Of a DNA stretch of 64,000 nt, positions 1-64,000 are shown piece by piece. Source of the DNA: Arthrobacter sp. H35-D1. GTDB lineage: Bacteria; Actinomycetota; Actinomycetes; Actinomycetales; Micrococcaceae. Position 1 is the first letter of the stretch. Each line of letters starts with the position of its first letter. The notes beneath the pieces are model-generated. The model was not told the DNA's origin, did no database searches, and saw only the letters and a program-made list of their open reading frames with translations. The stretch is taken from positions 124,001 to 188,000 of the forward strand of contig NZ_JASISP010000001.1 of NCBI RefSeq assembly GCF_030063185.1, read 5' to 3'. The translations under genes and the position numbers were made by a program.

Positions 1-38
1 CCAGCGGACACTCAGGCACAGCAGCCGCTGTGTGCAGG

Positions 39-1145
39 CTAAGGCAGGCGGGCTGCGTGGGCGGCGGCGGTCTCCAGCAGCCGTGGTACTCCGGCCTCAA
101 GTGCGGCGCCGAACTGCTCGCCCCCCGTGCGTTCGCCGTGCTTCCAGCGCATGTGGATGGCCTCGGTGAAGATGGCCGCCTTCCACAACGCCAGCGTTTG
201 GTACCAGGGCAACGCGGCAAGATCCAAGCCAAAGTGCTCGTTGTACCTGGCCGCCAGTTCGCTGCGGTCCAGGTAACCGGGCTGCGCCGTCACGGGCGTG
301 AGTTCCAGCAGGGTGGAGGGCGTCCCTGCCTGGGCATAGGTGGCGGTCAGGTAGCCCAGATCGGCCAGCGGGTCGCCCAATGTGGCCATTTCCCAGTCCA
401 GCACGCTCTTCACACGGGCCGGTCCTTGGCGGGCGAACATCAGGTTTCCCAGCCGGTAGTCGCCGTGGATCACCGCGTTGGCCTGCGTGTCCGGCCGGTT
501 CGCCTCCAGCCACAGTCCCAGCTGCCCCACCTGCGGCAGGTCCCGGACGGCTCCGGCGTCCCACAGCGCCGCGAACCGCGACACCTGCCGTTTCAAATAC
601 CCGTCGGGGCGCCCAATCCCGGCAATGTCGCCGTGGCCAATATCCACCGAATGCAGCCGCACCAGCATGTCCACGGCCGCCTCGCTGGTGCCGCGGCGCT
701 GCGCCGGGGCGTCAAGGTGCGCCGGCACCTGGTCCGTCACCACATCGCCGTCCACAAAATCCATGAGGTAGAAGGGCACGCCCAGCACGTCGGCGTCAGC
801 GCACACGGCCAGGATTTTCGGCACCGGAATGCCCAACGGCGCCAGCAGCGACTGGATGTTCGCTTCCCGGACCATGTCGTGCGTGGACGGCGGCAGTGGC
901 GGCCGCGGCCCGCGTCGAAGCACCACGGCGGACCCTCCCCTGGTGAGGTGGAACGTCACGTTGGACTGCCCCTCGCCGATGCGGCGGGCCTGCACGGGAC
1001 CGGATCCGATTCCCGAAGCGTCCAGAAATTCCTCCACCCGCTCCAAGATCAGCAGCGGTGGTGCAGACTGCCGGGCGGCTTCCTCCGCGGTCTGCACAAT
1101 GTCCCGCCTGCCGTGCTGCTTGTCGTCGTGTTGCCTGCTGTCCAT
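39..1145 (-). CDS. Phosphotransferase family protein (APH fold)
   Basis: 368-residue aminoglycoside-phosphotransferase-fold kinase. It has the catalytic loop HGDYRLGN (residues 227-234) and the metal-binding stretch DWEMATLGDP (250-259), which with the length fit the APH-like proteins that sit beside acyl-CoA dehydrogenases (ACAD10/11 type). In that family the kinase acts on hydroxyacyl-type substrates, so a role in lipid or acid breakdown is inferred from the neighbours. The frame stays open upstream, but the ATG at 1145 is chosen because it overlaps the stop of the upstream dehydrogenase as TGATG, which implies translational coupling. Last gene of the SDR-dehydrogenase-kinase operon. Substrate unknown. 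Confidence 0.88.
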   Translation of the reverse strand: MDSRQHDDKQHGRRDIVQTAEEAARQSAPPLLILERVEEFLDASGIGSGPVQARRIGEGQSNVTFHLTRGGSAVVLRRGPRPPLPPSTHDMVREANIQSLLAPLGIPVPKILAVCADADVLGVPFYLMDFVDGDVVTDQVPAHLDAPAQRRGTSEAAVDMLVRLHSVDIGHGDIAGIGRPDGYLKRQVSRFAALWDAGAVRDLPQVGQLGLWLEANRPDTQANAVIHGDYRLGNLMFARQGPARVKSVLDWEMATLGDPLADLGYLTATYAQAGTPSTLLELTPVTAQPGYLDRSELAARYNEHFGLDLAALPWYQTLALWKAAIFTEAIHMRWKHGERTGGEQFGAALEAGVPRLLETAAAHAARLP

Positions 1146-2482
1146 CAGGGTTCCCCTTCGTGGGTGCGGGCCGTGCCCTGGAAGGGCTCCCCGGATTCGA
1201 CGGCGTGGCGGCGCCCCGAGGCAGCCCGGCGCGCGATGGCCCATTTGTGGGTTTCGGTGGAGCCGTCGTAGATCCGAAACGGGCGCACCTCGTTCAAGTA
1301 CTGGATCAGCGGCAGACCGTCGGAGACGCCGTCGCCGCCGCACAGTTGCACGGCCCTGTCGATTACCCGGTACACGGCTTCGGAGCAGTGCACCTTGGCC
1401 ACCGAAGACAGCGCGGACCCCGCCTTTGGGTCGACCGTGAGCAGTGCAGCGCACTTGGCGATGATGGCGTCGGAGGTTTCCAGATCGATGACGGACTGGG
1501 CGATCATTTCCTGGGCGATGCCGAGCTGGGAGAGGTGTGCGCCAAATATCTCCCGGGTGTTGGTGCGGTCCAGCATGATGTCCATGGCACGGCGGGCCAG
1601 TCCCAACCAGCGCATGCAATGGGTCAGCCGGGCCGGGCCCAGGCGCACCTGCGCGTATTTGAAGCCGAGCCCCGCTTCGCCGAGAACGGCGGATCCGGGG
1701 ACGTGCACGTCGTCGAAGTGCACGTGCGGGTGTCCGCCGGGCAGGTACTTGTCCACCGTGTGGATGGGGGCGCCGATCCGGACCCCCGGGGTGTCCATCG
1801 GCACCAGAAACATGGTGGCTGCGTGCGGCCGCGGCTTCTGCGACGCCCCGGCGGTCCCCTCCGGCCCGCCCGACCCTGCCGGCTCGGTGCGGGCCATGAC
1901 AATCGCAAAACCGGCAAAGGTGGCGCCGCTGGTGAACCGCTTGTCTCCGGAGATCCGCCAGCCGCTGCCCTCGCGGACGGCGTTGGTGGTCAGCGCTGAC
2001 GGGTCCGAACCGGCCCCAGGGTGCGGCTCTGACATGGCAAAGCACGAGCTGATGTCCCCGGCAGCCAGCGGTGCCAAAAAACGCCGCTTTTGTTCCGGGG
2101 TGCCGATCAGGTCCAGCATGTGCATATTGCCTTCATCCGGCGCCATGCAATTGAGCACCGCAGCGCCGATGGGCGAATATCCGGCCTCTTGGAACACCGG
2201 CGACCAGTGCTCAACCGCCAGCCCCTGCCCGCCGAATTCCACGGACACGTGCGGGGCAAACACGCCGGCCTCCCGCGCCGCAGCCGACAGCTCGCGCCGG
2301 ACGGCCAGGTTCAGTGCTTGGCCGGGGCGGGGTTCGGCAGGGATCACGGTGCCGCGGATGAAGCCCCGGGTGCGCTGTCGCAGGTCTTCAACGGCGTCCG
2401 GGTACAGGCCCGCCGGTGTGCCGGGAGAAGTTCCCGCTGATGTGCCCGCCGGGCCACCTGCCGGAGGTGGGGTGTGGTTCAC
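1145..2482 (-). CDS. Acyl-CoA dehydrogenase
   Basis: 445-residue flavoprotein of the acyl-CoA dehydrogenase family, which introduces an alpha-beta double bond into acyl-CoA and passes electrons to ETF. Seen: the conserved middle-domain stretch CFAMSEPHPGAGSDPS and the C-terminal helical domain with CGGDGVSDGLPL. The first 25 residues are a Pro/Gly/Ala/Thr-rich tail not usual for the family. The GTG start at 2482 has AAGGAG seven bases upstream. It follows the SDR by 58 bp and overlaps the APH-type kinase by one base. With these partners it resembles the ACAD10/11-linked group rather than classic beta-oxidation FadE. Chain-length specificity cannot be read from sequence. Confidence 0.92.
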   Translation of the reverse strand: MNHTPPPAGGPAGTSAGTSPGTPAGLYPDAVEDLRQRTRGFIRGTVIPAEPRPGQALNLAVRRELSAAAREAGVFAPHVSVEFGGQGLAVEHWSPVFQEAGYSPIGAAVLNCMAPDEGNMHMLDLIGTPEQKRRFLAPLAAGDISSCFAMSEPHPGAGSDPSALTTNAVREGSGWRISGDKRFTSGATFAGFAIVMARTEPAGSGGPEGTAGASQKPRPHAATMFLVPMDTPGVRIGAPIHTVDKYLPGGHPHVHFDDVHVPGSAVLGEAGLGFKYAQVRLGPARLTHCMRWLGLARRAMDIMLDRTNTREIFGAHLSQLGIAQEMIAQSVIDLETSDAIIAKCAALLTVDPKAGSALSSVAKVHCSEAVYRVIDRAVQLCGGDGVSDGLPLIQYLNEVRPFRIYDGSTETHKWAIARRAASGRRHAVESGEPFQGTARTHEGEP

Positions 2483-2540
2483 GTGCTGCTCCTTGCCTGA
2501 AACTGAAGGGCCTGAAAGTGCAGGATTTCCGCGGGCCCGC

Positions 2541-3359
2541 TCATCCCAGGCCGCCCGCGTTGCGCAGCCCGCCGTCGAGTGTCAGGACCTGGCCCGTCAC
2601 CCAGGAGGCGTCGGAGGAGGCGAGGTACGCCACTGCGGAGGCCACGTCGTCGGGCTCCCCCAGCCGCCCCAGCGGATAGGCTGCGGCAACTTCTGCCTCG
2701 CGGCCCTCGTACAGGGCACCGGCAAAACGGGTCTTGACCACGGCCGGCGCCACGGCGTTCACCCTGATTTCCGGCGCCAGTTCAACGGACAGCGTGCGGG
2801 TGAGGTGGGAGACGGCGGCCTTGCTGATCCCGTACAGGCCCAGGCCCGGGGCGGGGATGTCGCCGCTGACGGAGGACACGTTCACCACGTTCCCGCGCCG
2901 CTCCCGGAACCCCAGCCCGGGATGCGCCAGCACGGCCTGCGTCCAGGCGAGCGTGCCGAGGACGTTGACCTCGAAGATCTTGCGGGCCGCGGCCAGCTCC
3001 ACGGTTTCCAGCGGCCCGTACACGGGGTTGATGCCGGCATTGTTGACCAGTATGTCCAGCCCGCCAAAATGATGGTCGACGGCGGCCAGCACCTCCGCGC
3101 GGTGGTCCGGGTCGTCCGCCCGCCCGGCAATGGCGATCGCGTTCTCGCCAAGGGAGGCGAGCGCCGCGTCCAGCTGGTCCTGATGCCTGGCGGTGATCAG
3201 CACCCGGGCTCCCTCGGCTGCCAGTCGCTGCGCAACGGCCAGCCCGATTCCCCGGCTGGCGCCGGTGACCACGGCCGTCTTGCCGCGGAACCGCGGGGCC
3301 GGGTCCTGCGCTGGATTCTGGGCCGGCTTCTGGGCTGGGGGCCTGCTGTCATGCACCAT
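2541..3359 (-). CDS. SDR family oxidoreductase
   Basis: 272-residue classical short-chain dehydrogenase/reductase. Seen: NAD(P)-binding TGASRGIG (residues 32-39), NNAG (106-109) and the catalytic Y176-x3-K180 in YGISK, with a serine near 163. A Pro/Ala/Gln-rich repeat (about residues 7-22) precedes the Rossmann fold. ATG at 3359 is preferred over the open frame to 3461 because GGAAGAAG lies just upstream and the paralogous remnant near 14854 conserves exactly this start. First gene of the cluster with acyl-CoA dehydrogenase and kinase, so probably a hydroxyacyl or alcohol dehydrogenase in the same pathway. Its first codons and upstream region recur at 14841-14934, and a piece of its coding region at 5303-5480. 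Confidence 0.9.
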   Translation of the reverse strand: MVHDSRPPAQKPAQNPAQDPAPRFRGKTAVVTGASRGIGLAVAQRLAAEGARVLITARHQDQLDAALASLGENAIAIAGRADDPDHRAEVLAAVDHHFGGLDILVNNAGINPVYGPLETVELAAARKIFEVNVLGTLAWTQAVLAHPGLGFRERRGNVVNVSSVSGDIPAPGLGLYGISKAAVSHLTRTLSVELAPEIRVNAVAPAVVKTRFAGALYEGREAEVAAAYPLGRLGEPDDVASAVAYLASSDASWVTGQVLTLDGGLRNAGGLG

Positions 3360-3439
3360 GGGGACTTCTTCCGTTGTGATCCCGCTTGCCCGTCGGCAAC
3401 AACTGCCAGCATGCTGCGGAAATCGGCAACGGTCAAGGG
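3346..3439. repeat. SDR start-and-leader repeat, copy 1
   Basis: This 94-bp stretch covers the first codons and upstream region of the intact SDR. It matches 14841-14934 at 91 of 94 positions by eye. The second copy is the 5' end of a paralogue interrupted by the transposon. Confidence 0.9.
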
Positions 3440-3485
3440 GTCGGCGGGCAAAGCGCGCCATCCCCCGGACGCCCGCTCAGCGCAT

Positions 3486-3581
3486 CTTGCTGAGCCTTTG
3501 TAGCGCTGAGCCCTTGCCGCGCTCAGCCCTTGCCGCGCTCAGCCTTTGTCGCGCTCAGCCTTTGCCGCGCTCAGCCTTTGT
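3486..3581. repeat. 16-bp minisatellite (six units)
   Basis: Six tandem 16-bp units, the best matching CGCGCTCAGCCTTTGT; the first two are diverged and the last four nearly identical. The array lies between the SDR and the GIY-YIG gene and runs into the last codons and stop of the latter, so unit gain or loss could change that C-terminus. Confidence 0.9.
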
Positions 3582-4089
3582 CGCGCAGGGCGTTGCTGTG
3601 TGCGGTAGCAGCTGCTGCGGAGACGTGCAATTGCTCGGGAGTGCGGCCGTCGCGGTTCAAGGGCGGGCAGAGTTCGGTGCGCATGGCATCCTCAAGGTCC
3701 GCGAGGGGCTCCGATTCCGACACAAGGCAAAACGACATTCCAATGTTCTTCACCATCCAGGCGCTGAGCACCTCTTCGTCGGTGTCGGTCAACCGTGGAT
3801 GCGCGGATCTTCCATGCCACTGCGCCTGCAGCCCCAGGATTGCCGCCAGGGAACGGCGAAAAGTGGACTTTGATGTTTGCACGCCGTGGTGTTTGGCCCG
3901 GCTCCTCAAGTTCGTGGCCTTTCCCACGTAAATCAGGTCCCCGCGCTTGAGTGGCGTCAATTCTGCAGGCCAATTAACGTTCTTGGGCATGTCCCCGGTC
4001 AGATAACACTTGTAGAGGCCCGGGGCAAAGGGCATCGCCGCCCAAGCGACTTTGGCAGGGGCCGAGGCTGTCCATTTGAGATCTTCCAT
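3571..4089 (-). CDS. GIY-YIG nuclease-like protein
   Basis: 172-residue protein with a GIY-YIG-type core: PGLYKCYL (about residues 23-30) provides the first motif and LIYVGKATNLRSR (about 52-64) the second, followed by an H-H pair. The family cuts DNA with a single metal ion; small stand-alone members are often uncharacterised. There is no recognition domain beyond this unit. The stop codon falls inside the 16-bp minisatellite. It is followed upstream, on the same strand, by a DUF4375 gene 136 bp away, so co-transcription is possible but not shown. Function unknown: repair, mobile-element remnant or defence are all conceivable. Confidence 0.7.
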   Translation of the reverse strand: MEDLKWTASAPAKVAWAAMPFAPGLYKCYLTGDMPKNVNWPAELTPLKRGDLIYVGKATNLRSRAKHHGVQTSKSTFRRSLAAILGLQAQWHGRSAHPRLTDTDEEVLSAWMVKNIGMSFCLVSESEPLADLEDAMRTELCPPLNRDGRTPEQLHVSAAAATAHSNALRDKG

Positions 4090-4225
4090 GGGTTGACCTT
4101 ACGACATGGCCGGGGCAATCCTTTTCTCCCGTTCTTGGGACTGCCCATGGGCGCCTGCTTTGGACCCGGCTCCGCCCGGCGCAGGCGCCGGGGTTCGGAA
4201 CCCCGTTGCGGGCCTGGAACGCTCG

Positions 4226-5065
4226 CTATGCGCCGGCAAAGTCGTCCTCCAGCTCAAATTCGATTGCGGCGACGATCCCCTGCGTCCGGGGATCGAGCAT
4301 GAGGGCCCGGCTGGCGTCGTCGATCATGATGAATTCGCCCTTGTTGGTCCTGAAATGCCAGGCAAGGACCGTTTCGCCGTCGTGTTCATGGTTGGGGTCG
4401 CCCATGATGATTGTTTCCAACTGGTGGCCGGAAACGGAACAGAGTTCGTGGATGATGAGTTCAAACTCGGGGGTGTTCCCCAGCTCGGCCTCGTCCCTGC
4501 GTGCTTGGAGATCCGGTACGAGCGCCACGCGGGAGGCGATGTGTGCCACCAATCCCGGGGCGTCAAGGATCAACAAGCCCTCCTGGCCGCGCAGCCACCT
4601 GGCGTTGAGGCCTGTGACGTCTTCGGCCTCAAACAGTTCCTCAAATTCATTGTCCAAGGCCTCCATGGCGGCGACATGTTTGGAGCGACCCGATATCACC
4701 TCGGTGCGCTCCGCGCGGCATGACTCCTTGTCCTGTTCAGACAGCAGGTCATACCGGGCGGCGGTGCGGTCGAAGAGGTTCAGGTGCTTGCAGGCCCCCA
4801 TGGCCGCCAGCCCTTCGCGAATCAAGACGTCCAGTTCGTCCCTGTCCCCGGTCATGGAAACGTACTGGGCGAATCCGCCGTCGAGCGCCTGTGTCAGGTA
4901 GAAGTCAACGAAATAGCTGCGCAGCGCATTCGGGGCGATCTCATCGGCATGCAGGAACGCCAGGTACATCTCATTCACCACGGCCACATTGTCGGCCACA
5001 ACATCCTCATTGCCGGCGGCCGCGTCCTCGGTGGTCAAAACTACTGGAAATTGTTGTGCGGTCAT
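4226..5065 (-). CDS. DUF4375 (DMP19-like) domain protein
   Basis: 279-residue acidic protein. The stretch YFVDFYLTQALDGGFAQYV is the signature of the DUF4375/DMP19-like fold, some members of which are reported to mimic DNA. The C-terminal half (about 190-279, including HELCSVSGHQLETIIMGD) looks like an additional domain I do not recognise. GAGGAA lies five bases before the ATG at 5065. Neighbours are a GIY-YIG protein downstream and gene debris upstream. No function can be assigned; the fold assignment rests on the one motif. Confidence 0.65.
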   Translation of the reverse strand: MTAQQFPVVLTTEDAAAGNEDVVADNVAVVNEMYLAFLHADEIAPNALRSYFVDFYLTQALDGGFAQYVSMTGDRDELDVLIREGLAAMGACKHLNLFDRTAARYDLLSEQDKESCRAERTEVISGRSKHVAAMEALDNEFEELFEAEDVTGLNARWLRGQEGLLILDAPGLVAHIASRVALVPDLQARRDEAELGNTPEFELIIHELCSVSGHQLETIIMGDPNHEHDGETVLAWHFRTNKGEFIMIDDASRALMLDPRTQGIVAAIEFELEDDFAGA

Positions 5066-5239
5066 GGGAGTTCCTCACGCTGGGGAGCCTGGATGCTGCT
5101 GACACCTTCACGCTACGTCCGGGCCACGGCCGGGACAGGCCTTCGAAGATGAACATCCGGTGAAGAGCCGCAGACTCGTCCGGGCGACCGTGCAACTGCC
5201 GCCCTGGGGGATGCCGGCTAATCGCGTCCCTGGTTCAGC

Positions 5240-5302
5240 TCACCGTCCTTCGTGGGCGGCCAGGAACTTGTACACCTCAGTCTCGTCCACGCCAGGGACA
5301 GC
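5240..5302 (-). pseudogene. Tail fragment of a RamB-like gene
   Basis: The encoded tail PGVDETEVYKFLAAHEGR is nearly identical to the last residues of the RamB-like regulator that ends at 15994. Only about 55 bp are present, fused directly to the SDR fragment next to it, so this is debris of a duplication followed by deletion, not a gene. Confidence 0.85.
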
Positions 5303-5485
5303 GCCCTGGCGAGGGCGCTGTCGCCGAGCGAGGCAAGCGCCTCGTCCAGCTGGTCCTGATGCCTGGCGGTGATCAGTACCCGGGCATCCTCGGCCCCCAA
5401 GCGCCGTGCAACGGCCAGCCCGATTCCTCGGCTGGCGCCGGTGACCACGGCCGTCTTGCCGCGGAACCGCCGGGCCGGGTCCGGT
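5303..5485 (-). pseudogene. SDR paralogue, part downstream of the transposon
   Basis: Matches the intact SDR from about its residue 20 (DPA...FRGKTAVVTGASRGIG) to its residue 72, then breaks into the RamB tail fragment. Its beginning lies 9.3 kb away at 14824-14854. Removing 5486-14823 and one CCGGT copy rejoins the two parts in frame (MVHDRRSPTPDPARRFRG...). The frame would then run to a stop at 5218, about 97 codons, so the paralogue was already truncated before the transposon arrived. Confidence 0.92.
5481..5485. repeat. Target-site duplication, left copy
   Basis: CCGGT directly abuts the left transposon end (TGTCA). The same five bases abut the right end at 14824-14828. Five-base duplications are typical of Tn402/Tn5053 and Tn7-like elements. 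Confidence 0.9.
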
Positions 5486-5583
5486 TGTCATTTTCAGAAG
5501 TCGAGTGCGCAAATGTCAGGAGTCATCTTCACTGGTCTGATTTTTCAGAAGTGCTCTGCACGAAATTTCAGAAGTTGTCAGCA
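5486..5583. repeat. Transposon left end with three TniA-type repeats
   Basis: The outer repeat is 5486-5510. TTTCAGAAGT recurs at 5492-5501, 5543-5552 and 5566-5575, the arrangement of transposase-binding repeats at Tn402/Tn5053-family ends. The right end shows no such series. Confidence 0.85.
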
Positions 5584-5710
5584 CATCCCTCCCTGTCCGC
5601 AAGGGGAACCGTCGCCGAACACAATTGCTATTAGTCATGGTTGCCACTAGGTGAGCTGAGGTCTTGGTAGGCTCGTTTTTTGAAACTATCTGGGCGTAAA
5701 GGTGGGGGAA

Positions 5711-6121
5711 ATGAATTCAAATAATATTCTGGTAATGACTGCAGTAGTGGCCATGTTGGCACTGACTGGTTGCTCGGCACAGGCAAATGTATCGGCTGAT
5801 GCTGTAGGGGGCATCACCTCTAGATCGGGTGAAAATTGCTCAGGGGGATTCGAGAGCATCTGGAATTCGACCCCAGTTGACGGTGATGTATCCGGACTGC
5901 CCCAGGAGACCGTGACGGTAGTTTCGGAGACGGGCCGGATCTTTGATGCCATGCGCAGGGGATCAGACGGGACCGCGGAGGCAGTTGCACTAGAGAGCGT
6001 CGATTACAAGGTCAATGTGGATCCGTCTTGGCCGAAGAACCACGCCGTGATGATCGATACTGCTACGGATAAGGTTCTTGAAATCATCGAAATACCGGCC
6101 GACGCACCCGTGTGTGACTAG
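5711..6121 (+). CDS. Small lipoprotein, unknown function
   Basis: 136-residue secreted lipoprotein. The signal peptide runs from the ATG at 5711 through a hydrophobic stretch (VMTAVVAMLA) to the lipobox LTGC, so the mature protein would begin at Cys about residue 20. AGG lies upstream with acceptable spacing; a GTG at 5702 is a less likely start. The mature part has two further cysteines, in ENCSGGF and at the C-terminus (APVCD), that could pair. I recognise no domain. Transposon cargo, with base composition poorer in G+C than the chromosome. It may form a unit with the membrane protein at 6388; the 266 bp between them hold no convincing gene. Confidence 0.65.
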   Translation: MNSNNILVMTAVVAMLALTGCSAQANVSADAVGGITSRSGENCSGGFESIWNSTPVDGDVSGLPQETVTVVSETGRIFDAMRRGSDGTAEAVALESVDYKVNVDPSWPKNHAVMIDTATDKVLEIIEIPADAPVCD

Positions 6122-6387
6122 GCTCATCCAGCCCATATGGTCAGTGATTGCCAGGGCCACCGTACTCAATTTCCGAAACCCCTGCAAGAAAATCCAGTAC
6201 CCAATCTACGTGGGTCATCCGTGTCCCAATTTGGAACGCTCTGCGGTCATCACGATTGATGAAATCATCCCTTGGTTGGACGATCCAACTTTCACATCCT
6301 GGAAGAATTGACAGATGGAACCCAGCCCGAATGCTACCTCGGTCGTTATGGGTGCACTCGCCGTGACTCACAAGGAAATGATCTGAA

Positions 6388-6744
6388 TTGCAACGAATGC
6401 CACTACGAGGATGGCTTGGACTAACCTTGCTCTCCTTCCTTGTCCTCGGCGTCACGTTTTTCATCGGGATATTCGCCTCCGGTAAGGACACTGACGAGAC
6501 ATGCGCGAAGGCAGGCCAACTGCTTGACGATACCTATCGGGCGCAGAACTGGCAAGAACCAGGGCGGCTCTTCCCTCTACATAACAAATGCAACGCCGGT
6601 TATGACATGATCCCGGTCTGGATCAATCCTGCTCTGGTGATCTTCTCCGTTCTAACGGCCACATTTATCTGCGCGTTTATCGTCGCGGCAACCAAACGTT
6701 TGAAAGCACACCGACGAGAACGCCAAATTCATGACAAGCGGTAA
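6388..6744 (+). CDS. Small two-span membrane protein
   Basis: 118 residues from a TTG start at 6388 (AAGGAA about 11 bases upstream), or 115 from ATG at 6397. Two hydrophobic helices (about residues 8-30 and 78-101) flank an outside loop of about 45 residues with two cysteines; a basic tail (KRLKAHRRERQ) should face the cytoplasm. No recognisable family. The end overlaps the start of the Tat-signal ORF at 6731 by 14 bases, suggesting that these and perhaps the lipoprotein once formed an operon for an envelope function. Transposon cargo. Confidence 0.55.
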   Translation: MQRMPLRGWLGLTLLSFLVLGVTFFIGIFASGKDTDETCAKAGQLLDDTYRAQNWQEPGRLFPLHNKCNAGYDMIPVWINPALVIFSVLTATFICAFIVAATKRLKAHRRERQIHDKR

Positions 6745-6832
6745 ACTCACCCGCCGCAGTCTTCTCGGAGCTACCGTCGCAGTCTCCGGCACGCTGGTGT
6801 TCCCCATGAATGCGGCTCTCTTTATCCCGTAA
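6731..6832 (+). pseudogene. Truncated Tat-exported protein (signal peptide only)
   Basis: 33 codons starting MTSGKLTRRSLLGATVAVSG, a twin-arginine signal (RRSLLG plus a hydrophobic core), then a stop after MNAALFIP. It overlaps the preceding gene by 14 bases, as a real operon gene would. The coding part ends exactly where a Tn3-like terminal repeat begins (6833), so the body of the gene was probably cut off by that older insertion. Confidence 0.6.
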
Positions 6833-6871
6833 GGGGTCTGTCCGGATAGGGTCTCAGAACCGTCCCGTAAG
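6833..6871 (+). repeat. Possible Tn3-family terminal inverted repeat
   Basis: A 39-base stretch beginning GGGGTCTGTCCGGA, with CTCAGAAC in the middle and ending CCCGTAAG, has the shape of Tn3-family ends (GGGG outside, TAAG inside, 38-39 bp). No matching opposite end was found in the window. The following 200 bp up to the MerR gene hold nothing I can name. Confidence 0.45.
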
Positions 6872-7080
6872 CCGGTCCACCACCGGGCACATCAGCCGCT
6901 GACCTGCTGCTTTGCAAATGGTGGCCCTTGAAGTGTCCGTATATGTGGTTTTCAACGCTTCGTGGCGGCGTTCTGTGATCGCTCGATGTCGCCGGCTACA
7001 GGTGCAGTCTTCCAAGGCAGTGAGGTTGCGAGGTATAGGGCTGCAGTGCGTGTCGCTCCATATACCCGCTAGTGGAACGT

Positions 7081-7527
7081 TTAGCGGGCTTCGGGCACGG
7101 ATTGCTCTGGAAGTGGCGGGGTGGTGGTCTTACGTGCGCGGAAGACGCATTCTGTGGAGCAGTATTCGTCGCGGTCTGGGCAATTTGCTAGGCCGTCTTC
7201 GGCCTGATTGAGGCGGGCGCGTAGCGCATCCAAGTGTGCGCGTTTCTTATCTAGCTGGCGCACTCGTTCGGCCAAGAGGGATCGAAGGTGGTCTCTCACC
7301 TCGGTGCAGGAATCAGCTTCAAGTGAGTGGAGGTGGCTGCTTATGTCCGCTAGAGACAGGCCGAGTTCTTTGCTGGCCTCGATGATGTCGAGGCGGTTCA
7401 GCACGTCGCTGTCGTATTCGCGGTAGCCGTTGGTGGCGCGGCGGGGGCTGATGAGGCCAATGCTCTCGTAGTAGCGCAGCGCGGTGGTGGTGACGCCGCT
7501 GCGTTTGGTGACTTCCGAGATGCGCAT
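7081..7527 (-). CDS. MerR-family regulator (module 1)
   Basis: 148-residue MerR-type activator. The N-terminal winged helix-turn-helix MRISEVTKRSGVTTTALRYY is followed by the dimerisation helix (about 75-110). Cysteines at 74, 116, 123 and 127 (DSCTEV, NCPDRDEYCSTEC) are placed for binding a soft metal or metalloid, in the general layout of metal-sensing MerR proteins though not matching one type exactly. It is divergent from the BASS carrier at 7621, and the promoter between them has the over-long 19-bp spacer with a dyad that MerR proteins act on. The effector is unproven; arsenic or antimony is a guess based on the carrier. Confidence 0.85.
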   Translation of the reverse strand: MRISEVTKRSGVTTTALRYYESIGLISPRRATNGYREYDSDVLNRLDIIEASKELGLSLADISSHLHSLEADSCTEVRDHLRSLLAERVRQLDKKRAHLDALRARLNQAEDGLANCPDRDEYCSTECVFRARKTTTPPLPEQSVPEAR

Positions 7528-7555
7528 GAGGTGAGCCTATCGGTTGTCTCCGCGC

Positions 7556-7586
7556 TTGACCTTCAAGTGACTAGAAGGTTTACAGT
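7556..7586 (+). promoter_or_regulatory. MerR-type promoter and operator (module 1)
   Basis: The -35 TTGACC (7556-7561) and -10 TACAGT (7581-7586) are separated by 19 bp, the spacing that needs MerR-type distortion. The dyad ACCTTC-N9-GAAGGT overlaps the spacer. The expected start of transcription is about 7593, next to an ATG at 7595, so the transcript may be leaderless. Confidence 0.75.
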
Positions 7587-7594
7587 TGTTCACC

Positions 7595-7624
7595 ATGACC
7601 TCTCTCTTCGGTTTCAGTTCGTGA
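7595..7624 (+). CDS. Nine-codon leader ORF upstream of the carrier
   Basis: MTSLFGFSS followed by TGA. The ATG sits at the predicted transcription start and the stop overlaps the carrier's GTG start as GTGA, so it could feed ribosomes to a gene that has no Shine-Dalgarno sequence of its own. It may equally be chance. Confidence 0.35.
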   Translation: MTSLFGFSS

Positions 7625-8613
7625 CGCACGTGGTTTTATGGCTGGAGCGCCACCAGATCCTTTTTTATCTCGCTGCGATTGCTATTGGTGGCGTCTTTGG
7701 GATGATGGTGGCCGATGCCCACCATCTTGAGACAGCGATCGAACCCGTGCTCGCGTTGCTGTTATTCGCGACGTTCCTCGGTGTCCCGTTTGCCGCTATC
7801 GGCAGGTCACTGCGCGATGTTCGGTTCCTCGGGGCGGTCGGCGTACTTAATTTTGTTGTCGTTCCGCTGGTGGCCTATGGCCTGTCTCGGTTTGTCGTGG
7901 ATGAGCCTGCACTACTGTTCGGGGTGCTGTTGGTGTTGCTGACGCCGTGCATCGATTATGTGATCGTGTTCGCGGGCCTCGCTGGCGGCGCGTCGGAGCG
8001 TCTCCTCGCGGCTGCGCCGCTGCTGATGCTCGCGCAGATGCTGCTGCTGCCCGTGTATTTATTGGTATTCATCGGCCCGGATGGGGTCGCGGTGGTTGAG
8101 GTCGCGCCGTTCGCCAGGGCGTTCGTGCTGCTCATCGTGATCCCTCTGACCGCTGCCGTAGTCATACAGTGGCTGGCACAACGTCACCGCGCCGGGCACC
8201 TGATCCAGAGCATCATGTTGAACCTGATGGTGCCGCTGATGATTGCCACTTTGTTTACCGTCGTCGCCTCTCAGGCTGGCGCGGTTGGCGCGGCGGCCGT
8301 GCAACTCCTGACCCTAGTACCGATCTACCTCGCGTTCCTCGTCATTATGACAGTCGTCGGGCTCGGCACAGGCCGCCTATTTCGGTTAGACGTCCCGGCA
8401 ACCCGCGCGCTTGTCTTCAGCGGAGCTACCCGCAATTCGCTGGTCGTGCTTCCGATGGCACTGGCGCTACCCGGATCCCTCGCGCTCGTCCCGGTCGTGG
8501 TGGTGACTCAAACACTGATCGAGCTGGTCGGCATGGTGGTCCTCGTCAGGATCGTTCCGCGACTTGTTCGCACCCCAGAGGCATCGAGAATAGAACTACC
8601 GCGGCATCTGTAA
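7621..8613 (+). CDS. BASS/ACR3-like membrane carrier (arsenite efflux-like)
   Basis: 330 residues with about ten hydrophobic helices, of the bile acid:Na+ symporter/ACR3 type. The motif LTPCIDYVIVF carries the cysteine that ACR3 arsenite exporters keep in the fourth helix region. In that family the protein exports arsenite or related oxyanions, or imports organic anions. The open frame begins at 7531 but that part contains the promoter, so the GTG at 7621, overlapping a nine-codon leader, is taken as start; 7630 is an alternative. It is controlled by the divergent MerR protein rather than the usual ArsR. No arsenate reductase is nearby. Confidence 0.72.
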   Translation: MTHVVLWLERHQILFYLAAIAIGGVFGMMVADAHHLETAIEPVLALLLFATFLGVPFAAIGRSLRDVRFLGAVGVLNFVVVPLVAYGLSRFVVDEPALLFGVLLVLLTPCIDYVIVFAGLAGGASERLLAAAPLLMLAQMLLLPVYLLVFIGPDGVAVVEVAPFARAFVLLIVIPLTAAVVIQWLAQRHRAGHLIQSIMLNLMVPLMIATLFTVVASQAGAVGAAAVQLLTLVPIYLAFLVIMTVVGLGTGRLFRLDVPATRALVFSGATRNSLVVLPMALALPGSLALVPVVVVTQTLIELVGMVVLVRIVPRLVRTPEASRIELPRHL

Positions 8614-8822
8614 GACGAGCCGGCCAGCGTCTCAGCTCGGACCCACGGAGATGTCGCGAGTCCCGTCCCGGTATCATTTTCAGTTTAGTAACCCCAGTGA
8701 TACACGGTATCGCGTTGACGTTGGCGAGCAACGACAACGCGGGTGAAGTGCACTTGTAGATGGCGTGGTTTTGGCGGCGGTAAATGGCGTGCATCCGACG
8801 GTGTTATGGCTGCGGTTTCTTT

Positions 8823-10175
8823 CTAGAGCATGGATCCGAGGTCTGAGCCGATGGATGGGTAGGTGGCGGTCATGGATTTCAGTTGTTTGGAGGTAAGGCC
8901 CAGTTTGATGGCGAGGGCGAAAATGTTGATGAGTTCGGCATAGCCGGGCCCGAGCAGGTGCGCTCCGAGGATTTTATTCGTGGTTTTGTCGATGATGATC
9001 TTCGTGCTGGCGGTTGTCTCGCCCACCCGGTAGTTGGAGTACCAGCCGCTGGTGTCGTTGGTCTCGACCACGATGTCGATGCCCCTGTCTCGTGCTTCCT
9101 GTTCAAGGACGCCGACTCGGTTGAGTTCCGGGATGGTAAATACAGTGGTGGGAACGCCGGTGTAGTCAGGGACGGTCGTGATGCCTTTGAGCATGTTGGA
9201 GGCGGCGATCTTCCCTTCGAACACTGCGACGGGGGTCAGGGGTTTTCCAGGGGTGTCGGCGGCATCGCCGGCGGCAAACACGGAAGGGTTTGTGGTGCTT
9301 TGCAGGTGTCCGCTCACGGTGACTCCTCGGGGCCCGGATGCGATGTTGGCGACTTCGAGGTTCAGAGTCTCTAGGTTGGCAGTGCGGCCGGCGCCGTGCA
9401 CCGCCAGGTCGGCTCCGAGGGTTAATGTCTTCCCGTCTTTTTCCGCGGTCACTTCCAGCCCGGTGGCGGTTCGTCTCACGTGGGTGAGCGTGGTGTTTGA
9501 TAGCACTTGGATTCCGGCCTGCTCACTCCTGTGGATGAGGTCTTCCACGAGGTCCGGATCGAATTCCTTCAAGGGACGCTCACCGTGGTCGATGATCACG
9601 CACTCAACGCCGGCGCGGGCGGCGATATGCGCGAACTCAAAGGAGATGAACCCTCCACCGATGAACACGATTCTCTGCGGTAGCGAGTCGAGGTCCAAGA
9701 AGTCGGTGCTATCGATCAGATGCTCATGGCCGGGAAAAGTGAGTGCGCGTGGGCGTGCGCCGGTTGCGATGAGGAAACGTTTCGCCTGGTGCTCTTTCCC
9801 GTTGATGCTGAGCAGGTTCGGCCCGGTGAATCGGGCAGTGCCATGGAAGATTTCTACCCCGTTCCCAGTGAGTTCATCTTCCATGCCTTGCGGCACAGCA
9901 TCGGTAAAGCCTCGCTTGTGGCGCATCAGTGCCGCCCAATCGATCGACAGCCGGTCCTCGGTAATGCCCTTGTCACGCATCAAGTTGGCGGCGTCGATTA
10001 CTTCCGCGCCACGACGGAGGATCTTCTTGGGATCACAACCACGCAGCGCACAGGTGCCCCCGTAGGGTAGGGCATCCACGATTCCCACCCGCCATCCCCG
10101 CGCCGCACATTTGTTCGCCGCCGTCGTGCCAGCCATCCCGGCGCCAATAACAAACAGATCGTATTCCTCGTCCAT
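8823..10175 (-). CDS. MerA-like FAD/NAD(P) disulfide oxidoreductase
   Basis: 450-residue class I pyridine nucleotide-disulfide oxidoreductase. Seen: FAD-binding GAGMAG (residues 11-16), redox cysteines C42 and C47 in GGTCALRGCDPKK, NAD(P)-binding GGGFISFE, FAAGDAAD, and a dimerisation domain. It resembles mercuric reductase but lacks the N-terminal HMA domain and the C-terminal vicinal cysteines, ending SDLGSML, so reduction of Hg(II) is doubtful; a low-molecular-weight disulfide, metalloid or quinone is more likely. GGAAA precedes the ATG. It follows the thioredoxin-like gene by 60 bp and shares its MerR-type promoter. It converges with the carrier gene; the 209 bp between hold nothing I recognise. 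Confidence 0.85.
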   Translation of the reverse strand: MDEEYDLFVIGAGMAGTTAANKCAARGWRVGIVDALPYGGTCALRGCDPKKILRRGAEVIDAANLMRDKGITEDRLSIDWAALMRHKRGFTDAVPQGMEDELTGNGVEIFHGTARFTGPNLLSINGKEHQAKRFLIATGARPRALTFPGHEHLIDSTDFLDLDSLPQRIVFIGGGFISFEFAHIAARAGVECVIIDHGERPLKEFDPDLVEDLIHRSEQAGIQVLSNTTLTHVRRTATGLEVTAEKDGKTLTLGADLAVHGAGRTANLETLNLEVANIASGPRGVTVSGHLQSTTNPSVFAAGDAADTPGKPLTPVAVFEGKIAASNMLKGITTVPDYTGVPTTVFTIPELNRVGVLEQEARDRGIDIVVETNDTSGWYSNYRVGETTASTKIIIDKTTNKILGAHLLGPGYAELINIFALAIKLGLTSKQLKSMTATYPSIGSDLGSML

Positions 10176-10235
10176 GGGATATTTCCTTCTTGCCGGCGCT
10201 GCCGGTCTCGTGAGTCGTGGTCGGGGTCGTTCTGC

Positions 10236-10535
10236 TTAGGTGGCGGGGATCGCTGCCCGGAGTTGTTCAAGTGTCGGCGCTCCGGCGATACCGTCGGGCG
10301 TCTGGTAAAGACGGCAGGAGAGCCCCACGGAAGAGATTCGATCCGGGAAAAGATCCGCGCCGTCGAGCAGGATGCTTGGTGAGCCGCGGAAGCCGGTAGC
10401 CTCCGCATCTTCGGGCGTCTCCACCAGAAGATGCGTCACTGTTATGTCGGTGCGCTCTTGTGCGATGATGGCCAGCCGTTCAGCGGCAATCAGCCAGTTC
10501 GGGCATCCGTTGAAGTATTGCAAGGTGATCTCCAT
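10236..10535 (-). CDS. Thioredoxin-fold small protein
   Basis: 99 residues with an N-terminal beta strand followed by NGCPNW (Cys11), a single-cysteine thioredoxin-like active site, and FRGSPSILLDG, which looks like the cis-Pro loop. Short proteins of this type are often encoded with MerR regulators and are sometimes annotated as alkylmercury-lyase-like; that reaction is not supported here. The ATG at 10535 lies about two bases from the predicted transcription start, hence probably leaderless; the open frame extending to 10631 runs through the promoter. First gene of the operon with the flavoprotein, which may reduce it. Confidence 0.72.
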   Translation of the reverse strand: MEITLQYFNGCPNWLIAAERLAIIAQERTDITVTHLLVETPEDAEATGFRGSPSILLDGADLFPDRISSVGLSCRLYQTPDGIAGAPTLEQLRAAIPAT

Positions 10536-10543
10536 GGGCCCAA

Positions 10544-10574
10544 CACTAAACCTTGCACCGTACCGCAAGGTCAA
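10544..10574 (-). promoter_or_regulatory. MerR-type promoter and operator (module 2)
   Basis: On the minus strand TTGACC (10574-10569), a 19-bp spacer and TTAGTG (10549-10544). The perfect dyad CCTTGC-N8-GCAAGG fills the spacer. The layout equals that of module 1 at 7556-7586, with a different dyad. Transcription should start about 10537, at the thioredoxin-like gene's ATG. Confidence 0.78.
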
Positions 10575-10590
10575 GTGATTGGATAGGAGC

Positions 10591-10995
10591 ATGCGAATTG
10601 GAGAACTGGCCCTTGCCACCGGAGTGAACACACAAACCCTCAGATTCTATGAACGCCGAGGCCTTCTTCCGCTCGCGGAACGGGAAATGAACGGATACCG
10701 TCACTATGACCAGGCCGCTGCCTCTCACATACGGTTTATCCGGGGAGCCCAGGCGGTCGGGATGACACTGGCAGACATAAAAAGCATCCTGGTCATCCGC
10801 CAGGACGGAAAGGTGCCCTGCGAGCACGTCACTGCACTGCTCATCAGGAAACTCGAAGACGTCCGTGCCCGGCAACAAGAACTAGCACTCCTGGAAACCG
10901 AGCTGCAAAATCTCATCGATACGAGTCGAGACCTCGACCCAGTCGACTGCACGGCAGGATCCGTCTGCCAGATCATCCCCCACCCACATCCATAG
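10591..10995 (+). CDS. MerR-family regulator (module 2)
   Basis: 134-residue MerR-type activator: MRIGELALATGVNTQTLRFY is the winged helix-turn-helix, a coiled coil follows, and the effector loop contains Cys77 (VPCEHV), Cys120 and Cys126 (DCTAGSVC). Three cysteines at about these places are the ligands in the mercury, lead, zinc and cadmium members, but the 43-residue gap between the first and second is longer than in classical mercury MerR, so the metal cannot be named. The ATG at 10591 follows AGGAG closely. It is divergent from the thioredoxin-like and flavoprotein genes, with the operator between. Confidence 0.86.
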   Translation: MRIGELALATGVNTQTLRFYERRGLLPLAEREMNGYRHYDQAAASHIRFIRGAQAVGMTLADIKSILVIRQDGKVPCEHVTALLIRKLEDVRARQQELALLETELQNLIDTSRDLDPVDCTAGSVCQIIPHPHP

Positions 10996-11208
10996 ACCCT
11001 CTGGGCAGGAATCGTGGCCGTTGATGGCACCCCTTGCATTCAGTCATCGCGTCTCGAAAAACTACAGCTTTCCAAGGCGCCCGGACGGCGCGAAAACGGC
11101 CGAACAAAAGTGGCGACTTTCAGGCACTCGCTTTGTCTCGTAAACATGTCTTGCCGAAATTCGTCTCTCCTAGGTCTCTTCTAGCGGTTTTTGAGGCAGA
11201 ATAGGCTT
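10996..11208. other. Intergenic region with probable resolution site
   Basis: 213 bp between the second MerR gene and the resolvase. The part next to the resolvase (about 11130-11208) repeats GTCTC/GAGAC words in both orientations (GTCTCGTAAACA, CGTCTCTCCTAGGTCTC, GTGAGACA). A res site immediately upstream of the resolvase gene is usual for this transposon class; exact subsites cannot be fixed by eye. Confidence 0.4.
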
Positions 11209-11805
11209 GTGAGACATCTCGGGTACACACGGGTCAGCACCAAGAGCCAAGACGCGCAGCTTCAGGTCGATGCGCTCGTCAAATCAGGCGTCCAAGAGCG
11301 CGACATTTTCGCCGACGTCACTTCTGGCAGCCGGACCGCGATTTCGCGCCCGGGGATGAAGAAGCTCCTTGAGTATGCCAAGCCTGGCGATACCGTCGTC
11401 GTGTGGAGGGTCGATCGGCTCGGGCGGTCCCTTATCGACGTGTTGAACACGGTGAAGCTGCTTCGGGAGCGGGAAGTGCAGGTGAAGAGCATCTCGGACG
11501 GCATCGACCCATCGACGACGTCGGGCCGTCTGATGCTGAACATGCTCGCCACGCTTGCCGAATACGAACGCGAGCTGATCACTGAAAGAGTGAACGCTGG
11601 AATTACGGCCGCCCGAAAAGGCGGCACCCGGTTCGGCCGTCCCTTGTCAGATCCCGTCGTCGTCGCCGACAAGCTTAAGCTTGTCTCCGAAGCCAGGGCC
11701 AAGGGTCGGACCGCGGAGGACGCGGCGAAGCTCGTCGGGTGGAGTCGCGCGACGTTGTATCGCCACCAGCAGGCCCTCGCGGCGCGCGAGAGCACGACAG
11801 TGTAG
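11209..11805 (+). CDS. Serine resolvase (TniR-like)
   Basis: 198-residue serine recombinase. GYTRVSTKSQ holds the catalytic Ser10; DRLGRSLIDV, LATLAEYERELITERV and a C-terminal helix-turn-helix (AEDAAKLVGWSRATLYRH) complete the small-resolvase plan. It would resolve cointegrates at the upstream res site. GTG at 11209 is preferred; TTG at 11191 is possible. The stop is seven bases before the likely tniA start, so the three transposition genes form one operon. No frameshift or missing motif. Confidence 0.92.
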   Translation: MRHLGYTRVSTKSQDAQLQVDALVKSGVQERDIFADVTSGSRTAISRPGMKKLLEYAKPGDTVVVWRVDRLGRSLIDVLNTVKLLREREVQVKSISDGIDPSTTSGRLMLNMLATLAEYERELITERVNAGITAARKGGTRFGRPLSDPVVVADKLKLVSEARAKGRTAEDAAKLVGWSRATLYRHQQALAARESTTV

Positions 11806-11812
11806 GTGTCGT

Positions 11813-13198
11813 GTGGATGCGCTCGAGCGGTGGCGTGTTCTTCGGCTGCATGTCGAAGACCAGATCCCGATCGCGGTCTTGGCGAGGGAGACCGGTATTT
11901 CGGCCCGAACGTTGCACCGGTGGCACCAGCTCTACCGCAAGGGCGGCGACGTCGGCCTTGATCCTCGTCCCCGCGCCGACAAAGGTGTCCGCCGGACAGC
12001 CCCCGGGACGGTGGCGTTCATCGAGCGGTTGGCACTGACCCGGCCGCGCCCTGCTCTTGCGACGTTGCACCGCCTCGCCGTCGCCGACGCGCTGCAACGC
12101 GAGCTGCCGGCGCCAAGCTACGCGGCCATTCGGCAGATCGTTCGCGCCCTCGATCCGGCCCTGGTCACTCTCGCTCTCGAAGGGCCGGTGTCGTATCGGG
12201 ACAAACACGAGCTCGTGTTCCGTCGCCGCGCCGAACGACCCAACCAGACGTGGCAGTCCGACCACACCGAACTCGACATCCTCATCGTCGGTGCCAACGG
12301 GAAACCTGACCGGCCCTGGCTGACCACCGTCATGGACGACTACTCCCGTGCCATCTGCGGGTACATGGTCTTCACCGGCGCCCCGTCAGCCCTGAACACG
12401 GCCCTCGCGTTGCGACAGGCGATCTGGCGAAAGACCGACCCTGCCTGGGCGATGTGCGGGATCCCCGACATCCTGCACGTGGACCACGGCTCCGACTTCA
12501 TCAGCCACCACCTCGAGCGCACCGCAATCGCCCTGCACATCAGGATCATCCACTCCACCGTTGGCCGGCCCCAGGGCCGCGGGAAGGTCGAGCGGTTTTT
12601 CGGCACAGTAAACACCGAACTACTCGGCATCCTCCCCGGGCACCTCGGACCCGGTGCCCGGTCACCCGCCCCTGTGCTTGATCTGCCAGGCCTTGATCGA
12701 GCGGTCCGCGACTTTATCGCCACCTACAACGACCGGCCCCACAGCGAGTTAGGCATGTCGCCGCGGGACGCGTGGGTCGCTGACGGTTGGCTGCCCCGGA
12801 TGCCGGAGAGTCTTGAAGAACTCGACGGGCTGCTCCTGACTGTTCCCAAGAACCGGGTCGTGCAACGCGACGGCATTCACTTCCAAGGCCAGCGCTACCT
12901 CTCTCCAACCCTCGCTTCGTTCGTCGGGCACACCATCACCATCCGGTACGACCCTCGCGATATCTCCGAGATCCGCGTCTACGACCGGGATGCCTTTGTC
13001 TGCACCGCTATCGACGAGGCCCACCCGAACCTTCGCCTCAGTCTCCGGGACATCGAAACGGCACGCCGTGCCCGACGCAAGCAACTGCGCCGAGTCATCA
13101 ACGATCGGATTCCGACGGTCGTCACCCGCGATGAAGCTCGCACCCCGGAACCGACAAAGCGGCGGCCAAAGCTTCGCACCTACGAAGAGGACGAGTGA
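11813..13198 (+). CDS. tniA: TniA-like DDE transposase
   Basis: 461 residues from the GTG at 11813. An N-terminal helix-turn-helix (about 14-40, LARETGISARTLHRWHQLY) is followed by a retroviral-integrase-type core with D150 (WQSDHTE), D224 (LHVDHGSDF) and E260 (GRGKVERFF), and a C-terminal Mu-transposase-like beta region. The length fits the Tn552 p480 branch better than the longer Tn5053 TniA. It cuts and joins the ends with the help of the ATPase encoded next. The open frame to 11681 overlaps the resolvase and is judged non-coding. The TGA overlaps the tniB ATG as TGATG. Confidence 0.92.
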   Translation: MDALERWRVLRLHVEDQIPIAVLARETGISARTLHRWHQLYRKGGDVGLDPRPRADKGVRRTAPGTVAFIERLALTRPRPALATLHRLAVADALQRELPAPSYAAIRQIVRALDPALVTLALEGPVSYRDKHELVFRRRAERPNQTWQSDHTELDILIVGANGKPDRPWLTTVMDDYSRAICGYMVFTGAPSALNTALALRQAIWRKTDPAWAMCGIPDILHVDHGSDFISHHLERTAIALHIRIIHSTVGRPQGRGKVERFFGTVNTELLGILPGHLGPGARSPAPVLDLPGLDRAVRDFIATYNDRPHSELGMSPRDAWVADGWLPRMPESLEELDGLLLTVPKNRVVQRDGIHFQGQRYLSPTLASFVGHTITIRYDPRDISEIRVYDRDAFVCTAIDEAHPNLRLSLRDIETARRARRKQLRRVINDRIPTVVTRDEARTPEPTKRRPKLRTYEEDE

Positions 13199-14010
13199 TG
13201 AATCAAGCATTCATCGTCACCAAGGAACACCGACGCTTCACCGAGTTCGCGAATGCCGTCCGGAAGGAAAAGACCATCGGGATCTGCCACGGCGCGGCTG
13301 GCGTTGGGAAAACGAACTCCGCCCGCCGCTACGCCAACTGGGATGCCCTTGAGCCCTACATCAACGAGTGGGGGCCGAGGGGAGATCACGACGCGAAGCA
13401 CTACGCCCTCGCGAACCGATCCCGCACCGTCTTCTACACACCCGAAGTCCTCTGCCGACCCAAAGAACTCATGCACGACATCGAGCATTGGCAGTACAAA
13501 GTCGGGATCTGCACCGACGGACACCTTAGCTCCCTCATACCCGAGGCGAAGACGGTCAGGCGCAAGGACGTCACCCGGCTCGTTGAGCTCCTCATCGTCG
13601 ATGAAGCCGAACGCCTCACTCCTACCGCCCTCGAACTCCTCCGAGACCAGCACGACCGCACTCATCTGGCAATGATCCTTATCGGCATGCCCGGCATCGA
13701 CGAACGATTCCGCCACTACCCACAGCTCTACAGCCGACTCGGGTTCTCACACCGTTACCGCGCCCTCGGGCGAGAAGAGATCCTGTTCGTCCTAGACCGC
13801 CACTGGAAACGCCTTGGTAAAACCCTCGACCCAGACGACTTCACCGACGCCCAAGCCATCGCCGCCATCGAAAGAATCACGCGCGGCAACTTCCGACTCC
13901 TCGAACGGCTCTTCCCCCAGATCAACCGGGTACTGAAGATCAACCAGCTCGACACCATCACCGACGACGTCGTTGAAGCTGCAGCAAGCATCCTGGTCAT
14001 CGGCAATTAG
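13198..14010 (+). CDS. tniB: TniB-like AAA+ ATPase of the transposon
   Basis: 270 residues. Walker A is GAAGVGKT (32-39) and Walker B LLIVDE (131-136), with an AAA+ lid rich in helices at the C-terminus (LERLFPQINRVLKI). Proteins of this type select the target DNA and activate TniA. The ATG at 13198 overlaps the tniA stop by one base; the GTG at 13195 is less likely. No TniQ gene follows: the next 110 bp are non-coding and then a decayed resolvase begins. Confidence 0.92.
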   Translation: MNQAFIVTKEHRRFTEFANAVRKEKTIGICHGAAGVGKTNSARRYANWDALEPYINEWGPRGDHDAKHYALANRSRTVFYTPEVLCRPKELMHDIEHWQYKVGICTDGHLSSLIPEAKTVRRKDVTRLVELLIVDEAERLTPTALELLRDQHDRTHLAMILIGMPGIDERFRHYPQLYSRLGFSHRYRALGREEILFVLDRHWKRLGKTLDPDDFTDAQAIAAIERITRGNFRLLERLFPQINRVLKINQLDTITDDVVEAAASILVIGN

Positions 14011-14120
14011 CGACACCGAGCGATCACAGAACAATGCCACGGAGCGATCAAATCCACAGTCCGTATAGGGTGTCCGGTGAACTGTCCGGTGATGGGTCCC
14101 TATGTGACACGCTGATCTAC

Positions 14121-14823
14121 ATGTCTAAGATCATGGTCGGCTACGCCAGATATGTTGGCATGAGACACGTCCAACCGGGTCTCTGTCTCACAACGAGCAT
14201 CGATTCTTCAGGCACCGTCATGGTCTGCGTCTGATTCGCCGGTCAGGGCGAGTACCGAAGAGCTCCAGCCAGACGTCACACGCGCCATTCGGGGAAGGAT
14301 CGCCGACATTGCCCGGACAACATCAATTCCATGGCCACAGCAGCCACGCGCGTGAGACACGGCCAAAGCGTCTACATAACACACGCGTGTCCACCGAGGC
14401 TCAAGACCTCTCCGCACAGCGTGATGCCCTGGCAACCCTTGGCGTTGAGTCGGAACGCGTCTATGTTGGTCATGGGTTTACCGGCACCAACAAGAATCGT
14501 GCTGGCCTCCGCGAAGCCTTAGCCGCTTGCCGGGCCGGAGATACCTTCGTCGTTACCAGACTTGACCGCTCGGCCCGTTCCGTCCGGGACGCCCACGAAA
14601 TCGCCGATAACCTCACGAGCCGCGAAATCAAACTCAGCATCAGCGGTTCCCCATGACCCTACCGATCCGATGGGCAAACTGCTGTTCAACGTGCTGGCAA
14701 TGATCTCCGAGTTCGAAGCCGACCTTATTCGGATGCGCACCCGCGAAGGAATGAAGGTTGCCAAGGCCAAGGGACGGCTCCGGGGGAAGCATCCCAAACT
14801 CACCACGAAGCAGGAAAGTGACA
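14121..14823 (+). pseudogene. Second serine resolvase, broken in pieces
   Basis: Starts as MSKIMVGYAR at 14121, is interrupted by about 230 bp, resumes as TRVSTEAQDLSAQRDAL near 14383 and continues through VVTRLDRSARSVRDAHEIAD. A one-base deletion near 14650 shifts the frame (HDPTDPMGKLLFNVLAMI continues the family sequence). It is cut at KLTTKQE by the right transposon border, losing the helix-turn-helix. Both edges of the 230-bp interruption show GAGACACG-x-CCAA, perhaps a small inserted element. Confidence 0.8.
14799..14823. repeat. Transposon right end
   Basis: Read inward the end is TGTCACTTTC, matching nine of the first ten bases of the left end and then only scattered positions. It overlaps the remnant resolvase sequence and lacks the TTTCAGAAGT repeats seen on the left, so mobility from this end may be weak. 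Confidence 0.75.
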
Positions 14824-14854
14824 CCGGTGTTGGGGACCTTCTGTCATGCACCAT
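14824..14854 (-). pseudogene. SDR paralogue, 5' part upstream of the transposon
   Basis: Begins at the ATG at 14854 with MVHDRRSPTP, the counterpart of MVHDSRPP in the intact SDR. The frame is broken by the transposon after about ten codons, and CCGGT (14824-14828) is the right copy of the target duplication. The rest of the gene is at 5303-5485. Confidence 0.9.
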
Positions 14855-14934
14855 GAGGGCTTCTTCCGTTGTGATCCCGCTTGCCCGTCGGCAACAACCG
14901 CCAGCATGCTGCGGAAATCGGCAACGGTCAAGGG
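14841..14934. repeat. SDR start-and-leader repeat, copy 2
   Basis: 91 of 94 positions match 3346-3439. It carries the start codon, ribosome-binding site and about 80 bp of leader of the transposon-disrupted SDR paralogue. Confidence 0.9.
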
Positions 14935-14974
14935 TTCGGTGCGGCGTCGCGCGGCGGCCTTCAGGCCCGACCCG

Positions 14975-15934
14975 TCAGGCCTCAACCCCCAAGGTGCCCA
15001 GGAACAGTTCCAGGACCTTCTCGACGTCGGCGCCCAGCACCACGTCGACAACGGGCCATTGGCCGGCGGTGCCGTGAATCGTGTCCTCGCCCACGTGCGT
15101 GCGCCTGTCCACCATGGTTTGCCCGCGGCTGGCGCCTGCGGCTAGCTGCACCTGCACCGGCAGGGACTGGCTGCGCATGAGGTCTCCGGCCACCAGTGCG
15201 CAGACGGCCCCGGCATCTCCAATGAGGCTCAAGCCCCGGTCCTCCTCGCCCTCTTCGCCCGGGAAGCGGAAGGACAGCAGCCCGCCCAATGCATGAGCAA
15301 CGCGGCCCGGCGCGGCAGCAATCTCCTGGACGCGGGCAGCATCCAAGCCCACCGTGTTGAACACATCCAGCCCGTACATGGTCAGGGGCACGCCGCTGTT
15401 GATCACCACGTGGGCGGCTTCAGGGTCGTGCCAAATGTTGAACTCGGCCACGGCGGTTGCGTTCCCCACCGATGCCGAGCCCCCCATGAACAGGATTCGT
15501 GCAATCTTCGCGGCGCATTCCGGATAGGTGCGCAGCAGGAGCGCCAGGTTCGTCAGCGGGGCCAGTGCCACCACCGTGATCGGTTCGGCGGAATCGGAGA
15601 GGACCCGGCGCATCATTTCAACGGCGTGCACCGGCACGGGGCGGCGGGAGCTGGCGGGCAGCCCAAGGTTGCCCAGGCCGTCTTGGCCGTGGACGTGGGC
15701 GGCGCTTCGCGGATCCTCGATCAGCGGGCGGAGAGCACCTGCCGCCACCGGGATGTCGGGTGCATCGAGAACGTCGAGGATTTTGAGCGTGTTCTCGACG
15801 ACGCGCTCGACGCCGACGTTGCCGGAGACGCAGCTGACGGCCCTGACATCGATGTCCGGGTGCTTGATCGCAAACATGAGCGCCATGGCATCGTCAATGC
15901 CGGTGTCGACGTCCATCATGATGGTGTGCTTCAT
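14975..15934 (-). CDS. Nucleoside hydrolase
   Basis: 319-residue inosine/uridine-preferring nucleoside hydrolase. The Ca2+ and ribose-binding motif DVDTGIDDA sits at residues 8-16, LAPLTNLAL near the middle, and EFNIWHDPEAA matches the family's late Asp/Asn site. It splits ribonucleosides into base and ribose for salvage. It lies 59 bp downstream of the RamB-like gene on the same strand, so readthrough is possible. Before the transposon came, the truncated SDR paralogue followed it directly. Exact nucleoside preference is not readable. Confidence 0.9.
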   Translation of the reverse strand: MKHTIMMDVDTGIDDAMALMFAIKHPDIDVRAVSCVSGNVGVERVVENTLKILDVLDAPDIPVAAGALRPLIEDPRSAAHVHGQDGLGNLGLPASSRRPVPVHAVEMMRRVLSDSAEPITVVALAPLTNLALLLRTYPECAAKIARILFMGGSASVGNATAVAEFNIWHDPEAAHVVINSGVPLTMYGLDVFNTVGLDAARVQEIAAAPGRVAHALGGLLSFRFPGEEGEEDRGLSLIGDAGAVCALVAGDLMRSQSLPVQVQLAAGASRGQTMVDRRTHVGEDTIHGTAGQWPVVDVVLGADVEKVLELFLGTLGVEA

Positions 15935-15993
15935 GGGGTGGTCCTACTTTCGTTCAGGCGGTGATGGCCGGGCGGAGGGCGCTGGCACTGCCG

Positions 15994-17490
15994 CTACCGT
16001 TCTGCGTGGGCGGAGAGAAACTTGTACACCTCAGTCTCGTCCACCCCGGGGAAAGCACCCTGTGGCATGGCTGCGAGCAAATGCGAGTTGGCACGCGTGG
16101 ACGGCCAGGCGTTTCCGGCCCACTGTGCCGAAAGCTCGGCCGGCGGCCTGCGGCAGCAGCTTGGATCCGGGCAGTTGGACTGCGAGCGCTCAGTGGTTTC
16201 ACGCCCGCGGAACCACTTCACGTGGGCGTAGGGCACGCCAATGCTCAGCGAATAGTCGCCCGAGGAATGCCGCTCGGTCCGCGCAGTGCACCAAAAAGTT
16301 CCCACCACGGTGTCCGTGTACTGGTTGAACGCCCGGAACTTGTCAGGGACGTCGAAAACTGCACGGGAGGTCCAGTAGCGGCATGCCGACTGCCCCTCGA
16401 TGGCTCCGGTGTGATCGGCGGGGAAGTTCACGCCGTCGTTCTCGTAGGCCTTGTGGAAGATTCCGGACTCGTGCACCTTTTGGAAGTGCGTGGTGATGCC
16501 CAAGTGCTCGGTGGCCAGATTGGTGAAGCGGTGTGCCGCGGTTTCATAGGAGACGGAAAAGGCGTCGCGGATGTCTTCGATGGCCAGCTCCTTGGCCGCC
16601 TTTGCCTCCTTGAGGAAATCCACGGTGGCCCGCTCGGGCATCAACAGCGAGGCCGCAAAGTAGTTGGTGTATACGCGCTGGCGCAAAAATTCAGCGTAGT
16701 TGTGCGGGGTCTCATGCCCCAAAACATAGTGCCCCAGTGCCTGCAACAGCACCGAACGGGGGTCGTGGTCCGAACGCTGACCTTGGGTGAGATAAATTCG
16801 GCGGTTCTTCAAATCCGTCACCGATCGGGTTGAATGCGGTAAATCCCCCACATAGTGCAGGTCAAAACCCAGGTGTTCGGCCACGTCGGCAGCCACATGG
16901 TGGGACAGCGGTCCGCGGTCATGCCCCACCGCCTTGAGCAGGTCCTGGGCCTGGCGCTCGATCTCCGGGTAATAGTTGTTGCGCTCGCGCATTTCCTGGC
17001 GCAGTTCGTTGTTGGCCCGACGCGCCTCCTCCGGTGTGGCCGACTGCTCGTCCATCCGGCGCTCCAGCTCGTGCTGGAGCCCCACCAGTGACTCCAATAC
17101 CTCCGTGGAGAGCCTCGAGCCGACGCGGACTGTGGGCAATCCCAATGATTGGTAGAGCGGACCGCGCTGTGCCCTTTCGAGCTCGATTTCCAGCGCAGCC
17201 CGTCTGCTGGGCGGCTCGGCTCCCAGCAGTTGTTCAAGCCCGACGCCGAGTGCCCCCGCCAGCTGCTGCAGGAGCGTCAGCTTGGGCTCACGTTTGCCAT
17301 TTTCAATTAGCGACAGCTGGGACGGGGCGGCCCCCACCTTCCGGCCGAGATCGTCAAGGGTCATGCCCAAGCCTTTGCGCAGGTGCCGCACACGCCGGCC
17401 CAGCGAAATGATGTCCAGTTCCCCAGGTGCCCCTGCCACTTTGCCGCCCGGAGCAGCCGCTTCGCCCACATTCCAGCCCGTATTAGTCAT
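15994..17490 (-). CDS. ramB: RamB-like regulator of acetate metabolism
   Basis: 498-residue regulator from the ATG at 17490 (507 from 17517). Order: helix-turn-helix of the XRE type (about 30-85, MTLDDLGRKVGAAPSQLSLIENG), a charged linker, an ImmA/IrrE-like segment (LLQALGHYVLGHE) and the short-chain-fatty-acid regulator C-terminal domain with a Cys cluster (NCPDPSCC). RamB in corynebacteria represses the glyoxylate-shunt genes; here it is divergent from aceA, which is followed by aceB, supporting the same role. Its last 18 residues recur in a fragment near 5240, evidence of a past duplication. Confidence 0.88.
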   Translation of the reverse strand: MTNTGWNVGEAAAPGGKVAGAPGELDIISLGRRVRHLRKGLGMTLDDLGRKVGAAPSQLSLIENGKREPKLTLLQQLAGALGVGLEQLLGAEPPSRRAALEIELERAQRGPLYQSLGLPTVRVGSRLSTEVLESLVGLQHELERRMDEQSATPEEARRANNELRQEMRERNNYYPEIERQAQDLLKAVGHDRGPLSHHVAADVAEHLGFDLHYVGDLPHSTRSVTDLKNRRIYLTQGQRSDHDPRSVLLQALGHYVLGHETPHNYAEFLRQRVYTNYFAASLLMPERATVDFLKEAKAAKELAIEDIRDAFSVSYETAAHRFTNLATEHLGITTHFQKVHESGIFHKAYENDGVNFPADHTGAIEGQSACRYWTSRAVFDVPDKFRAFNQYTDTVVGTFWCTARTERHSSGDYSLSIGVPYAHVKWFRGRETTERSQSNCPDPSCCRRPPAELSAQWAGNAWPSTRANSHLLAAMPQGAFPGVDETEVYKFLSAHAER

Positions 17491-17674
17491 TTCTTGACAA
17501 TACGCGAAGAAGTGCAAATATTTCCACTGTTTACCCCTAGATGCTTCTTGATAACCCCTGAATAGTAGAAATCACAAAGAAGGAATCCAGATCTCCACTC
17601 TCAACTTTTGCGGCTTCAGCGACGAAGCGTCATTGAGGAAGCAGGGGAGATCGCCCACAACAAGGAGCGAGACC
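17491..17674. promoter_or_regulatory. ramB-aceA divergent control region
   Basis: 184 bp between two divergent starts. AGTGCAAATATTT near 17512 resembles the TTTGCAAA-type half-sites described for RamB in corynebacteria, but the match is partial. The aceA ribosome-binding site AAGGAG is at 17662-17667. No clear -10/-35 pair could be fixed. Confidence 0.45.
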
Positions 17675-19012
17675 ATGACAGCAGCATTCGACCCCGCAAC
17701 GACGCCGGAGCAGAACAACGCACAGGCTGCCGCCGCTCTCGAACTCGAATGGGCTGCGGACCCGCGCTGGAACGGCATCGAGCGCAGCTACACGGGCGAG
17801 GATGTCGTTAAGCTCCGCGGCAGGGTCCAAGAGGAACACACCTTGGCCCGCCGCGGTGCGGAAAAGCTCTGGGACCAGCTCCGCAATGCCGAGCCAGGCG
17901 GCTACACCAACGCACTGGGTGCACTGACCGGCAATCAGGCCGTCCAGCAGGTCAAGGCCGGTTTGAAGGCCGTCTACCTCTCCGGTTGGCAGGTCGCCGC
18001 AGATGCCAACTCCAACGGCAACACCTACCCGGACCAGTCCCTGTACCCCGTGGACTCGGTGCCCAAGGTGGTCCGCCGCATCAACAATGCACTCCTGCGG
18101 GCGGACCAGATCGAATCCTCCGAAGGGATCCAGAGCGTTGAGGATTGGCTGGTGCCGATCGTGGCGGATGCCGAGGCCGGCTTTGGCGGACCGCTGAACG
18201 CCTACGAGCTGATGAAGTCCATGATCATCTCCGGCGCATCCGGGGTCCACTGGGAGGACCAGCTGGCCAGCGAAAAGAAGTGCGGCCACTTGGGCGGGAA
18301 AGTCCTGATCCCCACCAAGTCGCATGTCCGTACGCTGAACGCTGCAAGGCTCGCGGCCGACGTCGCCGGCGTCCCTTCCGTCATCATTGCCCGCACGGAC
18401 GCCGAGGCGGCCACCTTGATCACCTCCGACGTCGACGAACGCGACCAGCAGTTCCTCATCCGCTCAGGATCGGAACCGGAGCGCACCGAGGACGGTTTCT
18501 ACAAGGTCCGCAACGGTATTGAGCCCTCCATCGCGCGGGCACTTGCCTACGCACCGTGTTCGGACCTGATCTGGATGGAGACAGGTACTCCGGACCTGGC
18601 GCACGCTGCGAAGTTTGCCGAAGCAGTCAAGGCCGAATTCCCCGACCAGATGCTCGCCTACAACTGCTCGCCGTCGTTCAACTGGAAAAAGCACCTGGAC
18701 GACTCCACCATCGCTAAATTCCAACGCGAACTTGGCGCCATGGGATACACCTTCCAGTTCATCACGCTGGCAGGTTTCCACTCACTGAACCACTCGATGT
18801 TTGATCTTGCCCATGGCTACGCCCGCAACGGCATGAGCTCCTACGTCGAACTGCAGGAGCGCGAATTTGGCTCCGAAGACCGCGGATACACCGCAACCAA
18901 GCACCAGCGCGAAGTGGGCACAGGCTACTTCGACGCGGTGGCGACAGCGCTGAACCCCAACAGCGGCACCCTCGCATTGGCAGGCTCCACCGAAGCCGAG
19001 CAGTTCCACTAA
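17675..19012 (+). CDS. aceA: Isocitrate lyase
   Basis: 445-residue isocitrate lyase, which splits isocitrate to glyoxylate and succinate, the first step of the glyoxylate shunt. The catalytic KKCGHLGGK (Cys203) and substrate-binding SPSFNWKK are present and the length is standard for the bacterial enzyme. ATG at 17675 has AAGGAG seven bases upstream; the frame extending to 17633 is not needed. Divergent from ramB and followed, after a hairpin, by malate synthase, so acetate or fatty-acid growth should induce both. Confidence 0.97.
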
Positions 19013-19022
19013 CACGTTCCCA

Positions 19023-19093
19023 ATCTGTGCTGCAGATGTTGGACCGATTTGCCCGGAAAAGGCGGATTTTCGTCCAACGTCTGCAGCACAGAT
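19023..19093. repeat. 71-bp hairpin element between aceA and aceB
   Basis: Arms 19023-19044 and 19072-19093 pair over 22 bp with one G-U, around a 27-base loop. The arms (TCTGTGCTGCA...TTGGAC) match those of the 35583-35653 element, which has exactly the same overall length. It may terminate or attenuate aceA transcription, but lacks a U-run. Confidence 0.8.
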
Positions 19094-19115
19094 GAACAAG
19101 ACTTGGAGTAGACCC

Positions 19116-20780
19116 ATGAACTCGACGAACAGCCTGAACGGGATCACGTTCAACGGCATCACCCTGACAGCTCCGCCCATCCACCGCCAATCCGAAATCC
19201 TGACCCCCGAGGCCTTGGATTTCATCGCCGCACTGAACCGCACGACGACGGCGCGCCGCCAGGACCTGCTGGCAGCCCGCCGGACCAGCCGCAGCCGGAT
19301 CTCCAGCGGCCTCGACCCCAGCTACCTGCGCGAAACCGCCCACATCCGGGACGACCCGCACTGGCGCGTCGCTCCCCCGGCACCCGGGATGGAGGACCGT
19401 CGGGTGGAAATCACCGGTCCGGTGGATCGGAAGATGACCATCAACGCCTTGAATTCCGGAGCGAAGGTGTGGCTGGCGGACATGGAGGACTCCTCCACAC
19501 CGACGTGGGGCAATGTGATCCGCGGCCAGTTGAATCTCATCGATGCGCTGGAACGCCGCATCGACTTCACCTCACCGGAAGGGAAGGAATACCGCCTGGC
19601 GGACCCGGAGGACATGCCCACCATTGTGGTCCGCCCGCGCGGTTGGCATCTGCCGGAAAAGCACCTGCTCATCAATGGCAAGCCCATGGCCGGCGGCATC
19701 GTGGATTTCGGTTTGTTCTTCTTCCACAATGCCCGCCGGCTGATCGCCCAGGGCAAGGGGCCGTACTTTTACCTGCCGAAGATTGAAAACCACTTGGAGG
19801 CACGCCTGTGGAATGACATCTTCATCCAGGCCCAGGACCTGCTGGGCATCCCGCAGGGCACCATCCGGGCCACGGTGCTGATTGAAACCATCACGGCGGC
19901 ATTTGAGATGGAGGAGATCCTCTACGAACTACGCGACCACGGTGCCGGCCTGAACGCCGGGCGCTGGGACTACCTGTTCTCCGTCATCAAGAATTTCCGC
20001 ACCCGCGGCCCGCGCTTCATCCTCCCGGACCGGAACCAGATCACCATGACGGCACCGTTCATGCGGGCCTACACGGAGCAGCTGGTCCGGGCCTGCCACC
20101 GCCGCGGGGCCATGGCCATCGGGGGCATGTCCAACTTTGTGCCCAACCGACGCGATCCGGAAGCCAACGCCATCGCGTTGGAGGCTGTCCGGGCCGACAA
20201 GACCCGCGAGGCCGACGACGGCTTCGACGGTTCTTGGGTGGCCCACCCCGATCTGGTGCCCGTGGCCATGGATGTCTTTGACGAAGCCCTCGGCTGGAAT
20301 CCGAACCAGATGAGCCGCCTCCGCGAGGACGTGGAGCTGGACGGCAGGGCCCTGTTGGATGTTGCCGGCACCAAGGGCACCATCACCGAGCAGGGCATCC
20401 GGGACAACCTCTGGGTGGGCATCCAGTACATCGAGTCCTGGCTGCGCGGCCACGGCGCCGTCGCACTGAACAACCTCATGGAGGACGCCGCCACCGCGGA
20501 AATCTCCCGCTCACAGATCTGGCAGTGGATCCGCAGCCAGGCCATCACCGACACGGGCGAGCTCATCAGCTACGACTGGGTGGTGGAGATGCTCGGAGAG
20601 GAGTTCGCCAGGCTGCCCCGTTTTGACGGCGACAGGTTTGACGACGCCCTGGACATCTTCAGCGACGTCGCCCTGGGCGAAGAGTTCCCCACGTTCCTGA
20701 CCCTCTCGGCCTACGCCGACTACCTGCATCCGACTCCGGAGCGAGCACCGGTCAAGGAGCTGGCCCTGGCAGCGGCATAA
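19116..20780 (+). CDS. aceB: Malate synthase A
   Basis: 554-residue malate synthase of the A type, condensing glyoxylate with acetyl-CoA to malate. Conserved pieces include DMEDSSTPTWGN, VVRPRGWH, LPKIENHLEA and GRWDYLFSVIKN, and the length is that of the A isoform. The ATG at 19116 is preceded by GGAG; a short extension from 19092 would run through the hairpin arm and is rejected. It completes the glyoxylate shunt with aceA, 103 bp upstream. Transcription ends at a very strong hairpin with a T-run (20919-20980). Confidence 0.97.
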   Translation: MNSTNSLNGITFNGITLTAPPIHRQSEILTPEALDFIAALNRTTTARRQDLLAARRTSRSRISSGLDPSYLRETAHIRDDPHWRVAPPAPGMEDRRVEITGPVDRKMTINALNSGAKVWLADMEDSSTPTWGNVIRGQLNLIDALERRIDFTSPEGKEYRLADPEDMPTIVVRPRGWHLPEKHLLINGKPMAGGIVDFGLFFFHNARRLIAQGKGPYFYLPKIENHLEARLWNDIFIQAQDLLGIPQGTIRATVLIETITAAFEMEEILYELRDHGAGLNAGRWDYLFSVIKNFRTRGPRFILPDRNQITMTAPFMRAYTEQLVRACHRRGAMAIGGMSNFVPNRRDPEANAIALEAVRADKTREADDGFDGSWVAHPDLVPVAMDVFDEALGWNPNQMSRLREDVELDGRALLDVAGTKGTITEQGIRDNLWVGIQYIESWLRGHGAVALNNLMEDAATAEISRSQIWQWIRSQAITDTGELISYDWVVEMLGEEFARLPRFDGDRFDDALDIFSDVALGEEFPTFLTLSAYADYLHPTPERAPVKELALAAA

Positions 20781-20918
20781 TTTCCACAATTTTGGCTGGC
20801 TTGCCGGACACGCCGCCACTGCCGGCCCGAGAGTCGGGCCCCGGCAGCCAGCCACTACTCTCATCCACAGCGGCACCCTCACCGCCCCTACCGACCCACC
20901 CCGTCCCCACGCGGACGT

Positions 20919-20981
20919 CGAGACGGGAGCAGTCTGCAATGTTCTTCGCATACATTGCAGACTGCTCCCGTCTCGATTTTT
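20919..20981 (+). terminator. 24-bp-stem terminator after aceB
   Basis: Perfect 24-base arms (20919-20942 and 20952-20975) with a nine-base loop, followed by ATTTTTG. The 138 bp between the aceB stop and the hairpin contain a second, weaker GC-rich dyad and no gene. Confidence 0.88.
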
Positions 20982-21035
20982 GCGCCCTGGAATGAGTTGC
21001 GGAATATCGGCGGCACCGCGCCTGTTGCCGCCAGT

Positions 21036-21734
21036 ATGAAGATTGAGATCTGGTCCGACGTGGCCTGCCCCTGGTGCTTCATTGGCAAGCGCCGCTTTGA
21101 AACCGCACTGAACGCCTTCCCGCACAAGGAATCGGTGGAGGTGCAGTGGCGCAGCTACCAGCTGGACCCCACCCTCCCCGAGCACTACGACGGCACCGAG
21201 CTCGACTACCTCGTTGCGCGCAAGGGCATGGACCGCGCCCAACTCATGGGCATGCTGGGCCAGGTCAAGGACGCGGCCGAGGGCGAGGGGCTGCATTACA
21301 AGTTCGACGGCGTAGTGGTCGCCAACAGCTTCAAGGCCCACGAACTGCTCCATCTGGCCGCGGCACACGGACAAGCCGACACCGTCAAGGAAGCCCTGCT
21401 CTCGGGCCGCTTTGAGCAGGGACTGGACATCGGAAGCCGCGAGGCTCTGGTCCGCATCGGCACCGAAGCAGGCCTGTCCGCCGTCGACATCAATGAAGCG
21501 CTGGACACCGACAAGTACGCGGAAGGTGTCCGGGAGGACTTTGCCGAGGCCCGCGCTCTCGGTGTTACCGGCGTTCCGTTCTTCGTCATCGACAGGAAGT
21601 ACGGCATCTCCGGCGCCCAGTCTGCTGAGTTGTTCAGCCAGGCCCTTGCGGAAGCGTGGCAGGAAGCCAACCCGTTGACCATGGTTGCTGCCAACGGCTC
21701 CGAGGCATGCGGTCCCGACGGCTGTGCCATCTAA
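21036..21734 (+). CDS. DsbA-family oxidoreductase (FrnE-like)
   Basis: 232-residue cytoplasmic DsbA/thioredoxin-fold protein. CPWC (residues 11-14) follows the first strand MKIEIWSDVA; the cis-Pro loop is GVTGVPFFVI and the C-terminus carries another close cysteine pair (EACGPDGC). There is no signal peptide, so it is of the FrnE type, implicated in disulfide exchange and oxidative stress. The ATG at 21036 lacks a clear Shine-Dalgarno sequence; the frame further upstream lies in the aceB terminator and is rejected. Stand-alone gene. Confidence 0.9.
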   Translation: MKIEIWSDVACPWCFIGKRRFETALNAFPHKESVEVQWRSYQLDPTLPEHYDGTELDYLVARKGMDRAQLMGMLGQVKDAAEGEGLHYKFDGVVVANSFKAHELLHLAAAHGQADTVKEALLSGRFEQGLDIGSREALVRIGTEAGLSAVDINEALDTDKYAEGVREDFAEARALGVTGVPFFVIDRKYGISGAQSAELFSQALAEAWQEANPLTMVAANGSEACGPDGCAI

Positions 21735-21872
21735 GCAGTTTTCGCAGCGGCTTTGCCGATGCAGTGCACCAGTACGGACCGGCCGGTTCAATCCGGCCGG
21801 CCCGTTGTTTGTCCGCCGTCAAAAGTTCCCCTAGGTTGAACATGAAACCATTCATGCCTTGAAGGAGTTCCG

Positions 21873-22607
21873 ATGACGTATTCCCTGCAGCTTTACAGCG
21901 TTCGCAAGCACCTCGAGAAGGATCTTCCCGGAACCATTGCTCGCATCGCGGAAATCGGTTTCACCCAGGTGGAGCCCTACAACTTTGTGGCAACCGCCGA
22001 AACCCTGGCCCAGGCTTTTGCCGCCAACGGCATCAGTGCCCCGTCCGGCCACGCACCGCTGCTGAGCGCCGACCAAGACGAGATCTTCAGGGCAGCCAAC
22101 AAGTTGGGCATCGAAACCGTCATTGACCCGTACATCCCCGCCGAGCAGTGGCAGAGCGCCGCGGACATTGAAAAGACGGCCTCGGTCCTGAATGCCGCCG
22201 CCAAGAAAGGCGCCGAATACGGCGTTCGCGTTGGCTATCACAACCACGCGTGGGAGCTGGAGTCGCAGATCAACGGCAGCACGGCCCTGGAGTATCTCAA
22301 CTCGCTGCTCGACCCTGAACTGGTGCTCGAGGTGGACACGTACTGGGTTTCCGTGGGCGGGCAGGACCCTGTCGCCTTGCTCGGACGCCTCGGCGACCGC
22401 GTCAAGTTCATCCACATCAAGGACGGCCCACTGACCACGAACGACGTGGACCAGCTTCCCGCCGGCCAAGGCGCAATGCCCATCCGGGACGTCATCGATG
22501 CGGCCGCGTCCATGGAAGTGGGCGTCGTGGAATTTGACGACTATGCCGGCGACATCTTTGCGGGCATAGCCGAGAGCCTTGCCTACCTGAAACAAGGGAA
22601 GGCTTGA
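21873..22607 (+). CDS. Sugar isomerase/epimerase-like TIM barrel (first gene of sugar operon)
   Basis: 244 residues of the xylose-isomerase-like TIM-barrel family (AP endonuclease 2 superfamily). Metal-binding residues sit on YHNHAWELE, LEVDTYW and KFIHIKDG. GAAGGAG is eight bases before the ATG. The stop overlaps the next gene's start (TGATG). Members epimerise, isomerise, or act as lyases or hydratases on keto-sugars; two such proteins plus two Gfo/Idh/MocA dehydrogenases in one operon point to oxidation-driven breakdown of an unusual sugar or glycoside. Substrate unknown. Confidence 0.85.
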   Translation: MTYSLQLYSVRKHLEKDLPGTIARIAEIGFTQVEPYNFVATAETLAQAFAANGISAPSGHAPLLSADQDEIFRAANKLGIETVIDPYIPAEQWQSAADIEKTASVLNAAAKKGAEYGVRVGYHNHAWELESQINGSTALEYLNSLLDPELVLEVDTYWVSVGGQDPVALLGRLGDRVKFIHIKDGPLTTNDVDQLPAGQGAMPIRDVIDAAASMEVGVVEFDDYAGDIFAGIAESLAYLKQGKA

Positions 22608-23734
22608 TGCCCGTGGCAAAGAACGGACCCGTCGGCGTCGCCGTCATCGGCGCAGGAAACATCAGCAAGCAGTATCTGGACCACCTGACCACCTTCCCGG
22701 ACGTGAAAGTGCTTGTCATTGCCGATCTCTTCGAAGAGGCGGCAGCCGCCCGGGCCGCCGAATACGGCATCGAGACTTCCGGCGGCGTTGCTGCGGCACT
22801 CGATCATCACGACGTGGAAATCATAGTTAATCTGACCATCCCGGCCGCGCACGTTGAAGTTGCCGCGACAGCGGTGCGGGCCGGCAAGCATGTATGGACG
22901 GAAAAGCCGTTCTCCTTGGATCGCGAAAGTGGCTTGGGACTGTTGAAACAGGCACAGGCTGCCGGCGTTCGACTCGGCTGCGCTCCGGACACATTTTTGG
23001 GCGCAGGCCTGCAGACGGCCCGGCGGCTGATCGATGACGGTGCGATTGGAACCCCGCAGACGGCACTGACCATGTTCCAGTCCCCCGGCCCCGAGTCCTG
23101 GCACCCGAACCCGGCGTTCTTGTTCCAAGCAGGTGCCGGACCGCTCTTTGACATGGCCCCGTATTACCTGACCACGCTGGTTCAGACGTTCGGTCCCATC
23201 GCCAAGGTGGCCGCCGTCGGCAACACCGCCTTCCCCACGCGCACCATCGGTTCCGGTCCCAAGGAAGGCGAGGTGTTCGACGTCGAGGTTCCCACCCATG
23301 TGAGCGCCATTGCCACGTTTTCCTCGGGCGCCTCGTCGCACAGCGTGTTCAGCTTCGAGTCCCCCAGGGCCCGCATGGGCTTTGTGGAGATCACCGGCAT
23401 CGAAGGCACCATCTCGCTGCCGGACCCCAACAACTTCGACGGCGACATCCTGCTGTGCAAGCGCGGCGAGGAAGACTGGACCAGCATTCCCTGCGAAGGC
23501 CCTGCCGACGGCCGTGGACTGGGTGTTCTGGACATGGCCCGCGCCATCCGGGCTGGAGTCCCGCACCGCGCCACGGGCGAACTCGCCTACCACGTCCTCG
23601 ATGCCATGGTGTCCATCACCGAGTCTGTTGAAAGCGGCGAATTTGTCCACGTCGCCAGCACAGCCCCGGCCTCAACACCGGTGCCCGTGGACTGGAACCC
23701 CACCGAAGCAACCCTCCAGGAACCCCTGTCATGA
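22607..23734 (+). CDS. Gfo/Idh/MocA family oxidoreductase 1
   Basis: 375 residues. Rossmann motif GVAVIGAGNIS near the start and the family's EKP motif (TEKPFSLD, about residue 104) for cofactor and substrate placement; the C-terminal half is the alpha/beta sheet substrate domain. It oxidises or reduces a sugar hydroxyl with NAD(P). Translationally coupled on both sides: TGATG with the previous gene and ATGA with the next. In a 3-keto-sugar scheme it would be either the initial oxidase or the final reductase. Confidence 0.88.
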   Translation: MPVAKNGPVGVAVIGAGNISKQYLDHLTTFPDVKVLVIADLFEEAAAARAAEYGIETSGGVAAALDHHDVEIIVNLTIPAAHVEVAATAVRAGKHVWTEKPFSLDRESGLGLLKQAQAAGVRLGCAPDTFLGAGLQTARRLIDDGAIGTPQTALTMFQSPGPESWHPNPAFLFQAGAGPLFDMAPYYLTTLVQTFGPIAKVAAVGNTAFPTRTIGSGPKEGEVFDVEVPTHVSAIATFSSGASSHSVFSFESPRARMGFVEITGIEGTISLPDPNNFDGDILLCKRGEEDWTSIPCEGPADGRGLGVLDMARAIRAGVPHRATGELAYHVLDAMVSITESVESGEFVHVASTAPASTPVPVDWNPTEATLQEPLS

Positions 23735-24942
23735 GCTCTCCGCTACCCTTCGCGGCCAGACCGCTGGGTGTGGCCGCCACTGGCTACGCCTTCATGGTCC
23801 AGGCGCACTCCCATGCCTGGCGCACAGTGGCCAGCCACTTTGACGTGCCTGACTTTGAACAGAAAGTGCTGGTGGGCAGAAACCCCGAGGCCGTGGCGGC
23901 GGCTGCACGAAAGTACGGCTGGAGTGAATCGGCCACGGATTGGCGGGAGGTCATTGCCCGCGATGACATCGACATTGTGGACATCTGCGTTCCCGGCTGG
24001 CTGCACGCTGAAATTGCGACGGCGGCACTCGCCGCGGGCAAGCACGTGCTGGTGGAGAAGCCACTGGCCAACACCTTGGCCGAGTCCGAAGCGATGGTCG
24101 CCGCAGCGCAGGCCACCCGGCTTCTCGGCGTTCGTTCCATGGTGGGCTTCAACTACCGGCGTATCCCGGCGCTGGCTTTGGCTCGCAAGCTCATCGCGGA
24201 CGGGCGGCTGGGCCGCATCCGCCAGGTCCGCGCGTCGTACCTGCAGGACTGGCTCGCTGACAGCGAGGCGCCCATGTCCTGGCGTCTGCGCAAGGAAACC
24301 GCCGGTTCCGGTGCGCTGGGGGACATCGCCTCGCACGCCGTCGATCAGGTTCAGCACCTACTCGGCGACACGGTCACTGAGGTGTCAGGCAAGCTGCACA
24401 CCTTTGTCACCGAGCGTCCCGGCCCCGATGGTCCGGAATCTGTCACTGTCGACGACGCCGCTTGGGCCACCCTGTCCATGGCCGGCGGTGCGGTGGCGAG
24501 CGTGGATGTGTCCCGCGTGGCACTGGGCCAGAAGAATGCCCTCCGCGTGGAGGTTTATGGCACTGGAGGGTCGCTCACTTTCAATCTGGAGAGCCCCAAC
24601 GAGCTCCACTTCCTCGACGGCACAGAGCCCATCGAAGTCCAGGGCTTTCGGCGCATCCTTGTCACCGAACCGGAGCACCCCTACATCTCCGGGTGGTGGC
24701 CGCAGGGCCATGTGCTTGGCTGGGAGCACAGCTTCACCCACCAGATCCGCGACTTCCTGCTGAACATTGACGGCGGGACCGATCCGTCGCCGTCGTTCGA
24801 GGAAGGTCTTGGTGTCCAACACGTACTGGCGGGCATCGAAGCGTCCCACGCACTTGGCGGAGCCACCGTCCCCGTGGCTCAGCCAGTTCCAACGGTTCAA
24901 CCTGCCGAACCCGCATCACCCCACCCCACGTCAAAGGACTGA
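23731..24942 (+). CDS. Gfo/Idh/MocA family oxidoreductase 2 (levoglucosan dehydrogenase-like)
   Basis: 403 residues. N-terminal Rossmann fold, VEKPLAN for the EKP motif (about residue 109), and GFNYRRIPALALARK followed by RASYLQDWLAD and SGALGDIASHAVD. This series is close to what I recall of levoglucosan (1,6-anhydroglucose) dehydrogenase from Arthrobacter relatives, which makes a 3-keto sugar. The assignment is from memory of the family and needs a search. Starts inside the previous gene's stop (ATGA). The C-terminal 30 residues are a Pro/Ala/Val-rich tail not typical of the fold. Confidence 0.87.
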   Translation: MSSPLPFAARPLGVAATGYAFMVQAHSHAWRTVASHFDVPDFEQKVLVGRNPEAVAAAARKYGWSESATDWREVIARDDIDIVDICVPGWLHAEIATAALAAGKHVLVEKPLANTLAESEAMVAAAQATRLLGVRSMVGFNYRRIPALALARKLIADGRLGRIRQVRASYLQDWLADSEAPMSWRLRKETAGSGALGDIASHAVDQVQHLLGDTVTEVSGKLHTFVTERPGPDGPESVTVDDAAWATLSMAGGAVASVDVSRVALGQKNALRVEVYGTGGSLTFNLESPNELHFLDGTEPIEVQGFRRILVTEPEHPYISGWWPQGHVLGWEHSFTHQIRDFLLNIDGGTDPSPSFEEGLGVQHVLAGIEASHALGGATVPVAQPVPTVQPAEPASPHPTSKD

Positions 24943-24946
24943 CGCC

Positions 24947-25948
24947 ATGCCCCGCCCCTACACCCTGTTCACCGGCCAATGGGCCGATCTTCCCTTCGAG
25001 GAAGTGGCCCGCCTCGCTTCCGGGTGGGGCTACGACGGGCTGGAAATCGCCTGTTCCGGCGACCACCTGGACGCTTGGCGCTGGGACGAGCCCGGCTATG
25101 TCGAGGGCAAGCTGGCCGTGCTGGCAAAATACAACTTGAAGGTCTGGGCAATCTCCAACCATCTCAAAGGCCAGGCCGTGTGCGACGACCCGATCGACTT
25201 CCGCCACGAGGCGATAGTCGGGTCAAGGGTGTGGGGCGACGGTGACCCGGAGGGTGTCCGCCAACGCGCCGCCGAGGAGATGAAGCACACCGCGCGGCTG
25301 GCCCAAGCCCTCGGCGTGAAAACGGTGGTGGGCTTCACCGGCTCATCGATTTGGCAGTATGTGGCCATGTTCCCGCCGGTGCCGGAATCCGTGATCGACG
25401 CCGGGTACCAGGACTTTGCCGACCGCTGGAACCCAATCCTGGACGTCTTTGACGAATGCGGCGTCCGCTTCGCCCACGAGGTGCACCCTTCCGAGATCGC
25501 CTACGACTACTGGACCACCGTGCGAGCCCTGGAAGTCATTGGCCACCGAAAAGCGTTTGGGCTGAACTGGGACCCGTCGCACTTCATGTGGCAGGGCATC
25601 GACCCGGTGTCTTTCATCTGGGACTTCAAGGACCGGATCTACCACGTGGACTGCAAGGACACGAAGCTGCGCATGACCGGGCGCAACACCGTCATGGGCT
25701 CCCACCTGCCGTGGGGCGACCCGCGCCGGGGCTGGGATTTTGTTTCTGCCGGCCGCGGCGACGTGCCGTGGGAATCGGCGTTCCGGGCCCTGACGGCGAT
25801 CGGCTACGACGGTCCCCTCTCGATCGAGTGGGAGGACGCCGGCATGGACAGGCTGCAGGGCGCACCGGAAGCCCTCGCCGCGTTGCAGAAGTTCAATTTC
25901 GCACCATCCGGGCTGTCCTTCGACGCCGCCTTCAGCAACCAGGACTAG
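24947..25948 (+). CDS. Sugar isomerase/epimerase-like TIM barrel (last gene of sugar operon)
   Basis: 333-residue TIM-barrel protein. Metal ligands are suggested by VHPSEIAYDY, LNWDPSHFMWQG, YHVDCKDTK and SIEWEDA. ATG at 24947 lies four bases after the previous stop, with AAAGGA upstream; the longer frame overlaps that gene and is rejected. In levoglucosan-type pathways such proteins perform elimination or hydration of the 3-keto intermediate. It ends the operon, followed by a 70-bp hairpin. No transporter or regulator accompanies these four genes. Confidence 0.85.
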   Translation: MPRPYTLFTGQWADLPFEEVARLASGWGYDGLEIACSGDHLDAWRWDEPGYVEGKLAVLAKYNLKVWAISNHLKGQAVCDDPIDFRHEAIVGSRVWGDGDPEGVRQRAAEEMKHTARLAQALGVKTVVGFTGSSIWQYVAMFPPVPESVIDAGYQDFADRWNPILDVFDECGVRFAHEVHPSEIAYDYWTTVRALEVIGHRKAFGLNWDPSHFMWQGIDPVSFIWDFKDRIYHVDCKDTKLRMTGRNTVMGSHLPWGDPRRGWDFVSAGRGDVPWESAFRALTAIGYDGPLSIEWEDAGMDRLQGAPEALAALQKFNFAPSGLSFDAAFSNQD

Positions 25949-25982
25949 CGACGTCGGATGCCACTTGTCGCCGTCGTTTGTG

Positions 25983-26052
25983 AAAAATGCCGCCCTTTGA
26001 CGAAATTGCCATGGAACAAACCCTGGCGATTCCGTCAAAGGGCGGCATTTTT
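25983..26052. terminator. 70-bp hairpin with T-run after the sugar operon
   Basis: Perfect 20-base arms (25983-26002 and 26033-26052) ending in ATTTTT, enclosing a 30-base loop with a smaller inner dyad (TTGCCA...CTGGCGA). Acts plausibly as terminator in both directions, since both sides have A/T runs. Confidence 0.82.
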
Positions 26053-26085
26053 GCCAGTGGCAGCCGCGCTAGAGTGGATTCCACT

Positions 26086-26469
26086 ATGAGCATCCCGAAA
26101 AGTGCACCGGCCTCGGTCCGCATTGATGCGTGGTTGTGGTCGATCCGCGCCTACAAGACACGGTCAATGGCCACTGCGGCCTGCCGCGCCGGCCACGTAA
26201 AACTCAACGATGTCAACGCCAAAGCCTCCCACACCGTGGTTCCGGGCGATACGATCCGTGTCCGCCAGCCCGGCTACGACCGGATTTTGGAAGTCCGCCG
26301 ACTGATCAACAAGCGCGTGGGCGCCGAGGCCGCCTCGCACTGCTTCACCGACCACACTCCCCCGCGCCCTGTGCTGCCGGCACTTGGCCTCCCCCAGCGC
26401 GACCGCGGCACCGGCCGACCCACCAAAAAGGACCGTCGCGACATGGACAAGCTCCGCGGAGACCCCTGA
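26086..26469 (+). CDS. S4-domain RNA-binding protein (Hsp15/HslR-like)
   Basis: 127 residues. The S4 fold covers about residues 11-80 (RIDAWLWSIRAYKTRSMATAA, GHVKLNDVNAK, VVPGDTIRV), followed by a basic tail (PTKKDRRDMDKL). Hsp15 rescues stalled 50S subunits carrying peptidyl-tRNA. The upstream frame is the hairpin and is not coding. The start has no good Shine-Dalgarno sequence. Stand-alone gene. Confidence 0.88.
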   Translation: MSIPKSAPASVRIDAWLWSIRAYKTRSMATAACRAGHVKLNDVNAKASHTVVPGDTIRVRQPGYDRILEVRRLINKRVGAEAASHCFTDHTPPRPVLPALGLPQRDRGTGRPTKKDRRDMDKLRGDP

Positions 26470-26605
26470 CCGCACAGCTCCTCAACTGTCAGCCACGTCC
26501 TCGCGCAAGCTGGGCGGTGCCGCTATCGCGCACCGTCCCCTTGACAGCGCACCGCAGCACGACAACCATGGCAACAACACAGCACCGTGCCGCAAGGAGG
26601 CCGCC

Positions 26606-27790
26606 ATGGGACAGGACAAAGGGGAGGCCCGCAACGCGCGCCTGGACGCACAAGAGCTGAGCGCGGAGGAGCTGGAGGCACTGCGGCCTTATGTGGTGGA
26701 ACTGCAGAACGGAAAATTTGCCACCACAGCGGAGCTGAACACCACGGAAGCGGACGTGGACGCCATCTTCTCCACGCACCTTCCGGAGTTCGCCCGCAGC
26801 CGCGGCCCGGGACCGGTGCCGGTGGTGTTTTGGGCCCATGGTGGACTGGTCGGCGAAAGATCCGCGCTGGCTTACGCCCAGCACAACATTCCATGGTGGC
26901 TTGCAAACGGCATCTACCCGATCCACTTTGTGTGGCATTCCGGCCTTTGGGCAACCCTCGGGGATCTGCTGGCAGACCACCTCGGGGAATTGGCCGGGCC
27001 CGCCTCCGACACTGCCGCTCTGGCAGAGACGGTCGCCCCGCTTTCCGCTGCGACGGATTTCACCGACGGGCTCATCGAAGACCTGCTGAGGTCCGTCGGA
27101 GGGCCGGAAGTCTGGGCAGCCATGAAGGACAACGCACACCGGGCATCGGAGGCTGGCGGCGGGGCCAGCTATGTGGCCGAGGCGCTCCGGGCGTATCTGG
27201 AGGTCGAGCCGGCCACCATCCATGCCGCCGGTTTCAGCGCCGGGACCGTTTTCCAGCGCTACTTCATACCGGAAGTTGTGCACGGCGGCGGTGCAGCGTT
27301 CAACACGTGCAGCCTGCTGGTGCCGTCCCTCTGCACGGAATCCTTCAAGGAAGGGCTGGCACCGCTGCTGGGCACGGGCATCAAGTCCTTGACTTTGTTC
27401 GGCATGCAGGAGGAACTGGCATTGGCAGACAACGTCTTCGGGTTGTACCGCAAGTCGCTGCTTTACCTGATCCAAGCGGCCCTGAACCCCACCCCCGGCA
27501 CACCCATTTTGGGCCTGCAGGAGTCGGTGTTCGAGGACCCTGCGCTTGCCTCGCTGTTCAAGACTGCACCGGCCGCCGGCATCGCGGATGCTGTTTGGTC
27601 CGTGGCCACGTCCGGGCCGTTGGATTCGCGCAGCACCGCCACCACACACACCGCGTTCGACGACGACGCCCACACCATGGACAGTGTGGTCCGGCGGATC
27701 ACGGGCCGGGAGAACATTGTTTCCTATGGCACCACCCGGCATGCAAGGGTCCTGGCCTTTGTGGCCGGCTCGGCACGAAGCCGGCCTTGA
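26606..27790 (+). CDS. Putative alpha/beta serine hydrolase
   Basis: 394-residue soluble protein with WAHGGLVGE (about residues 74-82, a possible oxyanion loop) and GFSAGTVFQ (about 210), a G-x-S-x-G nucleophile elbow. A late DDDAHTM and TTRHAR could supply the Asp and His of a triad. There is no signal peptide. AAGGAGG is five bases before the ATG at 26606. Family beyond 'alpha/beta hydrolase' not recognised and the substrate is unknown. It ends 67 bp before a convergent 52-residue ORF. Confidence 0.6.
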   Translation: MGQDKGEARNARLDAQELSAEELEALRPYVVELQNGKFATTAELNTTEADVDAIFSTHLPEFARSRGPGPVPVVFWAHGGLVGERSALAYAQHNIPWWLANGIYPIHFVWHSGLWATLGDLLADHLGELAGPASDTAALAETVAPLSAATDFTDGLIEDLLRSVGGPEVWAAMKDNAHRASEAGGGASYVAEALRAYLEVEPATIHAAGFSAGTVFQRYFIPEVVHGGGAAFNTCSLLVPSLCTESFKEGLAPLLGTGIKSLTLFGMQEELALADNVFGLYRKSLLYLIQAALNPTPGTPILGLQESVFEDPALASLFKTAPAAGIADAVWSVATSGPLDSRSTATTHTAFDDDAHTMDSVVRRITGRENIVSYGTTRHARVLAFVAGSARSRP

Positions 27791-27857
27791 TGGCCGCAGT
27801 GGCTCTTGCCTCGATTGCGCTGCCGGCTGTGGTGGCCGCCAGTGTCCGCGTTCCTGC

Positions 27858-28016
27858 CTAGAATCCCGGCAGCATGGGTGCGGCGTCGAGAAGTTCGGAG
27901 GCATCGTCCGGGGCGTTGTGCAGGAGAATATTCTCCACGGGAGGCTCGCCCTTGGCAATGAGCAGTTCGTTGATCGAGCTCTGTCCTTCGATTACCTCGG
28001 GAAGTTCAAAGTCCAT
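27858..28016 (-). CDS. Small acidic protein, 52 residues
   Basis: Starts MDFELPEVIEGQSSINELLI and ends DAAPMLPGF. It is acidic, with codon use like the neighbouring genes and no membrane segment or motif. It converges with the serine hydrolase. No family recognised; it looks like a genuine conserved small ORF rather than noise because its composition is protein-like throughout. Confidence 0.5.
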   Translation of the reverse strand: MDFELPEVIEGQSSINELLIAKGEPPVENILLHNAPDDASELLDAAPMLPGF

Positions 28017-28098
28017 CCGTCAAGCGTACGGTTTCCCGCCACACCCACACTGCTGGACACGCCCGCTCCCCATGCGAGGCCGCCGCTAGACTGTGGTC

Positions 28099-28248
28099 AT
28101 GGCCGGGGAAAAGACAACGGACAGCCCAGTGGCTGATGCCGTCAACCTTGCCCTCCTGTTGAGTATTGAGGGCCGGTGGTTGGCTCCGAACACCCGGACC
28201 GTCGCCGTGGGCATTGCCGGCAGAAGGGTCCGAGGCGGAGCCGCTTGA
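28099..28248 (+). CDS. Possible 49-residue ORF
   Basis: MAGEKTTDSPVADAVNLALL... ending RRVRGGAA, 48 bp upstream of the acyl-CoA dehydrogenase. No ribosome-binding site of note. It may be the remnant N-terminus of a longer gene, or not translated. Confidence 0.25.
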   Translation: MAGEKTTDSPVADAVNLALLLSIEGRWLAPNTRTVAVGIAGRRVRGGAA

Positions 28249-28296
28249 CGGCCCCGCTCCAGTTTCGAGAAACGCCAACCACACCGGAGACAAACA

Positions 28297-29487
28297 ATGA
28301 ACGCACGGATTCCTGCACCGCTTTCCAACCGCTCCGACGTGCTCAACCTTGATGCCCTGCTCACCGCCGATGAACTGGCCCTCCGGGGCAAGGTGCGGGC
28401 CTTCGTTGACGGCCGGATTAGGCCCAACATTGCTTCCTGGTACGATGACGCCGCCTTCCCCGTGGAAATCATCGCGGAGCTGGGGGCCCTAGGATTGCTC
28501 GGCATGCACCTTTCCGGGTATGGCTGTCCGGGCCGCTCCGCCGTCGAGTACGGCATTGCCGCCATGGAACTGGAGGCCGGTGACTCGGGGCTGCGGACCT
28601 TTGTCAGCGTGCAGGGTTCCCTTGCCATGAGCGCCATCCACAAATGGGGAACGGATGAGCAAAAGAGCCGCTACCTGCCCGGCATGGCGCAGGGCACCAT
28701 CATCGGGTGCTTCGGACTGACCGAACCCACGGCCGGCTCCGATCCTTCGTCCATGGCGACGTTTGCCCGGCGCGACGACAGCGGCGGGGGTTGGGTGCTC
28801 AACGGTGCCAAACGGTGGATCGGGATGGCCTCGATTGCCCACCTTGCCGTCATTTGGGCGCAAACTGACGACGGCGTGCGTGGCTTCCTGGTGCCCACGG
28901 ACACCCCCGGCTTTTCAGCGGTGCCGATCGAAGGCAAGCTGTCCATGCGTGCCTCCATCCAGTGCGACGTCGAGCTCATCGACGTGCACTTACCGTATGA
29001 AGCCCTACTGCCGGGCGCCAAGGGCTTGCGGGGTCCTTTCTCCTGCCTGGACGAGGCGCGGTACGGGATCATCTGGGGTGCCATGGGTGCCGCCCGCGAC
29101 AGCTATGAAGCTGCCTTGGCATACTCCCTGCAGCGCATGCAGTTCGACAAACCGCTGGCCTCCCACCAAATCACCCAGCAAAAACTTGTCAACATGCTGG
29201 TGGAGATCCAGAAGGGCACGCTGCTGGCCATCCACACGGGGCGGATGAAGGATGCCGGGACCCTCGAGGCCGCGGCGATCTCGCTGGGCAAGCTGAACAA
29301 CTGCCGGGAGGCGATCCGGATCTGCCGCGATGCCCGCGCCATTCTGGGCGGCAATGGCATCACCTTGGAGCATTCCCCGCTGCGCCACGCCAACAACCTT
29401 GAGTCGGTGCGCACCTATGAGGGCACCGATGAAGTCCATACCCTCATACTGGGTAGCCACATCACCGGCATCCGCGCGTTCCACTAG
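28297..29487 (+). CDS. Acyl-CoA dehydrogenase, glutaryl-CoA dehydrogenase-like
   Basis: 396 residues. GCFGLTEPTAGSDPSSM is the flavin and substrate segment, and TYEGTDEVHTLILG near the C-terminus gives the catalytic glutamate (about residue 375) where glutaryl-CoA dehydrogenases have it. It would oxidise and decarboxylate glutaryl-CoA from lysine or tryptophan breakdown, or act on a short acyl-CoA. GGAG lies nine bases before the ATG. Monocistronic by context; the next gene is unrelated. Confidence 0.88.
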   Translation: MNARIPAPLSNRSDVLNLDALLTADELALRGKVRAFVDGRIRPNIASWYDDAAFPVEIIAELGALGLLGMHLSGYGCPGRSAVEYGIAAMELEAGDSGLRTFVSVQGSLAMSAIHKWGTDEQKSRYLPGMAQGTIIGCFGLTEPTAGSDPSSMATFARRDDSGGGWVLNGAKRWIGMASIAHLAVIWAQTDDGVRGFLVPTDTPGFSAVPIEGKLSMRASIQCDVELIDVHLPYEALLPGAKGLRGPFSCLDEARYGIIWGAMGAARDSYEAALAYSLQRMQFDKPLASHQITQQKLVNMLVEIQKGTLLAIHTGRMKDAGTLEAAAISLGKLNNCREAIRICRDARAILGGNGITLEHSPLRHANNLESVRTYEGTDEVHTLILGSHITGIRAFH

Positions 29488-29620
29488 GGAAAGGACGGTG
29501 CGGCGTTCCAGTTTCGGCGCCTCGGAGCCGCACCACCCCCTTGTCTTTTTCCGTGCCGCGGGGAACCATGGTGTCCTAGGCATGTCATCATTTCGAGCAC
29601 CACCGGTAAGGAGTCCTGCC

Positions 29621-30088
29621 GTGTTGCATGTGGAAGACGTCGATCTTGAGCAGTTGGCCATGGCACTGGAAAACCACTTCATGGACTATGAAACGTTCTT
29701 CTGGGTGGATCCTGCCAACGGCACCATTGAATTGTGGTCCGAAGGAGTCGCCGACGAAGCCGAGTCCGAAGGCTGGGATGTGGACAGCCGCGACGGCGTG
29801 CGCATCGACGCCATCGAATCCCACGAGGGGTTCAGGGACATGGAGAAGTTCATTTCCACCCTTGCGGACACCGATTGCCGGGCCCGGCTCACCCAGGCGA
29901 TCGATCACAACAAGCCGTTCCGTCACTTCAAGGATGCCCTCCACGAATTCCCCGAAGAGCAAACCCAATGGCATGAATTCCATGACGCGCTCATGAAAAT
30001 TCGGGCCATTCAGTGGCTTCGGGACAGCGGCCTGGTTGACCCGGTGGAAGCTGATGCCGTCCTGGTGCAAATCGACAGCGGCGGCTAG
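29621..30088 (+). CDS. UPF0158 family protein
   Basis: 155-residue acidic protein with the UPF0158 pattern: a strand carrying FFWVDPANGTIELW, then HEGFRDMEKFI, LTQAIDHNKPFRHFKDAL and a C-terminal AIQWLRDSGLVD. Function unknown for the family. GTG at 29621 with AAGGAG seven bases upstream is preferred over ATG at 29582, which would put the ribosome-binding site inside the gene. It faces RNase J across a terminator. Confidence 0.78.
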   Translation: MLHVEDVDLEQLAMALENHFMDYETFFWVDPANGTIELWSEGVADEAESEGWDVDSRDGVRIDAIESHEGFRDMEKFISTLADTDCRARLTQAIDHNKPFRHFKDALHEFPEEQTQWHEFHDALMKIRAIQWLRDSGLVDPVEADAVLVQIDSGG

Positions 30089-30125
30089 CGCACACTCGTG
30101 GCAAGCCGAAGGCATGCCGGATGCG

Positions 30126-30181
30126 AAAAAGGGCCCGGTCGGTGCCCATATCCGCAACGGACATGGGCACCGACCGGGCCC
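30126..30181 (-). terminator. RNase J terminator
   Basis: 19-base perfect arms (30131-30149, 30163-30181) followed on the minus strand by TTTTTC. Stops transcription from the RNase J gene; it may also stop the convergent UPF0158 transcript. Confidence 0.88.
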
Positions 30182-30198
30182 TCAACGAGTGGTGCGGA

Positions 30199-31872
30199 CT
30201 ACGCGTCCACGATGATGACCGTGTAGACCGGCTTGCGGCGCAGCGCCCTGTCGGACCAGCGCAGCAGGGCATCGGCAATGGCCTTTTCCGCGACGGGCCC
30301 CGTCTTCTCGCCCCGAAGGCCGGAGATGGTCTTTTCCACGATGCCCGTGGCCTTCTCCAAGTCCTTCGGCGTCAAGTTGAAGCCCACCGGGAAGAATTCC
30401 GGGTCTTCTTCCATCTTGCCGGTGTCAGGATTGACGATCAGCAACAGTGTCACTGCGCCGTCTGCGCCCAACCGGAGGCGGTCCTGCAAGGATTCCTCCG
30501 TTGCCGCACCGGCAACCATGTTCTCCACATACACGTAAGCGGCGGGAACGCTGCCGCTTACCTTCGCCACGCCGTCCTTGAGATCGATCGTGGTGCCGTC
30601 CTCGACAATGAAAGCGTTCTTCGGATCCACGCCGGTGCGGACTGCCAGCGCGGCGTTGGCCTTGAGGTGGCGGTATTCACCGTGCACCGGCATGACGTTG
30701 CGCGGGCGCACCAGGTTGTAGCAGTACACCAGCTCGCCGGCGCTGGCGTGCCCGGAGACATGGACCTTCGCATTGCCCTTGTGGATCACATTGGCGCCCT
30801 GCTTGGTGAGGTCGTTGATCAGTCGGTAAATCGAAGACTCGTTGCCGGGAACAAGCGAGCTGGCCAGCAGGACGGTGTCGCCCTCGGTCAAGTTGATCTG
30901 GTGGTCGCCATTGGCCATGCGCGCCAGCGCCGCCATGGGCTCACCTTGGGAACCGGTGCAGATGAGGACGGCCTTGTTGGGGGCCATCTTCTCCAGTTCC
31001 TTGGCTTCAACGAGCATGCCGCGCGGAATCTTCAGGTAGCCCAGTTCGCGCGCAGTGGTCATGTTGCGCACCATGGATCGGCCCACAAAGGCGATCTTGC
31101 GGTTGTACTTATGGGCAGAGTCGATGATCTGCTGGATGCGGTGGACGTGGCTGGCGAAGCTGGAGACCACCACGCGACGCGGCGCGGTGCGCATGACGCC
31201 ATCGATGGCCGGGATCAAATCGGCTTCAGCCGCCAGGAAGCCCGGAACCTCGGCATTGGTGGAGTCGGGCAGGAACAAGTCCACGCCCTCCTCGCCCAGA
31301 CGCGCAAAGCCGGCGAGGTCGGTAATGCGCTTGTCCAGCGGGAACTGGTCCATCTTGAAGTCGCCAGTTTCTAGCACCAGGCCGGCCGGCGTACGGATGG
31401 CAACGGCCAAGCCGTCCGGGATGGAGTGGTTCACTGCCAGGAATTCGACGTCAAAGGGACCAAACTTGCGGCGGTCCCCTTCCTTGACCTGGATCATTTT
31501 GGCTTTGATCCGGTGTTCGTCAAGCTTGGTCTTGACGAAGGCCAAGGTCAGCTTGGCGGAGATCACGGGGATGTCCCCGCGTTCCTTGAGCAGGTACGGC
31601 ACGCCGCCAATGTGGTCTTCGTGACCGTGGGTCAGGACTAGGCCAACAACGTCCTGCCACCTGTCCTTCAAATAGGAAAAGTCGGGCAGGATCAGGTCGA
31701 CGCCTGGGTGGTGCTCTTCGGGAAACAGTACTCCGCAGTCAACAATCAGCAGTTTTCCTGCAAATTCGAAGACGGTCATGTTGCGGCCGATCTCCCCCAG
31801 TCCGCCAAGGGCGACGACGCGCATTGCGCCATCCTCGAGGGCGGGCGGGGTCCGGCGTGGTGTTCTTCTCAT
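30199..31872 (-). CDS. rnj: Ribonuclease J
   Basis: 557-residue beta-CASP metallo-beta-lactamase ribonuclease. HGHEDHIGG (residues 82-90) is the metal site; LPDSTNAE, ICTGSQGEPMAAL and VHVSGHAS are the beta-CASP motifs, and the C-terminal domain supports dimerisation. RNase J has 5'-exo and endonuclease activity in rRNA maturation and mRNA decay. ATG at 31872 gives the usual actinobacterial length; the open frame to 31959 is not needed. dapA, often the upstream neighbour in actinobacteria, is not here. Confidence 0.95.
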   Translation of the reverse strand: MRRTPRRTPPALEDGAMRVVALGGLGEIGRNMTVFEFAGKLLIVDCGVLFPEEHHPGVDLILPDFSYLKDRWQDVVGLVLTHGHEDHIGGVPYLLKERGDIPVISAKLTLAFVKTKLDEHRIKAKMIQVKEGDRRKFGPFDVEFLAVNHSIPDGLAVAIRTPAGLVLETGDFKMDQFPLDKRITDLAGFARLGEEGVDLFLPDSTNAEVPGFLAAEADLIPAIDGVMRTAPRRVVVSSFASHVHRIQQIIDSAHKYNRKIAFVGRSMVRNMTTARELGYLKIPRGMLVEAKELEKMAPNKAVLICTGSQGEPMAALARMANGDHQINLTEGDTVLLASSLVPGNESSIYRLINDLTKQGANVIHKGNAKVHVSGHASAGELVYCYNLVRPRNVMPVHGEYRHLKANAALAVRTGVDPKNAFIVEDGTTIDLKDGVAKVSGSVPAAYVYVENMVAGAATEESLQDRLRLGADGAVTLLLIVNPDTGKMEEDPEFFPVGFNLTPKDLEKATGIVEKTISGLRGEKTGPVAEKAIADALLRWSDRALRRKPVYTVIIVDA

Positions 31873-32232
31873 GGATTCCAGACTCTGTGGCGTGGACGGT
31901 AATGGACCGGCGATGACTCGCCGCTTTCTGGCGTGACGCCTTCGGCCAAGTGCCGGCACGGCATCACGAAAAGTTTTGGGACAGCTTCAGCCGATTTTAC
32001 CACCCAACGGCACAACCAATTCCCGCTTGCCCCGGACGCGCGGCAAAGAGCTGCCACGGCGGGCTGTTTCAAGTCCCGCGGACCTCCCTTGGACAGACAA
32101 AACCAAGGTGCCGCCGTCGTTTGTCAATGAACGACGGCGGCCAGGTCGGCTTGGGTGCCGGGCGATGCGGATCGGCTTGGGTGCCGGGCGATGCGGACTC
32201 ATGCACAAAACGGCACGGGCGCCAGCGCCCGA
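31873..32232. other. 360-bp gene-free stretch with hairpin and 26-bp repeat
   Basis: Holds a perfect 12-bp-stem hairpin (GCCGCCGTCGTT at 32110-32121, loop of eight, partner 32130-32141), probably the terminator of the 47-residue gene, and two identical 26-bp units (32146-32171 and 32172-32197). The remainder should contain the RNase J promoter, which I cannot pin down. Confidence 0.7.
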
Positions 32233-32376
32233 CTAGTGTTTTTTGGTCATGTGCGCCACGGGATCGGCCGACTCGTCGACTGCCCCGCGCGCCTTCTTCT
32301 CCGCACGCTTGGCCTTGATGGCATGGCCCTTGTCCAGCTTCTTGTGTTCGTGGTGGTGCGGCTGTTTGTCAGGCAT
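32233..32376 (-). CDS. Small basic protein, 47 residues
   Basis: MPDKQPHHHEHKKLDKGHAI... with many Lys, His and Arg, an acidic patch (VDESADP) and the end HMTKKH. GGAG four bases before the ATG and AAGGAG further upstream support translation. No family recognised; it may bind nucleic acid or metal, but that is guesswork. Its terminator is at 32110-32141. Confidence 0.55.
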   Translation of the reverse strand: MPDKQPHHHEHKKLDKGHAIKAKRAEKKARGAVDESADPVAHMTKKH

Positions 32377-32562
32377 GTTCTCCAACGCTCCTTCAGCAGT
32401 AAAACCGGTTCAGGCCGTGCGGTCCAAACTGCCCCTCACATAAACGTTACGCCCATTCCTGCAAGCCCAACAGGGGAACTTTCCGGGGCCGGAAAAGTCG
32501 AGAGGTGAGCGGGCAATTTCGGGCGGGTCGGCCCCCAATCGGAGAACGTCGCCTGATGCCGC

Positions 32563-33570
32563 CTAGCGGAAGAGTCCGCTGTAGGCGTTGAGGGCAAGTT
32601 GGCCTCCGAGGTGGGCGTAGAGGACATTGCTGGTGGCGGGGATGTCGTGGCTGCGGACGAGGTCGATGAGTCCGGCCATGGATTTGCCTTCGTAGACGGG
32701 GTCGATGATCATTCCTTCCAGGGAGCCGGAGAGGCGGATGGCTTCGAGGGTGGATTCGACGGGGATGCCGTAGTAGTCCCCGGCCCAGCCTTCCAGGACG
32801 GTGATCTCGTCCTCGCGCAGTTCCCGTTCCAGTCCAATGAGTTGTGCTGTGTGGCGGGCGATGCGTTCGACTTGGGCGCGGGTTTTTTCGATGGTGGCGG
32901 AGGCGTCGATGCCGATGACCCTGCGTGGGCGGTCCTGGCCGGCGAATCCGGCAATCATTCCGGCATGGGTGGAGCCGGTGACGGTGCAGACCACGATGGT
33001 GTCGAAGAAGACGCCGAGTTCTTGCTCCTGTGCCTGGACTTCATCGGCCCAGTTTGCGAAGCCGAGTCCGCCCAGGTGGTGTTCGGAGGCTCCGGCGGGG
33101 ATGGGGTAGGGCTTGCCGCCGGCGTCTTCGACGTCCTTGATGGCTTGTTCCCAGCTGCTGCGGATGCCGATGTCGAAGCCGGCAGCGTCCAGCTGCACGT
33201 CGGCGCCCATGATGCGCGAGAGCATGATGTTGCCGACGCGATCCGAGAGCGGGTCCGGCCAGTCCACCCAGTTTTCCTGCACGAGGCGGGCCTTCATGCC
33301 GATCTTTGCTGCCACGGCCGCGACTTGGCGTGTGTGGTTGGACTGGTATCCGCCGATGGAGACCAGCGTGTCCGCGCCTTGGGCGATGGCGTCCGGGATG
33401 ATGTATTCGAGTTTGCGGGTCTTGTTCCCGCCGAACGCCAGGCCGGAGTTCACGTCCTCGCGCTTGGCCCAGACCTTCGCCCCGCCAAGGTGCTCGCTCA
33501 GCCGCGGCAGGTCATGGATGGGGCTGGGACCGAAAGTCAACGGGTAACGCTCAAAATCAGTGATTGCCAT
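32563..33570 (-). CDS. acdS: 1-aminocyclopropane-1-carboxylate deaminase
   Basis: 335-residue PLP enzyme. The PLP lysine is K50 in [22 protein letters not shown] gives the serine and TGSTHAGM the phosphate cradle; [11 protein letters not shown] and YAHLGGQ complete the ACC-deaminase/D-cysteine desulfhydrase pattern. [11 protein letters not shown] and ILSRIMGAD-like segments fit ACC deaminase, which makes ammonia and 2-oxobutyrate from the plant ethylene precursor; D-cysteine desulfhydrase is the alternative. ATG at 33570 gives the usual length. A GntR regulator is divergent, 463 bp away. Confidence 0.85.
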
Positions 33571-33682
33571 GGGAAATCCTTTGCGGGTCGGGCCGGCTTT
33601 GAACTGCGCAGAGCTGGAACAAGCGCAGGGAATCCTCGCGGCCTGTGAGCTGCACGGCCCACAGCGAATCCGTACCCTGCGT

Positions 33683-33696
33683 TGCAATATATTGCA
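33683..33696. promoter_or_regulatory. Palindromic operator candidate upstream of acdS
   Basis: TGCAATATATTGCA is a perfect 14-bp palindrome. A half-site of the same sequence (TATATTGCAT) overlaps the start codon of the divergent GntR-type regulator at 34034. This pairing suggests that the regulator binds both and controls acdS and itself. Confidence 0.6.
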
Positions 33697-33726
33697 TACG
33701 CAAATGCCTGCCCTGTCAATGGCTGG

Positions 33727-33976
33727 CCGGCAGGGACCCGGGTTCATTCCGCAGCACCTGCGGGTGGCAGGCAGGGGCCCGGGTTCATTCTGCAGCACCT
33801 GCGAGTGGCCGGCAGGGACCCGGGTTCATTCTGCAGCTCCTGCGAGTGGCCGGCAGGGACCCGGGTTCATTCTGCAGCTCCTGCGGGTACCGGGGTCGGC
33901 GACCCACAGGTGCTGCAGAATGAACGGGCGACAGGGACGCTGACCCGCAGGAGCTGCAGAATGAACGAGCCCGGGC
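33727..33976. repeat. 41-bp direct repeats plus two inverted partial copies
   Basis: Four consecutive 41-bp units (33727-33767, 33768-33808, 33809-33849, 33850-33890) share CCCGGGTTCATTCTGCAG. Two inverted partial copies (about 33903-33929 and 33944-33975) follow, so transcripts could form alternative hairpins. The units have no spacers and differ from each other, so this is not CRISPR. No gene is present in the 463-bp gap. Confidence 0.9.
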
Positions 33977-34033
33977 TGCCGAGGATCGTCAGTCAGGGAC
34001 TGTTTTATTGCAGGCAGCGATATCCTATATTGC

Positions 34034-34702
34034 ATGCCCACTCCCCAGCCCCAAGGGATCCACAAACGCTCCCTGTTGCGCAACGACGTGTACGAATCCA
34101 TTCGCGACGCCATTGTCGACGGCACCTTTGCCCCTGGCGAGAGGTTGCGGGACCCCGAACTTGAGGCATGGCTCGGCGTCAGCCGGACACCCATCCGCGA
34201 GGCACTGCTGCGACTCGAACGGGCCGGATTGATCATTGCCCAGCCAGGCCGGGCAACCACGGTGGCGCCCTGCAACCCGGAGTCAACACTCGGCGCCCAG
34301 CAGGTGGTGGCCGCCATGCATGAGCTCGCCGCACGCTTGGCCGTGCCGACGCTGACGAACGCCGGGTTGGAAGCCATGGCGGAGGCCAATTCCAAGTTTG
34401 CCGCGGCCCTGAAGAACGACGACGTCGACGCCGCCTTGGCTGCCGACGACGAGTTTCACGCCGTCTTCATTGACGCCAGCGGCAACGACATGATTCCCAC
34501 GGTGCTGGATTCCGCGCTACCCGTGGTGCGGCGTGTGGAGCGCCAACGATTCAGCTCGCACGCCGCACGCCACTCCGTAACGGCCCATGCCAAAATCATC
34601 GCGCTGGCCGCCGCAGGGGATGCAGACGGCGCCTCCTTGACCACCCGGATAAATTGGCTCTCGTTGGGCGCCACCCAAGAAGCTGCGGCGAGGCAAGAGT
34701 AG
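34034..34702 (+). CDS. GntR-family (FCD) regulator
   Basis: 222 residues: winged helix-turn-helix (about 14-75, YESIRDAIVDGTFAPGERL, VSRTPIREALLRLE) and an FCD effector domain with DDEFHAVF and HSVTAHAKI as metal or ligand positions. FCD regulators answer to small carboxylates. Divergent from the ACC deaminase gene with a shared TATATTGCA element. The ATG lies within that half-site, so the message is probably leaderless and self-regulated. Confidence 0.88.
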   Translation: MPTPQPQGIHKRSLLRNDVYESIRDAIVDGTFAPGERLRDPELEAWLGVSRTPIREALLRLERAGLIIAQPGRATTVAPCNPESTLGAQQVVAAMHELAARLAVPTLTNAGLEAMAEANSKFAAALKNDDVDAALAADDEFHAVFIDASGNDMIPTVLDSALPVVRRVERQRFSSHAARHSVTAHAKIIALAAAGDADGASLTTRINWLSLGATQEAAARQE

Positions 34703-34762
34703 ATTCCGGCTCGGCAAGCCCCCTGCTGCGGACAGCAAGCCGGGCTGAACTTTTTTACAGGA

Positions 34763-35335
34763 CTAGACCTTCGCGACCACGGCGCTGACGGGCGTGATGT
34801 TGCTAAAGAGGTCTTGCACGGGGCAGCGGGCCTCAACTGTCCGGCCCAGTTCCTCGTAGCGTTCCTGGGATTCCGGGCCTGAAATGCTCACTGCCAACCG
34901 GATGTCACTGAACCCCGGGCGGACGCCCTCGTCCAGCCCGAACAAGCCGCGCACATCCAAGTCGCCCACGGCGTTGATGGTGATGTCATCTATCTGGATG
35001 CCCAATTGCTCCGCGTAGAGGCGGTACACCACCACCTGGCACGCGATGACGGCACCCAGTGCATACTCAACGGGGCTCGCAGCGTCGTCGTCGCCTGCCA
35101 GTGCGGCCGGCTCATCCACAATGAACTGATGCTTGCCGGCGCTGATGCGGGTGGCCACCGAACCGACCCCGACTCCTGTCACGTTGTAGCTCAGCTTCGC
35201 GTTGTCGGCCTTGGCGCCGATTCGCTTCGCCCACGCGGTCCCTGCTTCGCCCAGGCGGGCCGAGCGCTGCGCCGCGGCGTCACTGGTGCTGCCTGTGCCG
35301 CTGGGAATGTCGGTGCGGGCGATTGTTTCAGTCAT
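34763..35335 (-). CDS. OsmC-family protein
   Basis: 190 residues with the OsmC fold: the two peroxidatic cysteines appear in GAVIACQVVVYRLYA (about residue 95) and EARCPVQDLF (about residue 170). OsmC proteins reduce organic hydroperoxides. The N-terminus is about 25 residues longer than usual and Ser/Thr/Ala-rich. ATG at 35335 chosen for its position; nine codons upstream are open but without a ribosome-binding site. Stand-alone. Confidence 0.82.
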   Translation of the reverse strand: MTETIARTDIPSGTGSTSDAAAQRSARLGEAGTAWAKRIGAKADNAKLSYNVTGVGVGSVATRISAGKHQFIVDEPAALAGDDDAASPVEYALGAVIACQVVVYRLYAEQLGIQIDDITINAVGDLDVRGLFGLDEGVRPGFSDIRLAVSISGPESQERYEELGRTVEARCPVQDLFSNITPVSAVVAKV

Positions 35336-35580
35336 GGTGTTCCTTCGTTCGGGAAGGCGCATGGTGCGCCATACTTACGCCGGCGGCTGGTGCCGAGAGC
35401 GTCGAATCCTCACCTGGGGCACCCCACTATGGTGGCGAGGGTTGCCGTTCGACCGGCCAGGGCCCGTGGTCGAAACTCTTGATTCTGTCCATCAGTCTGC
35501 CAACCCGGGCTCCCCGCTTCAACCTCTCCGTCACACGGAGCAACAGTTCTTCCACGCACGACGGCGTCACCCGCCCCGCG

Positions 35581-35655
35581 GAATCTATGCTGCACTTGTT
35601 GGACGAAAAACGACGAAAATGGGCCTATTCCGTCCAACAAGTGCAGCATAGATTC
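35581..35655. repeat. Long hairpin element between OsmC and ABC-F genes
   Basis: Perfect 24-base arms (35581-35604 and 35632-35655) and a 27-base loop. The core (35583-35653) is the same length, 71 bp, as the 19023-19093 element and shares the arm words ATGCTGCA and GTTGGAC. The rest of the 390-bp gap (35336-35725) shows nothing else I can name. Confidence 0.82.
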
Positions 35656-35725
35656 AGGGGAAGGGGTGACCGGGCACACCTCGTTGCAGTCAGGCCCATC
35701 CCCGGAAGCAACTTAAGCTGGAGAC

Positions 35726-37363
35726 ATGAACGCAACACTTGTCGTGAAGGACCTTTCCGGGGGCCACGCGCACCGCACCTTGTTCAGCAAGCTGTCCTTC
35801 ACGGTGGCACCGGGAGACGTGATTGGAGTTGTGGGTGCCAACGGCGCCGGGAAGTCGACCCTGCTTGGACTGCTCGCCGGTGCGGGCACGCCGCAGGCCG
35901 GGTCCGTCGGCACAACGCCGCAGGATGCCTTTGTGGGCTGGCTCCCGCAGGAGCACGAGCGCCTTGAGGGTGAAACCGTGGCCGCTTACATTGGCCGGCG
36001 CACCGGATGCACACTGGCCACCGCGACCATGGAATCGGCCGCCGATGCCTTGGGTTCAGGCAACTCCGCAGACGACGACAGGTACGCCGACGCCCTCGAC
36101 CACTGGCTGGCGTGCGGCGCAGCCGACCTTGACGAGCGCATCCCCGCCACACTGGCCGAACTAGGGCTGGAGGTGAGTCCCGAAGCGGCCATGACCGGCT
36201 TGTCCGGCGGCCAAGCAGCAAGGGTTGCACTGGCGGCACTGCTGCTGAGCCGCTTCGACATTGTGCTGCTGGACGAGCCCACCAACGATCTCGACTTGGC
36301 CGGGCTGGCGCGGCTGGAGGCATTCGTCACGGGCCTGCGCGGCGGAGTGGTGCTCGTCTCCCACGACAGGGAGTTCCTGGCCCGCTGCATTACGTCCGTG
36401 GTGGAGCTCGACCTGGCCCAAAACAAGGTGGCTGTTTACGACGGCGGCTACGATTCCTTCCTGGAGGAGCGCGCCATCGCCAAACGCCACGCCCGCGAAG
36501 CGTACGACGAGTTCGCGGATAAGAAGGCGGATTTGGTGGGACGCGCCCGGACGCAACGCGAATGGAGCTCTCAAGGTGTGCGCAACGCGCTAAAGAAGAA
36601 TCCCGACAATGACAAGATCCGCCGCCGCGCCAGCGCCGAGTCCAGCGAAAAGCAGGCCCAAAAGGTTCGGCAGATGGAGTCCCGGATCGCACGGCTGGAT
36701 GAAGTCGATGAGCCACGCAAGGAGTGGGCGCTGCAGTTCAGCATCGGTGCCGCGCCGCGTTCCAGCACGGTGGTTTCCACGTTGAACGCCGCCGTGCTGC
36801 AGCAAGGCGATTTCAGCCTAGGGCCTGTCTCCGTACAGGTCAACGCCGGGGAACGGATTGGCATCACCGGCCCCAACGGCGCCGGCAAGTCAACGTTGTT
36901 GCGGCTTTTGCTGGGCCGCACCTTGCCCGACGCCGGCACCGCCTCCCTGGGAGCCAATGTGGCCATCGGCGAAATTGACCAGGCCCGCAGCCAATTCCCG
37001 CAGCAGGTTCCGCTGGGCGCGGCCTTTGAAGAATTGGTCCCCGAGCTGAACCAAGGGCAGGTGCGCACGCTGCTGGCCAAGTTTGGCCTCAAGGCGGACC
37101 AGGTCACCAGCACCGTGGGTGCGCTCTCCCCCGGCGAACGCACCCGTGCGTCGCTGGCACTGCTGCAGGCACGCGGCGTCAACGTGCTCGTATTGGACGA
37201 ACCCACCAACCACCTTGATCTCATTGCCATCGAACAGCTGGAGGAGGCCCTTGACAGCTACGAAGGAACGCTGCTCCTCGTCACCCATGACCGGCGGTTG
37301 TTGGAAAATGTTCGCCTTGACACGTACTGGTCCGTCGCTGCCGGGCAGCTGAGCGAGCTTTAG
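35726..37363 (+). CDS. ABC-F family ATPase
   Basis: 545-residue protein with two ABC domains and no membrane part. First domain: Walker A GANGAGKST (about 38-46), signature LSGGQ, Walker B IVLLDEPTNDLD. Second: GPNGAGKST, LSPGE (a variant signature), VLVLDEPTNHLD. The basic linker (about 250-320) fits the ABC-F P-site tRNA-interaction motif. ABC-F proteins act on ribosomes; some protect against antibiotics, others tune elongation. Which applies is not readable. The ATG follows GGAGACATG closely. Confidence 0.9.
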   Translation: MNATLVVKDLSGGHAHRTLFSKLSFTVAPGDVIGVVGANGAGKSTLLGLLAGAGTPQAGSVGTTPQDAFVGWLPQEHERLEGETVAAYIGRRTGCTLATATMESAADALGSGNSADDDRYADALDHWLACGAADLDERIPATLAELGLEVSPEAAMTGLSGGQAARVALAALLLSRFDIVLLDEPTNDLDLAGLARLEAFVTGLRGGVVLVSHDREFLARCITSVVELDLAQNKVAVYDGGYDSFLEERAIAKRHAREAYDEFADKKADLVGRARTQREWSSQGVRNALKKNPDNDKIRRRASAESSEKQAQKVRQMESRIARLDEVDEPRKEWALQFSIGAAPRSSTVVSTLNAAVLQQGDFSLGPVSVQVNAGERIGITGPNGAGKSTLLRLLLGRTLPDAGTASLGANVAIGEIDQARSQFPQQVPLGAAFEELVPELNQGQVRTLLAKFGLKADQVTSTVGALSPGERTRASLALLQARGVNVLVLDEPTNHLDLIAIEQLEEALDSYEGTLLLVTHDRRLLENVRLDTYWSVAAGQLSEL

Positions 37364-37775
37364 CCGCCGTCAGCACACCCGGTTCCGATCGCTTCGCGAC
37401 CCGCCGGCCCAGCACGCGCTCGAGGGAAACCCATTAGAAAAAATTATCAATCTATCAATTTTGAATTAAGAAAACTAAAATGTTGCCATAGGTAACAGGT
37501 TTGCTGCTTCTTGGATCTGCGGCAAGCCGCTAGTCGACTCCTGGTGCACGCTTGCACCACGAACGGTTCCGGCCCGCCGATATCGGCGAAAGTGCCCTGG
37601 AAAGACCGGTGGCCATCCACCGAATTTTTTGCCGCAGCCACGTCTGCCGCCGCGCACACCGCGCCCCGACGCTCCGCCACGGCTGCGCCTTTTTGGTCCG
37701 CTCCTCTCGGCGGGCATGGATTCGAAGCGTCGCAAATTTGTCGACACAGGAAATCCAAGTGATGAGGGGAGCAGC
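37364..37775. promoter_or_regulatory. 412-bp upstream region of the flavoprotein with A+T-rich patch
   Basis: About 70 bp (37434-37500) are strongly A+T-rich against a G+C-rich background and contain the palindrome GTTGCC-ATA-GGTAAC (37483-37497), an operator candidate. The remaining 275 bp before the start hold no supported gene; the minus-strand frame there is a composition artefact. Confidence 0.5.
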
Positions 37776-38888
37776 ATGTCATTACGAGTCGGAATCATTG
37801 GTGCAGGCCCCAGTGGCATGGCACAATTGCGCGCATTTGAGTCAGCGCGCAAAAACGGTGCACAAATTCCCGAAATCATGTGCTTTGAAAAGCAGGCAGA
37901 CTGGGGCGGACAGTGGAACAGCAGCTGGCACACTGGTCTGGACGGACACGGCGAGCCCGTCCACTCCGGCATGTACCGACACCTGTGGTCCAACGGCCCC
38001 AAGGAATGCCTGGAATTCTCGGACTACTCCTTTGCCGAACACTTCGGCCGCGCCATTTCTTCCTTCCCTCCGCGCGAGGTGCTCTTTGACTACATCAAGG
38101 GTCGCGTCGAGAAATCCGATGTCCGCAAATACGTCCAGTTCAACACCGTGGCCCGCCACACCAGCTACAACCCGGCCACGGAAGAGTTCACGCTCACCGT
38201 CGAGGACCTGACCACAGGCACCACCGCCGACCACGTCTTTGACAAACTGGTGGTTTTCAACGGGCACTTCTCCACTCCGGCAGTTCCGGAATTCGGGGGC
38301 GTCAACACCTTCCCCGGCGAGGTTCTGCACGCACACGACTTCCGTGGAGCCGAGCGTTTTTCCGGCAAGAACATGCTCATGATCGGCAGCAGCTACTCCG
38401 CCGAGGACATCGGCATGCAGGCGCACCAAATGGGCGCGGCGTCCCTCACCTTCAGCTACCGCCGCGCACCCATGGGCTTCGACTGGCCTGAAAACACGGT
38501 GGAGCGACCTCTCGTCACCCGATTCGAAGGAACCACCGCGCACTTCAGCGACGGCACCCAAGGCGACCCCGACCACAATGCCGAGGCGGATTTCCAGTCC
38601 GACTCCCTGGGCGAGCTCATTGCCGCCACCGATTACCCGCCGTTTGACCTGGACGCAGTGTCGGCGCTGTTCAAGGACTGGATGCACCACAAGGAAACCA
38701 ACATCCTGGGCTACCGCGACATGGCCCACCGTTCAGTAATCACGGGAACCATGGCCACGCATCACCACACGCGCTGGATCAACGCCATGGACGACTCCCT
38801 GCAGCGCTGCCTTAACGCCCCTTCGCAGGATGTTGACACCGGCACCTTGGCTGCGCTGACAGGGCTGGACCAGGTCCACAGCAAGTAG
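37776..38888 (+). CDS. Flavin monooxygenase, trimethylamine-monooxygenase-like, internally shortened
   Basis: 370 residues with FAD motif GIIGAGPSGMA, the Tmm-like block DWGGQWNSSWHTG, WSNGPKECLEFSDY, the FMO motif FNGHFSTPAVP and NADP motif IGSSYSAEDIG. After FSDGTQGDPDH the sequence jumps to LIAATDYPPFDLDAV and TGTMATHHHTRWINAMDDSL, which in Tmm lie some 90-100 residues further on. The segment with the CTGY motif is missing, although the frame is kept. The family oxidises trimethylamine or related amines and sulfides with NADPH and O2. Given the gap it may be inactive or changed in function. GGGGAG precedes the ATG. Confidence 0.82.
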   Translation: MSLRVGIIGAGPSGMAQLRAFESARKNGAQIPEIMCFEKQADWGGQWNSSWHTGLDGHGEPVHSGMYRHLWSNGPKECLEFSDYSFAEHFGRAISSFPPREVLFDYIKGRVEKSDVRKYVQFNTVARHTSYNPATEEFTLTVEDLTTGTTADHVFDKLVVFNGHFSTPAVPEFGGVNTFPGEVLHAHDFRGAERFSGKNMLMIGSSYSAEDIGMQAHQMGAASLTFSYRRAPMGFDWPENTVERPLVTRFEGTTAHFSDGTQGDPDHNAEADFQSDSLGELIAATDYPPFDLDAVSALFKDWMHHKETNILGYRDMAHRSVITGTMATHHHTRWINAMDDSLQRCLNAPSQDVDTGTLAALTGLDQVHSK

Positions 38889-38910
38889 GCCATTTTTCAC
38901 GTTCGACGGC

Positions 38911-38945
38911 GTGGGCTGGGGCAGTTGCCCCGGCCCACATTTTTG
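38911..38945 (+). terminator. Terminator of the flavoprotein gene
   Basis: 13-base arms (38911-38923, 38926-38938) with one G-U pair, followed by ATTTTTG. Confidence 0.82.
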
Positions 38946-39036
38946 TGCTTCTTGGTTCATTTGAAACCGGGTATTGACACCTGACAACTTCAGGCGCATT
39001 CTAAAAACATCAATCATGTTTTTAGATGGAGGAGTC

Positions 39037-39495
39037 ATGGCAACCCATTCAATCCCCGCCCCGTCCACCGGTTGGAGCTCCCATGCGCTGGCGCGCGCCA
39101 AGACCGAACCCGCTTACGGCGCGTTCGTGTTGTTGTGGCTTGGTTTCATCGCCATCCCGCTCATCATGGGCCTGGACAAGTTCTTCAACGTGCTGACCAC
39201 GTGGGAAAACTACTTGGCCCCGTGGATCGAGAACATTTCCCCCTTCAGCGCCCACGGGACCATGATGGCCATTGGCGTCGTGGAGATCATTGCTGCTGTC
39301 GCCATGATCCTGCGACCCCGATACGCCGCCTGGGTGGTGGCCCTGTGGTTGGCAGGCATCATCGTCAACTTGTTGACGTACTCGGGTTTCTACGACGTGG
39401 CATTGCGTGACTTTGGCTTGCTGGTGGCCGCAGTGGCACTGGGACTGCTGGCCCGAAGCTACACCATCCCGGGTTTTCGCAAGAGCCACAAATAG
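39037..39495 (+). CDS. DoxX-like membrane protein
   Basis: 152 residues with four hydrophobic helices (about 25-47, 72-92, 97-117 and 123-143). GLDKFFNVLTTWENYLAPWI after the first helix resembles DoxX-type proteins. GGAGG precedes the ATG at 39037; the longer frame from 38974 is rejected. No partner gene adjacent; function unknown. Confidence 0.65.
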   Translation: MATHSIPAPSTGWSSHALARAKTEPAYGAFVLLWLGFIAIPLIMGLDKFFNVLTTWENYLAPWIENISPFSAHGTMMAIGVVEIIAAVAMILRPRYAAWVVALWLAGIIVNLLTYSGFYDVALRDFGLLVAAVALGLLARSYTIPGFRKSHK

Positions 39496-39554
39496 CCGTC
39501 GAGCAATCTTCCAGCCCTTGCAACCCTATGAATGCTGCAACCCGGCTCCGCACA

Positions 39555-39594
39555 GGAAACCGCCCGCTTGGGAAATCATCCCTGGGCGGTTTCC
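39555..39594. terminator. Bidirectional terminator between DoxX-like and ccsB
   Basis: GGAAACCGCCC (39555-39565) and its complement (39584-39594) enclose 18 bases. It lies between convergent genes; T-runs are short. Confidence 0.7.
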
Positions 39595-39630
39595 TCGAGG
39601 CCGTTGAGGGCCACCCGGTTCCGGCGCGAA

Positions 39631-40722
39631 CTAGCTGCCTACGCCGGCGTAAGAGTGCAGACCTGAGAAGTACATGTTCACGATGGTGAAGTTGAAGACC
39701 ACGCACAGGTAACCCACAATGGACAGCCACGCGGCGCGGGTGCCGGTCCAGCCCTTGGTGGCGCGGGCGTGCAGGTAGCCGGCGTAAACCACCCAGATGA
39801 CAAAGGTCCACACTTCCTTCGTGTCCCAGCCCCAGAAGCGCCCCCACGCCTTTTCCGCCCAGATGGCACCAAACATCAGCGTCAGTGTCCAACCGACAAA
39901 AGCGATGCCGTTGATTCGGTAGGACAGATTTTCAAGGCTCAAGGCGTTCGGAACCAGCCGCATCACGAGTGCCTTGTCCTTCTTGCCCGAAGCGATGGAG
40001 ACTTCACGGCGGGCTTGGAGCAGTTGCAGCACGGACATGGCAAACGTGATGGTGAAGAAGGCCGAAGACATCACGGCAATCGAGACGTGGATGATCAGCC
40101 AGTAGCTTTGCAGTGCAGGCACCAGATGCCCCACAGGCGTCCAAAACGACACCGAGGCGGCCACCACCATGAGCAGCACCAGCCCAATGACGAAGGTGCC
40201 CAGGAAGCGCAGGTCGCGGCGGGTCAAAACGATCAGGAACACCACTGCCACCACAAAGGAGCCTGTGGTGCAGAATTCGTACATGTTGCCCCACGGCACG
40301 CGTCCTGCCGCTAAACCGCGGAACAGCACGGCGAAGCCTTGGACGACGGCGGCCACCACAGTCAGTGCCACGGCCACCCGGGCCACAACGCGGCGTTCCT
40401 TGCCATAGCGCATGGAGTCCCCGGCGGTGATTCCGTCGGGCCCTCCGTGGGTCTTGCTGCTGGGACGCACACCCCGGCCTTGCGGACCGGAGCCGAGGTC
40501 CTGCCCTGCGGTGCCGCGGGCGCCTACACCGGCGAGCACGGCCGACTCGCTGTGCTGAACGGCCGTTTGGCTGGCTGTTTGATCCGCCAGCCCCTTCTTG
40601 ACCGCTTGGTTGAAGGTCACAAGGTCCCAAGCGTAGGCGCAAAAAGCTACAGCGTAGGCCAAGCCGGCCACCAGCATAAGCTGCTCGCTGAGCTGGGCAA
40701 AGCCCTCATTGATCTCTGGCAT
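39631..40722 (-). CDS. ccsB: Cytochrome c biogenesis protein CcsB
   Basis: 363-residue polytopic membrane protein of the CcsA/ResC family. The tryptophan-rich haem-handling segment WGRFWGWDTKEVW lies in the C-terminal third, and WGNMYEFCTTGSF is the conserved upstream loop. With ResB it forms the system II synthase that attaches haem to apocytochrome c outside the membrane. A cytoplasmic loop of about 70 residues (Gln/Ser/Gly-rich) after the first helix is longer than usual. Its ATG overlaps the resB stop by one base (TAATG). Last gene of the operon. Confidence 0.95.
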   Translation of the reverse strand: MPEINEGFAQLSEQLMLVAGLAYAVAFCAYAWDLVTFNQAVKKGLADQTASQTAVQHSESAVLAGVGARGTAGQDLGSGPQGRGVRPSSKTHGGPDGITAGDSMRYGKERRVVARVAVALTVVAAVVQGFAVLFRGLAAGRVPWGNMYEFCTTGSFVVAVVFLIVLTRRDLRFLGTFVIGLVLLMVVAASVSFWTPVGHLVPALQSYWLIIHVSIAVMSSAFFTITFAMSVLQLLQARREVSIASGKKDKALVMRLVPNALSLENLSYRINGIAFVGWTLTLMFGAIWAEKAWGRFWGWDTKEVWTFVIWVVYAGYLHARATKGWTGTRAAWLSIVGYLCVVFNFTIVNMYFSGLHSYAGVGS

Positions 40723-42476
40723 TAGTGGTCCTTACTTGCCGCGGCGACGCCTTGGGCGGAGTCGTTGGTTGTTGATTGTCCCTGCTCACCATTTTGCCCC
40801 GCAGTGTCCATGGGCACCAGCCATTTGGCGTGCAGAGCTTTGTTGATGGCAACGTATTCGCCGGCCAGGCGGTGGTCTTCGCCGCGCGCCAGCAGGCCGA
40901 ACTCCACCATGGTGCGTCCGTCGGGGTGGTTGCCCGTGCGGACCCACACCCGTCGTCGGCTCATGAACAGGGACGCCATGAGCCCGGCGAGGGCCAACAG
41001 CGCAAACACCAGAACGTACACCTGGCCGGGGTCGTGCCGGATATCCAGTGCGGCAAACCGCTTGATGCCGTCGAAGCTGATGCTTCCGTTGTTCCCGGGC
41101 AGGGTGTAGCTCTGGTCGGGCCCCAGCACAATGCCGCCTGCGTCCAGGTTGCGGGAGTTGATTTCGGTCATCTTGGAGGTATCCAGTGTGTACACGTTCC
41201 GCGGGATGCCGCCGTCGAGGCCAAGGTCGCCCGTGAAGGCGTTCAGGTTGAGCTGCGGGTTGAACGGGTCGGGGTCGGAGCCAAAAGCCACGCCCTTCTC
41301 GTCAACGAGGGCCGTGGGGAGGAAGAAGCCCACAAATCCCAACTGTTCCGGTTTCGCGTCGGGAACCTTGATCACCACCAGCGAGGTGTAGGCGCCATCG
41401 GTCGGGATGGTGACCACAGGCCCCTGGAACGCAACTTTTCCTGCACCGTCCTTGACGGTGATGACAGGTGCATAGCCGTTGCCCACAAGGTAGACGTTGG
41501 TGCCGCCAATGCCCACCGGGTCGTTGACCTTCAGCGTCTGGGCTTTTGCCTCAGCCTCGGGTCCGTCCTTGGTGGTCAACGTGGCAGTGAAGTCCAGTGG
41601 CTGCCCGTAGTGGGCCTCCGTGGAACGGTCGTACTTCACCACAAGCCGGTCAAGCTGCACCGAGTACGGCTCCAGGTTGTTGCCGGCGAAGTTGGCACCG
41701 GGGGTGAACTTGTCATAGCTGGCCAAGGTGTTGACAAAAGTTTCGCCCTCCACGAGCACGCGCTGGCCGCTGTAGCCAAAGAGCCCGCTGAAGGCGATGG
41801 CTGCCAGGACGCCAATCATGGCGGTGTGGAAGATGAGGTTGCCCACTTCCTTCAGGAAGCCGATCTCGGCGCCCACCGACGGGCGCTCGGTGTCCAGGTC
41901 GCGAATATCCACGCGGTAACGGCGGGACTTCAAGACGACGGCGGCATCCCTGACCGCGGTTTCGGCGTCAACGCCGCTGCCGGCCGGGATGGTGACGGTG
42001 CCGTACTCGGCCAGGCGCGAAAGCCGCTTGGGCGTCCGCGGCGGGGCCGAACGCATGGCCTTGGCATGGATCTTGGCGCGCGGCAGGACACAGCCAACCA
42101 AGGAGGTGAACAACAGCAGGTAAATGGCGGCAAACCACGGCGAGGAATACACGTCGAAGAGCTTGAACCAGTCCATGACGGGTCCCGAGACGGGGTTGTC
42201 CTTCAAATACTGGGTGACCTCGGACGGTGCCGAGGGGCGCTGCGGGAACAAGGAACCGGGCACTGCTGCCACGGCCAGCATCAGCAGCAGGAACAAGGCG
42301 GTGCGCATGCTTGTCAGTTGCCGCCAGGCCCAGCGGAACATGCCCAGAACGCCGAGCTGGGGCAGGACAGCATCACTGCCACCGCCCTTCGGCGCTGTGC
42401 CTTTGGCCGCCTTGCCTTTGGACGCTTTGTCCTTCGGCTCCTGGCCCACGGGATCTTCCACCACTGTCTCTTTCAT
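40722..42476 (-). CDS. resB: Cytochrome c biogenesis protein ResB
   Basis: 584 residues. A charged, Lys/Ala-rich N-terminus of about 40 residues precedes three membrane helices, a large extracytoplasmic domain and a last helix near residue 500 (VLVFALLALAGLMASLF). It is the second subunit of the system II haem lyase with CcsB and keeps apocytochrome and haem together. Its start overlaps the ccdA stop. Order resA-ccdA-resB-ccsB matches other actinobacteria. Confidence 0.95.
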   Translation of the reverse strand: MKETVVEDPVGQEPKDKASKGKAAKGTAPKGGGSDAVLPQLGVLGMFRWAWRQLTSMRTALFLLLMLAVAAVPGSLFPQRPSAPSEVTQYLKDNPVSGPVMDWFKLFDVYSSPWFAAIYLLLFTSLVGCVLPRAKIHAKAMRSAPPRTPKRLSRLAEYGTVTIPAGSGVDAETAVRDAAVVLKSRRYRVDIRDLDTERPSVGAEIGFLKEVGNLIFHTAMIGVLAAIAFSGLFGYSGQRVLVEGETFVNTLASYDKFTPGANFAGNNLEPYSVQLDRLVVKYDRSTEAHYGQPLDFTATLTTKDGPEAEAKAQTLKVNDPVGIGGTNVYLVGNGYAPVITVKDGAGKVAFQGPVVTIPTDGAYTSLVVIKVPDAKPEQLGFVGFFLPTALVDEKGVAFGSDPDPFNPQLNLNAFTGDLGLDGGIPRNVYTLDTSKMTEINSRNLDAGGIVLGPDQSYTLPGNNGSISFDGIKRFAALDIRHDPGQVYVLVFALLALAGLMASLFMSRRRVWVRTGNHPDGRTMVEFGLLARGEDHRLAGEYVAINKALHAKWLVPMDTAGQNGEQGQSTTNDSAQGVAAASKDH

Positions 42477-43231
42477 TAGATTGGCAATCTCACTTCATTG
42501 GCAAACCAAAACTGCAGCTCATTGATCCAGTTGCCCCACACACCCGTGACCATGAGCAGGCCCAGCACCACCAGCATGCCGCCGCCAAAGTACTGCAGTC
42601 CGCGGCGGTGCGTGCGGAAGAACGACAGGGCCCCCAGCCCGCGGCGGGCGCCCAAGGCGATCAACAGGAACGGCAAGCCAAGTCCCAAGCAATACACAAA
42701 TGTCAAGAAGGCACCCTTGACGGCACTGGATCCATCCGAAAACGCCAGCGTCTGCACCGCAGCAAAAGTTGGTCCGATGCACGGTGCCCAGCCCAGTCCA
42801 AAGGTTACGCCCAAAATCGGTGCACCCCACAGTCCGGCCGGCGGCTTCGCATGAATTTTCGCTTCCCCCTGGAACCAGCCCATGCCGCCCAGGAACACCA
42901 CGCCCATCAGGATCACGACCACGCCAAGCGCTTGGGTGACCCAGGCGGCGTCGGGCCCCATGAGCCACGCCCCCAGCTGGCCGAAAATGGCTCCGATGAG
43001 CACAAACACCACGGAAAACCCCAACACGAACAGCCCGATCCCGGCCAGCATGCGTCCGCGGCGCTCCTCCTGCAGATCGGCCCCGCTCAGTCCGCTCACA
43101 TAGCCCAGGTAGCCGGGCACAAGGGGCAGGACGCAGGGTGAAAGGAAGGAGACCAGGCCGGCCAAGAGCGCAACAGGCATGGCCAGCAGCATGGAGCCGC
43201 TCAGCACTGTCTCGGCGAAGGGATTGTTCAT
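42476..43231 (-). CDS. ccdA: Cytochrome c biogenesis protein CcdA
   Basis: 251-residue six-helix thiol-disulfide transporter. The first cysteine motif is FLSPCVLPLVPGYLG (about residue 33) and the second GWAPCIGPTFA (about 165), the pair that moves electrons from cytoplasmic thioredoxin to ResA. It begins 15 bases after the resA-like gene ends and overlaps resB. Confidence 0.95.
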   Translation of the reverse strand: MNNPFAETVLSGSMLLAMPVALLAGLVSFLSPCVLPLVPGYLGYVSGLSGADLQEERRGRMLAGIGLFVLGFSVVFVLIGAIFGQLGAWLMGPDAAWVTQALGVVVILMGVVFLGGMGWFQGEAKIHAKPPAGLWGAPILGVTFGLGWAPCIGPTFAAVQTLAFSDGSSAVKGAFLTFVYCLGLGLPFLLIALGARRGLGALSFFRTHRRGLQYFGGGMLVVLGLLMVTGVWGNWINELQFWFANEVRLPI

Positions 43232-43246
43232 GGAGGTGGGCGGCCG

Positions 43247-43861
43247 CTAATTTTCTGCCAGTGCGCCGGTGATCAGGGCCTTCAGGGTGCCCTTGTCGGC
43301 AATGCCGAGGATGCGTGCCGACACGCGGCCTTTTTTATCCAGCACCAAGGTGGTGGGGACGGCCGACGGCGGCACAAACTTGGTCAAGGCCAATAAAACG
43401 CCGCCGTCCTTGTCCGCGATGCTGGGGTACTCCAGCCCGAAGTTGCGTTCAAAGGCTTCCGCCGTGGCTTTCTCATCACGCACGTTCACACCCATGAAAT
43501 CAACGCCCTGGGAGGCAAAGTCGCTCGAGAGCGTCTGCAGGTCGGGGGCCTCGGCACGGCAAGGGGCGCAGGCTGCGTACCAAAAATTCAGCACTGTGAC
43601 CCGGCCGGGGAAGTCGGCGGCATCGACCGTTTTGCCGTCGAACGTGGTGGCCGTGAACTCCACCGGAGGCTTCCGGTCCGCGGCCCCGTATTCGGTCACG
43701 GAACCGTCGCCGGCGATGTAGTTCTTGTTGTCCCCGGCGTTTGCCTGCTCAGCGAGCTGGTCGGTGCCGGAGCAGGCTGCCAGGGCCACCGTCAGTGCGG
43801 CACCGCCTGCAGCCAGCAGTGCCCTGCGGCTCATCGAGAACGTCACGATGCTGCCTTTCAT
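43247..43861 (-). CDS. resA: TlpA/ResA-like thioredoxin lipoprotein
   Basis: 204 residues from the ATG at 43861; 43834 (MSRR) is an alternative. A signal with RR and hydrophobic core ends in the lipobox LAAC, so the protein is membrane-anchored outside. The redoxin domain has NFWYAACAPCRAE (CAPC) and the cis-Pro VPPSAVPTT. It receives electrons from CcdA and keeps the haem-binding cysteines of apocytochrome c reduced. Confidence 0.92.
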   Translation of the reverse strand: MKGSIVTFSMSRRALLAAGGAALTVALAACSGTDQLAEQANAGDNKNYIAGDGSVTEYGAADRKPPVEFTATTFDGKTVDAADFPGRVTVLNFWYAACAPCRAEAPDLQTLSSDFASQGVDFMGVNVRDEKATAEAFERNFGLEYPSIADKDGGVLLALTKFVPPSAVPTTLVLDKKGRVSARILGIADKGTLKALITGALAEN

Positions 43862-43948
43862 CTTGTGGGAGCCATCGTGCACGCACAGAAATGGCATTAT
43901 GTTCTACGCTACGTCGAATAGCTGATTGTCAGCTGTATGCCGTGGTGC

Positions 43949-44611
43949 TTATGCCCCGGGGGTGGTGGCCGCGCCGGGCAGCAATTCGGCCGCCGGTTCG
44001 CTGTACACCACATCGATGACGTCGTCGCCGTCGAACGTCAATGACGTGAGCGAAGCCAGCGTGCATTCGCGATTGCGGGGGTCGTGCCACAGGCGCTGCC
44101 CTTCGGCGCTTCGCCGCGTGGACCAGATGGGCAGCTGGTGGCTGACCATGATGGCCTGGGCCCCGTCCCCGCCGAGCTCGAAGGCACGACGGCGTGCGTC
44201 GCGTGCCGCTGCCAGCATGCGTTCGGCCTGGGCCGAGTAGGCTTCGCCCCAGGAGGGCTTGAACGGGTTCACGAAGTAGGGCCAGTGCTTGGGCTTGCGC
44301 AGTTCGGCGGGGCTCATGACGAGACCTTCAAAATGGTTTTCGGCCTCAATGATGCGCGGATCGGTCACAATGTCCAGACCCAGCGCCTCCGCGGTGGGCT
44401 GCGCCGTCTCCTGGGCGCGGGTCAGCGGCGAGGCGACCAGGTAGACCGGGGCCGCACCCCGCGTGGCAAGGGTTGCGAAGTGCTCGGCCACCAGCACGGC
44501 CATGGCACGGCCGCGCTCGGAGAGATGAAACTCGGGGAGTCGGCCATAAAGCACGCCATCGGGGTTGAATACCTCGCCGTGGCGTAGAAGATGCACTGTT
44601 ACTTGGGACAT
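43949..44611 (-). CDS. Histidine phosphatase family protein
   Basis: 220 residues. LLRHGE (about 8-13) holds the catalytic histidine, SPLTRAQETA the second arginine and VSHQLPI the second histidine. A gene of this type heads the cytochrome c operon in mycobacteria (Rv0525 position), and the same order here supports conservation. The substrate is unknown; sugar-phosphate or phosphoglycerate-type compounds are likely. Confidence 0.92.
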   Translation of the reverse strand: MSQVTVHLLRHGEVFNPDGVLYGRLPEFHLSERGRAMAVLVAEHFATLATRGAAPVYLVASPLTRAQETAQPTAEALGLDIVTDPRIIEAENHFEGLVMSPAELRKPKHWPYFVNPFKPSWGEAYSAQAERMLAAARDARRRAFELGGDGAQAIMVSHQLPIWSTRRSAEGQRLWHDPRNRECTLASLTSLTFDGDDVIDVVYSEPAAELLPGAATTPGA

Positions 44612-44793
44612 GCTCCCAGTTTCTCAAAGTTGGCCAGCAAGGGGTTAATCCGTACCCGGCAAGCAATTTTGGTTATGCGGGAATATTACATGCAAACGTA
44701 TGTTTATAGGTGGTGAAGGTCAACCACAGGGGCTGGCCCGAGCATCCACCAACACCACACAATCACCAACACAGAGCTTGCAAGGAGCACCAC

Positions 44794-45351
44794 ATGTCAG
44801 CAACCACCACCGAATCCGCCGGACTTGCCCAAGGGACGTGGAACTTCGACGCCACCCATTCGGAAGTGGGCTTCATGGTCCGCCACGCAGGCATCTCCAA
44901 GGTCCGCGGAAAGTTCACCGACCTCGAGGCAACACTGGCACTGGGCGAAACCGTTGCCGATTCCTCCGTCACCGCCACCATCCAAGCGGACAGCTTCAAT
45001 TCCGGCGATGTCAACCGCGACGGCCACGTCCGCGGCGCCGACTTCTTCGACGTTGAAACCTTCCCGACGCTGGGCTTCGTCTCCTCCACCATTGCCGGCG
45101 ACGCGGAGAGCTTTGAAATGACGGGCGAGCTGACCATCCGCGGCATCTCCAAGAGCGTAACCTTCAAGGGCGAGTTCAACGGCGTCGCTGTTGACCCGTT
45201 CGGGGCCACCCGTGCCGGATTTGAAGCCTCCACCGTCATCAGCCGCAAGGACTTTGGGCTGACGTGGAACGCCGCATTGGAAGCCGGCGGCGTGCTGGTC
45301 TCCGACAAGGTGACCATCACTCTCGACGTCGCCTTCGTGAAGGCGGCATAG
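44794..45351 (+). CDS. YceI-family lipocalin-like protein
   Basis: 185-residue YceI protein without a signal peptide. The conserved pattern GTWNFDATHSEVGFMVRH, VKGKF-type region, SFNSGDVNRDGHVRGADFFDVE and FTMTGELTIRGISK fits the polyisoprenoid-binding barrel family. AAGGAG precedes the ATG at 44794; the frame upstream is a leader. The final codons and stop are within a duplicated 21-bp unit. Confidence 0.9.
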   Translation: MSATTTESAGLAQGTWNFDATHSEVGFMVRHAGISKVRGKFTDLEATLALGETVADSSVTATIQADSFNSGDVNRDGHVRGADFFDVETFPTLGFVSSTIAGDAESFEMTGELTIRGISKSVTFKGEFNGVAVDPFGATRAGFEASTVISRKDFGLTWNAALEAGGVLVSDKVTITLDVAFVKAA

Positions 45352-45384
45352 CCCACCTCTCGAGCGGCATAGCCCACCTCTCGA
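45343..45384. repeat. 21-bp tandem duplication over the yceI stop
   Basis: Two exact units (45343-45363 and 45364-45384). The first contains the stop codon; the second brings a spare in-frame copy behind it. Confidence 0.9.
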
Positions 45385-45503
45385 TTAGGGCTGGTCGGCC
45401 GTTGTTGCAGGCCCAATGCCGGTTCGCAGCTTCTTGCGGACCGGCATTTTGCTGCGCTTGGCTCGCCTATACAAGCGTTCGCGCCGCGACTAGGGTTCTA
45501 AGC

Positions 45504-46238
45504 ATGAGCACACCGAATGAGTCCCCAGGTCCCGAGCAACCAGGCTCGCAACCATCTCCTGACGGTTATGGTTCCCAGCCCGATCCAAATGCTGCTCCCG
45601 CACACAACCCCAACCTCCCCGGCGGTGCGGCTCAGCCCCCGCCCGGATACCAATCACCTCCCGGGTACCAGCAGTCCCCGCCCGGGTATCAGCAGCAGCC
45701 GGGCTCGCCCCAGCAGCCCCAGTACCAACAGCCGCAGTACCAACAGCCGCAGTACCAGCAGCCCGACAACAGCTTAAAGTTCGAGATGCCCACTGACACG
45801 CCCCGCTCCATGGCCGACGTCATGCCGGCGGGCGGATTCTCCAGCTTGTTCAAAACGGAGGGACTGCCCCCGCTGCTGAAGATCTCGTACATCATGTGGC
45901 TTGTCACTGCCGGGATCTCGCTTTTCTTCGCCTTCCTGTCCTTCATCGCTGCACTGTTCCTGTTGGCCTCCCCGTATCTTCGCGGCAACGGCTTCCGTGG
46001 AATCGTGATGACAGTCGTTTCCCTCGTGATCATTGCTGCGATTGTCATTTGCGCCATGAAGCTCAAGGAAGGGATGCAATGGGCCAGAATGGCGCTTTCA
46101 ATCATCGTGGTGGTGAGCATCTTCTTGATATTCTTCGGCACCACCGTCGGCGTCTGGCTGGGCATTGTTGCGGCAGTGCTGATGTGGATGCCCGAATCAA
46201 CGGCGTGGCTCAATTCCCGCGCCAGCCACGGCAAGTAG
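45504..46238 (+). CDS. Pro/Gln-rich membrane protein
   Basis: 244 residues. The first 100 are a disordered Pro/Gln/Tyr tail with PPGYQ and YQQPQ repeats; then four membrane helices (about 132-157, 163-184, 193-214 and 218-235). Such tails face the cytoplasm in actinobacterial membrane proteins of unknown role. TAGGGT (45491-45496) just upstream fits a -10 box that makes the mRNA leaderless from this ATG. A related gene follows. Confidence 0.75.
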   Translation: MSTPNESPGPEQPGSQPSPDGYGSQPDPNAAPAHNPNLPGGAAQPPPGYQSPPGYQQSPPGYQQQPGSPQQPQYQQPQYQQPQYQQPDNSLKFEMPTDTPRSMADVMPAGGFSSLFKTEGLPPLLKISYIMWLVTAGISLFFAFLSFIAALFLLASPYLRGNGFRGIVMTVVSLVIIAAIVICAMKLKEGMQWARMALSIIVVVSIFLIFFGTTVGVWLGIVAAVLMWMPESTAWLNSRASHGK

Positions 46239-46389
46239 CCGGCCACGGCAAGTAGTTGTGTGCGGAGAGGTCGCGTAGGGTTGAAGCAATACCCGCCGCG
46301 GCCTCTTTTTTCTTCTCTGGCCACCTTTCGGCGCCTTCCCTGGTCCGTAGCCTTGGCCAAGATCCCGCACCACTGAAAGAGCAGCTGTC

Positions 46390-47097
46390 ATGACCACCTC
46401 CGGTGAAGAACCCCAAGAGCGCCCCACTCCCCAACCTGGCAGCTACGGCGAGGTTGCCCCGGGCGTCCCCCGATACGGAGAATATGCACCCGCCGGGTGG
46501 GAACCGCCGCAAGAAGTGAAGGACGCACAAGCCGCCAACACGTCGCCGTCGCCTCTTCCCCCGGCCGCTGCCTATCCGGGCTACCAAGGCGCCCAGCAGG
46601 GCGTGCCCAACGTTGCCGGCCCACACTTGGCCCCGCCAAAACCCCTCCTCGTGGCAGTAAGGCTGATCCAACTGGCGGGCGTGCTGCAGCTGCTCTCCAC
46701 GCTGGCCGTGGTTCTTGTCCTGCTTGTTCCCTCGCTGCGCGACGTGGCGGTGAACACCATCCGAGCGGCGACTGCCGGAGACCCCACCCTGGCCGGTTTT
46801 TATGCGGACCCGGCGATGATGAACACCCTGCTCTACACGGCGTTTGTGTTGAGCGTGCTGGGCAGCATTGCCTACTTTTATCTGGCCAAGAAGATTCGCC
46901 GAGGCACCAATTGGGCCAGAATCACGGCCCTGGTGCTGGCGTGCTTCTCACTTTTGGCGTTGGGCCAGCCCAATGTGCTCGCCATTGTCCAGATTTCCCT
47001 GGGCGTGATTGCCATGATCCTGCTGTTCCGCTCGCCGTCCAAGGACTACTTCCTGGCGCACAAGGAGCACAAGGAGCACAAGGCGCGCCGACTGTAA
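46390..47097 (+). CDS. Pro-rich membrane protein (relative of the previous one)
   Basis: 235 residues: a Pro/Gly/Ala-rich N-terminal tail of about 80 residues, then four hydrophobic helices, and a His/Lys repeat at the end (HKEHKEHKARR). Architecture and position suggest a divergent duplicate of the preceding gene. No family function known. Confidence 0.72.
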   Translation: MTTSGEEPQERPTPQPGSYGEVAPGVPRYGEYAPAGWEPPQEVKDAQAANTSPSPLPPAAAYPGYQGAQQGVPNVAGPHLAPPKPLLVAVRLIQLAGVLQLLSTLAVVLVLLVPSLRDVAVNTIRAATAGDPTLAGFYADPAMMNTLLYTAFVLSVLGSIAYFYLAKKIRRGTNWARITALVLACFSLLALGQPNVLAIVQISLGVIAMILLFRSPSKDYFLAHKEHKEHKARRL

Positions 47098-47174
47098 CCG
47101 CACGTTCCGCGCACAGACGCACCTTCTGTGCAAAAGCGCACTGGGCAACGGCCCCACGAGCGGGAAAGGTACGT

Positions 47175-47888
47175 TTATGTTCCCGGGCGGTCCTGCTCCA
47201 GGGAGGAATGCTGGGATCTTTTGGCGTGATAGGCGAGAATCTGCAATTCAGTTGCCATGTCCACCTTGCGCAGATTCACGAAGTCCGGTGCGCTCAACGC
47301 AACCGGGGCAAAGCTGAGAATGCTGTGGACCCCCGCTGCCACAACCCTGTTGCACACGGACTGGGCCACGGCTGCCGGCAGGGCCAAGACAACCATGTTG
47401 GCGCGGGTGCTCTTCAGCACGGTCTCCAAGTTCACCACATCGTTGACGCGCAGCCAGCCCACCTCATTGCCCACCACCATTTGGTCGGCGTCCAACAAGG
47501 CCACAACGTCGAAGCCGCGGGATTCGAACCCGGCGTAGCGGGCCAGCGCTCGGCCCAAGTTGCCGGCACCCACAATGGCCACACGCCACTCGTGCGTTAG
47601 GCCCAGAGCCTGGGATATCTGCCGGTTCAAGTTGGCCACGTCATAGCCGACTCCGCGGGTGCCGTAGGAGCCAAGATAGGAAAGGTCCTTGCGGACATTG
47701 GCCGAGCCCACCCCGGCCGACTCTGCCAACGCCTCCGAGGAAACGCTGTCAGTGCCACTGGCCAACAAGGAATTCAGCGTGCGCAAATAAAGTGTCAGCC
47801 GGGCCACCGTGGCAGGTGGAAGCTGCCGGGAAGGCTCTGGCGGCTGTCCTTCGGGGATCTGCGCTTGGATCAAGACAACACTCCACAT
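47175..47888 (-). CDS. rex: Redox-sensing repressor Rex
   Basis: 237 residues from the ATG at 47888. An N-terminal winged helix (ARLTLYLRTLNSLL, AGVGSANVRKDLSYLGSYGTRGVGY) is followed by the Rossmann NADH sensor with VAIVGAGNLGRAL. Rex releases DNA when NADH rises and controls respiratory genes. The tail KRSQHSSLEQ is variable. A glutaredoxin-like gene lies upstream on the same strand, a common actinobacterial neighbour. I found no clear TTGTGAA...TTCACAA operator nearby. Confidence 0.93.
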   Translation of the reverse strand: MWSVVLIQAQIPEGQPPEPSRQLPPATVARLTLYLRTLNSLLASGTDSVSSEALAESAGVGSANVRKDLSYLGSYGTRGVGYDVANLNRQISQALGLTHEWRVAIVGAGNLGRALARYAGFESRGFDVVALLDADQMVVGNEVGWLRVNDVVNLETVLKSTRANMVVLALPAAVAQSVCNRVVAAGVHSILSFAPVALSAPDFVNLRKVDMATELQILAYHAKRSQHSSLEQDRPGT

Positions 47889-48040
47889 TCTCAAACTGAG
47901 GCCGCGCCCCGTTGCTGAATGTGTATCCGCAAGGTCCGCACTCGCCTGCCTCCACTGTAAGTCGTGCCCGGTCCATCACCAAAAGCCGAAAGCCGCCACT
48001 GTCCTCCCCCAAGTCAGCTGCTCGGCGTGCCGGCAGGCGC

Positions 48041-48370
48041 CTACTGGCCCGCCGCGGCCCGATCGAGGATGCTGCGCAGCCTGAGCGGATCTATCTGCCA
48101 AAAGTCGCGCTGAATGCCGTCCACCAGAACCACGGGAATTTCCTCGCCGTAGCGGGTAGTCAAATTCTCGTCGCCGTCTATGTCAACCTCGTGCCAGGGC
48201 AGACCGAGATTGCCGGCCACCTCGGCCACGACGACGCGGGCAGCTTCGCACAGGTGGCACCCGCCCCTGGTAAGAAGCTCAAGCAACGGAACGCGCAGGT
48301 GTCCATCCGCGGCGTCGGCGTTGCTGGTGGTGGCATTGCTGGTGGCCGGCTCACCGGCAGCTTGTGTCAT
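48041..48370 (-). CDS. Glutaredoxin-like protein
   Basis: 109 residues: an Ala/Thr/Ser-rich N-terminal tail of about 25 residues, then LLTRGGCHLCEAA with a CxxC pair, EIPVVLVDG as the cis-Pro loop and WQIDPLRL at the end, the DUF836 type. Same strand and 152 bp upstream of rex, perhaps co-transcribed. Partner unknown, possibly mycothiol-linked. Confidence 0.85.
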   Translation of the reverse strand: MTQAAGEPATSNATTSNADAADGHLRVPLLELLTRGGCHLCEAARVVVAEVAGNLGLPWHEVDIDGDENLTTRYGEEIPVVLVDGIQRDFWQIDPLRLRSILDRAAAGQ

Positions 48371-48520
48371 GGATACAACCTACCCAATGAACCCTTGGCC
48401 GGGCACGCCTGCCGACTGCCGCCGGGAGACGTCCGCCGGCAAATGAAAGTTTCACCACAGTTAACCCCGCTGCAAGTGGCGGAGGGAGCACATGGGAGCA
48501 GCATTGACTAGACTCGTTCC

Positions 48521-49333
48521 ATGCCCGACGTGAATACCAACAGTGCCGAGGCCGTCTCGACCACTGCGTTGCACCAGGGCGAGGCCGCTTTCTTCGACGT
48601 GGACAACACTTTGATGAAGGGCGCCAGCTTGTTCCATGTGGCCCGAAAAATGTACCAGAAGCGTGCGTTCACCCTTCGGGATGTCGCTGGCTTCGCGTGG
48701 AAACAGGCCAAGTTCATCCTGCGCGGGGAAAACATGAGCGATGTCCATTCCGTTCAAGACTCCGCGCAGAAACTCGCCGCCGGCATCAAGGCCGACTTTG
48801 TCCGCGAACTTGGCGAAGAAGTTTACGACGAGATGATCGTCTCCAAGATTTGGCCGGGCACGCGGGCGCTGACACAAGAACACCTCAAGTCCGGCCGCCA
48901 GGTGTGGCTTGTGACGGCAACCCCTGTTGAAGTTGCCGGGGTCATTGCGGAGCGGCTGAACCTCACTGGGGCGCTGGGCACCGTGGCCGAGATTGAAGAC
49001 GGCTTGTACACCGGGCGCCTGGTGGGTGAGATTCTGCATGGTCCCGCCAAGGGCCGGGCAGTTCACGAACTGGCCGAGCAGGAGGGCTTGGATCTTTCCC
49101 GCAGTTGGGCCTACAGCGACTCCTACAACGACATTCCGTTGCTGACGACCGTGGGCAATCCGGTGGCCATCAATCCCGACGCGAAGCTGCGCAGGCACGC
49201 CCGCGAAAACAACTGGCCCATCTACGACTACCGCTCCGGGCGCCGCGCCGCCACGCTGGGCCTGCGGGCGGCCACCGGCGCCGGCGTGGTCTACGGGCTG
49301 TGGAAAGGCATTGCCATGGTGCGGCGACGGTAG
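48521..49333 (+). CDS. HAD-superfamily IB phosphatase
   Basis: 270 residues with motif I FFDVDNTL (about 24-31), motif II LVTATP (about 130), and YSDSYNDIPLL as motif IV. Members of subclass IB act on phosphoserine-like or lipid phosphates. The C-terminus (RAATGAGVVYGLWKGIAMVRRR) is weakly hydrophobic and basic and could touch the membrane. Stand-alone gene on the plus strand. Confidence 0.88.
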   Translation: MPDVNTNSAEAVSTTALHQGEAAFFDVDNTLMKGASLFHVARKMYQKRAFTLRDVAGFAWKQAKFILRGENMSDVHSVQDSAQKLAAGIKADFVRELGEEVYDEMIVSKIWPGTRALTQEHLKSGRQVWLVTATPVEVAGVIAERLNLTGALGTVAEIEDGLYTGRLVGEILHGPAKGRAVHELAEQEGLDLSRSWAYSDSYNDIPLLTTVGNPVAINPDAKLRRHARENNWPIYDYRSGRRAATLGLRAATGAGVVYGLWKGIAMVRRR

Positions 49334-49345
49334 CGGAAATTAAGC

Positions 49346-49373
49346 AAAAAAACACCCGCACACCACAAGGGTG
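49346..49373 (-). terminator. Terminator of the bS22 gene
   Basis: On the minus strand CACCC, a loop of about 11, GGGTG and then seven T. Short stem but with a good U-run; it lies 26 bases after the stop codon. Confidence 0.65.
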
Positions 49374-49399
49374 AACGGGCGCTTTCGCGAAGGAGCTGC

Positions 49400-49498
49400 T
49401 TACTTCTTGTTGCGACGCTGGTGACGCGTCTTGCGCAGCTGCTTGCGGTGCTTCTTCTTGGACATCCGCTTGCGGCGCTTCTTGACTACTGAACCCAT
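49400..49498 (-). CDS. Small ribosomal subunit protein bS22
   Basis: 32 residues, MGSVVKKRRKRMSKKKHR... ending QRRNKK, with half of the positions Lys or Arg: the AURKAIP1/COX24-type protein of the actinobacterial 30S subunit. GAGGAACTTTC-type leader just before the ATG. Often overlooked because of its size. Confidence 0.92.
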   Translation of the reverse strand: MGSVVKKRRKRMSKKKHRKQLRKTRHQRRNKK

Positions 49499-49611
49499 GA
49501 AAGTTCCTCACAAACTGCATAGAACAACCTCGAATGAGGCCGTAACGATTAGGTCGACCGATCGCAGGAATCGGTCAAAGCCGAAAATGGATCTTTCCTA
49601 GGGTACCGCCT

Positions 49612-49848
49612 TTACCCTGTATGCGCCGAACCGGGGGCTTCGTGCGTCGCTGTGCCGTCCACCACTGCCGCGCGCAGGCAGCTCTCCACAGCGTTGGCCG
49701 GCACCCGGTACGAGCGGCCAAAACGGACGGCTGGCAGCTCACCGGCATGCACCATGCGGTACACCGTCATTTTAGACACGCGCATGAGTGAGGCGACTTC
49801 CTGAACCGTCAGGAATTTCACATCGGAGAAATCCTGCTCCTGCGTCAT
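49612..49848 (-). CDS. bldC: BldC-like helix-turn-helix protein
   Basis: 78 residues from the ATG at 49848 (GAGG six bases upstream; 49854 is the alternative). FLTVQEVASLMRVSKMTVYRM is a MerR-type helix-turn-helix without an effector domain, as in excisionases and BldC, followed by RFGRSYRVP as the wing. BldC binds direct repeats and delays development in Streptomyces; in non-sporulating relatives its role is unknown. Confidence 0.82.
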   Translation of the reverse strand: MTQEQDFSDVKFLTVQEVASLMRVSKMTVYRMVHAGELPAVRFGRSYRVPANAVESCLRAAVVDGTATHEAPGSAHTG

Positions 49849-49960
49849 GGCCATCCTCGGTGTCGACTATTCGGCTGAAACATCCATTTTCCCACGTGCA
49901 GCCTTTCCACTCCCAAGGCTAACTCTAGGGGCAGAAGTGGTGTCTGTGAAGGATGTTTCC

Positions 49961-51088
49961 TCAGGCAACGGATGTGCGGCGGGCGTGCGAGGCCCCGGCC
50001 AGCTTGGCCAGCACATCCGCCGTCACGTCCCAGTCCATGCAGGCGTCGGTGACGCTTTGGCCGTAAACCAATGCGGCGTCGCCGGAGGCCACCTGGTCGA
50101 CGTCGAGTTTTTGGGCGCCACCTACCAGGAAGCTCTCCAGCATGACACCGGCAATCGTATGGGCCGTGGCGTCGTCGGCTTCCAGCTGGGCACCCAATTC
50201 AAGCGCTACCTCGGCCTGGCGGTGGTGGCTCTTGCCGGAGTTGGCATGGCTGGCATCCACGATCAACCGCGGGTTGACGGCGGCTTGTGTCGCCTGGGCT
50301 GAGGCCTGCGCCACGTCCGCTGCGTGGTAATTGGGGCCCTTGCGCCCGCCGCGCAGGATTACATGGGTGTCCTGGTTGCCGGCCGTGCTGACAAGGGAGG
50401 CCCGGCCGTCCCCGTCAATTCCCAGAAACGACTGGGGTGCACTGGCGGCGTTGCACGCATCCAAGGCAACTTGCAGGTCCCCGTCGGTGCCGTTCTTGAA
50501 GCCGATGGGCATGGAAAGCCCGGAGGAGAGCTGGCGGTGGATCTGGCTCTCGGTGGTGCGTGCGCCAATGGCTCCCCAGGAGATCAAATCGGCGGTGTAT
50601 TGGGGGCTGATGGGTTCAAGGAATTCGGTGCCCGTGGGCAGCCCCAGGCGGGCCACGTCGAGCAGGAACTTCCGTGCCATTTGCAGTCCCTTGGCCACAT
50701 CGTGGCTGCCATCGAGCGCGGGGTCGTTGATCAGGCCCTTCCACCCAACGGTGGTGCGCGGCTTTTCGAAGTAGGCGCGCATCACAATGAGCAGGTCCGC
50801 AACGTGTTCCTTGGCGGTTTCAGCCAGCCGGCGCGCGTATTCCAGCCCGGCCTCGGTGTCATGGATGGAGCACGGGCCCACCACCACCAGGAGCCTGTCG
50901 TCAAGCCCGTCCATGATGGCGCGGACCTGGTCGCGGCCGCGTTCGACGACGTTGCTTGTGTGCGCATCCAGCGGCAGCCCCGCGGCCAGCTCGGCAGGCG
51001 ACGGCAGTTCGGTGAAGTGGCTGACGCGCAGGTTCCTTGTGGACGCCGGAGCCGCTGCTGTGCTTTCGGTGGCTGCTGTAGTGCTCAT
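49961..51088 (-). CDS. aroG: DAHP synthase, class I (AroG type)
   Basis: 375 residues. LLVVVGPCSIHD (PEP site), RAYFEKPRTTVGWKGLINDP, GARTTESQIHR and LIVDASHANSGK are all in place for 3-deoxy-7-phosphoheptulonate synthase, the entry to aromatic amino acid synthesis. Feedback by which amino acid is not readable. AAGGAAAG precedes the ATG at 51088. The 166-base leader encodes a peptide with Phe and Trp codons and can fold into two hairpins, suggesting transcription attenuation. Confidence 0.95.
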   Translation of the reverse strand: MSTTAATESTAAAPASTRNLRVSHFTELPSPAELAAGLPLDAHTSNVVERGRDQVRAIMDGLDDRLLVVVGPCSIHDTEAGLEYARRLAETAKEHVADLLIVMRAYFEKPRTTVGWKGLINDPALDGSHDVAKGLQMARKFLLDVARLGLPTGTEFLEPISPQYTADLISWGAIGARTTESQIHRQLSSGLSMPIGFKNGTDGDLQVALDACNAASAPQSFLGIDGDGRASLVSTAGNQDTHVILRGGRKGPNYHAADVAQASAQATQAAVNPRLIVDASHANSGKSHHRQAEVALELGAQLEADDATAHTIAGVMLESFLVGGAQKLDVDQVASGDAALVYGQSVTDACMDWDVTADVLAKLAGASHARRTSVA

Positions 51089-51101
51089 GGGGTGGCTTTC
51101 C

Positions 51102-51254
51102 TTATGTTGGGGCTGGCTGCAGGCCCCCTCTTCGGAGCCCGCCTGAAAATGGCGAAGGACAGGGAATGAATTCCCTGTCCTGTTGGCTCTGAAGGTAAGT
51201 TGGATGCGTGTCAGTTAGACGCGGGCCCCTCCAGAGCCAACGAAAAATACGCAT
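51102..51254 (-). CDS. Candidate aroG leader peptide
   Basis: 50 codons, starting M-R-I-F-R-W-L-W-R-G. Phe at 4, Trp at 6 and 8 and Tyr at 20 cluster at the start, and both Trp codons lie in or at the edge of the 5' arm of the first hairpin. Its TAA is 13 bases before the aroG ATG, overlapping the aroG ribosome-binding site region. Leaders are often shorter, so only the first part may matter. Confidence 0.6.
   Translation of the reverse strand: MRIFRWLWRGPRLTDTHPTYLQSQQDREFIPCPSPFSGGLRRGGLQPAPT
51157..51240 (-). promoter_or_regulatory. Attenuator-like double hairpin in the aroG leader
   Basis: Hairpin 1 pairs TTGGCTCTG (51240-51232, holding the leader's Trp codons) with CAGAGCCAA (51191-51183). 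Hairpin 2 (51180-51157) has a perfect 11-bp stem, GGACAGGGAAT with its complement. There is no long U-run after it, so termination might need a factor, or the switch might act on translation. Confidence 0.6.
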
Positions 51255-51276
51255 ACCAACGGTTTGTCATCCCCAC

Positions 51277-51306
51277 ACCATAAGCAGAGCCGCAGGCATC
51301 CAGCAA
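51277..51306 (-). promoter_or_regulatory. Candidate aroG promoter
   Basis: Minus strand TTGCTG (51306-51301), an 18-bp spacer and TATGGT (51282-51277), about 23 bases before the leader ATG. Found by eye only; the remaining space to the dadA stop at 51455 holds nothing else. Confidence 0.35.
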
Positions 51307-51454
51307 ATCCGTCCCAGCACTGCCCGCACATGCGCACCTGCCCGCGTAACCGCACCTTTCACACAAATGGGCGCCGGAGGGAGTCCCCACCAGCGTTCAA
51401 GGTGCGTATTTGCTGCCACCATGCGTGTCAGCGGTGCCAGGTGGCGGCCATGCG

Positions 51455-52714
51455 CTAGCGCAGCGGATTGAAGTGCTGCATGCCGGCCGGCGGCGTGTTT
51501 CCCGTCAGTTCTGCAGCAACCATTTTTCCCGTCAGCGGCCCCAGCGCAACTCCCCACATGCCGTGCCCGCCCGCCACGTGGACTCGCGGGGACCGGGTGG
51601 CGCCCACGAGCGGGAAACCGTCGGTGGTGCAGGGCCTGGACCCCACCCATTCCTCCGCCCTGTCTTCGAAGTCGATGCCGGTGAACATGGGCGAGGCCGC
51701 CTCCACGATGGCCCGGATGCGTCGCGGGTCCAAGGGTGCGTCGGCGTCCTTGAATTCCATCATGCCTGCGACCCTGAACCTGTCCCCCAGCGGGGTGCAT
51801 GCGACGCGCTGGGCCGGGAAATAGATGGGGTGGCGCGGCATAGCCTCGGGCACAACCGAGAAGCTGTAGCCGCGACCTGCCTGGACCACCCGCTTGAGAC
51901 CGAACTTGCGCGCCAGCCTCCCCAGCCACGCGCCCGTGGCGAGCACGACGGCGTCGGCCTTCAGGAGACGCCCTTCCGAAGCAACCACGTCCACGCCGGA
52001 GCCGTTGTCGCGGATGTCAACGACGTTGAACGCCGTGAGAAGTTCAGCACCCCGGGAGACCACGGTCTCGGCCAGGGATTCCATGAACGCCGGTGGGTTG
52101 AGGTAGCGCTGGTTCCGAATTTCCACCCCGGCCACGACCCCGCTGCCCAGGGTGGGCTCAAGGGTGCGGATTTCCTCTCCCGAGATGAGCGTGAAGTCCA
52201 CGGCACCCCCTGTTTCACGGATGACGTGCAATTCCTTGACAAGGGCCTCACGGTCCTTCAGCGAGGAGAATCCGGCGAGGAAGGGATCAGCGGGGTGCGT
52301 GGTCTCGGCCGGGGGCGGATTCCCGGCGGCAAGTTCCGCAAAAGCGTCAATGCCGCTGCGCCCGATTTCTGCGAAGACCGCCATGGCTGCGCGCCACTTC
52401 CCAGGCGTGCAGTTGCGGGCAAAGCCGAGCAGGAACCGCAGCAGCGCCGGGTCGGTGGTAAAGGGTATGTAGAGGGGCGAGGCCGGGTCCAGCATGGCCT
52501 TGAGCCCGTACGTCAGCACTGTGGGCTCGCTCAGCGGCAGCGTCAGGGCCGGAGTGATCCAGCCGGCGTTGCCCCACGAAGAGCCGGAGGCCACGCCGCC
52601 GCGATCCACCACGGTGACCTTGATGCCGTGCTCCTGCAAATACCAGGCAGTGCTCAATCCGATGATTCCCGCACCCACAACAACCACGTGTTCAGGCGCC
52701 GTTGTCTTGGCCAC
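51455..52714 (-). CDS. dadA: D-amino-acid dehydrogenase-like FAD oxidoreductase
   Basis: 419 residues of the DAO/DadA family. VVVVGAGIIGLSTAWYL binds FAD; WGNAGWITPAL, GRGYSFSV and WVGSRPCTTDGFPLVG followed by AGGHGMWGVALGP fit the D-amino-acid dehydrogenase small subunit. It deaminates D-amino acids to keto acids, feeding electrons to the chain. Stand-alone; the neighbouring genes are unrelated. Confidence 0.88.
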   Translation of the reverse strand: MAKTTAPEHVVVVGAGIIGLSTAWYLQEHGIKVTVVDRGGVASGSSWGNAGWITPALTLPLSEPTVLTYGLKAMLDPASPLYIPFTTDPALLRFLLGFARNCTPGKWRAAMAVFAEIGRSGIDAFAELAAGNPPPAETTHPADPFLAGFSSLKDREALVKELHVIRETGGAVDFTLISGEEIRTLEPTLGSGVVAGVEIRNQRYLNPPAFMESLAETVVSRGAELLTAFNVVDIRDNGSGVDVVASEGRLLKADAVVLATGAWLGRLARKFGLKRVVQAGRGYSFSVVPEAMPRHPIYFPAQRVACTPLGDRFRVAGMMEFKDADAPLDPRRIRAIVEAASPMFTGIDFEDRAEEWVGSRPCTTDGFPLVGATRSPRVHVAGGHGMWGVALGPLTGKMVAAELTGNTPPAGMQHFNPLR

Positions 52715-52781
52715 GATCCACTCCCCTCGCGAGTTGCCGGCACCTTGACTGCCGGCGCTGCTCCCAGCGTATCGGTGATCA

Positions 52782-52812
52782 CAGCAGGGCGGAGCAACGC
52801 TCCGCCCTGCTG
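52782..52812. terminator. Terminator between DUF1961 and dadA
   Basis: 14-base perfect arms around AAC. It stands 36 bases after the DUF1961 stop on the minus strand. No T-run. Confidence 0.75.
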
Positions 52813-52847
52813 TGGCGGCCCACAGTCCGGACTACTGTGATGCCACG

Positions 52848-53528
52848 TCAGTGAAGTTGTGCAACCGTCAAATTTTTGTAGGCTGCACGCAACGGGGCCA
52901 TCTGGCGGAAGCCCAGATAGCCACCGCCAATTTGCGGCCCGGTTCCGGAATCGTCATCCAGCCAGTGGAAAATCTGCAGGCCGTTGATGCTCAGGGTGAC
53001 GTGCGGGCCGTCCTTGCACACTTCCACGCGGTAGAACCCGTCGGCATCTTCGGGGCTGGGCAACGGATCGGCCCCCTGCGCCACTAGGTGGCCGCCGGGG
53101 CTCTTGCGCAGGTTGCAGGTGCGGAACGCCCGCTCGGAGGCAAATTTCCGCCGCTGGTAGGAGACGTGCAGCGCGGCGATGTCCGAGGAATGGTACTGCG
53201 GATAAAACCCTGTGCGTGGAGCAAGCTCGGGGGAAAAAAGGTCCCGTCCTGCACTGCCCTGCGCCCCGAAGAACACCATGGCAAGACCTTCGCCGTCAAT
53301 GGGATGGTAGTCCCAGGAAATCCGGATCCGGTCGGGAAAGATCTCCGGGCACCACAGGACGAAATGGGCGTGGGCCCCCAGCTCGTCGGCATCGGCACTG
53401 CTGGCCAACACGGCTCCGTCGTGTCCGTCCGTGATGGCCAACGGCCCTTCGCGGACCCAGCCCGCCAGGGATTCCGCGGACATCTTGTTGCTGTACAGCA
53501 CCGTCTCCCGGCGGTCGTTGCCGTTCAT
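52848..53528 (-). CDS. DUF1961 family protein (YesU-like)
   Basis: 226 residues matching DUF1961: VLWCPEIFPDRIRISWDY, FYPQYHSSDIAALHVSYQRR, RTCNLRKSPGGHLVAQGADP and a final YLGFRQMAPLRAAYKNL. The fold is a concanavalin-like beta sandwich related to glycan-binding or lyase-accessory proteins such as Bacillus YesU in rhamnogalacturonan clusters. No glycoside hydrolase is adjacent here. Its ATG overlaps the stop of a 41-residue ORF (ATGA). Confidence 0.85.
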   Translation of the reverse strand: MNGNDRRETVLYSNKMSAESLAGWVREGPLAITDGHDGAVLASSADADELGAHAHFVLWCPEIFPDRIRISWDYHPIDGEGLAMVFFGAQGSAGRDLFSPELAPRTGFYPQYHSSDIAALHVSYQRRKFASERAFRTCNLRKSPGGHLVAQGADPLPSPEDADGFYRVEVCKDGPHVTLSINGLQIFHWLDDDSGTGPQIGGGYLGFRQMAPLRAAYKNLTVAQLH

Positions 53529-53650
53529 GCAGGCACCGATTTCGTGCGGATTGCCGGCAGGGCCCCCGGCTTCCAGGCGGCCACCGTGGCCTCAATGACG
53601 GCGGACTCATTGACGGCAGCCCGGGAACCGCCCGCGAGCATAGTATTCAT
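53525..53650 (-). CDS. 41-residue ORF coupled to DUF1961
   Basis: MNTMLAGGSRAAVNESAVIEA... ending AIRTKSVPA. GGAAGAAG is upstream, and its TGA overlaps the next start as ATGA, which favours translation. It may be the tail of a lost upstream gene. No family seen. The 296 bp beyond it up to the gdhA stop contain only the gdhA terminator. Confidence 0.4.
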   Translation of the reverse strand: MNTMLAGGSRAAVNESAVIEATVAAWKPGALPAIRTKSVPA

Positions 53651-53871
53651 TAGCGCTTCTTCCGAGGTCTCAGGGCATGTTCGGCCGCTCGACCGCCCAC
53701 CTTGGCCGACCCTACGCCATTTTCGGCTCGCGATTTTAACTTCCCACGGCGCAAAAATTGGCGCCTCGGGGCGCCCCGCCTGACGGTCGGCATGCACAGC
53801 GACGACCGGCTTGCGCGGCCAAGGCTGGGTTGGCCAGCCAAGGCTAGATTGCACGGCGCAGACGGTGGAGA

Positions 53872-53919
53872 AAGCACGACGGCGCGCCCCCACCTCAGTG
53901 GGGACGCGCCGTCGTGCTT
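53872..53919 (-). terminator. gdhA terminator
   Basis: About 20-base arms AAGCACGACGGCGCG... (53872-53891) and complement (53899-53919) around a seven-base loop; the longest stem of the terminators on this strand. Confidence 0.85.
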
Positions 53920-53946
53920 GTCCAGACACCGGACGAGCAGGGGCCG

Positions 53947-55332
<1,386 letters not shown>

Positions 55333-55384
55333 TCAGGAGCAATCTTGCAGGCACCCAGCCCATGACGCTAATTCTTCTCACAGC

Positions 55385-55406
55385 ATGACATTATATGTAA
55401 TATCAT
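55385..55406. promoter_or_regulatory. 22-bp palindrome in the gdhA upstream region
   Basis: ATGACATTA-TATG-TAATATCAT, nine-base arms with one mismatch, in an A+T-rich stretch about 100 bp before the gdhA start. The ArsR-type regulator whose gene ends at 55445 is the nearest candidate protein. Confidence 0.55.
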
Positions 55407-55444
55407 GCATATTTTTCCAGATCAGAATTGAATACTTGGCGTCT

Positions 55445-56254
55445 TTAGTCTTTTCGGCGTCTGAACGCGGGCAGGTTGGCCAGCAGATCCGCCGCCTTGT
55501 TGGCGGCGCGCCCCACGCCACGGCTAATTTGCCCCTGCATGCTGCCGTCAGGTTCGTTCGACTGCACAGCGCTCTGTTGCACGGCGCTCGACTGTACAAC
55601 CAGGGCGCCTCCCTGCGTTGGCGGGCCCGTTGCAGGAACAATGGGCGCCGCGTCGGTTGCAGTCTTCGCGCTCTTCGCAGCTGCCAGCGATTCCGCAGCT
55701 TCCACTCGAGCTGTCTCGGTCGTCGCCGATGATTTTGCTGCCGTCGGGATGTTCGCAGGCGCGGATTCTTCCGCAGGGACCGGGAGGGCTTGCGCTACGG
55801 CCGCCGGTGCCGGAACACGAACCGCCGGGGCCATGGGTACCGGAGCTGGGCGAGCGGCGGAGGTTCCGTTCGCCGTGGTTTCGGTGGCTGCTACCGGGAA
55901 GGACACGGCGGGCTGCCTATTCCTTGGATGTTGCTGAACGGCAACAGTTCCGGCTTCGGTCGGCGTTGGAGCTGCCACCGGGGCTGTCTTCGTACCGGCT
56001 CCGAGGGATTCCAGCCACGTTGCAACCAGCGTGAGAGGTTCGGTGTTGATGCCGTAGAAGCGCTTCTGGCCCTGGGCGCGCATGGTCACGACACCTGCTT
56101 CGCGCAGCACTCGAAGGTGTTTGGACACGGTTGGCTGGGAAACCCCCAACTCGTCCACCAGCTGGCCCACTGCCTTCGTCTCCTGTGCCAGCGCCGCCAA
56201 GATGTCCCGGCGGGTGGTTTCGGCAATTACCGCAAAGACTTTTTCTGCAACCAT
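55445..56254 (-). CDS. ArsR-type regulator with long disordered tail
   Basis: 269 residues. The first 90 are a winged helix of the ArsR type (FAVIAETTRRDILAALAQ, VSQPTVSKHLRVLREAGVV, KRFYGINTEPL); residues 91-245 are Ala/Pro/Thr-rich low complexity; the end GVGRAANKAADLLANLPAFRRRKD is a short amphipathic, basic segment. No metal-binding cysteines are present, so it is not a classic metal sensor. Same strand as gdhA and just upstream of it, hence possibly its regulator. The role of the tail is unknown. Confidence 0.85.
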   Translation of the reverse strand: MVAEKVFAVIAETTRRDILAALAQETKAVGQLVDELGVSQPTVSKHLRVLREAGVVTMRAQGQKRFYGINTEPLTLVATWLESLGAGTKTAPVAAPTPTEAGTVAVQQHPRNRQPAVSFPVAATETTANGTSAARPAPVPMAPAVRVPAPAAVAQALPVPAEESAPANIPTAAKSSATTETARVEAAESLAAAKSAKTATDAAPIVPATGPPTQGGALVVQSSAVQQSAVQSNEPDGSMQGQISRGVGRAANKAADLLANLPAFRRRKD

Positions 56255-56318
56255 TCCACTACCCTAACGACATATGTCCACAACAGCATCCGCAAAGTGA
56301 AGATCGGCACCCGAACGA

Positions 56319-56366
56319 GTGGGTGGGCCCACGCGCCCGAGGGACCCGACGCGAACTTGCGAGCGT
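56319..56366. repeat. 48-bp direct repeat, copy 1
   Basis: Begins GTGGGTGGGCCCACGC and ends CGAACTTGCGAGCGT. It is identical to 56439-56486, exactly 120 bp away. Each copy has the palindrome GTGGGCCCAC. Confidence 0.9.
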
Positions 56367-56438
56367 GGGAACGGCGTGGGTGGGCCCACGCCGGTCAGGT
56401 TCCGGGGAAATCGCTTCAGCGATTTATCCGGCCGGCCG

Positions 56439-56486
56439 GTGGGTGGGCCCACGCGCCCGAGGGACCCGACGCGAACTTGCGAGCGT
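56439..56486. repeat. 48-bp direct repeat, copy 2
   Basis: Second copy, ending 17 bp before the stop of the deacetylase gene. A further GGGTGGGCCCACGC core lies between the two copies near 56379, followed by an AAATCGCTTCAGCGATTT hairpin (about 56408-56425). Confidence 0.9.
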
Positions 56487-56502
56487 TGGGAGGGCGTGGG
56501 GC

Positions 56503-57714
56503 CTAATCGAACCACGGGTCCAGGCCGTACAGGGGAAAGACGGCCTTCCGGGTGGCCATGACGGTCCTGTCCAGCGCATCGGAGGGATTGTAGCCAACCT
56601 CCCACGAGCGCCACCAGGTGTCGGCGCCCTCGCCCATGAATTCCGGCGCCACCCTGCCGTATTTTTCCGCCACGTGCTCCCGCCAGGGCTCAGGCACGGG
56701 TGTGCGCAGCGGAACCGGCCGTCCGGCCGCAATCGCCATCAAGTGCGACCAAACCCGCGGCACAACGCTGACAATGTTGTAGCCGCCGCCACCGGTGGAG
56801 ATCCAGCGCCCGTCGCACACCTGCTCCGCCAACGCTGCAATGGTCAGCGCTGCCTCGCGTTGACCGTCAACACTTGTGTTCAAGTGCGTCAGAGCATCGT
56901 CACGGTGCGAGTCGCAGCCGTGCTGGCTGAAGATGACTTCCGGTTCAAAGGCTTTGACCAAGGGCGGGACGACGGCGTGGAAGGCTCTGAGCCAACCGGC
57001 GTCGGATGTGCCGGAGGGCAAGGCGACGTTGACGGCTGCACCCTGTGCCAGGGGCCCGCCCATGTCATTGGCGAAGCCCGTTCCCGGGAAAAGTGTCATC
57101 CCGGATTCGTGCAGCGAAATGGTCAGGACGCGGGGATCGTCCCAGAAGATGCTTTCGGTGCCGTCGCCGTGGTGTGCATCAATGTCGATGTAGGCCACTT
57201 TGGACACACCCGAGTCCAACAGCTTGGCGATGGCCAAAGCCGTGTCGTTGTAAATGCAAAACCCGCTCGCCTTGCCGGCGAATGCGTGGTGCATGCCGCC
57301 GCCAAAGTTCACCGCACGTGTCACTGTGCCATCAAGCACTGCTTGTGCGGCCACCAGCGAACCGCCGCCCAGCCTGGCACTGGCTTCATGGATCCCGGCA
57401 AATACTGGATCGTCCTCGGTGCCAAGGCCGCGGGCCGGGTCGCTGAGCGAGGGATCGTCCCCGACTCGTCGCACGGCGGCAATATAGTCGCGGTCGTGCA
57501 CGGAGGCCAGCTCGTCGTCGGACGGCACATAGGACTCGACAACCTGCACCTGGGGAAGATCAATGATTCCCAGCTCGCGGGCCAACGCGGACGTGAGATC
57601 CAAACGCTTGGGCGACATGGGATGGTTCGGGCCAAAATTGTACGCGGACATGGCCGCATCGCAGACTATGCTTGTCGGGACGGCCGCTGGCCCTGAGCTG
57701 GCAAATGATGACAT
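56503..57714 (-). CDS. acuC: Histone-deacetylase-like protein (AcuC type)
   Basis: 403-residue class I HDAC-fold amidohydrolase. GPNHPMSPKRL, NFGGGMHHAFAGKASGFCIYND, YIDIDAHHGDGTES (zinc ligands) and STGGGGYNIVSVVPR are present. In bacilli AcuC deacetylates acetyl-CoA synthetase; here the target is unknown, though the glyoxylate shunt elsewhere in the window hints at acetate metabolism. Divergent from the Trk system. Confidence 0.92.
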   Translation of the reverse strand: MSSFASSGPAAVPTSIVCDAAMSAYNFGPNHPMSPKRLDLTSALARELGIIDLPQVQVVESYVPSDDELASVHDRDYIAAVRRVGDDPSLSDPARGLGTEDDPVFAGIHEASARLGGGSLVAAQAVLDGTVTRAVNFGGGMHHAFAGKASGFCIYNDTALAIAKLLDSGVSKVAYIDIDAHHGDGTESIFWDDPRVLTISLHESGMTLFPGTGFANDMGGPLAQGAAVNVALPSGTSDAGWLRAFHAVVPPLVKAFEPEVIFSQHGCDSHRDDALTHLNTSVDGQREAALTIAALAEQVCDGRWISTGGGGYNIVSVVPRVWSHLMAIAAGRPVPLRTPVPEPWREHVAEKYGRVAPEFMGEGADTWWRSWEVGYNPSDALDRTVMATRKAVFPLYGLDPWFD

Positions 57715-57796
57715 CCATCACAGGCTACCCAAGTCTGGACGCAATTGCCGTATTCGCGGCTTTGCGAAAGTTCATGGCAGGAGGGGCGCAACGGCG

Positions 57797-59203
57797 TTGA
57801 CAGCTAATTCAACAGTGACTCGGTGGCTGCCGGACTGGCCCATACGGGTTGTGGTCAGTGTCCGCGACTTCGTCGACAGGGTTGCAAACAGCTCACCGGC
57901 ACGGTTGGCGCTCATAGTCTTTGCGCTGGTCATCCTCGCCTTCACCCTGACCTTGTCCCTGCCTGCTGCGGCCAGGGACGGTGAAGCCACTGCGTTCCAC
58001 GACGCGCTTTTCACGGCAGTTTCAGCCGTCTGTGTCACCGGCCTGACAACTGTCTCCACGGCACTGCACTGGTCGTTTTTTGGCCAGTTGGTCATTTTGA
58101 TCGGCATCTTCGTGGGCGGTCTGGGCATCCTCACCTTGGCCTCGCTGATGTCGCTCATGGTCAGCAAGCGACTGGGCGTGCGCGGAAAACTCATTGCCCA
58201 GGAGGCCTTGAGCGCCGGGCGTCTGGGCGAGGTGGGCACCTTGCTTCGCATTGTCATCAGCACGTCGGTGGCCATTGAACTGGTGCTGGCATTGGCACTG
58301 GTCCCACGATTCCTGATTCTGGGCGAACCGCCTCCCCAAGCCATCTGGCACTCCGTCTTTTATGCCATCTCTTCCTTTAACAACGCCGGCTTCACACCCC
58401 ACTCCGACGGCGTGGTCCCCTATGAAGCAGATTTGTGGATCCTGACCCCGCTCATGGTGGGCGGCTTCATCGGTAGCTTGGGCTTCCCCGTGCTGATGGT
58501 GCTGTTGGCCACAGGCTTCCGGTTCAAGAAGTGGACGCTGCACGCCAAGCTCACCGTCCAAGTCTCGCTGATGCTCTTGGTGGCCGGCGCCCTGCTGTGG
58601 GGTGCCATGGAATGGACCAACCCGGCAACCATTGGCGGCATGAGCGTCGGGGACAAGATCACGCATTCGGTGTTTGCCTCCGTCATGCCCCGTTCCCTGG
58701 GCTTTAACCTGGTGGACATGAATGCGCTGCATTCCCCCACCATGCTGCTCACCGACGCCCTCATGTTTGTGGGCGGCGGCTCCGCCTCAACCGCCGGCGG
58801 CATCAAGGTCACCACCCTGGCAGTGATGTTTCTGGCCATTGTGGCCGAAGCCCGGGGCGACAACGATGTGAAGATTCATGGCCGCACCATCCCCCAAGGC
58901 ACCATGCGCGTCGCCATCTCCGTCATCGTGATGGGCGCCACCTTCGTCATGGTTGCCTGCGGACTGCTGCTCGCCATCTCCGGGCAATCGTTGGACCGGG
59001 TGCTTTTTGAAACCATCTCCGCCTTCGCCACCGTGGGACTAAGCACCGGTCTCAGCGGCGAGCTCCCGCCGTCGGGCAAATACATCCTCTGCGCCATGAT
59101 GTTCTTCGGCAGGGTCGGCTCCATCACTTTGGCTTCGGCGTTGGCACTGCGCCAGCGCCGCCAGCTGTACCACTACCCGGAAGAGAGGCCCATCATTGGC
59201 TGA
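57797..59203 (+). CDS. trkH: Trk/Ktr-type potassium channel subunit
   Basis: 468 residues from a TTG at 57797 (GGAGG upstream; the frame opens at 57563 without need). Ten or so hydrophobic helices with four pore-loop repeats: FTAVSAVCVTGLTT, ISSFNNAGFT, VMPRSLGFN and ISAFATVGLSTG. It forms the K+ path; the length and pore motifs fit KtrB/TrkH. Overlaps the gating subunit gene by eight bases. Confidence 0.9.
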   Translation: MTANSTVTRWLPDWPIRVVVSVRDFVDRVANSSPARLALIVFALVILAFTLTLSLPAAARDGEATAFHDALFTAVSAVCVTGLTTVSTALHWSFFGQLVILIGIFVGGLGILTLASLMSLMVSKRLGVRGKLIAQEALSAGRLGEVGTLLRIVISTSVAIELVLALALVPRFLILGEPPPQAIWHSVFYAISSFNNAGFTPHSDGVVPYEADLWILTPLMVGGFIGSLGFPVLMVLLATGFRFKKWTLHAKLTVQVSLMLLVAGALLWGAMEWTNPATIGGMSVGDKITHSVFASVMPRSLGFNLVDMNALHSPTMLLTDALMFVGGGSASTAGGIKVTTLAVMFLAIVAEARGDNDVKIHGRTIPQGTMRVAISVIVMGATFVMVACGLLLAISGQSLDRVLFETISAFATVGLSTGLSGELPPSGKYILCAMMFFGRVGSITLASALALRQRRQLYHYPEERPIIG

Positions 59204-59882
59204 GAAAATCGACTCCAGCAACCGTCCGCCGCACAATGCTCCAGTTTTAGTGGTTGGGCTGGGCCGTTTTGGTGCCGCCACGGCCCACCAGCTGGTCAAG
59301 CAGGGCCGCGAAGTGTTGGCGATCGAGCGCGACCCGGCCTTGGTGCAAAAGTGGGCCGGCGTGCTCACCCATGTCGTGGAGGCCGATGCCACCAACATGG
59401 ATGCACTGCGCCAGCTCGGGGCACAGGACTTTAGCTCCGCCGTCGTCGGTGTGGGAACCTCCATTGAATCCAGCGTGCTGATCACCGTGAACCTGGTGGA
59501 TTTGGGCATTGCGCACCTGTGGGTCAAGGCCATCACGCAGTCGCACGGCAAGATCCTGACGCGCATTGGTGCCAACCACGTCATCTATCCCGAGGCCGAC
59601 GCCGGCGTCCGTGCCGCGCACCTGGTGGGCGGGCGCATGCTGGACTTCATCGAGTTCGACGACGACTTCGCCATTGTGAAGATGTATCCGCCGAAGGAAA
59701 CGCAGGGGTTCACGCTGGAGGAGTCCAAAGTGCGCTCCAAGTATGGCGTGACCATAGTCGGGGTGAAGTCCCCGGGGGAGGATTTCACCTACGCGCAGCC
59801 GCAAACGCGTGTTTCCGGCCGCGACATGCTCATTGTCTCCGGCTATGTGGACCTGCTGGAACGCTTCGCATCACGCCCCTGA
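59196..59882 (+). CDS. trkA: TrkA/KtrA-type gating subunit
   Basis: 228 residues starting at TTG. One RCK unit: Rossmann fold VLVVGLGRFGAATAHQL (NAD/ATP site), then an RCK-C domain (about 145-228, KMYPPKETQGFTLEESKVRSKYGVTIVGVK). It forms the ring under the channel encoded just upstream and regulates K+ uptake. Overlap of eight bases indicates coupled translation. Confidence 0.92.
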   Translation: MAEKIDSSNRPPHNAPVLVVGLGRFGAATAHQLVKQGREVLAIERDPALVQKWAGVLTHVVEADATNMDALRQLGAQDFSSAVVGVGTSIESSVLITVNLVDLGIAHLWVKAITQSHGKILTRIGANHVIYPEADAGVRAAHLVGGRMLDFIEFDDDFAIVKMYPPKETQGFTLEESKVRSKYGVTIVGVKSPGEDFTYAQPQTRVSGRDMLIVSGYVDLLERFASRP

Positions 59883-59930
59883 CCTCACGTTTTTCGCTTG
59901 GGCCGCGTCTACCGGGCAGGAGGTGTTTTG

Positions 59931-60440
59931 ATGGTTAGGCACATGGTTTTTGACTCCCCGCTGGGCTTGCTGACGGCGGTGGAGAATGGCACTGGGCTGC
60001 AGGCCGTGTACATGGCTGAGCACAAGCGCCGCCCGGTTTGGGAGATGTTGGGGGATGCAGTGGCAGCGTCGGGTTCGCCCGTCTTGGCACAGACAGCGAC
60101 GGAATTGGACGAATACTTTTCCGGCGGCCGGCAGGAATTTTCCGTCCCGCTGGCGCCCTGCGGCAGTGACTTCCAGCAACGCGTTTGGGCTGCACTGGGC
60201 ACCATTCCCTTCGGTGAAGTGCGCAGCTACGGGGATTTGGCGGCTCTGTTGGGCGACCGTTCCATGGCCCAGGCCGTGGGCTCGGCCAATGGCCGCAACC
60301 CGATCAGCATCATCGTCCCCTGCCACCGGGTGCTCGGCTCCGACGGCTCGCTGGTGGGCTACGCAGGCGGACTTGAACGCAAACAGTTCCTGCTCGAGCT
60401 GGAAAACCCCGCCCGCACCCACACGGGCACGTTGTTTTGA
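59931..60440 (+). CDS. ogt: Methylated-DNA-protein-cysteine methyltransferase (first)
   Basis: 169 residues. IIVPCHRV (Cys131) accepts the alkyl group, and GEVRSYGDLAALLG and GSANGRNP frame the helix-turn-helix and active site. It repairs O6-methylguanine stoichiometrically. AGGAGGT precedes the ATG at 59931. The stop overlaps the TTG of the sigma factor gene (TTGA), so the three genes 59931-61772 are translated as one unit. Confidence 0.93.
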   Translation: MVRHMVFDSPLGLLTAVENGTGLQAVYMAEHKRRPVWEMLGDAVAASGSPVLAQTATELDEYFSGGRQEFSVPLAPCGSDFQQRVWAALGTIPFGEVRSYGDLAALLGDRSMAQAVGSANGRNPISIIVPCHRVLGSDGSLVGYAGGLERKQFLLELENPARTHTGTLF

Positions 60441-61153
60441 GCACGCCGCCAGCCGGAACGGGCGGAGAACCCGTAGGGACGGCAGGGACGGCGGCGCCCG
60501 CAGAGACCGCAGGGACGGCGGCGCCCGCAGGGTCCCGCGTCCAGCAAACCGCAACGCACAGCCCGGCTGCTCCCGCCGCTGCGTTGCCGATTTTTGAGGC
60601 GCTGGTGGCACGCCACGGGGCTGCGGTGCTGCGCGTGTGCCGTGCGCTGGTGGGCATGGTTGATGCCGATGATGTGTGGCAGGAGACTTTTTTGGCAGCC
60701 TTGCGGGCCTACCCGTCGAGCGGAGAGGTTCGCAATCGCGAGGCCTGGCTTGTCACCATCGCCCGGAACAAGGCGGTGGACCACCACCGCAAAGCCGGCC
60801 GCCTGCCCCTCTTGGCGGCCGATTTGCCGAGGCCCGGAGCAGAGGCAGGCCCCTTCCGTCCCCTGCCGGGTTCGCACGGGGGCGACGCAGGGCTGGGAGG
60901 AGGGGACGACGTCGTGCGTGCTGTGGAAGCCGGAGAGACGTCCCGGTTGGTATGGGCGGCACTGGCGACGCTGCCGCCCACCCAACAACAAGCGGTGGTC
61001 TACCACCACCTGGCCGGGCTGCGCTATGTGGATGTGGCCGCATTACTCGGCAATTCAGAGGCCGCGGCACGGCGGGCAGCGGCCGACGGCATGAAAGCGT
61101 TGCGCACGTTGTTGGTGCCAAACGAAGGGACGGAACACGATGGGCGAGCATAA
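60437..61153 (+). CDS. ECF-type sigma factor between two alkyltransferases
   Basis: 238 residues. An N-terminal Gly/Thr/Ala/Pro repeat (about 45 residues, GTAGTAAPA twice) is unusual; then sigma region 2 (VGMVDADDVWQETFLAALRAY, EAWLVTIARNKAVDHHR) and region 4 (LATLPPTQQQAVVYHHLAGLRYVDVAALLG). No anti-sigma gene follows. Overlaps the upstream ogt gene by four bases and the downstream one by 14, which ties its expression to alkylation repair. Regulation by alkylation is inferred from context only. Confidence 0.88.
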   Translation: MSTPPAGTGGEPVGTAGTAAPAETAGTAAPAGSRVQQTATHSPAAPAAALPIFEALVARHGAAVLRVCRALVGMVDADDVWQETFLAALRAYPSSGEVRNREAWLVTIARNKAVDHHRKAGRLPLLAADLPRPGAEAGPFRPLPGSHGGDAGLGGGDDVVRAVEAGETSRLVWAALATLPPTQQQAVVYHHLAGLRYVDVAALLGNSEAAARRAAADGMKALRTLLVPNEGTEHDGRA

Positions 61154-61772
61154 ACTACCTGTGGAACTTGCACCAGTGGCGGAGGCTGAAGCTGCCTCGC
61201 TTGAGCGGCTGGGCGCGGTTTTCCGGCAAAAGGCTGCGTCCCAGGGGCTGGTGGATGTGGCTTATCGGGTCATCGACTCGCCTGTGGGGCGGCTGTTGCT
61301 GGCCGGGACCCAGGCGGGCTTGGTGCGCGTTGCCTTCGCCAGCGAGGGCCACGATGCCGTGCTGGAGTCGTTGGCGGCCACCATCAGTCCGCGCATCCTG
61401 GCCGCGCCGGCCCGCCTGGATGCGGCGGCGAAGGAACTCGAGGAATATTTCGCCCGGCGTCGCCGCCACTTTGACCTTGCCTTGGATTTCCGGCTGGCGC
61501 ACGGCTTCAGGCGTGAGGTGCTCTCGCACCTGCAGGAGATTGGGTATGGCCATACGTCCAGCTATGCGGCCGTCGCGGCCCATACGTCGAGCCCTCGGGC
61601 CGTGCGCGCTGTGGGGACCGCGTGTGCCCGCAATCCGCTGCCTCTTGTGGTGCCTTGCCACCGGGTGGTCCGCTCGGACGGCGGCCAGGGTGCCTACTTG
61701 GGCGGCGCTGAGGCCAAATCATTGCTGCTGAAGCTCGAAGCGGACGCCGCTGAGGGCCGCTTTCCCTGCTGA
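61140..61772 (+). CDS. Methylated-DNA-protein-cysteine methyltransferase (second)
   Basis: 210 residues with the catalytic LVVPCHRVVRSDG (Cys173), SYAAVAAHTSSPRAVRAVG in the DNA-binding half and an N-terminal domain (about 38-110) that lacks Ada's zinc cysteines. The N-terminus has a 30-residue extension. It differs clearly from the ogt two genes upstream, so this is not a recent duplication. A strong terminator follows. Confidence 0.9.
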   Translation: MGEHKLPVELAPVAEAEAASLERLGAVFRQKAASQGLVDVAYRVIDSPVGRLLLAGTQAGLVRVAFASEGHDAVLESLAATISPRILAAPARLDAAAKELEEYFARRRRHFDLALDFRLAHGFRREVLSHLQEIGYGHTSSYAAVAAHTSSPRAVRAVGTACARNPLPLVVPCHRVVRSDGGQGAYLGGAEAKSLLLKLEADAAEGRFPC

Positions 61773-61781
61773 GACGCACAT

Positions 61782-61822
61782 ATGGTGATCCGCGCCCGAT
61801 TTAACCGGGCGCGGATCACCAT
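61782..61822. terminator. 17-bp-stem terminator
   Basis: Perfect arms ATGGTGATCCGCGCCCG (61782-61798) and complement (61806-61822) around seven bases, between the convergent alkyltransferase and proC genes. Confidence 0.85.
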
Positions 61823-61870
61823 GTCTGCAGCGAAATTGCACGGCACCGCAGTGGCGGACACAGCCAGGAG

Positions 61871-62707
61871 CTAGTTCTGTCCCAGCTCTGCGGTGATCTC
61901 AGCAGCACGGGCGGCTGCCGCCTCGGCTCCAGCCTTCACGATTGCCGGCAAGCCCTGGCGGTCAAAGGTGGCAATGGCCTGCTCGGTGGTGCCCTTGGGG
62001 CTGGTCACGGCGCGGCGCAGATCGGAGGCGTTGGCGCCGGGCTCGGCCAGCATCATGCCGGCTCCCGCCACGGTTTCACGGGCCAGCACCTGGGCGATTT
62101 CCGGCGCCAGTCCAAGCGCCTCTCCTGCCGCAGCCATGGCTTCGGCCAGGTAGAAGGCGTAGGCCGGTCCTGAACCGCTGATTGCGGAAACGGCGTTCTG
62201 CTGCTCCTCGGGAACATCGAGAACCACGCCGGAGCCAGCAAAGATCTCATGCGCGTTCGCCAAGTGGTGCTCTTCAACGCTGGAACCGGCGGACAGGGCA
62301 ACTACGCCGCGACCAACCTTCAACGGGGTGTTGGGCATCGAACGCACAACGGGCTGCCCCGGCCGCAATCCGCCCTCAATCTGCGCCAGGGAAACGGCGG
62401 CGGCTACGCTGATGACAACAGCGTTGGGGTCAAGAGCTTCGGCAACTTCCCGGCACATGTCAACGATTCCCACGGGCTTCACACCCAGGATCACCACGCT
62501 GGCGCCTTGGACAGCCTGTTGATTCGCACCGGACTCTTCATTGGAAGCCAGTGCCGTAATGCCGTGGCGCTCAACCAATTCGTTGGCGCGCTCGGGGCGC
62601 CGCACCGTCACTGTCACCGACGTCGGGGAAACTCCGGCGGCAAGCATGCCGCCCAGAATTGCCTCGCCCATGGACCCGCAACCAAGAAACACAATTTTTT
62701 TCATCAT
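61871..62707 (-). CDS. proC: Pyrroline-5-carboxylate reductase
   Basis: 278 residues from the ATG at 62707 (a second ATG at 62704 is possible; GGGG lies just upstream). IVFLGCGSMGEAILGG binds NAD(P), VRSMPNTPLKVG and the C-terminal SPKGTTEQAIATFDRQG are ProC signatures. Last step of proline synthesis. The open frame to 62974 is a leader and not coding. Confidence 0.95.
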   Translation of the reverse strand: MMKKIVFLGCGSMGEAILGGMLAAGVSPTSVTVTVRRPERANELVERHGITALASNEESGANQQAVQGASVVILGVKPVGIVDMCREVAEALDPNAVVISVAAAVSLAQIEGGLRPGQPVVRSMPNTPLKVGRGVVALSAGSSVEEHHLANAHEIFAGSGVVLDVPEEQQNAVSAISGSGPAYAFYLAEAMAAAGEALGLAPEIAQVLARETVAGAGMMLAEPGANASDLRRAVTSPKGTTEQAIATFDRQGLPAIVKAGAEAAAARAAEITAELGQN

Positions 62708-62909
62708 GTCCCCATCATTGCTTTGCCGCGGCAGCGCATGCAAACGAAGCACCAGTTTGCCCCAGCACGCGCGACCCATTTGACACGAATGCCCGGACGC
62801 CCTGGACTCCAAAAATAGGTTAATGGCAAACGCACAGCTTGCGTCCCGGCTATTCTCAACCACGGGCCGTAGTCTCTTAATTACCTCATAAGGGTGCGAG
62901 TGATGATCG

Positions 62910-62997
62910 GACTGGTCTTGTCCTGAAGACCAGTCAAATCGCCGGAGAACTCGCCAGTGTTTCCCCCCATCCACTGGCGCAGGCTCTCCGGCGATTT
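62910..62997. promoter_or_regulatory. Two adjacent perfect hairpins upstream of proC
   Basis: GACTGGTCTT/AAGACCAGTC (62910-62919, 62926-62935) and AAATCGCCGGAGA with its complement (62936-62948, 62985-62997) that encloses another 8-bp stem (62952-62959, 62972-62979). They fill the gap between the isomerase and proC, 372 bp in all, and may terminate the former or control the latter. Confidence 0.7.
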
Positions 62998-63079
62998 CAC
63001 GTTAAAGTCACTTTTGCCGCGCCCGTCAACTCGACGCCCGCGGCCAAGCAGGCAGTTGACCGCGCCAGGCGCATGCCTG

Positions 63080-63931
63080 CTAGGAAAGCGTCTGGCCCAA
63101 GTGCACCCGGGCGAATTCCAGCGTTTCAGCCAACCATTCTTCGCGTTGCCCAGCCCCCTTGGCCTTGCGGGTGGAGATTTCGGCGACCACTGCGCCGTCG
63201 AACCCGTTGTTGGCGATGTGCGCAAGCACCTCAACACATTCCTGCGTGCCGTGGCCCGGGATCAGGTGTTGATCCTTGGTTGAGGGCGAGGTGCCGTCGG
63301 TGAGGTGGATGTGCCGCAACCTCGAGCCCAGGGCCTTGACCGCGTCAAGGCTGGAGGCGTCGGCGGTGGCTGCATGCGAAAAGTCCCACGTGACATCCTG
63401 GTAGTCCTGCGAAACGGGGTCCCAGTGTGGCAGATAAGCCAACGCTTCCCGCCCGCGCACGCGCCACGGGTACATGTTTTCAACGGCAATGCGAATGCCG
63501 AATGCGTCCGCCACATCGCGCACGCCCTGGGCAAACGTCTCGGCGTAGTCGTTCTGCCAGCGGAAGGGTGGGTGCACCACCACGACGTCGGCGCCGACGT
63601 CCACCGCCATCTGGGCCGACCGCTGGACCTTGTTCCAAGCACTTCCCCACACTTGCTGCGTCAGCAAAAGAGTCGGGGCGTGGATGGCGACAATGGGCTG
63701 CTCGTAGCGCTCTGCCAACCGATTCAATGCGGATGAATCCTGGCTGTCGCCGTTGTGCGTCACCAGCACTTCGATGCCGTCGTAGCCAAGGTCGGCGGCA
63801 ATCGCGAAACCGTCATGCACCGACAATGGATACACGGAGGCCGTGGAAAGCGCCACGGGGATTGGGCGCTTGGGGCTCTCCGAGACTTCCTCTGGCTGGT
63901 CGTCTGGTGCATTGCTTGGTACTTGCGTCAT
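63080..63931 (-). CDS. Sugar phosphate isomerase/epimerase-like protein
   Basis: 283-residue xylose-isomerase-like TIM barrel. DLGYDGIEVLV, VVHPPFRWQNDY, IAVENMYPWRVRG, VTWDFSHAA and HIHLTDG fit the AP endonuclease 2 superfamily with metal ligands. A 20-residue acidic, Pro/Ser-rich N-terminus precedes the barrel. Often found beside proC in this group; a functional link is not known. The 69 bp to the window end contain no gene. Confidence 0.85.
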   Translation of the reverse strand: MTQVPSNAPDDQPEEVSESPKRPIPVALSTASVYPLSVHDGFAIAADLGYDGIEVLVTHNGDSQDSSALNRLAERYEQPIVAIHAPTLLLTQQVWGSAWNKVQRSAQMAVDVGADVVVVHPPFRWQNDYAETFAQGVRDVADAFGIRIAVENMYPWRVRGREALAYLPHWDPVSQDYQDVTWDFSHAATADASSLDAVKALGSRLRHIHLTDGTSPSTKDQHLIPGHGTQECVEVLAHIANNGFDGAVVAEISTRKAKGAGQREEWLAETLEFARVHLGQTLS

Positions 63932-64000
63932 CTCTGCCTACTCCGTGTCCGAATTTCTCAGCTTACCAACGTGCGCCGGCGGGTCCAGCGGGCCATCAAA

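Follow-up and report, generated by a model that had tools for sequence, protein, structure and literature searches.

The stretch between two copies of CCGGT in Arthrobacter sp. H35-D1 is best read as a nested pair, with a probability of about 90%: a disabled Tn402-type carrier without tni genes, and a complete Tn552-like transposon located in the res site of this carrier. The window, that is the whole stretch of DNA analysed, has 64,000 nucleotides. In it the outer (host) element consists of 5486-6943 and 14059-14823, and the Tn552-like transposon occupies 6944-14058; it has inverted ends of 49 bp and a 9-bp duplication, GTCCGTATA, of its own. The features are collected in Table 1.

Table 1. 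Features of the nested elements and of the interrupted SDR copy (positions in the window).
Feature	Position	Strand	Remarks
Interrupted SDR copy, continuation	5308..5480	-	SDR similarity stops near 5307
5-bp target duplication CCGGT, left copy	5481..5485		
Outer left end, Tn402-type, TGTCATTTTCAGAAG...	5486..5584	+	19-bp repeats at 5492, 5514, 5543, 5566
Outer cargo, small lipoprotein-like ORF	5702..6121	+	homologue in same-genus locus L157
Outer cargo, small ORF, function not assigned	6388..6744	+	
Outer res, left part	6861..6943	+	conserved in related genomes
9-bp target duplication GTCCGTATA, left copy	6935..6943		
Inner left inverted end, TGTGG...	6944..6992	+	49 nt, 84% complementary to right end
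Inner cargo, MerR-type regulator	7081..7527	-	
Inner cargo, SBF/ACR3-like transporter	7531..8613	+	above Pfam SBF cut-off, under ACR3 cut-off
Inner cargo, NAD(P)/FAD disulfide oxidoreductase	8823..10175	-	glutathione-reductase/MerA-like, under those NCBIfam cut-offs
Inner cargo, small DF-family protein	10236..10538	-	slightly under cut-off
Inner cargo, MerR-type regulator	10591..10995	+	
Inner serine recombinase (Tn552 bin counterpart)	11191..11805	+	PF00239, 144.8 bits
Inner DDE transposase (Tn552 p480 / TniA counterpart)	11810..13198	+	PF00665, PF09299
Inner AAA ATPase (Tn552 p271 / TniB counterpart)	13198..14010	+	PF13401
Inner right inverted end	14010..14058	-	
9-bp target duplication GTCCGTATA, right copy	14059..14067		
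Outer res, right part	14068..14120	+	
Outer resolvase gene, remains	14121..14823	+	split near start, frame lost, C-terminus missing
232-bp insertion in resolvase start	14147..14378		not in compared relatives
Outer right-end remnant (GAAAGTGACA)	14814..14823	-	joined to resolvase codons
5-bp target duplication CCGGT, right copy	14824..14828		
Interrupted SDR copy, start (MVHDRRSPTP...)	14829..14854	-	

Results

The outer borders proposed in the initial annotation were confirmed. The stretch 5486-14823 is edged by TGTCA... and ...TGACA, where TGTCATTTTCAGAAG begins at 5486 and GAAAGTGACA (TGTCACTTTC when read inward) ends at 14823, and CCGGT is present at both edges. The SDR reading frame is regained when 5486-14823 is taken out, as had also been claimed: the joined flanks give an open N-terminus, MVHDRRSPTPDPARRFRGKTAVVTGASRGIGLA..., colinear with the SDR paralogue at 2541-3461. 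A search with the left flank matched 38 of 58 genomes, and four same-genus SDR loci (L147-L150) were fetched for comparison. As suggested, relatives were searched for an element-free site, and all four loci cross the junction without the element. The length across the junction in L147 and L149 is equal to that of the joined window flanks, and in L148, L150 and the window paralogue it is off by whole codons. The nucleosidase and regulator to the right of the window element also follow an uninterrupted SDR start only in L150, after a gap of ~700 bp there versus ~50 bp in the window. The target of the outer element is thus a copy of an SDR gene and not a res site. This copy had been called broken, and the insertion does sit in it; since the copy is also truncated on the other side, at ~5307, there is a second cause for its broken state.

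These borders could in principle be unrelated breakpoints with a CCGGT match arising by chance, because a five-base match alone is expected once in 1024 by simple arithmetic. However, the match coincides with a repeat-bearing end and with TGACA opposite to it, and the SDR frame is colinear with four relatives and the paralogue, which leaves this explanation with a next to negligible probability.

The repeats of the left outer end have 15-17 of 19 matches to the 19-bp repeat consensus, which was entered by hand, against a background maximum of 13 in random sequence (400 stretches of 250 bp). Over its first 51 bp this end has 82-85% identity to parts of proteobacterial plasmids, with weak E-values. 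The genes tniA, tniB and tniQ are absent from the outer element, the TniA/TniB-like genes belonging inside the inner transposon, and no Tn3 transposase gene was found among its reading frames. The lipoprotein-like cargo ORF is without a Pfam or NCBIfam match. The outer element has a res site and a serine resolvase, the latter broken, which may be either tniR or a Tn3-type tnpR. No other copy of the 232-bp insertion in the resolvase start was found in this genome, and one 36-bp match was found among 37 other genomes.

Terminal inverted repeats of the Tn402/Tn5053 family have TniA-type 19-bp repeats at both ends. A right end matching the left one had been described for the window; its TGACA letters are present, but Tn402-type repeats occur only in the left outer end. 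The best 19-bp repeat in the 250 bp inside the right border has 11 matches of 19, which is within the background of 8-13. What remains of an end at this edge is just its last ~6-10 bases, joined to resolvase codons. In relatives of the resolvase the sequence runs on through the gene, and two of them (L021 and L152) reach a real end, which reads ATGACA, five of six bases identical to GTGACA, the last six bases in the window. From 31 resolvase loci given for comparison 29 were aligned, two being short of the compared place, and in all 29 only 1-3 of the six bases match GTGACA. The comparison indicates that the right end was most likely lost by a deletion at GAAA stretches.

It is important to compare this with a nested pair in which the outer element used a cryptic 10-bp end within the resolvase gene, with no deletion. 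The duplication directly abuts GAAAGTGACA, and nine of its ten bases agree with the two real ends seen. However, every aligned relative differs at this place although the gene is 71-88% identical until there, a histidine codon occupies this position in 28 of the 29, and no end-type repeat lies within 250 bp. A cryptic end is therefore unlikely. No sister strain was seen that carries the outer element at the CCGGT site with its right end intact.

The resolvase/TniA/TniB set, assigned in the initial annotation to the Tn402-type element, sits instead in the nested Tn552-like transposon, inside its own ends and 9-bp duplication. The pairing of these ends extends over 49 bp at 84%, and none longer was found in the ungapped comparison. 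The transposon is located in the res site, ~62 bp ahead of the resolvase start. Its TniA is ~40% identical over the full length to staphylococcal plasmid transposases among the matches listed, and only 29% identical to TniA from a TniABQ cluster in the same genus. These S. aureus proteins are presumably p480 of Tn552, a name that their records do not carry. A related transposon in L006 has a serine recombinase with 93% identity and an oxidoreductase with 62% identity to their inner counterparts, and its relative of the DF-family protein is annotated as alkylmercury lyase.

The family of the inner transposon was sampled with the best 80 of 144 relatives of its ATPase. The 87 loci with a related ATPase comprise 79 relatives, seven plasmid loci and the window. 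Of these, 83 have a right end of the type TGTG[GA] at the corresponding distance, in differing flanks. The four loci without a recognisable right end, and six of the 83 with too little flank, were left out before repeats were counted. Among the remaining 77, the right-flank repeat ahead of the upstream TGTG[GA] has 10 bp in one locus, 9 bp in 11 (window included), 8 bp in four, 7 bp in four and 6 bp in eight, while 49 have no right-flank repeat of 6 bp or more. When the right flanks were reshuffled 200 times, the mean was 0.175 loci at 6 bp, 0.08 at 7 bp and 0.015 at 8 bp, with none longer.

Only 13 of 74 loci have a resolvase gene within 1 kb of their right end; farther out the counts are 2 of 68, 0 of 65 and 1 of 60, each being limited to loci with enough sequence. 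Judged from that side, res targeting is therefore at most a preference. Of 24 loci compared, 11 can be aligned over the inner junction. The insertion site is uninterrupted, with a single GTCCGTATA, in five of seven aligned relatives, and the other two differ from GTCCGTATA there.

These data bear on the original proposal of a single 9.3-kb Tn402/Tn5053-like transposon to which resolvase, TniA and TniB belong. Such an element would account for the outer TGTCA/TGACA ends and the CCGGT duplication, but the genes for transposition are enclosed by a second pair of inverted ends, which has a 9-bp duplication of its own, and relatives of these genes stop at this TGTG[GA] end in flanks that differ. 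The inner TniA also resembles the staphylococcal plasmid type more than the TniABQ type, and uninterrupted res sites without the inner part exist. A single transposon is consequently very improbable. The insertion had furthermore been considered recent since its duplication is intact. The outer element also contains two insertions, the nested one of 7.1 kb and that of 232 bp, and lacks its right end; the intact CCGGT is therefore no proof of a recent event.

In another genome of the genus, a TniABQ set stands next to the same end type. The H35-D1 genome yielded no TniABQ of the matching type: the TniQ model PF06527 has no match in a search whose control gave no signal either, but the same model gives the same-genus TniQ 84 bits, and the same-genus TniA as a query matches only the inner TniA and the C50 TniA. 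The outer element is therefore only inferred to have moved in trans. The C50 TniA and ATPase (L028, same genome) were considered as a trans-acting transposase. The downstream DNA shows other repeats by eye and the C50 TniA protein shares ~50% identity with transposases of other actinobacterial plasmids, and for these reasons this machinery was dropped. The TniABQ cluster of L192 was considered as an autonomous relative; its genes and end type fit, but a pair of ends flanked by a matching 5-bp repeat was not found there.

Related elements occur elsewhere. L021 is a second copy of the outer element in the same genome, with one end lost, and L152 is a related tni-less element with the 5-bp duplication GAATG and a resolvase beside its right end. 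L155 is perhaps a further member, where the left-end and res similarities are ~340 bp apart.

Discussion

The following course of events is proposed, with no order implied for the later ones. A tni-less Tn402-type element carrying its own res and serine resolvase, whose left-end repeats are probably sites bound by a TniA-type transposase, may have been moved in trans by TniABQ machinery. Its entry into the SDR gene copy duplicated CCGGT, as seen in the duplication and the rejoined frame. The Tn552-like transposon inserted into the outer res, as the duplicated 9 bp GTCCGTATA show, and may have picked this site in the way of res-site-hunting transposons. The outer element became immobile: a probable deletion between two GAAA stretches took the C-terminus of the resolvase together with the right end save ~6-10 bp, and the 232-bp insertion split the resolvase start.

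According to passages of PMC3276174, Tn552 of Staphylococcus has the gene set p480, p271 and bin and inserts at res sites, and Tn552-type elements have target repeats of 6 and 10 bp; a 7-bp target site is given in the abstract of PMC12486829. The inner transposon is similar in its p480/p271/bin set, its insertion at res and its short target duplication. It differs in the 9-bp length of this duplication, in belonging to an actinobacterial branch, and apparently in the length of its ends, 49 bp being found by ungapped pairing versus ~120 bp reported; the comparison was made by description and with the S. aureus plasmid transposases. Its cargo is metal-detoxification-like (MerR, SBF/ACR3-like, FAD oxidoreductase and DF-family proteins), while Tn552 has bla genes; a beta-lactamase cargo was not taken as defining for the Tn552 family.

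The Tn402/Tn5053 family is described in part of PMC7765201 as res-site hunters with the arrangement tniABQ-res-tniR, 25-bp ends and 5-bp direct repeats. Compared by these family features, the outer element is similar in its left end with repeats, 5-bp duplication and res-resolvase region, and differs in the absence of tniABQ, in a right end reduced to a remnant, and in having an SDR target instead of res. The same part of that source (PMC7765201) includes tni-defective elements of the Tn5053 family, for example Tn6606, with family ends and 5-bp repeats and no tni module. Tn6606-type elements are moved in trans, and the outer element is likewise without a tni module. However, they sit in or near res, while the outer element is found within an SDR copy, has been targeted by another res hunter and has lost one end. 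Its resolvase gene is ~81% identical in DNA to the resolvase gene beside a Tn3-family transposase on pAG1 (Corynebacterium). In this pAG1-type tnpR/res module the Tn3 transposase gene adjoins, while none is seen in the outer element. PMC6794481 and PMC10969869 were not used as close parallels.

Nesting by res-site hunters is known for Tn552 and Tn5053 elements, and the nesting in the window is therefore of a known kind. No description of an actinobacterial Tn402-type/Tn552-like pair was recognised among the literature matches listed; the search covers only these, and so no claim is made that the pair is unpublished. The window, L021, L152 and perhaps L155 are so far the candidate members of a recurrent actinobacterial class with Tn402-type ends, no tni genes and a Tn3-like res-resolvase, moved in trans by TniABQ and preyed upon by Tn552-like res hunters that duplicate 9 bp. 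The existence of such a class is put forward tentatively, at slightly less than even odds.

It is important to note that exact borders with an intact short duplication are no proof of a single recent transposon: what appeared to be one 9.3-kb "element" is a disabled Tn402-type carrier with a complete Tn552-like passenger. Nesting by res-site hunters, described in Pseudomonas and staphylococci, is found also in actinobacteria, here with element-free alleles in relatives and with metal-detoxification-like genes on board. The 9-bp duplication, common in the branch of the inner element, is a usable aid in locating the ends of such elements.

The outer insertion and its host gene

The region contains two nested insertions, with duplications of 5 bp and 9 bp and with element-free relatives for both. 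The initial annotation had described a single Tn402/Tn5053-like transposon with exact borders in a broken copy of an SDR gene. The outer insertion with its CCGGT duplication stands, but the 9.3 kb that it spans contains a second transposon with its own ends.

Coordinates of the features (window positions unless a locus is named)
Feature	Position	Detail
SDR paralogue	2541-3461	
End of SDR similarity, interrupted copy	~5307	
Repeated regulator ORF end	5238-5308; 15993-16062	~71 bp, 86% identical
Target duplication, outer element	5481-5485; 14824-14828	CCGGT
Outer element	5486-6943; 14059-14823	TGTCATTTTCAGAAG from 5486; GAAAGTGACA up to 14823
Target duplication, inner element	6935-6943; 14059-14067	GTCCGTATA
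Inner element	6944-14058	
Inner inverted repeat	6944-6992; 14010-14058	49 nt, 84%
Insertion in outer resolvase	14147-14378	232 bp
GGAA(A), end of resolvase alignment	14816-14817	
Cluster of direct and inverted repeats	33721-33966	direct repeats up to 124 bp, 94% identity
Self-complementary stretches	20918-20976; 30130-30182; 35566-35670; 53872-53919; 61776-61828	~45-105 bp
Second copy of outer type	L021 8408-10290	own genome
Further small element	L010 11886-13819	CGTCGACGT, 9 bp
Miniature element	L199 3922-4244	323 bp, ACCGG

The insertion of the outer element in the SDR copy is real, as the exact borders, the rejoined SDR N-terminus and the element-free same-genus loci demonstrate. Both borders named in the initial annotation are exact, with CCGGT at each edge. 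The SDR frame claimed across the join is also found: fusion of the flanks at a single CCGGT gives the SDR N-terminus MVHDRRSPTPDPARRFRGKTAVVTGASRGIGLA, colinear with the window paralogue. The left flank is matched in 38 of the 58 genomes searched, and the four same-genus loci fetched from these for the junction comparison (L147-L150) are all uninterrupted. The family Micrococcaceae, inferred in the initial annotation, agrees with the relatives found that have names. The junction has the same length as in the window in L147 and L149, and differs by whole codons in L148, L150 and the window paralogue. L150 is alone in also having, after the uninterrupted SDR start, the nucleosidase and the regulator that lie on the element's right side in the window; the spacing there is wider.

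The SDR similarity of the interrupted copy stops short, so that the gene is truncated on its far side too. Next to this truncated copy, the terminal part of a regulator ORF occurs a second time, which points to an older duplication at this locus. The window also contains a repeat cluster and several self-complementary stretches; the latter are possibly terminators or mobile palindromes.

Type and relatives of the outer element

The left end of the outer element has four 19-bp repeats with 15-17 of 19 matches, while the background maximum is 13. The first 115 bp, used as a query against plasmids with a lax limit, matched 672 records, which include Arthrobacter plasmids and many from proteobacteria; among the matches listed (20 of 672), the first 51-53 bp of the left end are found at 82-85% in such plasmids, with weak E-values. 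In one same-genus genome TniA, TniB and TniQ adjoin ends of this type, and no matching 5-bp repeat was found at those ends. The outer element is without tni genes. In this it is like the tni-defective elements that, according to an excerpt of PMC7765201, are mobilised in trans, and it probably moved in the same way.

The genome has a second copy of the outer type (L021), 20 kb outside the window. The resolvase C-terminus of this copy continues to a stop, beyond which lies a real right end; on the left side, the end is interrupted by another gene, presumably IS110-like. We take one of its ORFs to be VOC-like and one to be DUF1801-like. The 7-kb relative in L152 has 5-bp repeats GAATG, a resolvase adjoining the right end and an internal gene pair that we assume to be IS21-like. 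A family relative (L199) has a miniature element whose ends are of the Tn402 type, likewise with a 5-bp repeat. A transposase (548 aa) and an ATPase (270 aa) of another type are encoded on contig C50 (L028) of the window's own genome.

The right edge of the outer element

The outer right end carries no repeats. Resolvase relatives align with the window until GGAA(A) and then continue; the six bases that follow have 1-3 matches to GTGACA in all 29 relatives aligned (31 given). Both real right ends seen terminate in GAAAATGACA. The edge is most simply read as the product of a deletion from one GAAA, in the resolvase, to another close to the tip of the end; the final bases and the duplication would have been retained. 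The alternative is that the element transposed from a cryptic end at this edge, which would require several changes at a position occupied by a histidine codon in 28 of 29 relatives. Besides the probable deletion, the resolvase is split by 232 bp missing from the compared relatives, and its frame is lost further downstream. This insertion has no evident target repeat; it is single copy in its own genome, with a 36-bp match in 1 of 37 other genomes.

The inner transposon

The inner inverted repeat is directly abutted by GTCCGTATA on both sides. When plasmids were searched with the whole stretch by megablast, records from Cryobacterium and Citricoccus matched across the transposition genes as far as 14058-14060. 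Of 144 relatives of the ATPase, the best 80 were retained, which gave 79 loci; seven plasmid loci plus the window bring the total to 87. A TGTG[GA] end is present at the corresponding place in 83 of these 87, and the DNA beyond it mostly differs between the 83 loci. In the 77 loci whose flanks were long enough, we looked for an upstream TGTG[GA] that has right-flank sequence repeated before it. It was found in 28, with repeats of 10 bp (1 locus), 9 bp (11, window included), 8 bp (4), 7 bp (4) and 6 bp (8, six of them from Curtobacterium and near relatives); the other 49 of 77 have no such repeat of at least 6 bp. Reshuffling the right flanks 200 times gave means of 0.175, 0.08 and 0.015 loci for 6, 7 and 8 bp, and none longer.

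L010 has another small element that shows the inner end type and a 9-bp repeat; immediately next to it is a larger element, which has a separate 9-bp repeat. Two Microbacterium genomes (L029, L030) have an inner-type transposon with an identical right flank; we believe their strain names resemble those of sulfonamide degraders.

The transposition genes are ordered as serine recombinase, DDE transposase with a Mu-type C-terminus, and AAA ATPase. Among the matches listed (60 of 4214), the transposase is about 40% identical over its full length to staphylococcal plasmid transposases, and matches many other records only partially, at 25-33%. Its identity to TniA of the same-genus TniABQ cluster is 29%. 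By these protein comparisons the inner genes are closer to the staphylococcal type than to TniABQ. An excerpt of PMC3276174 describes Tn552 on staphylococcal plasmids of that sort, and the transposases matched are probably Tn552 p480.

The cargo comprises two MerR regulators, an SBF/ACR3-like transporter, an FAD oxidoreductase and a small DF-family protein. Pfam domains are clear in four of the five, and none of the five scores high enough to pass an NCBIfam cut-off for a named function. Three have 57-62% relatives in the related transposon of L006, annotated as regulator, alkylmercury lyase and oxidoreductase.

Insertion near the resolvase

With the inner insertion taken out and the outer sequence closed up, the junction is aligned through in 11 of the 24 loci given; nine had been picked by a res-region match, L156 by cargo and L025 (own genome) by resolvase. 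The L162 alignment extends only 12 bases across it. Exactly one GTCCGTATA is present in five of seven relatives aligned here, and other letters in two. About 62 bp separate the site from a resolvase start downstream. It falls in a res-like region, conserved among related genomes, which probably functions as res.

In 13 of 74 inner-type loci a resolvase gene is located less than 1 kb from the right end; further out, the figures are 2/68, 0/65 and 1/60. Repeats of at least 8 bp occur at 16 loci, and in seven of these a resolvase lies no more than 1.2 kb from one of the ends. These counts favour a preference of the inner element's branch for resolvase sites, the same preference that is reported for Tn552 in an excerpt of PMC3276174. 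Res targeting was probably the cause of the nesting.
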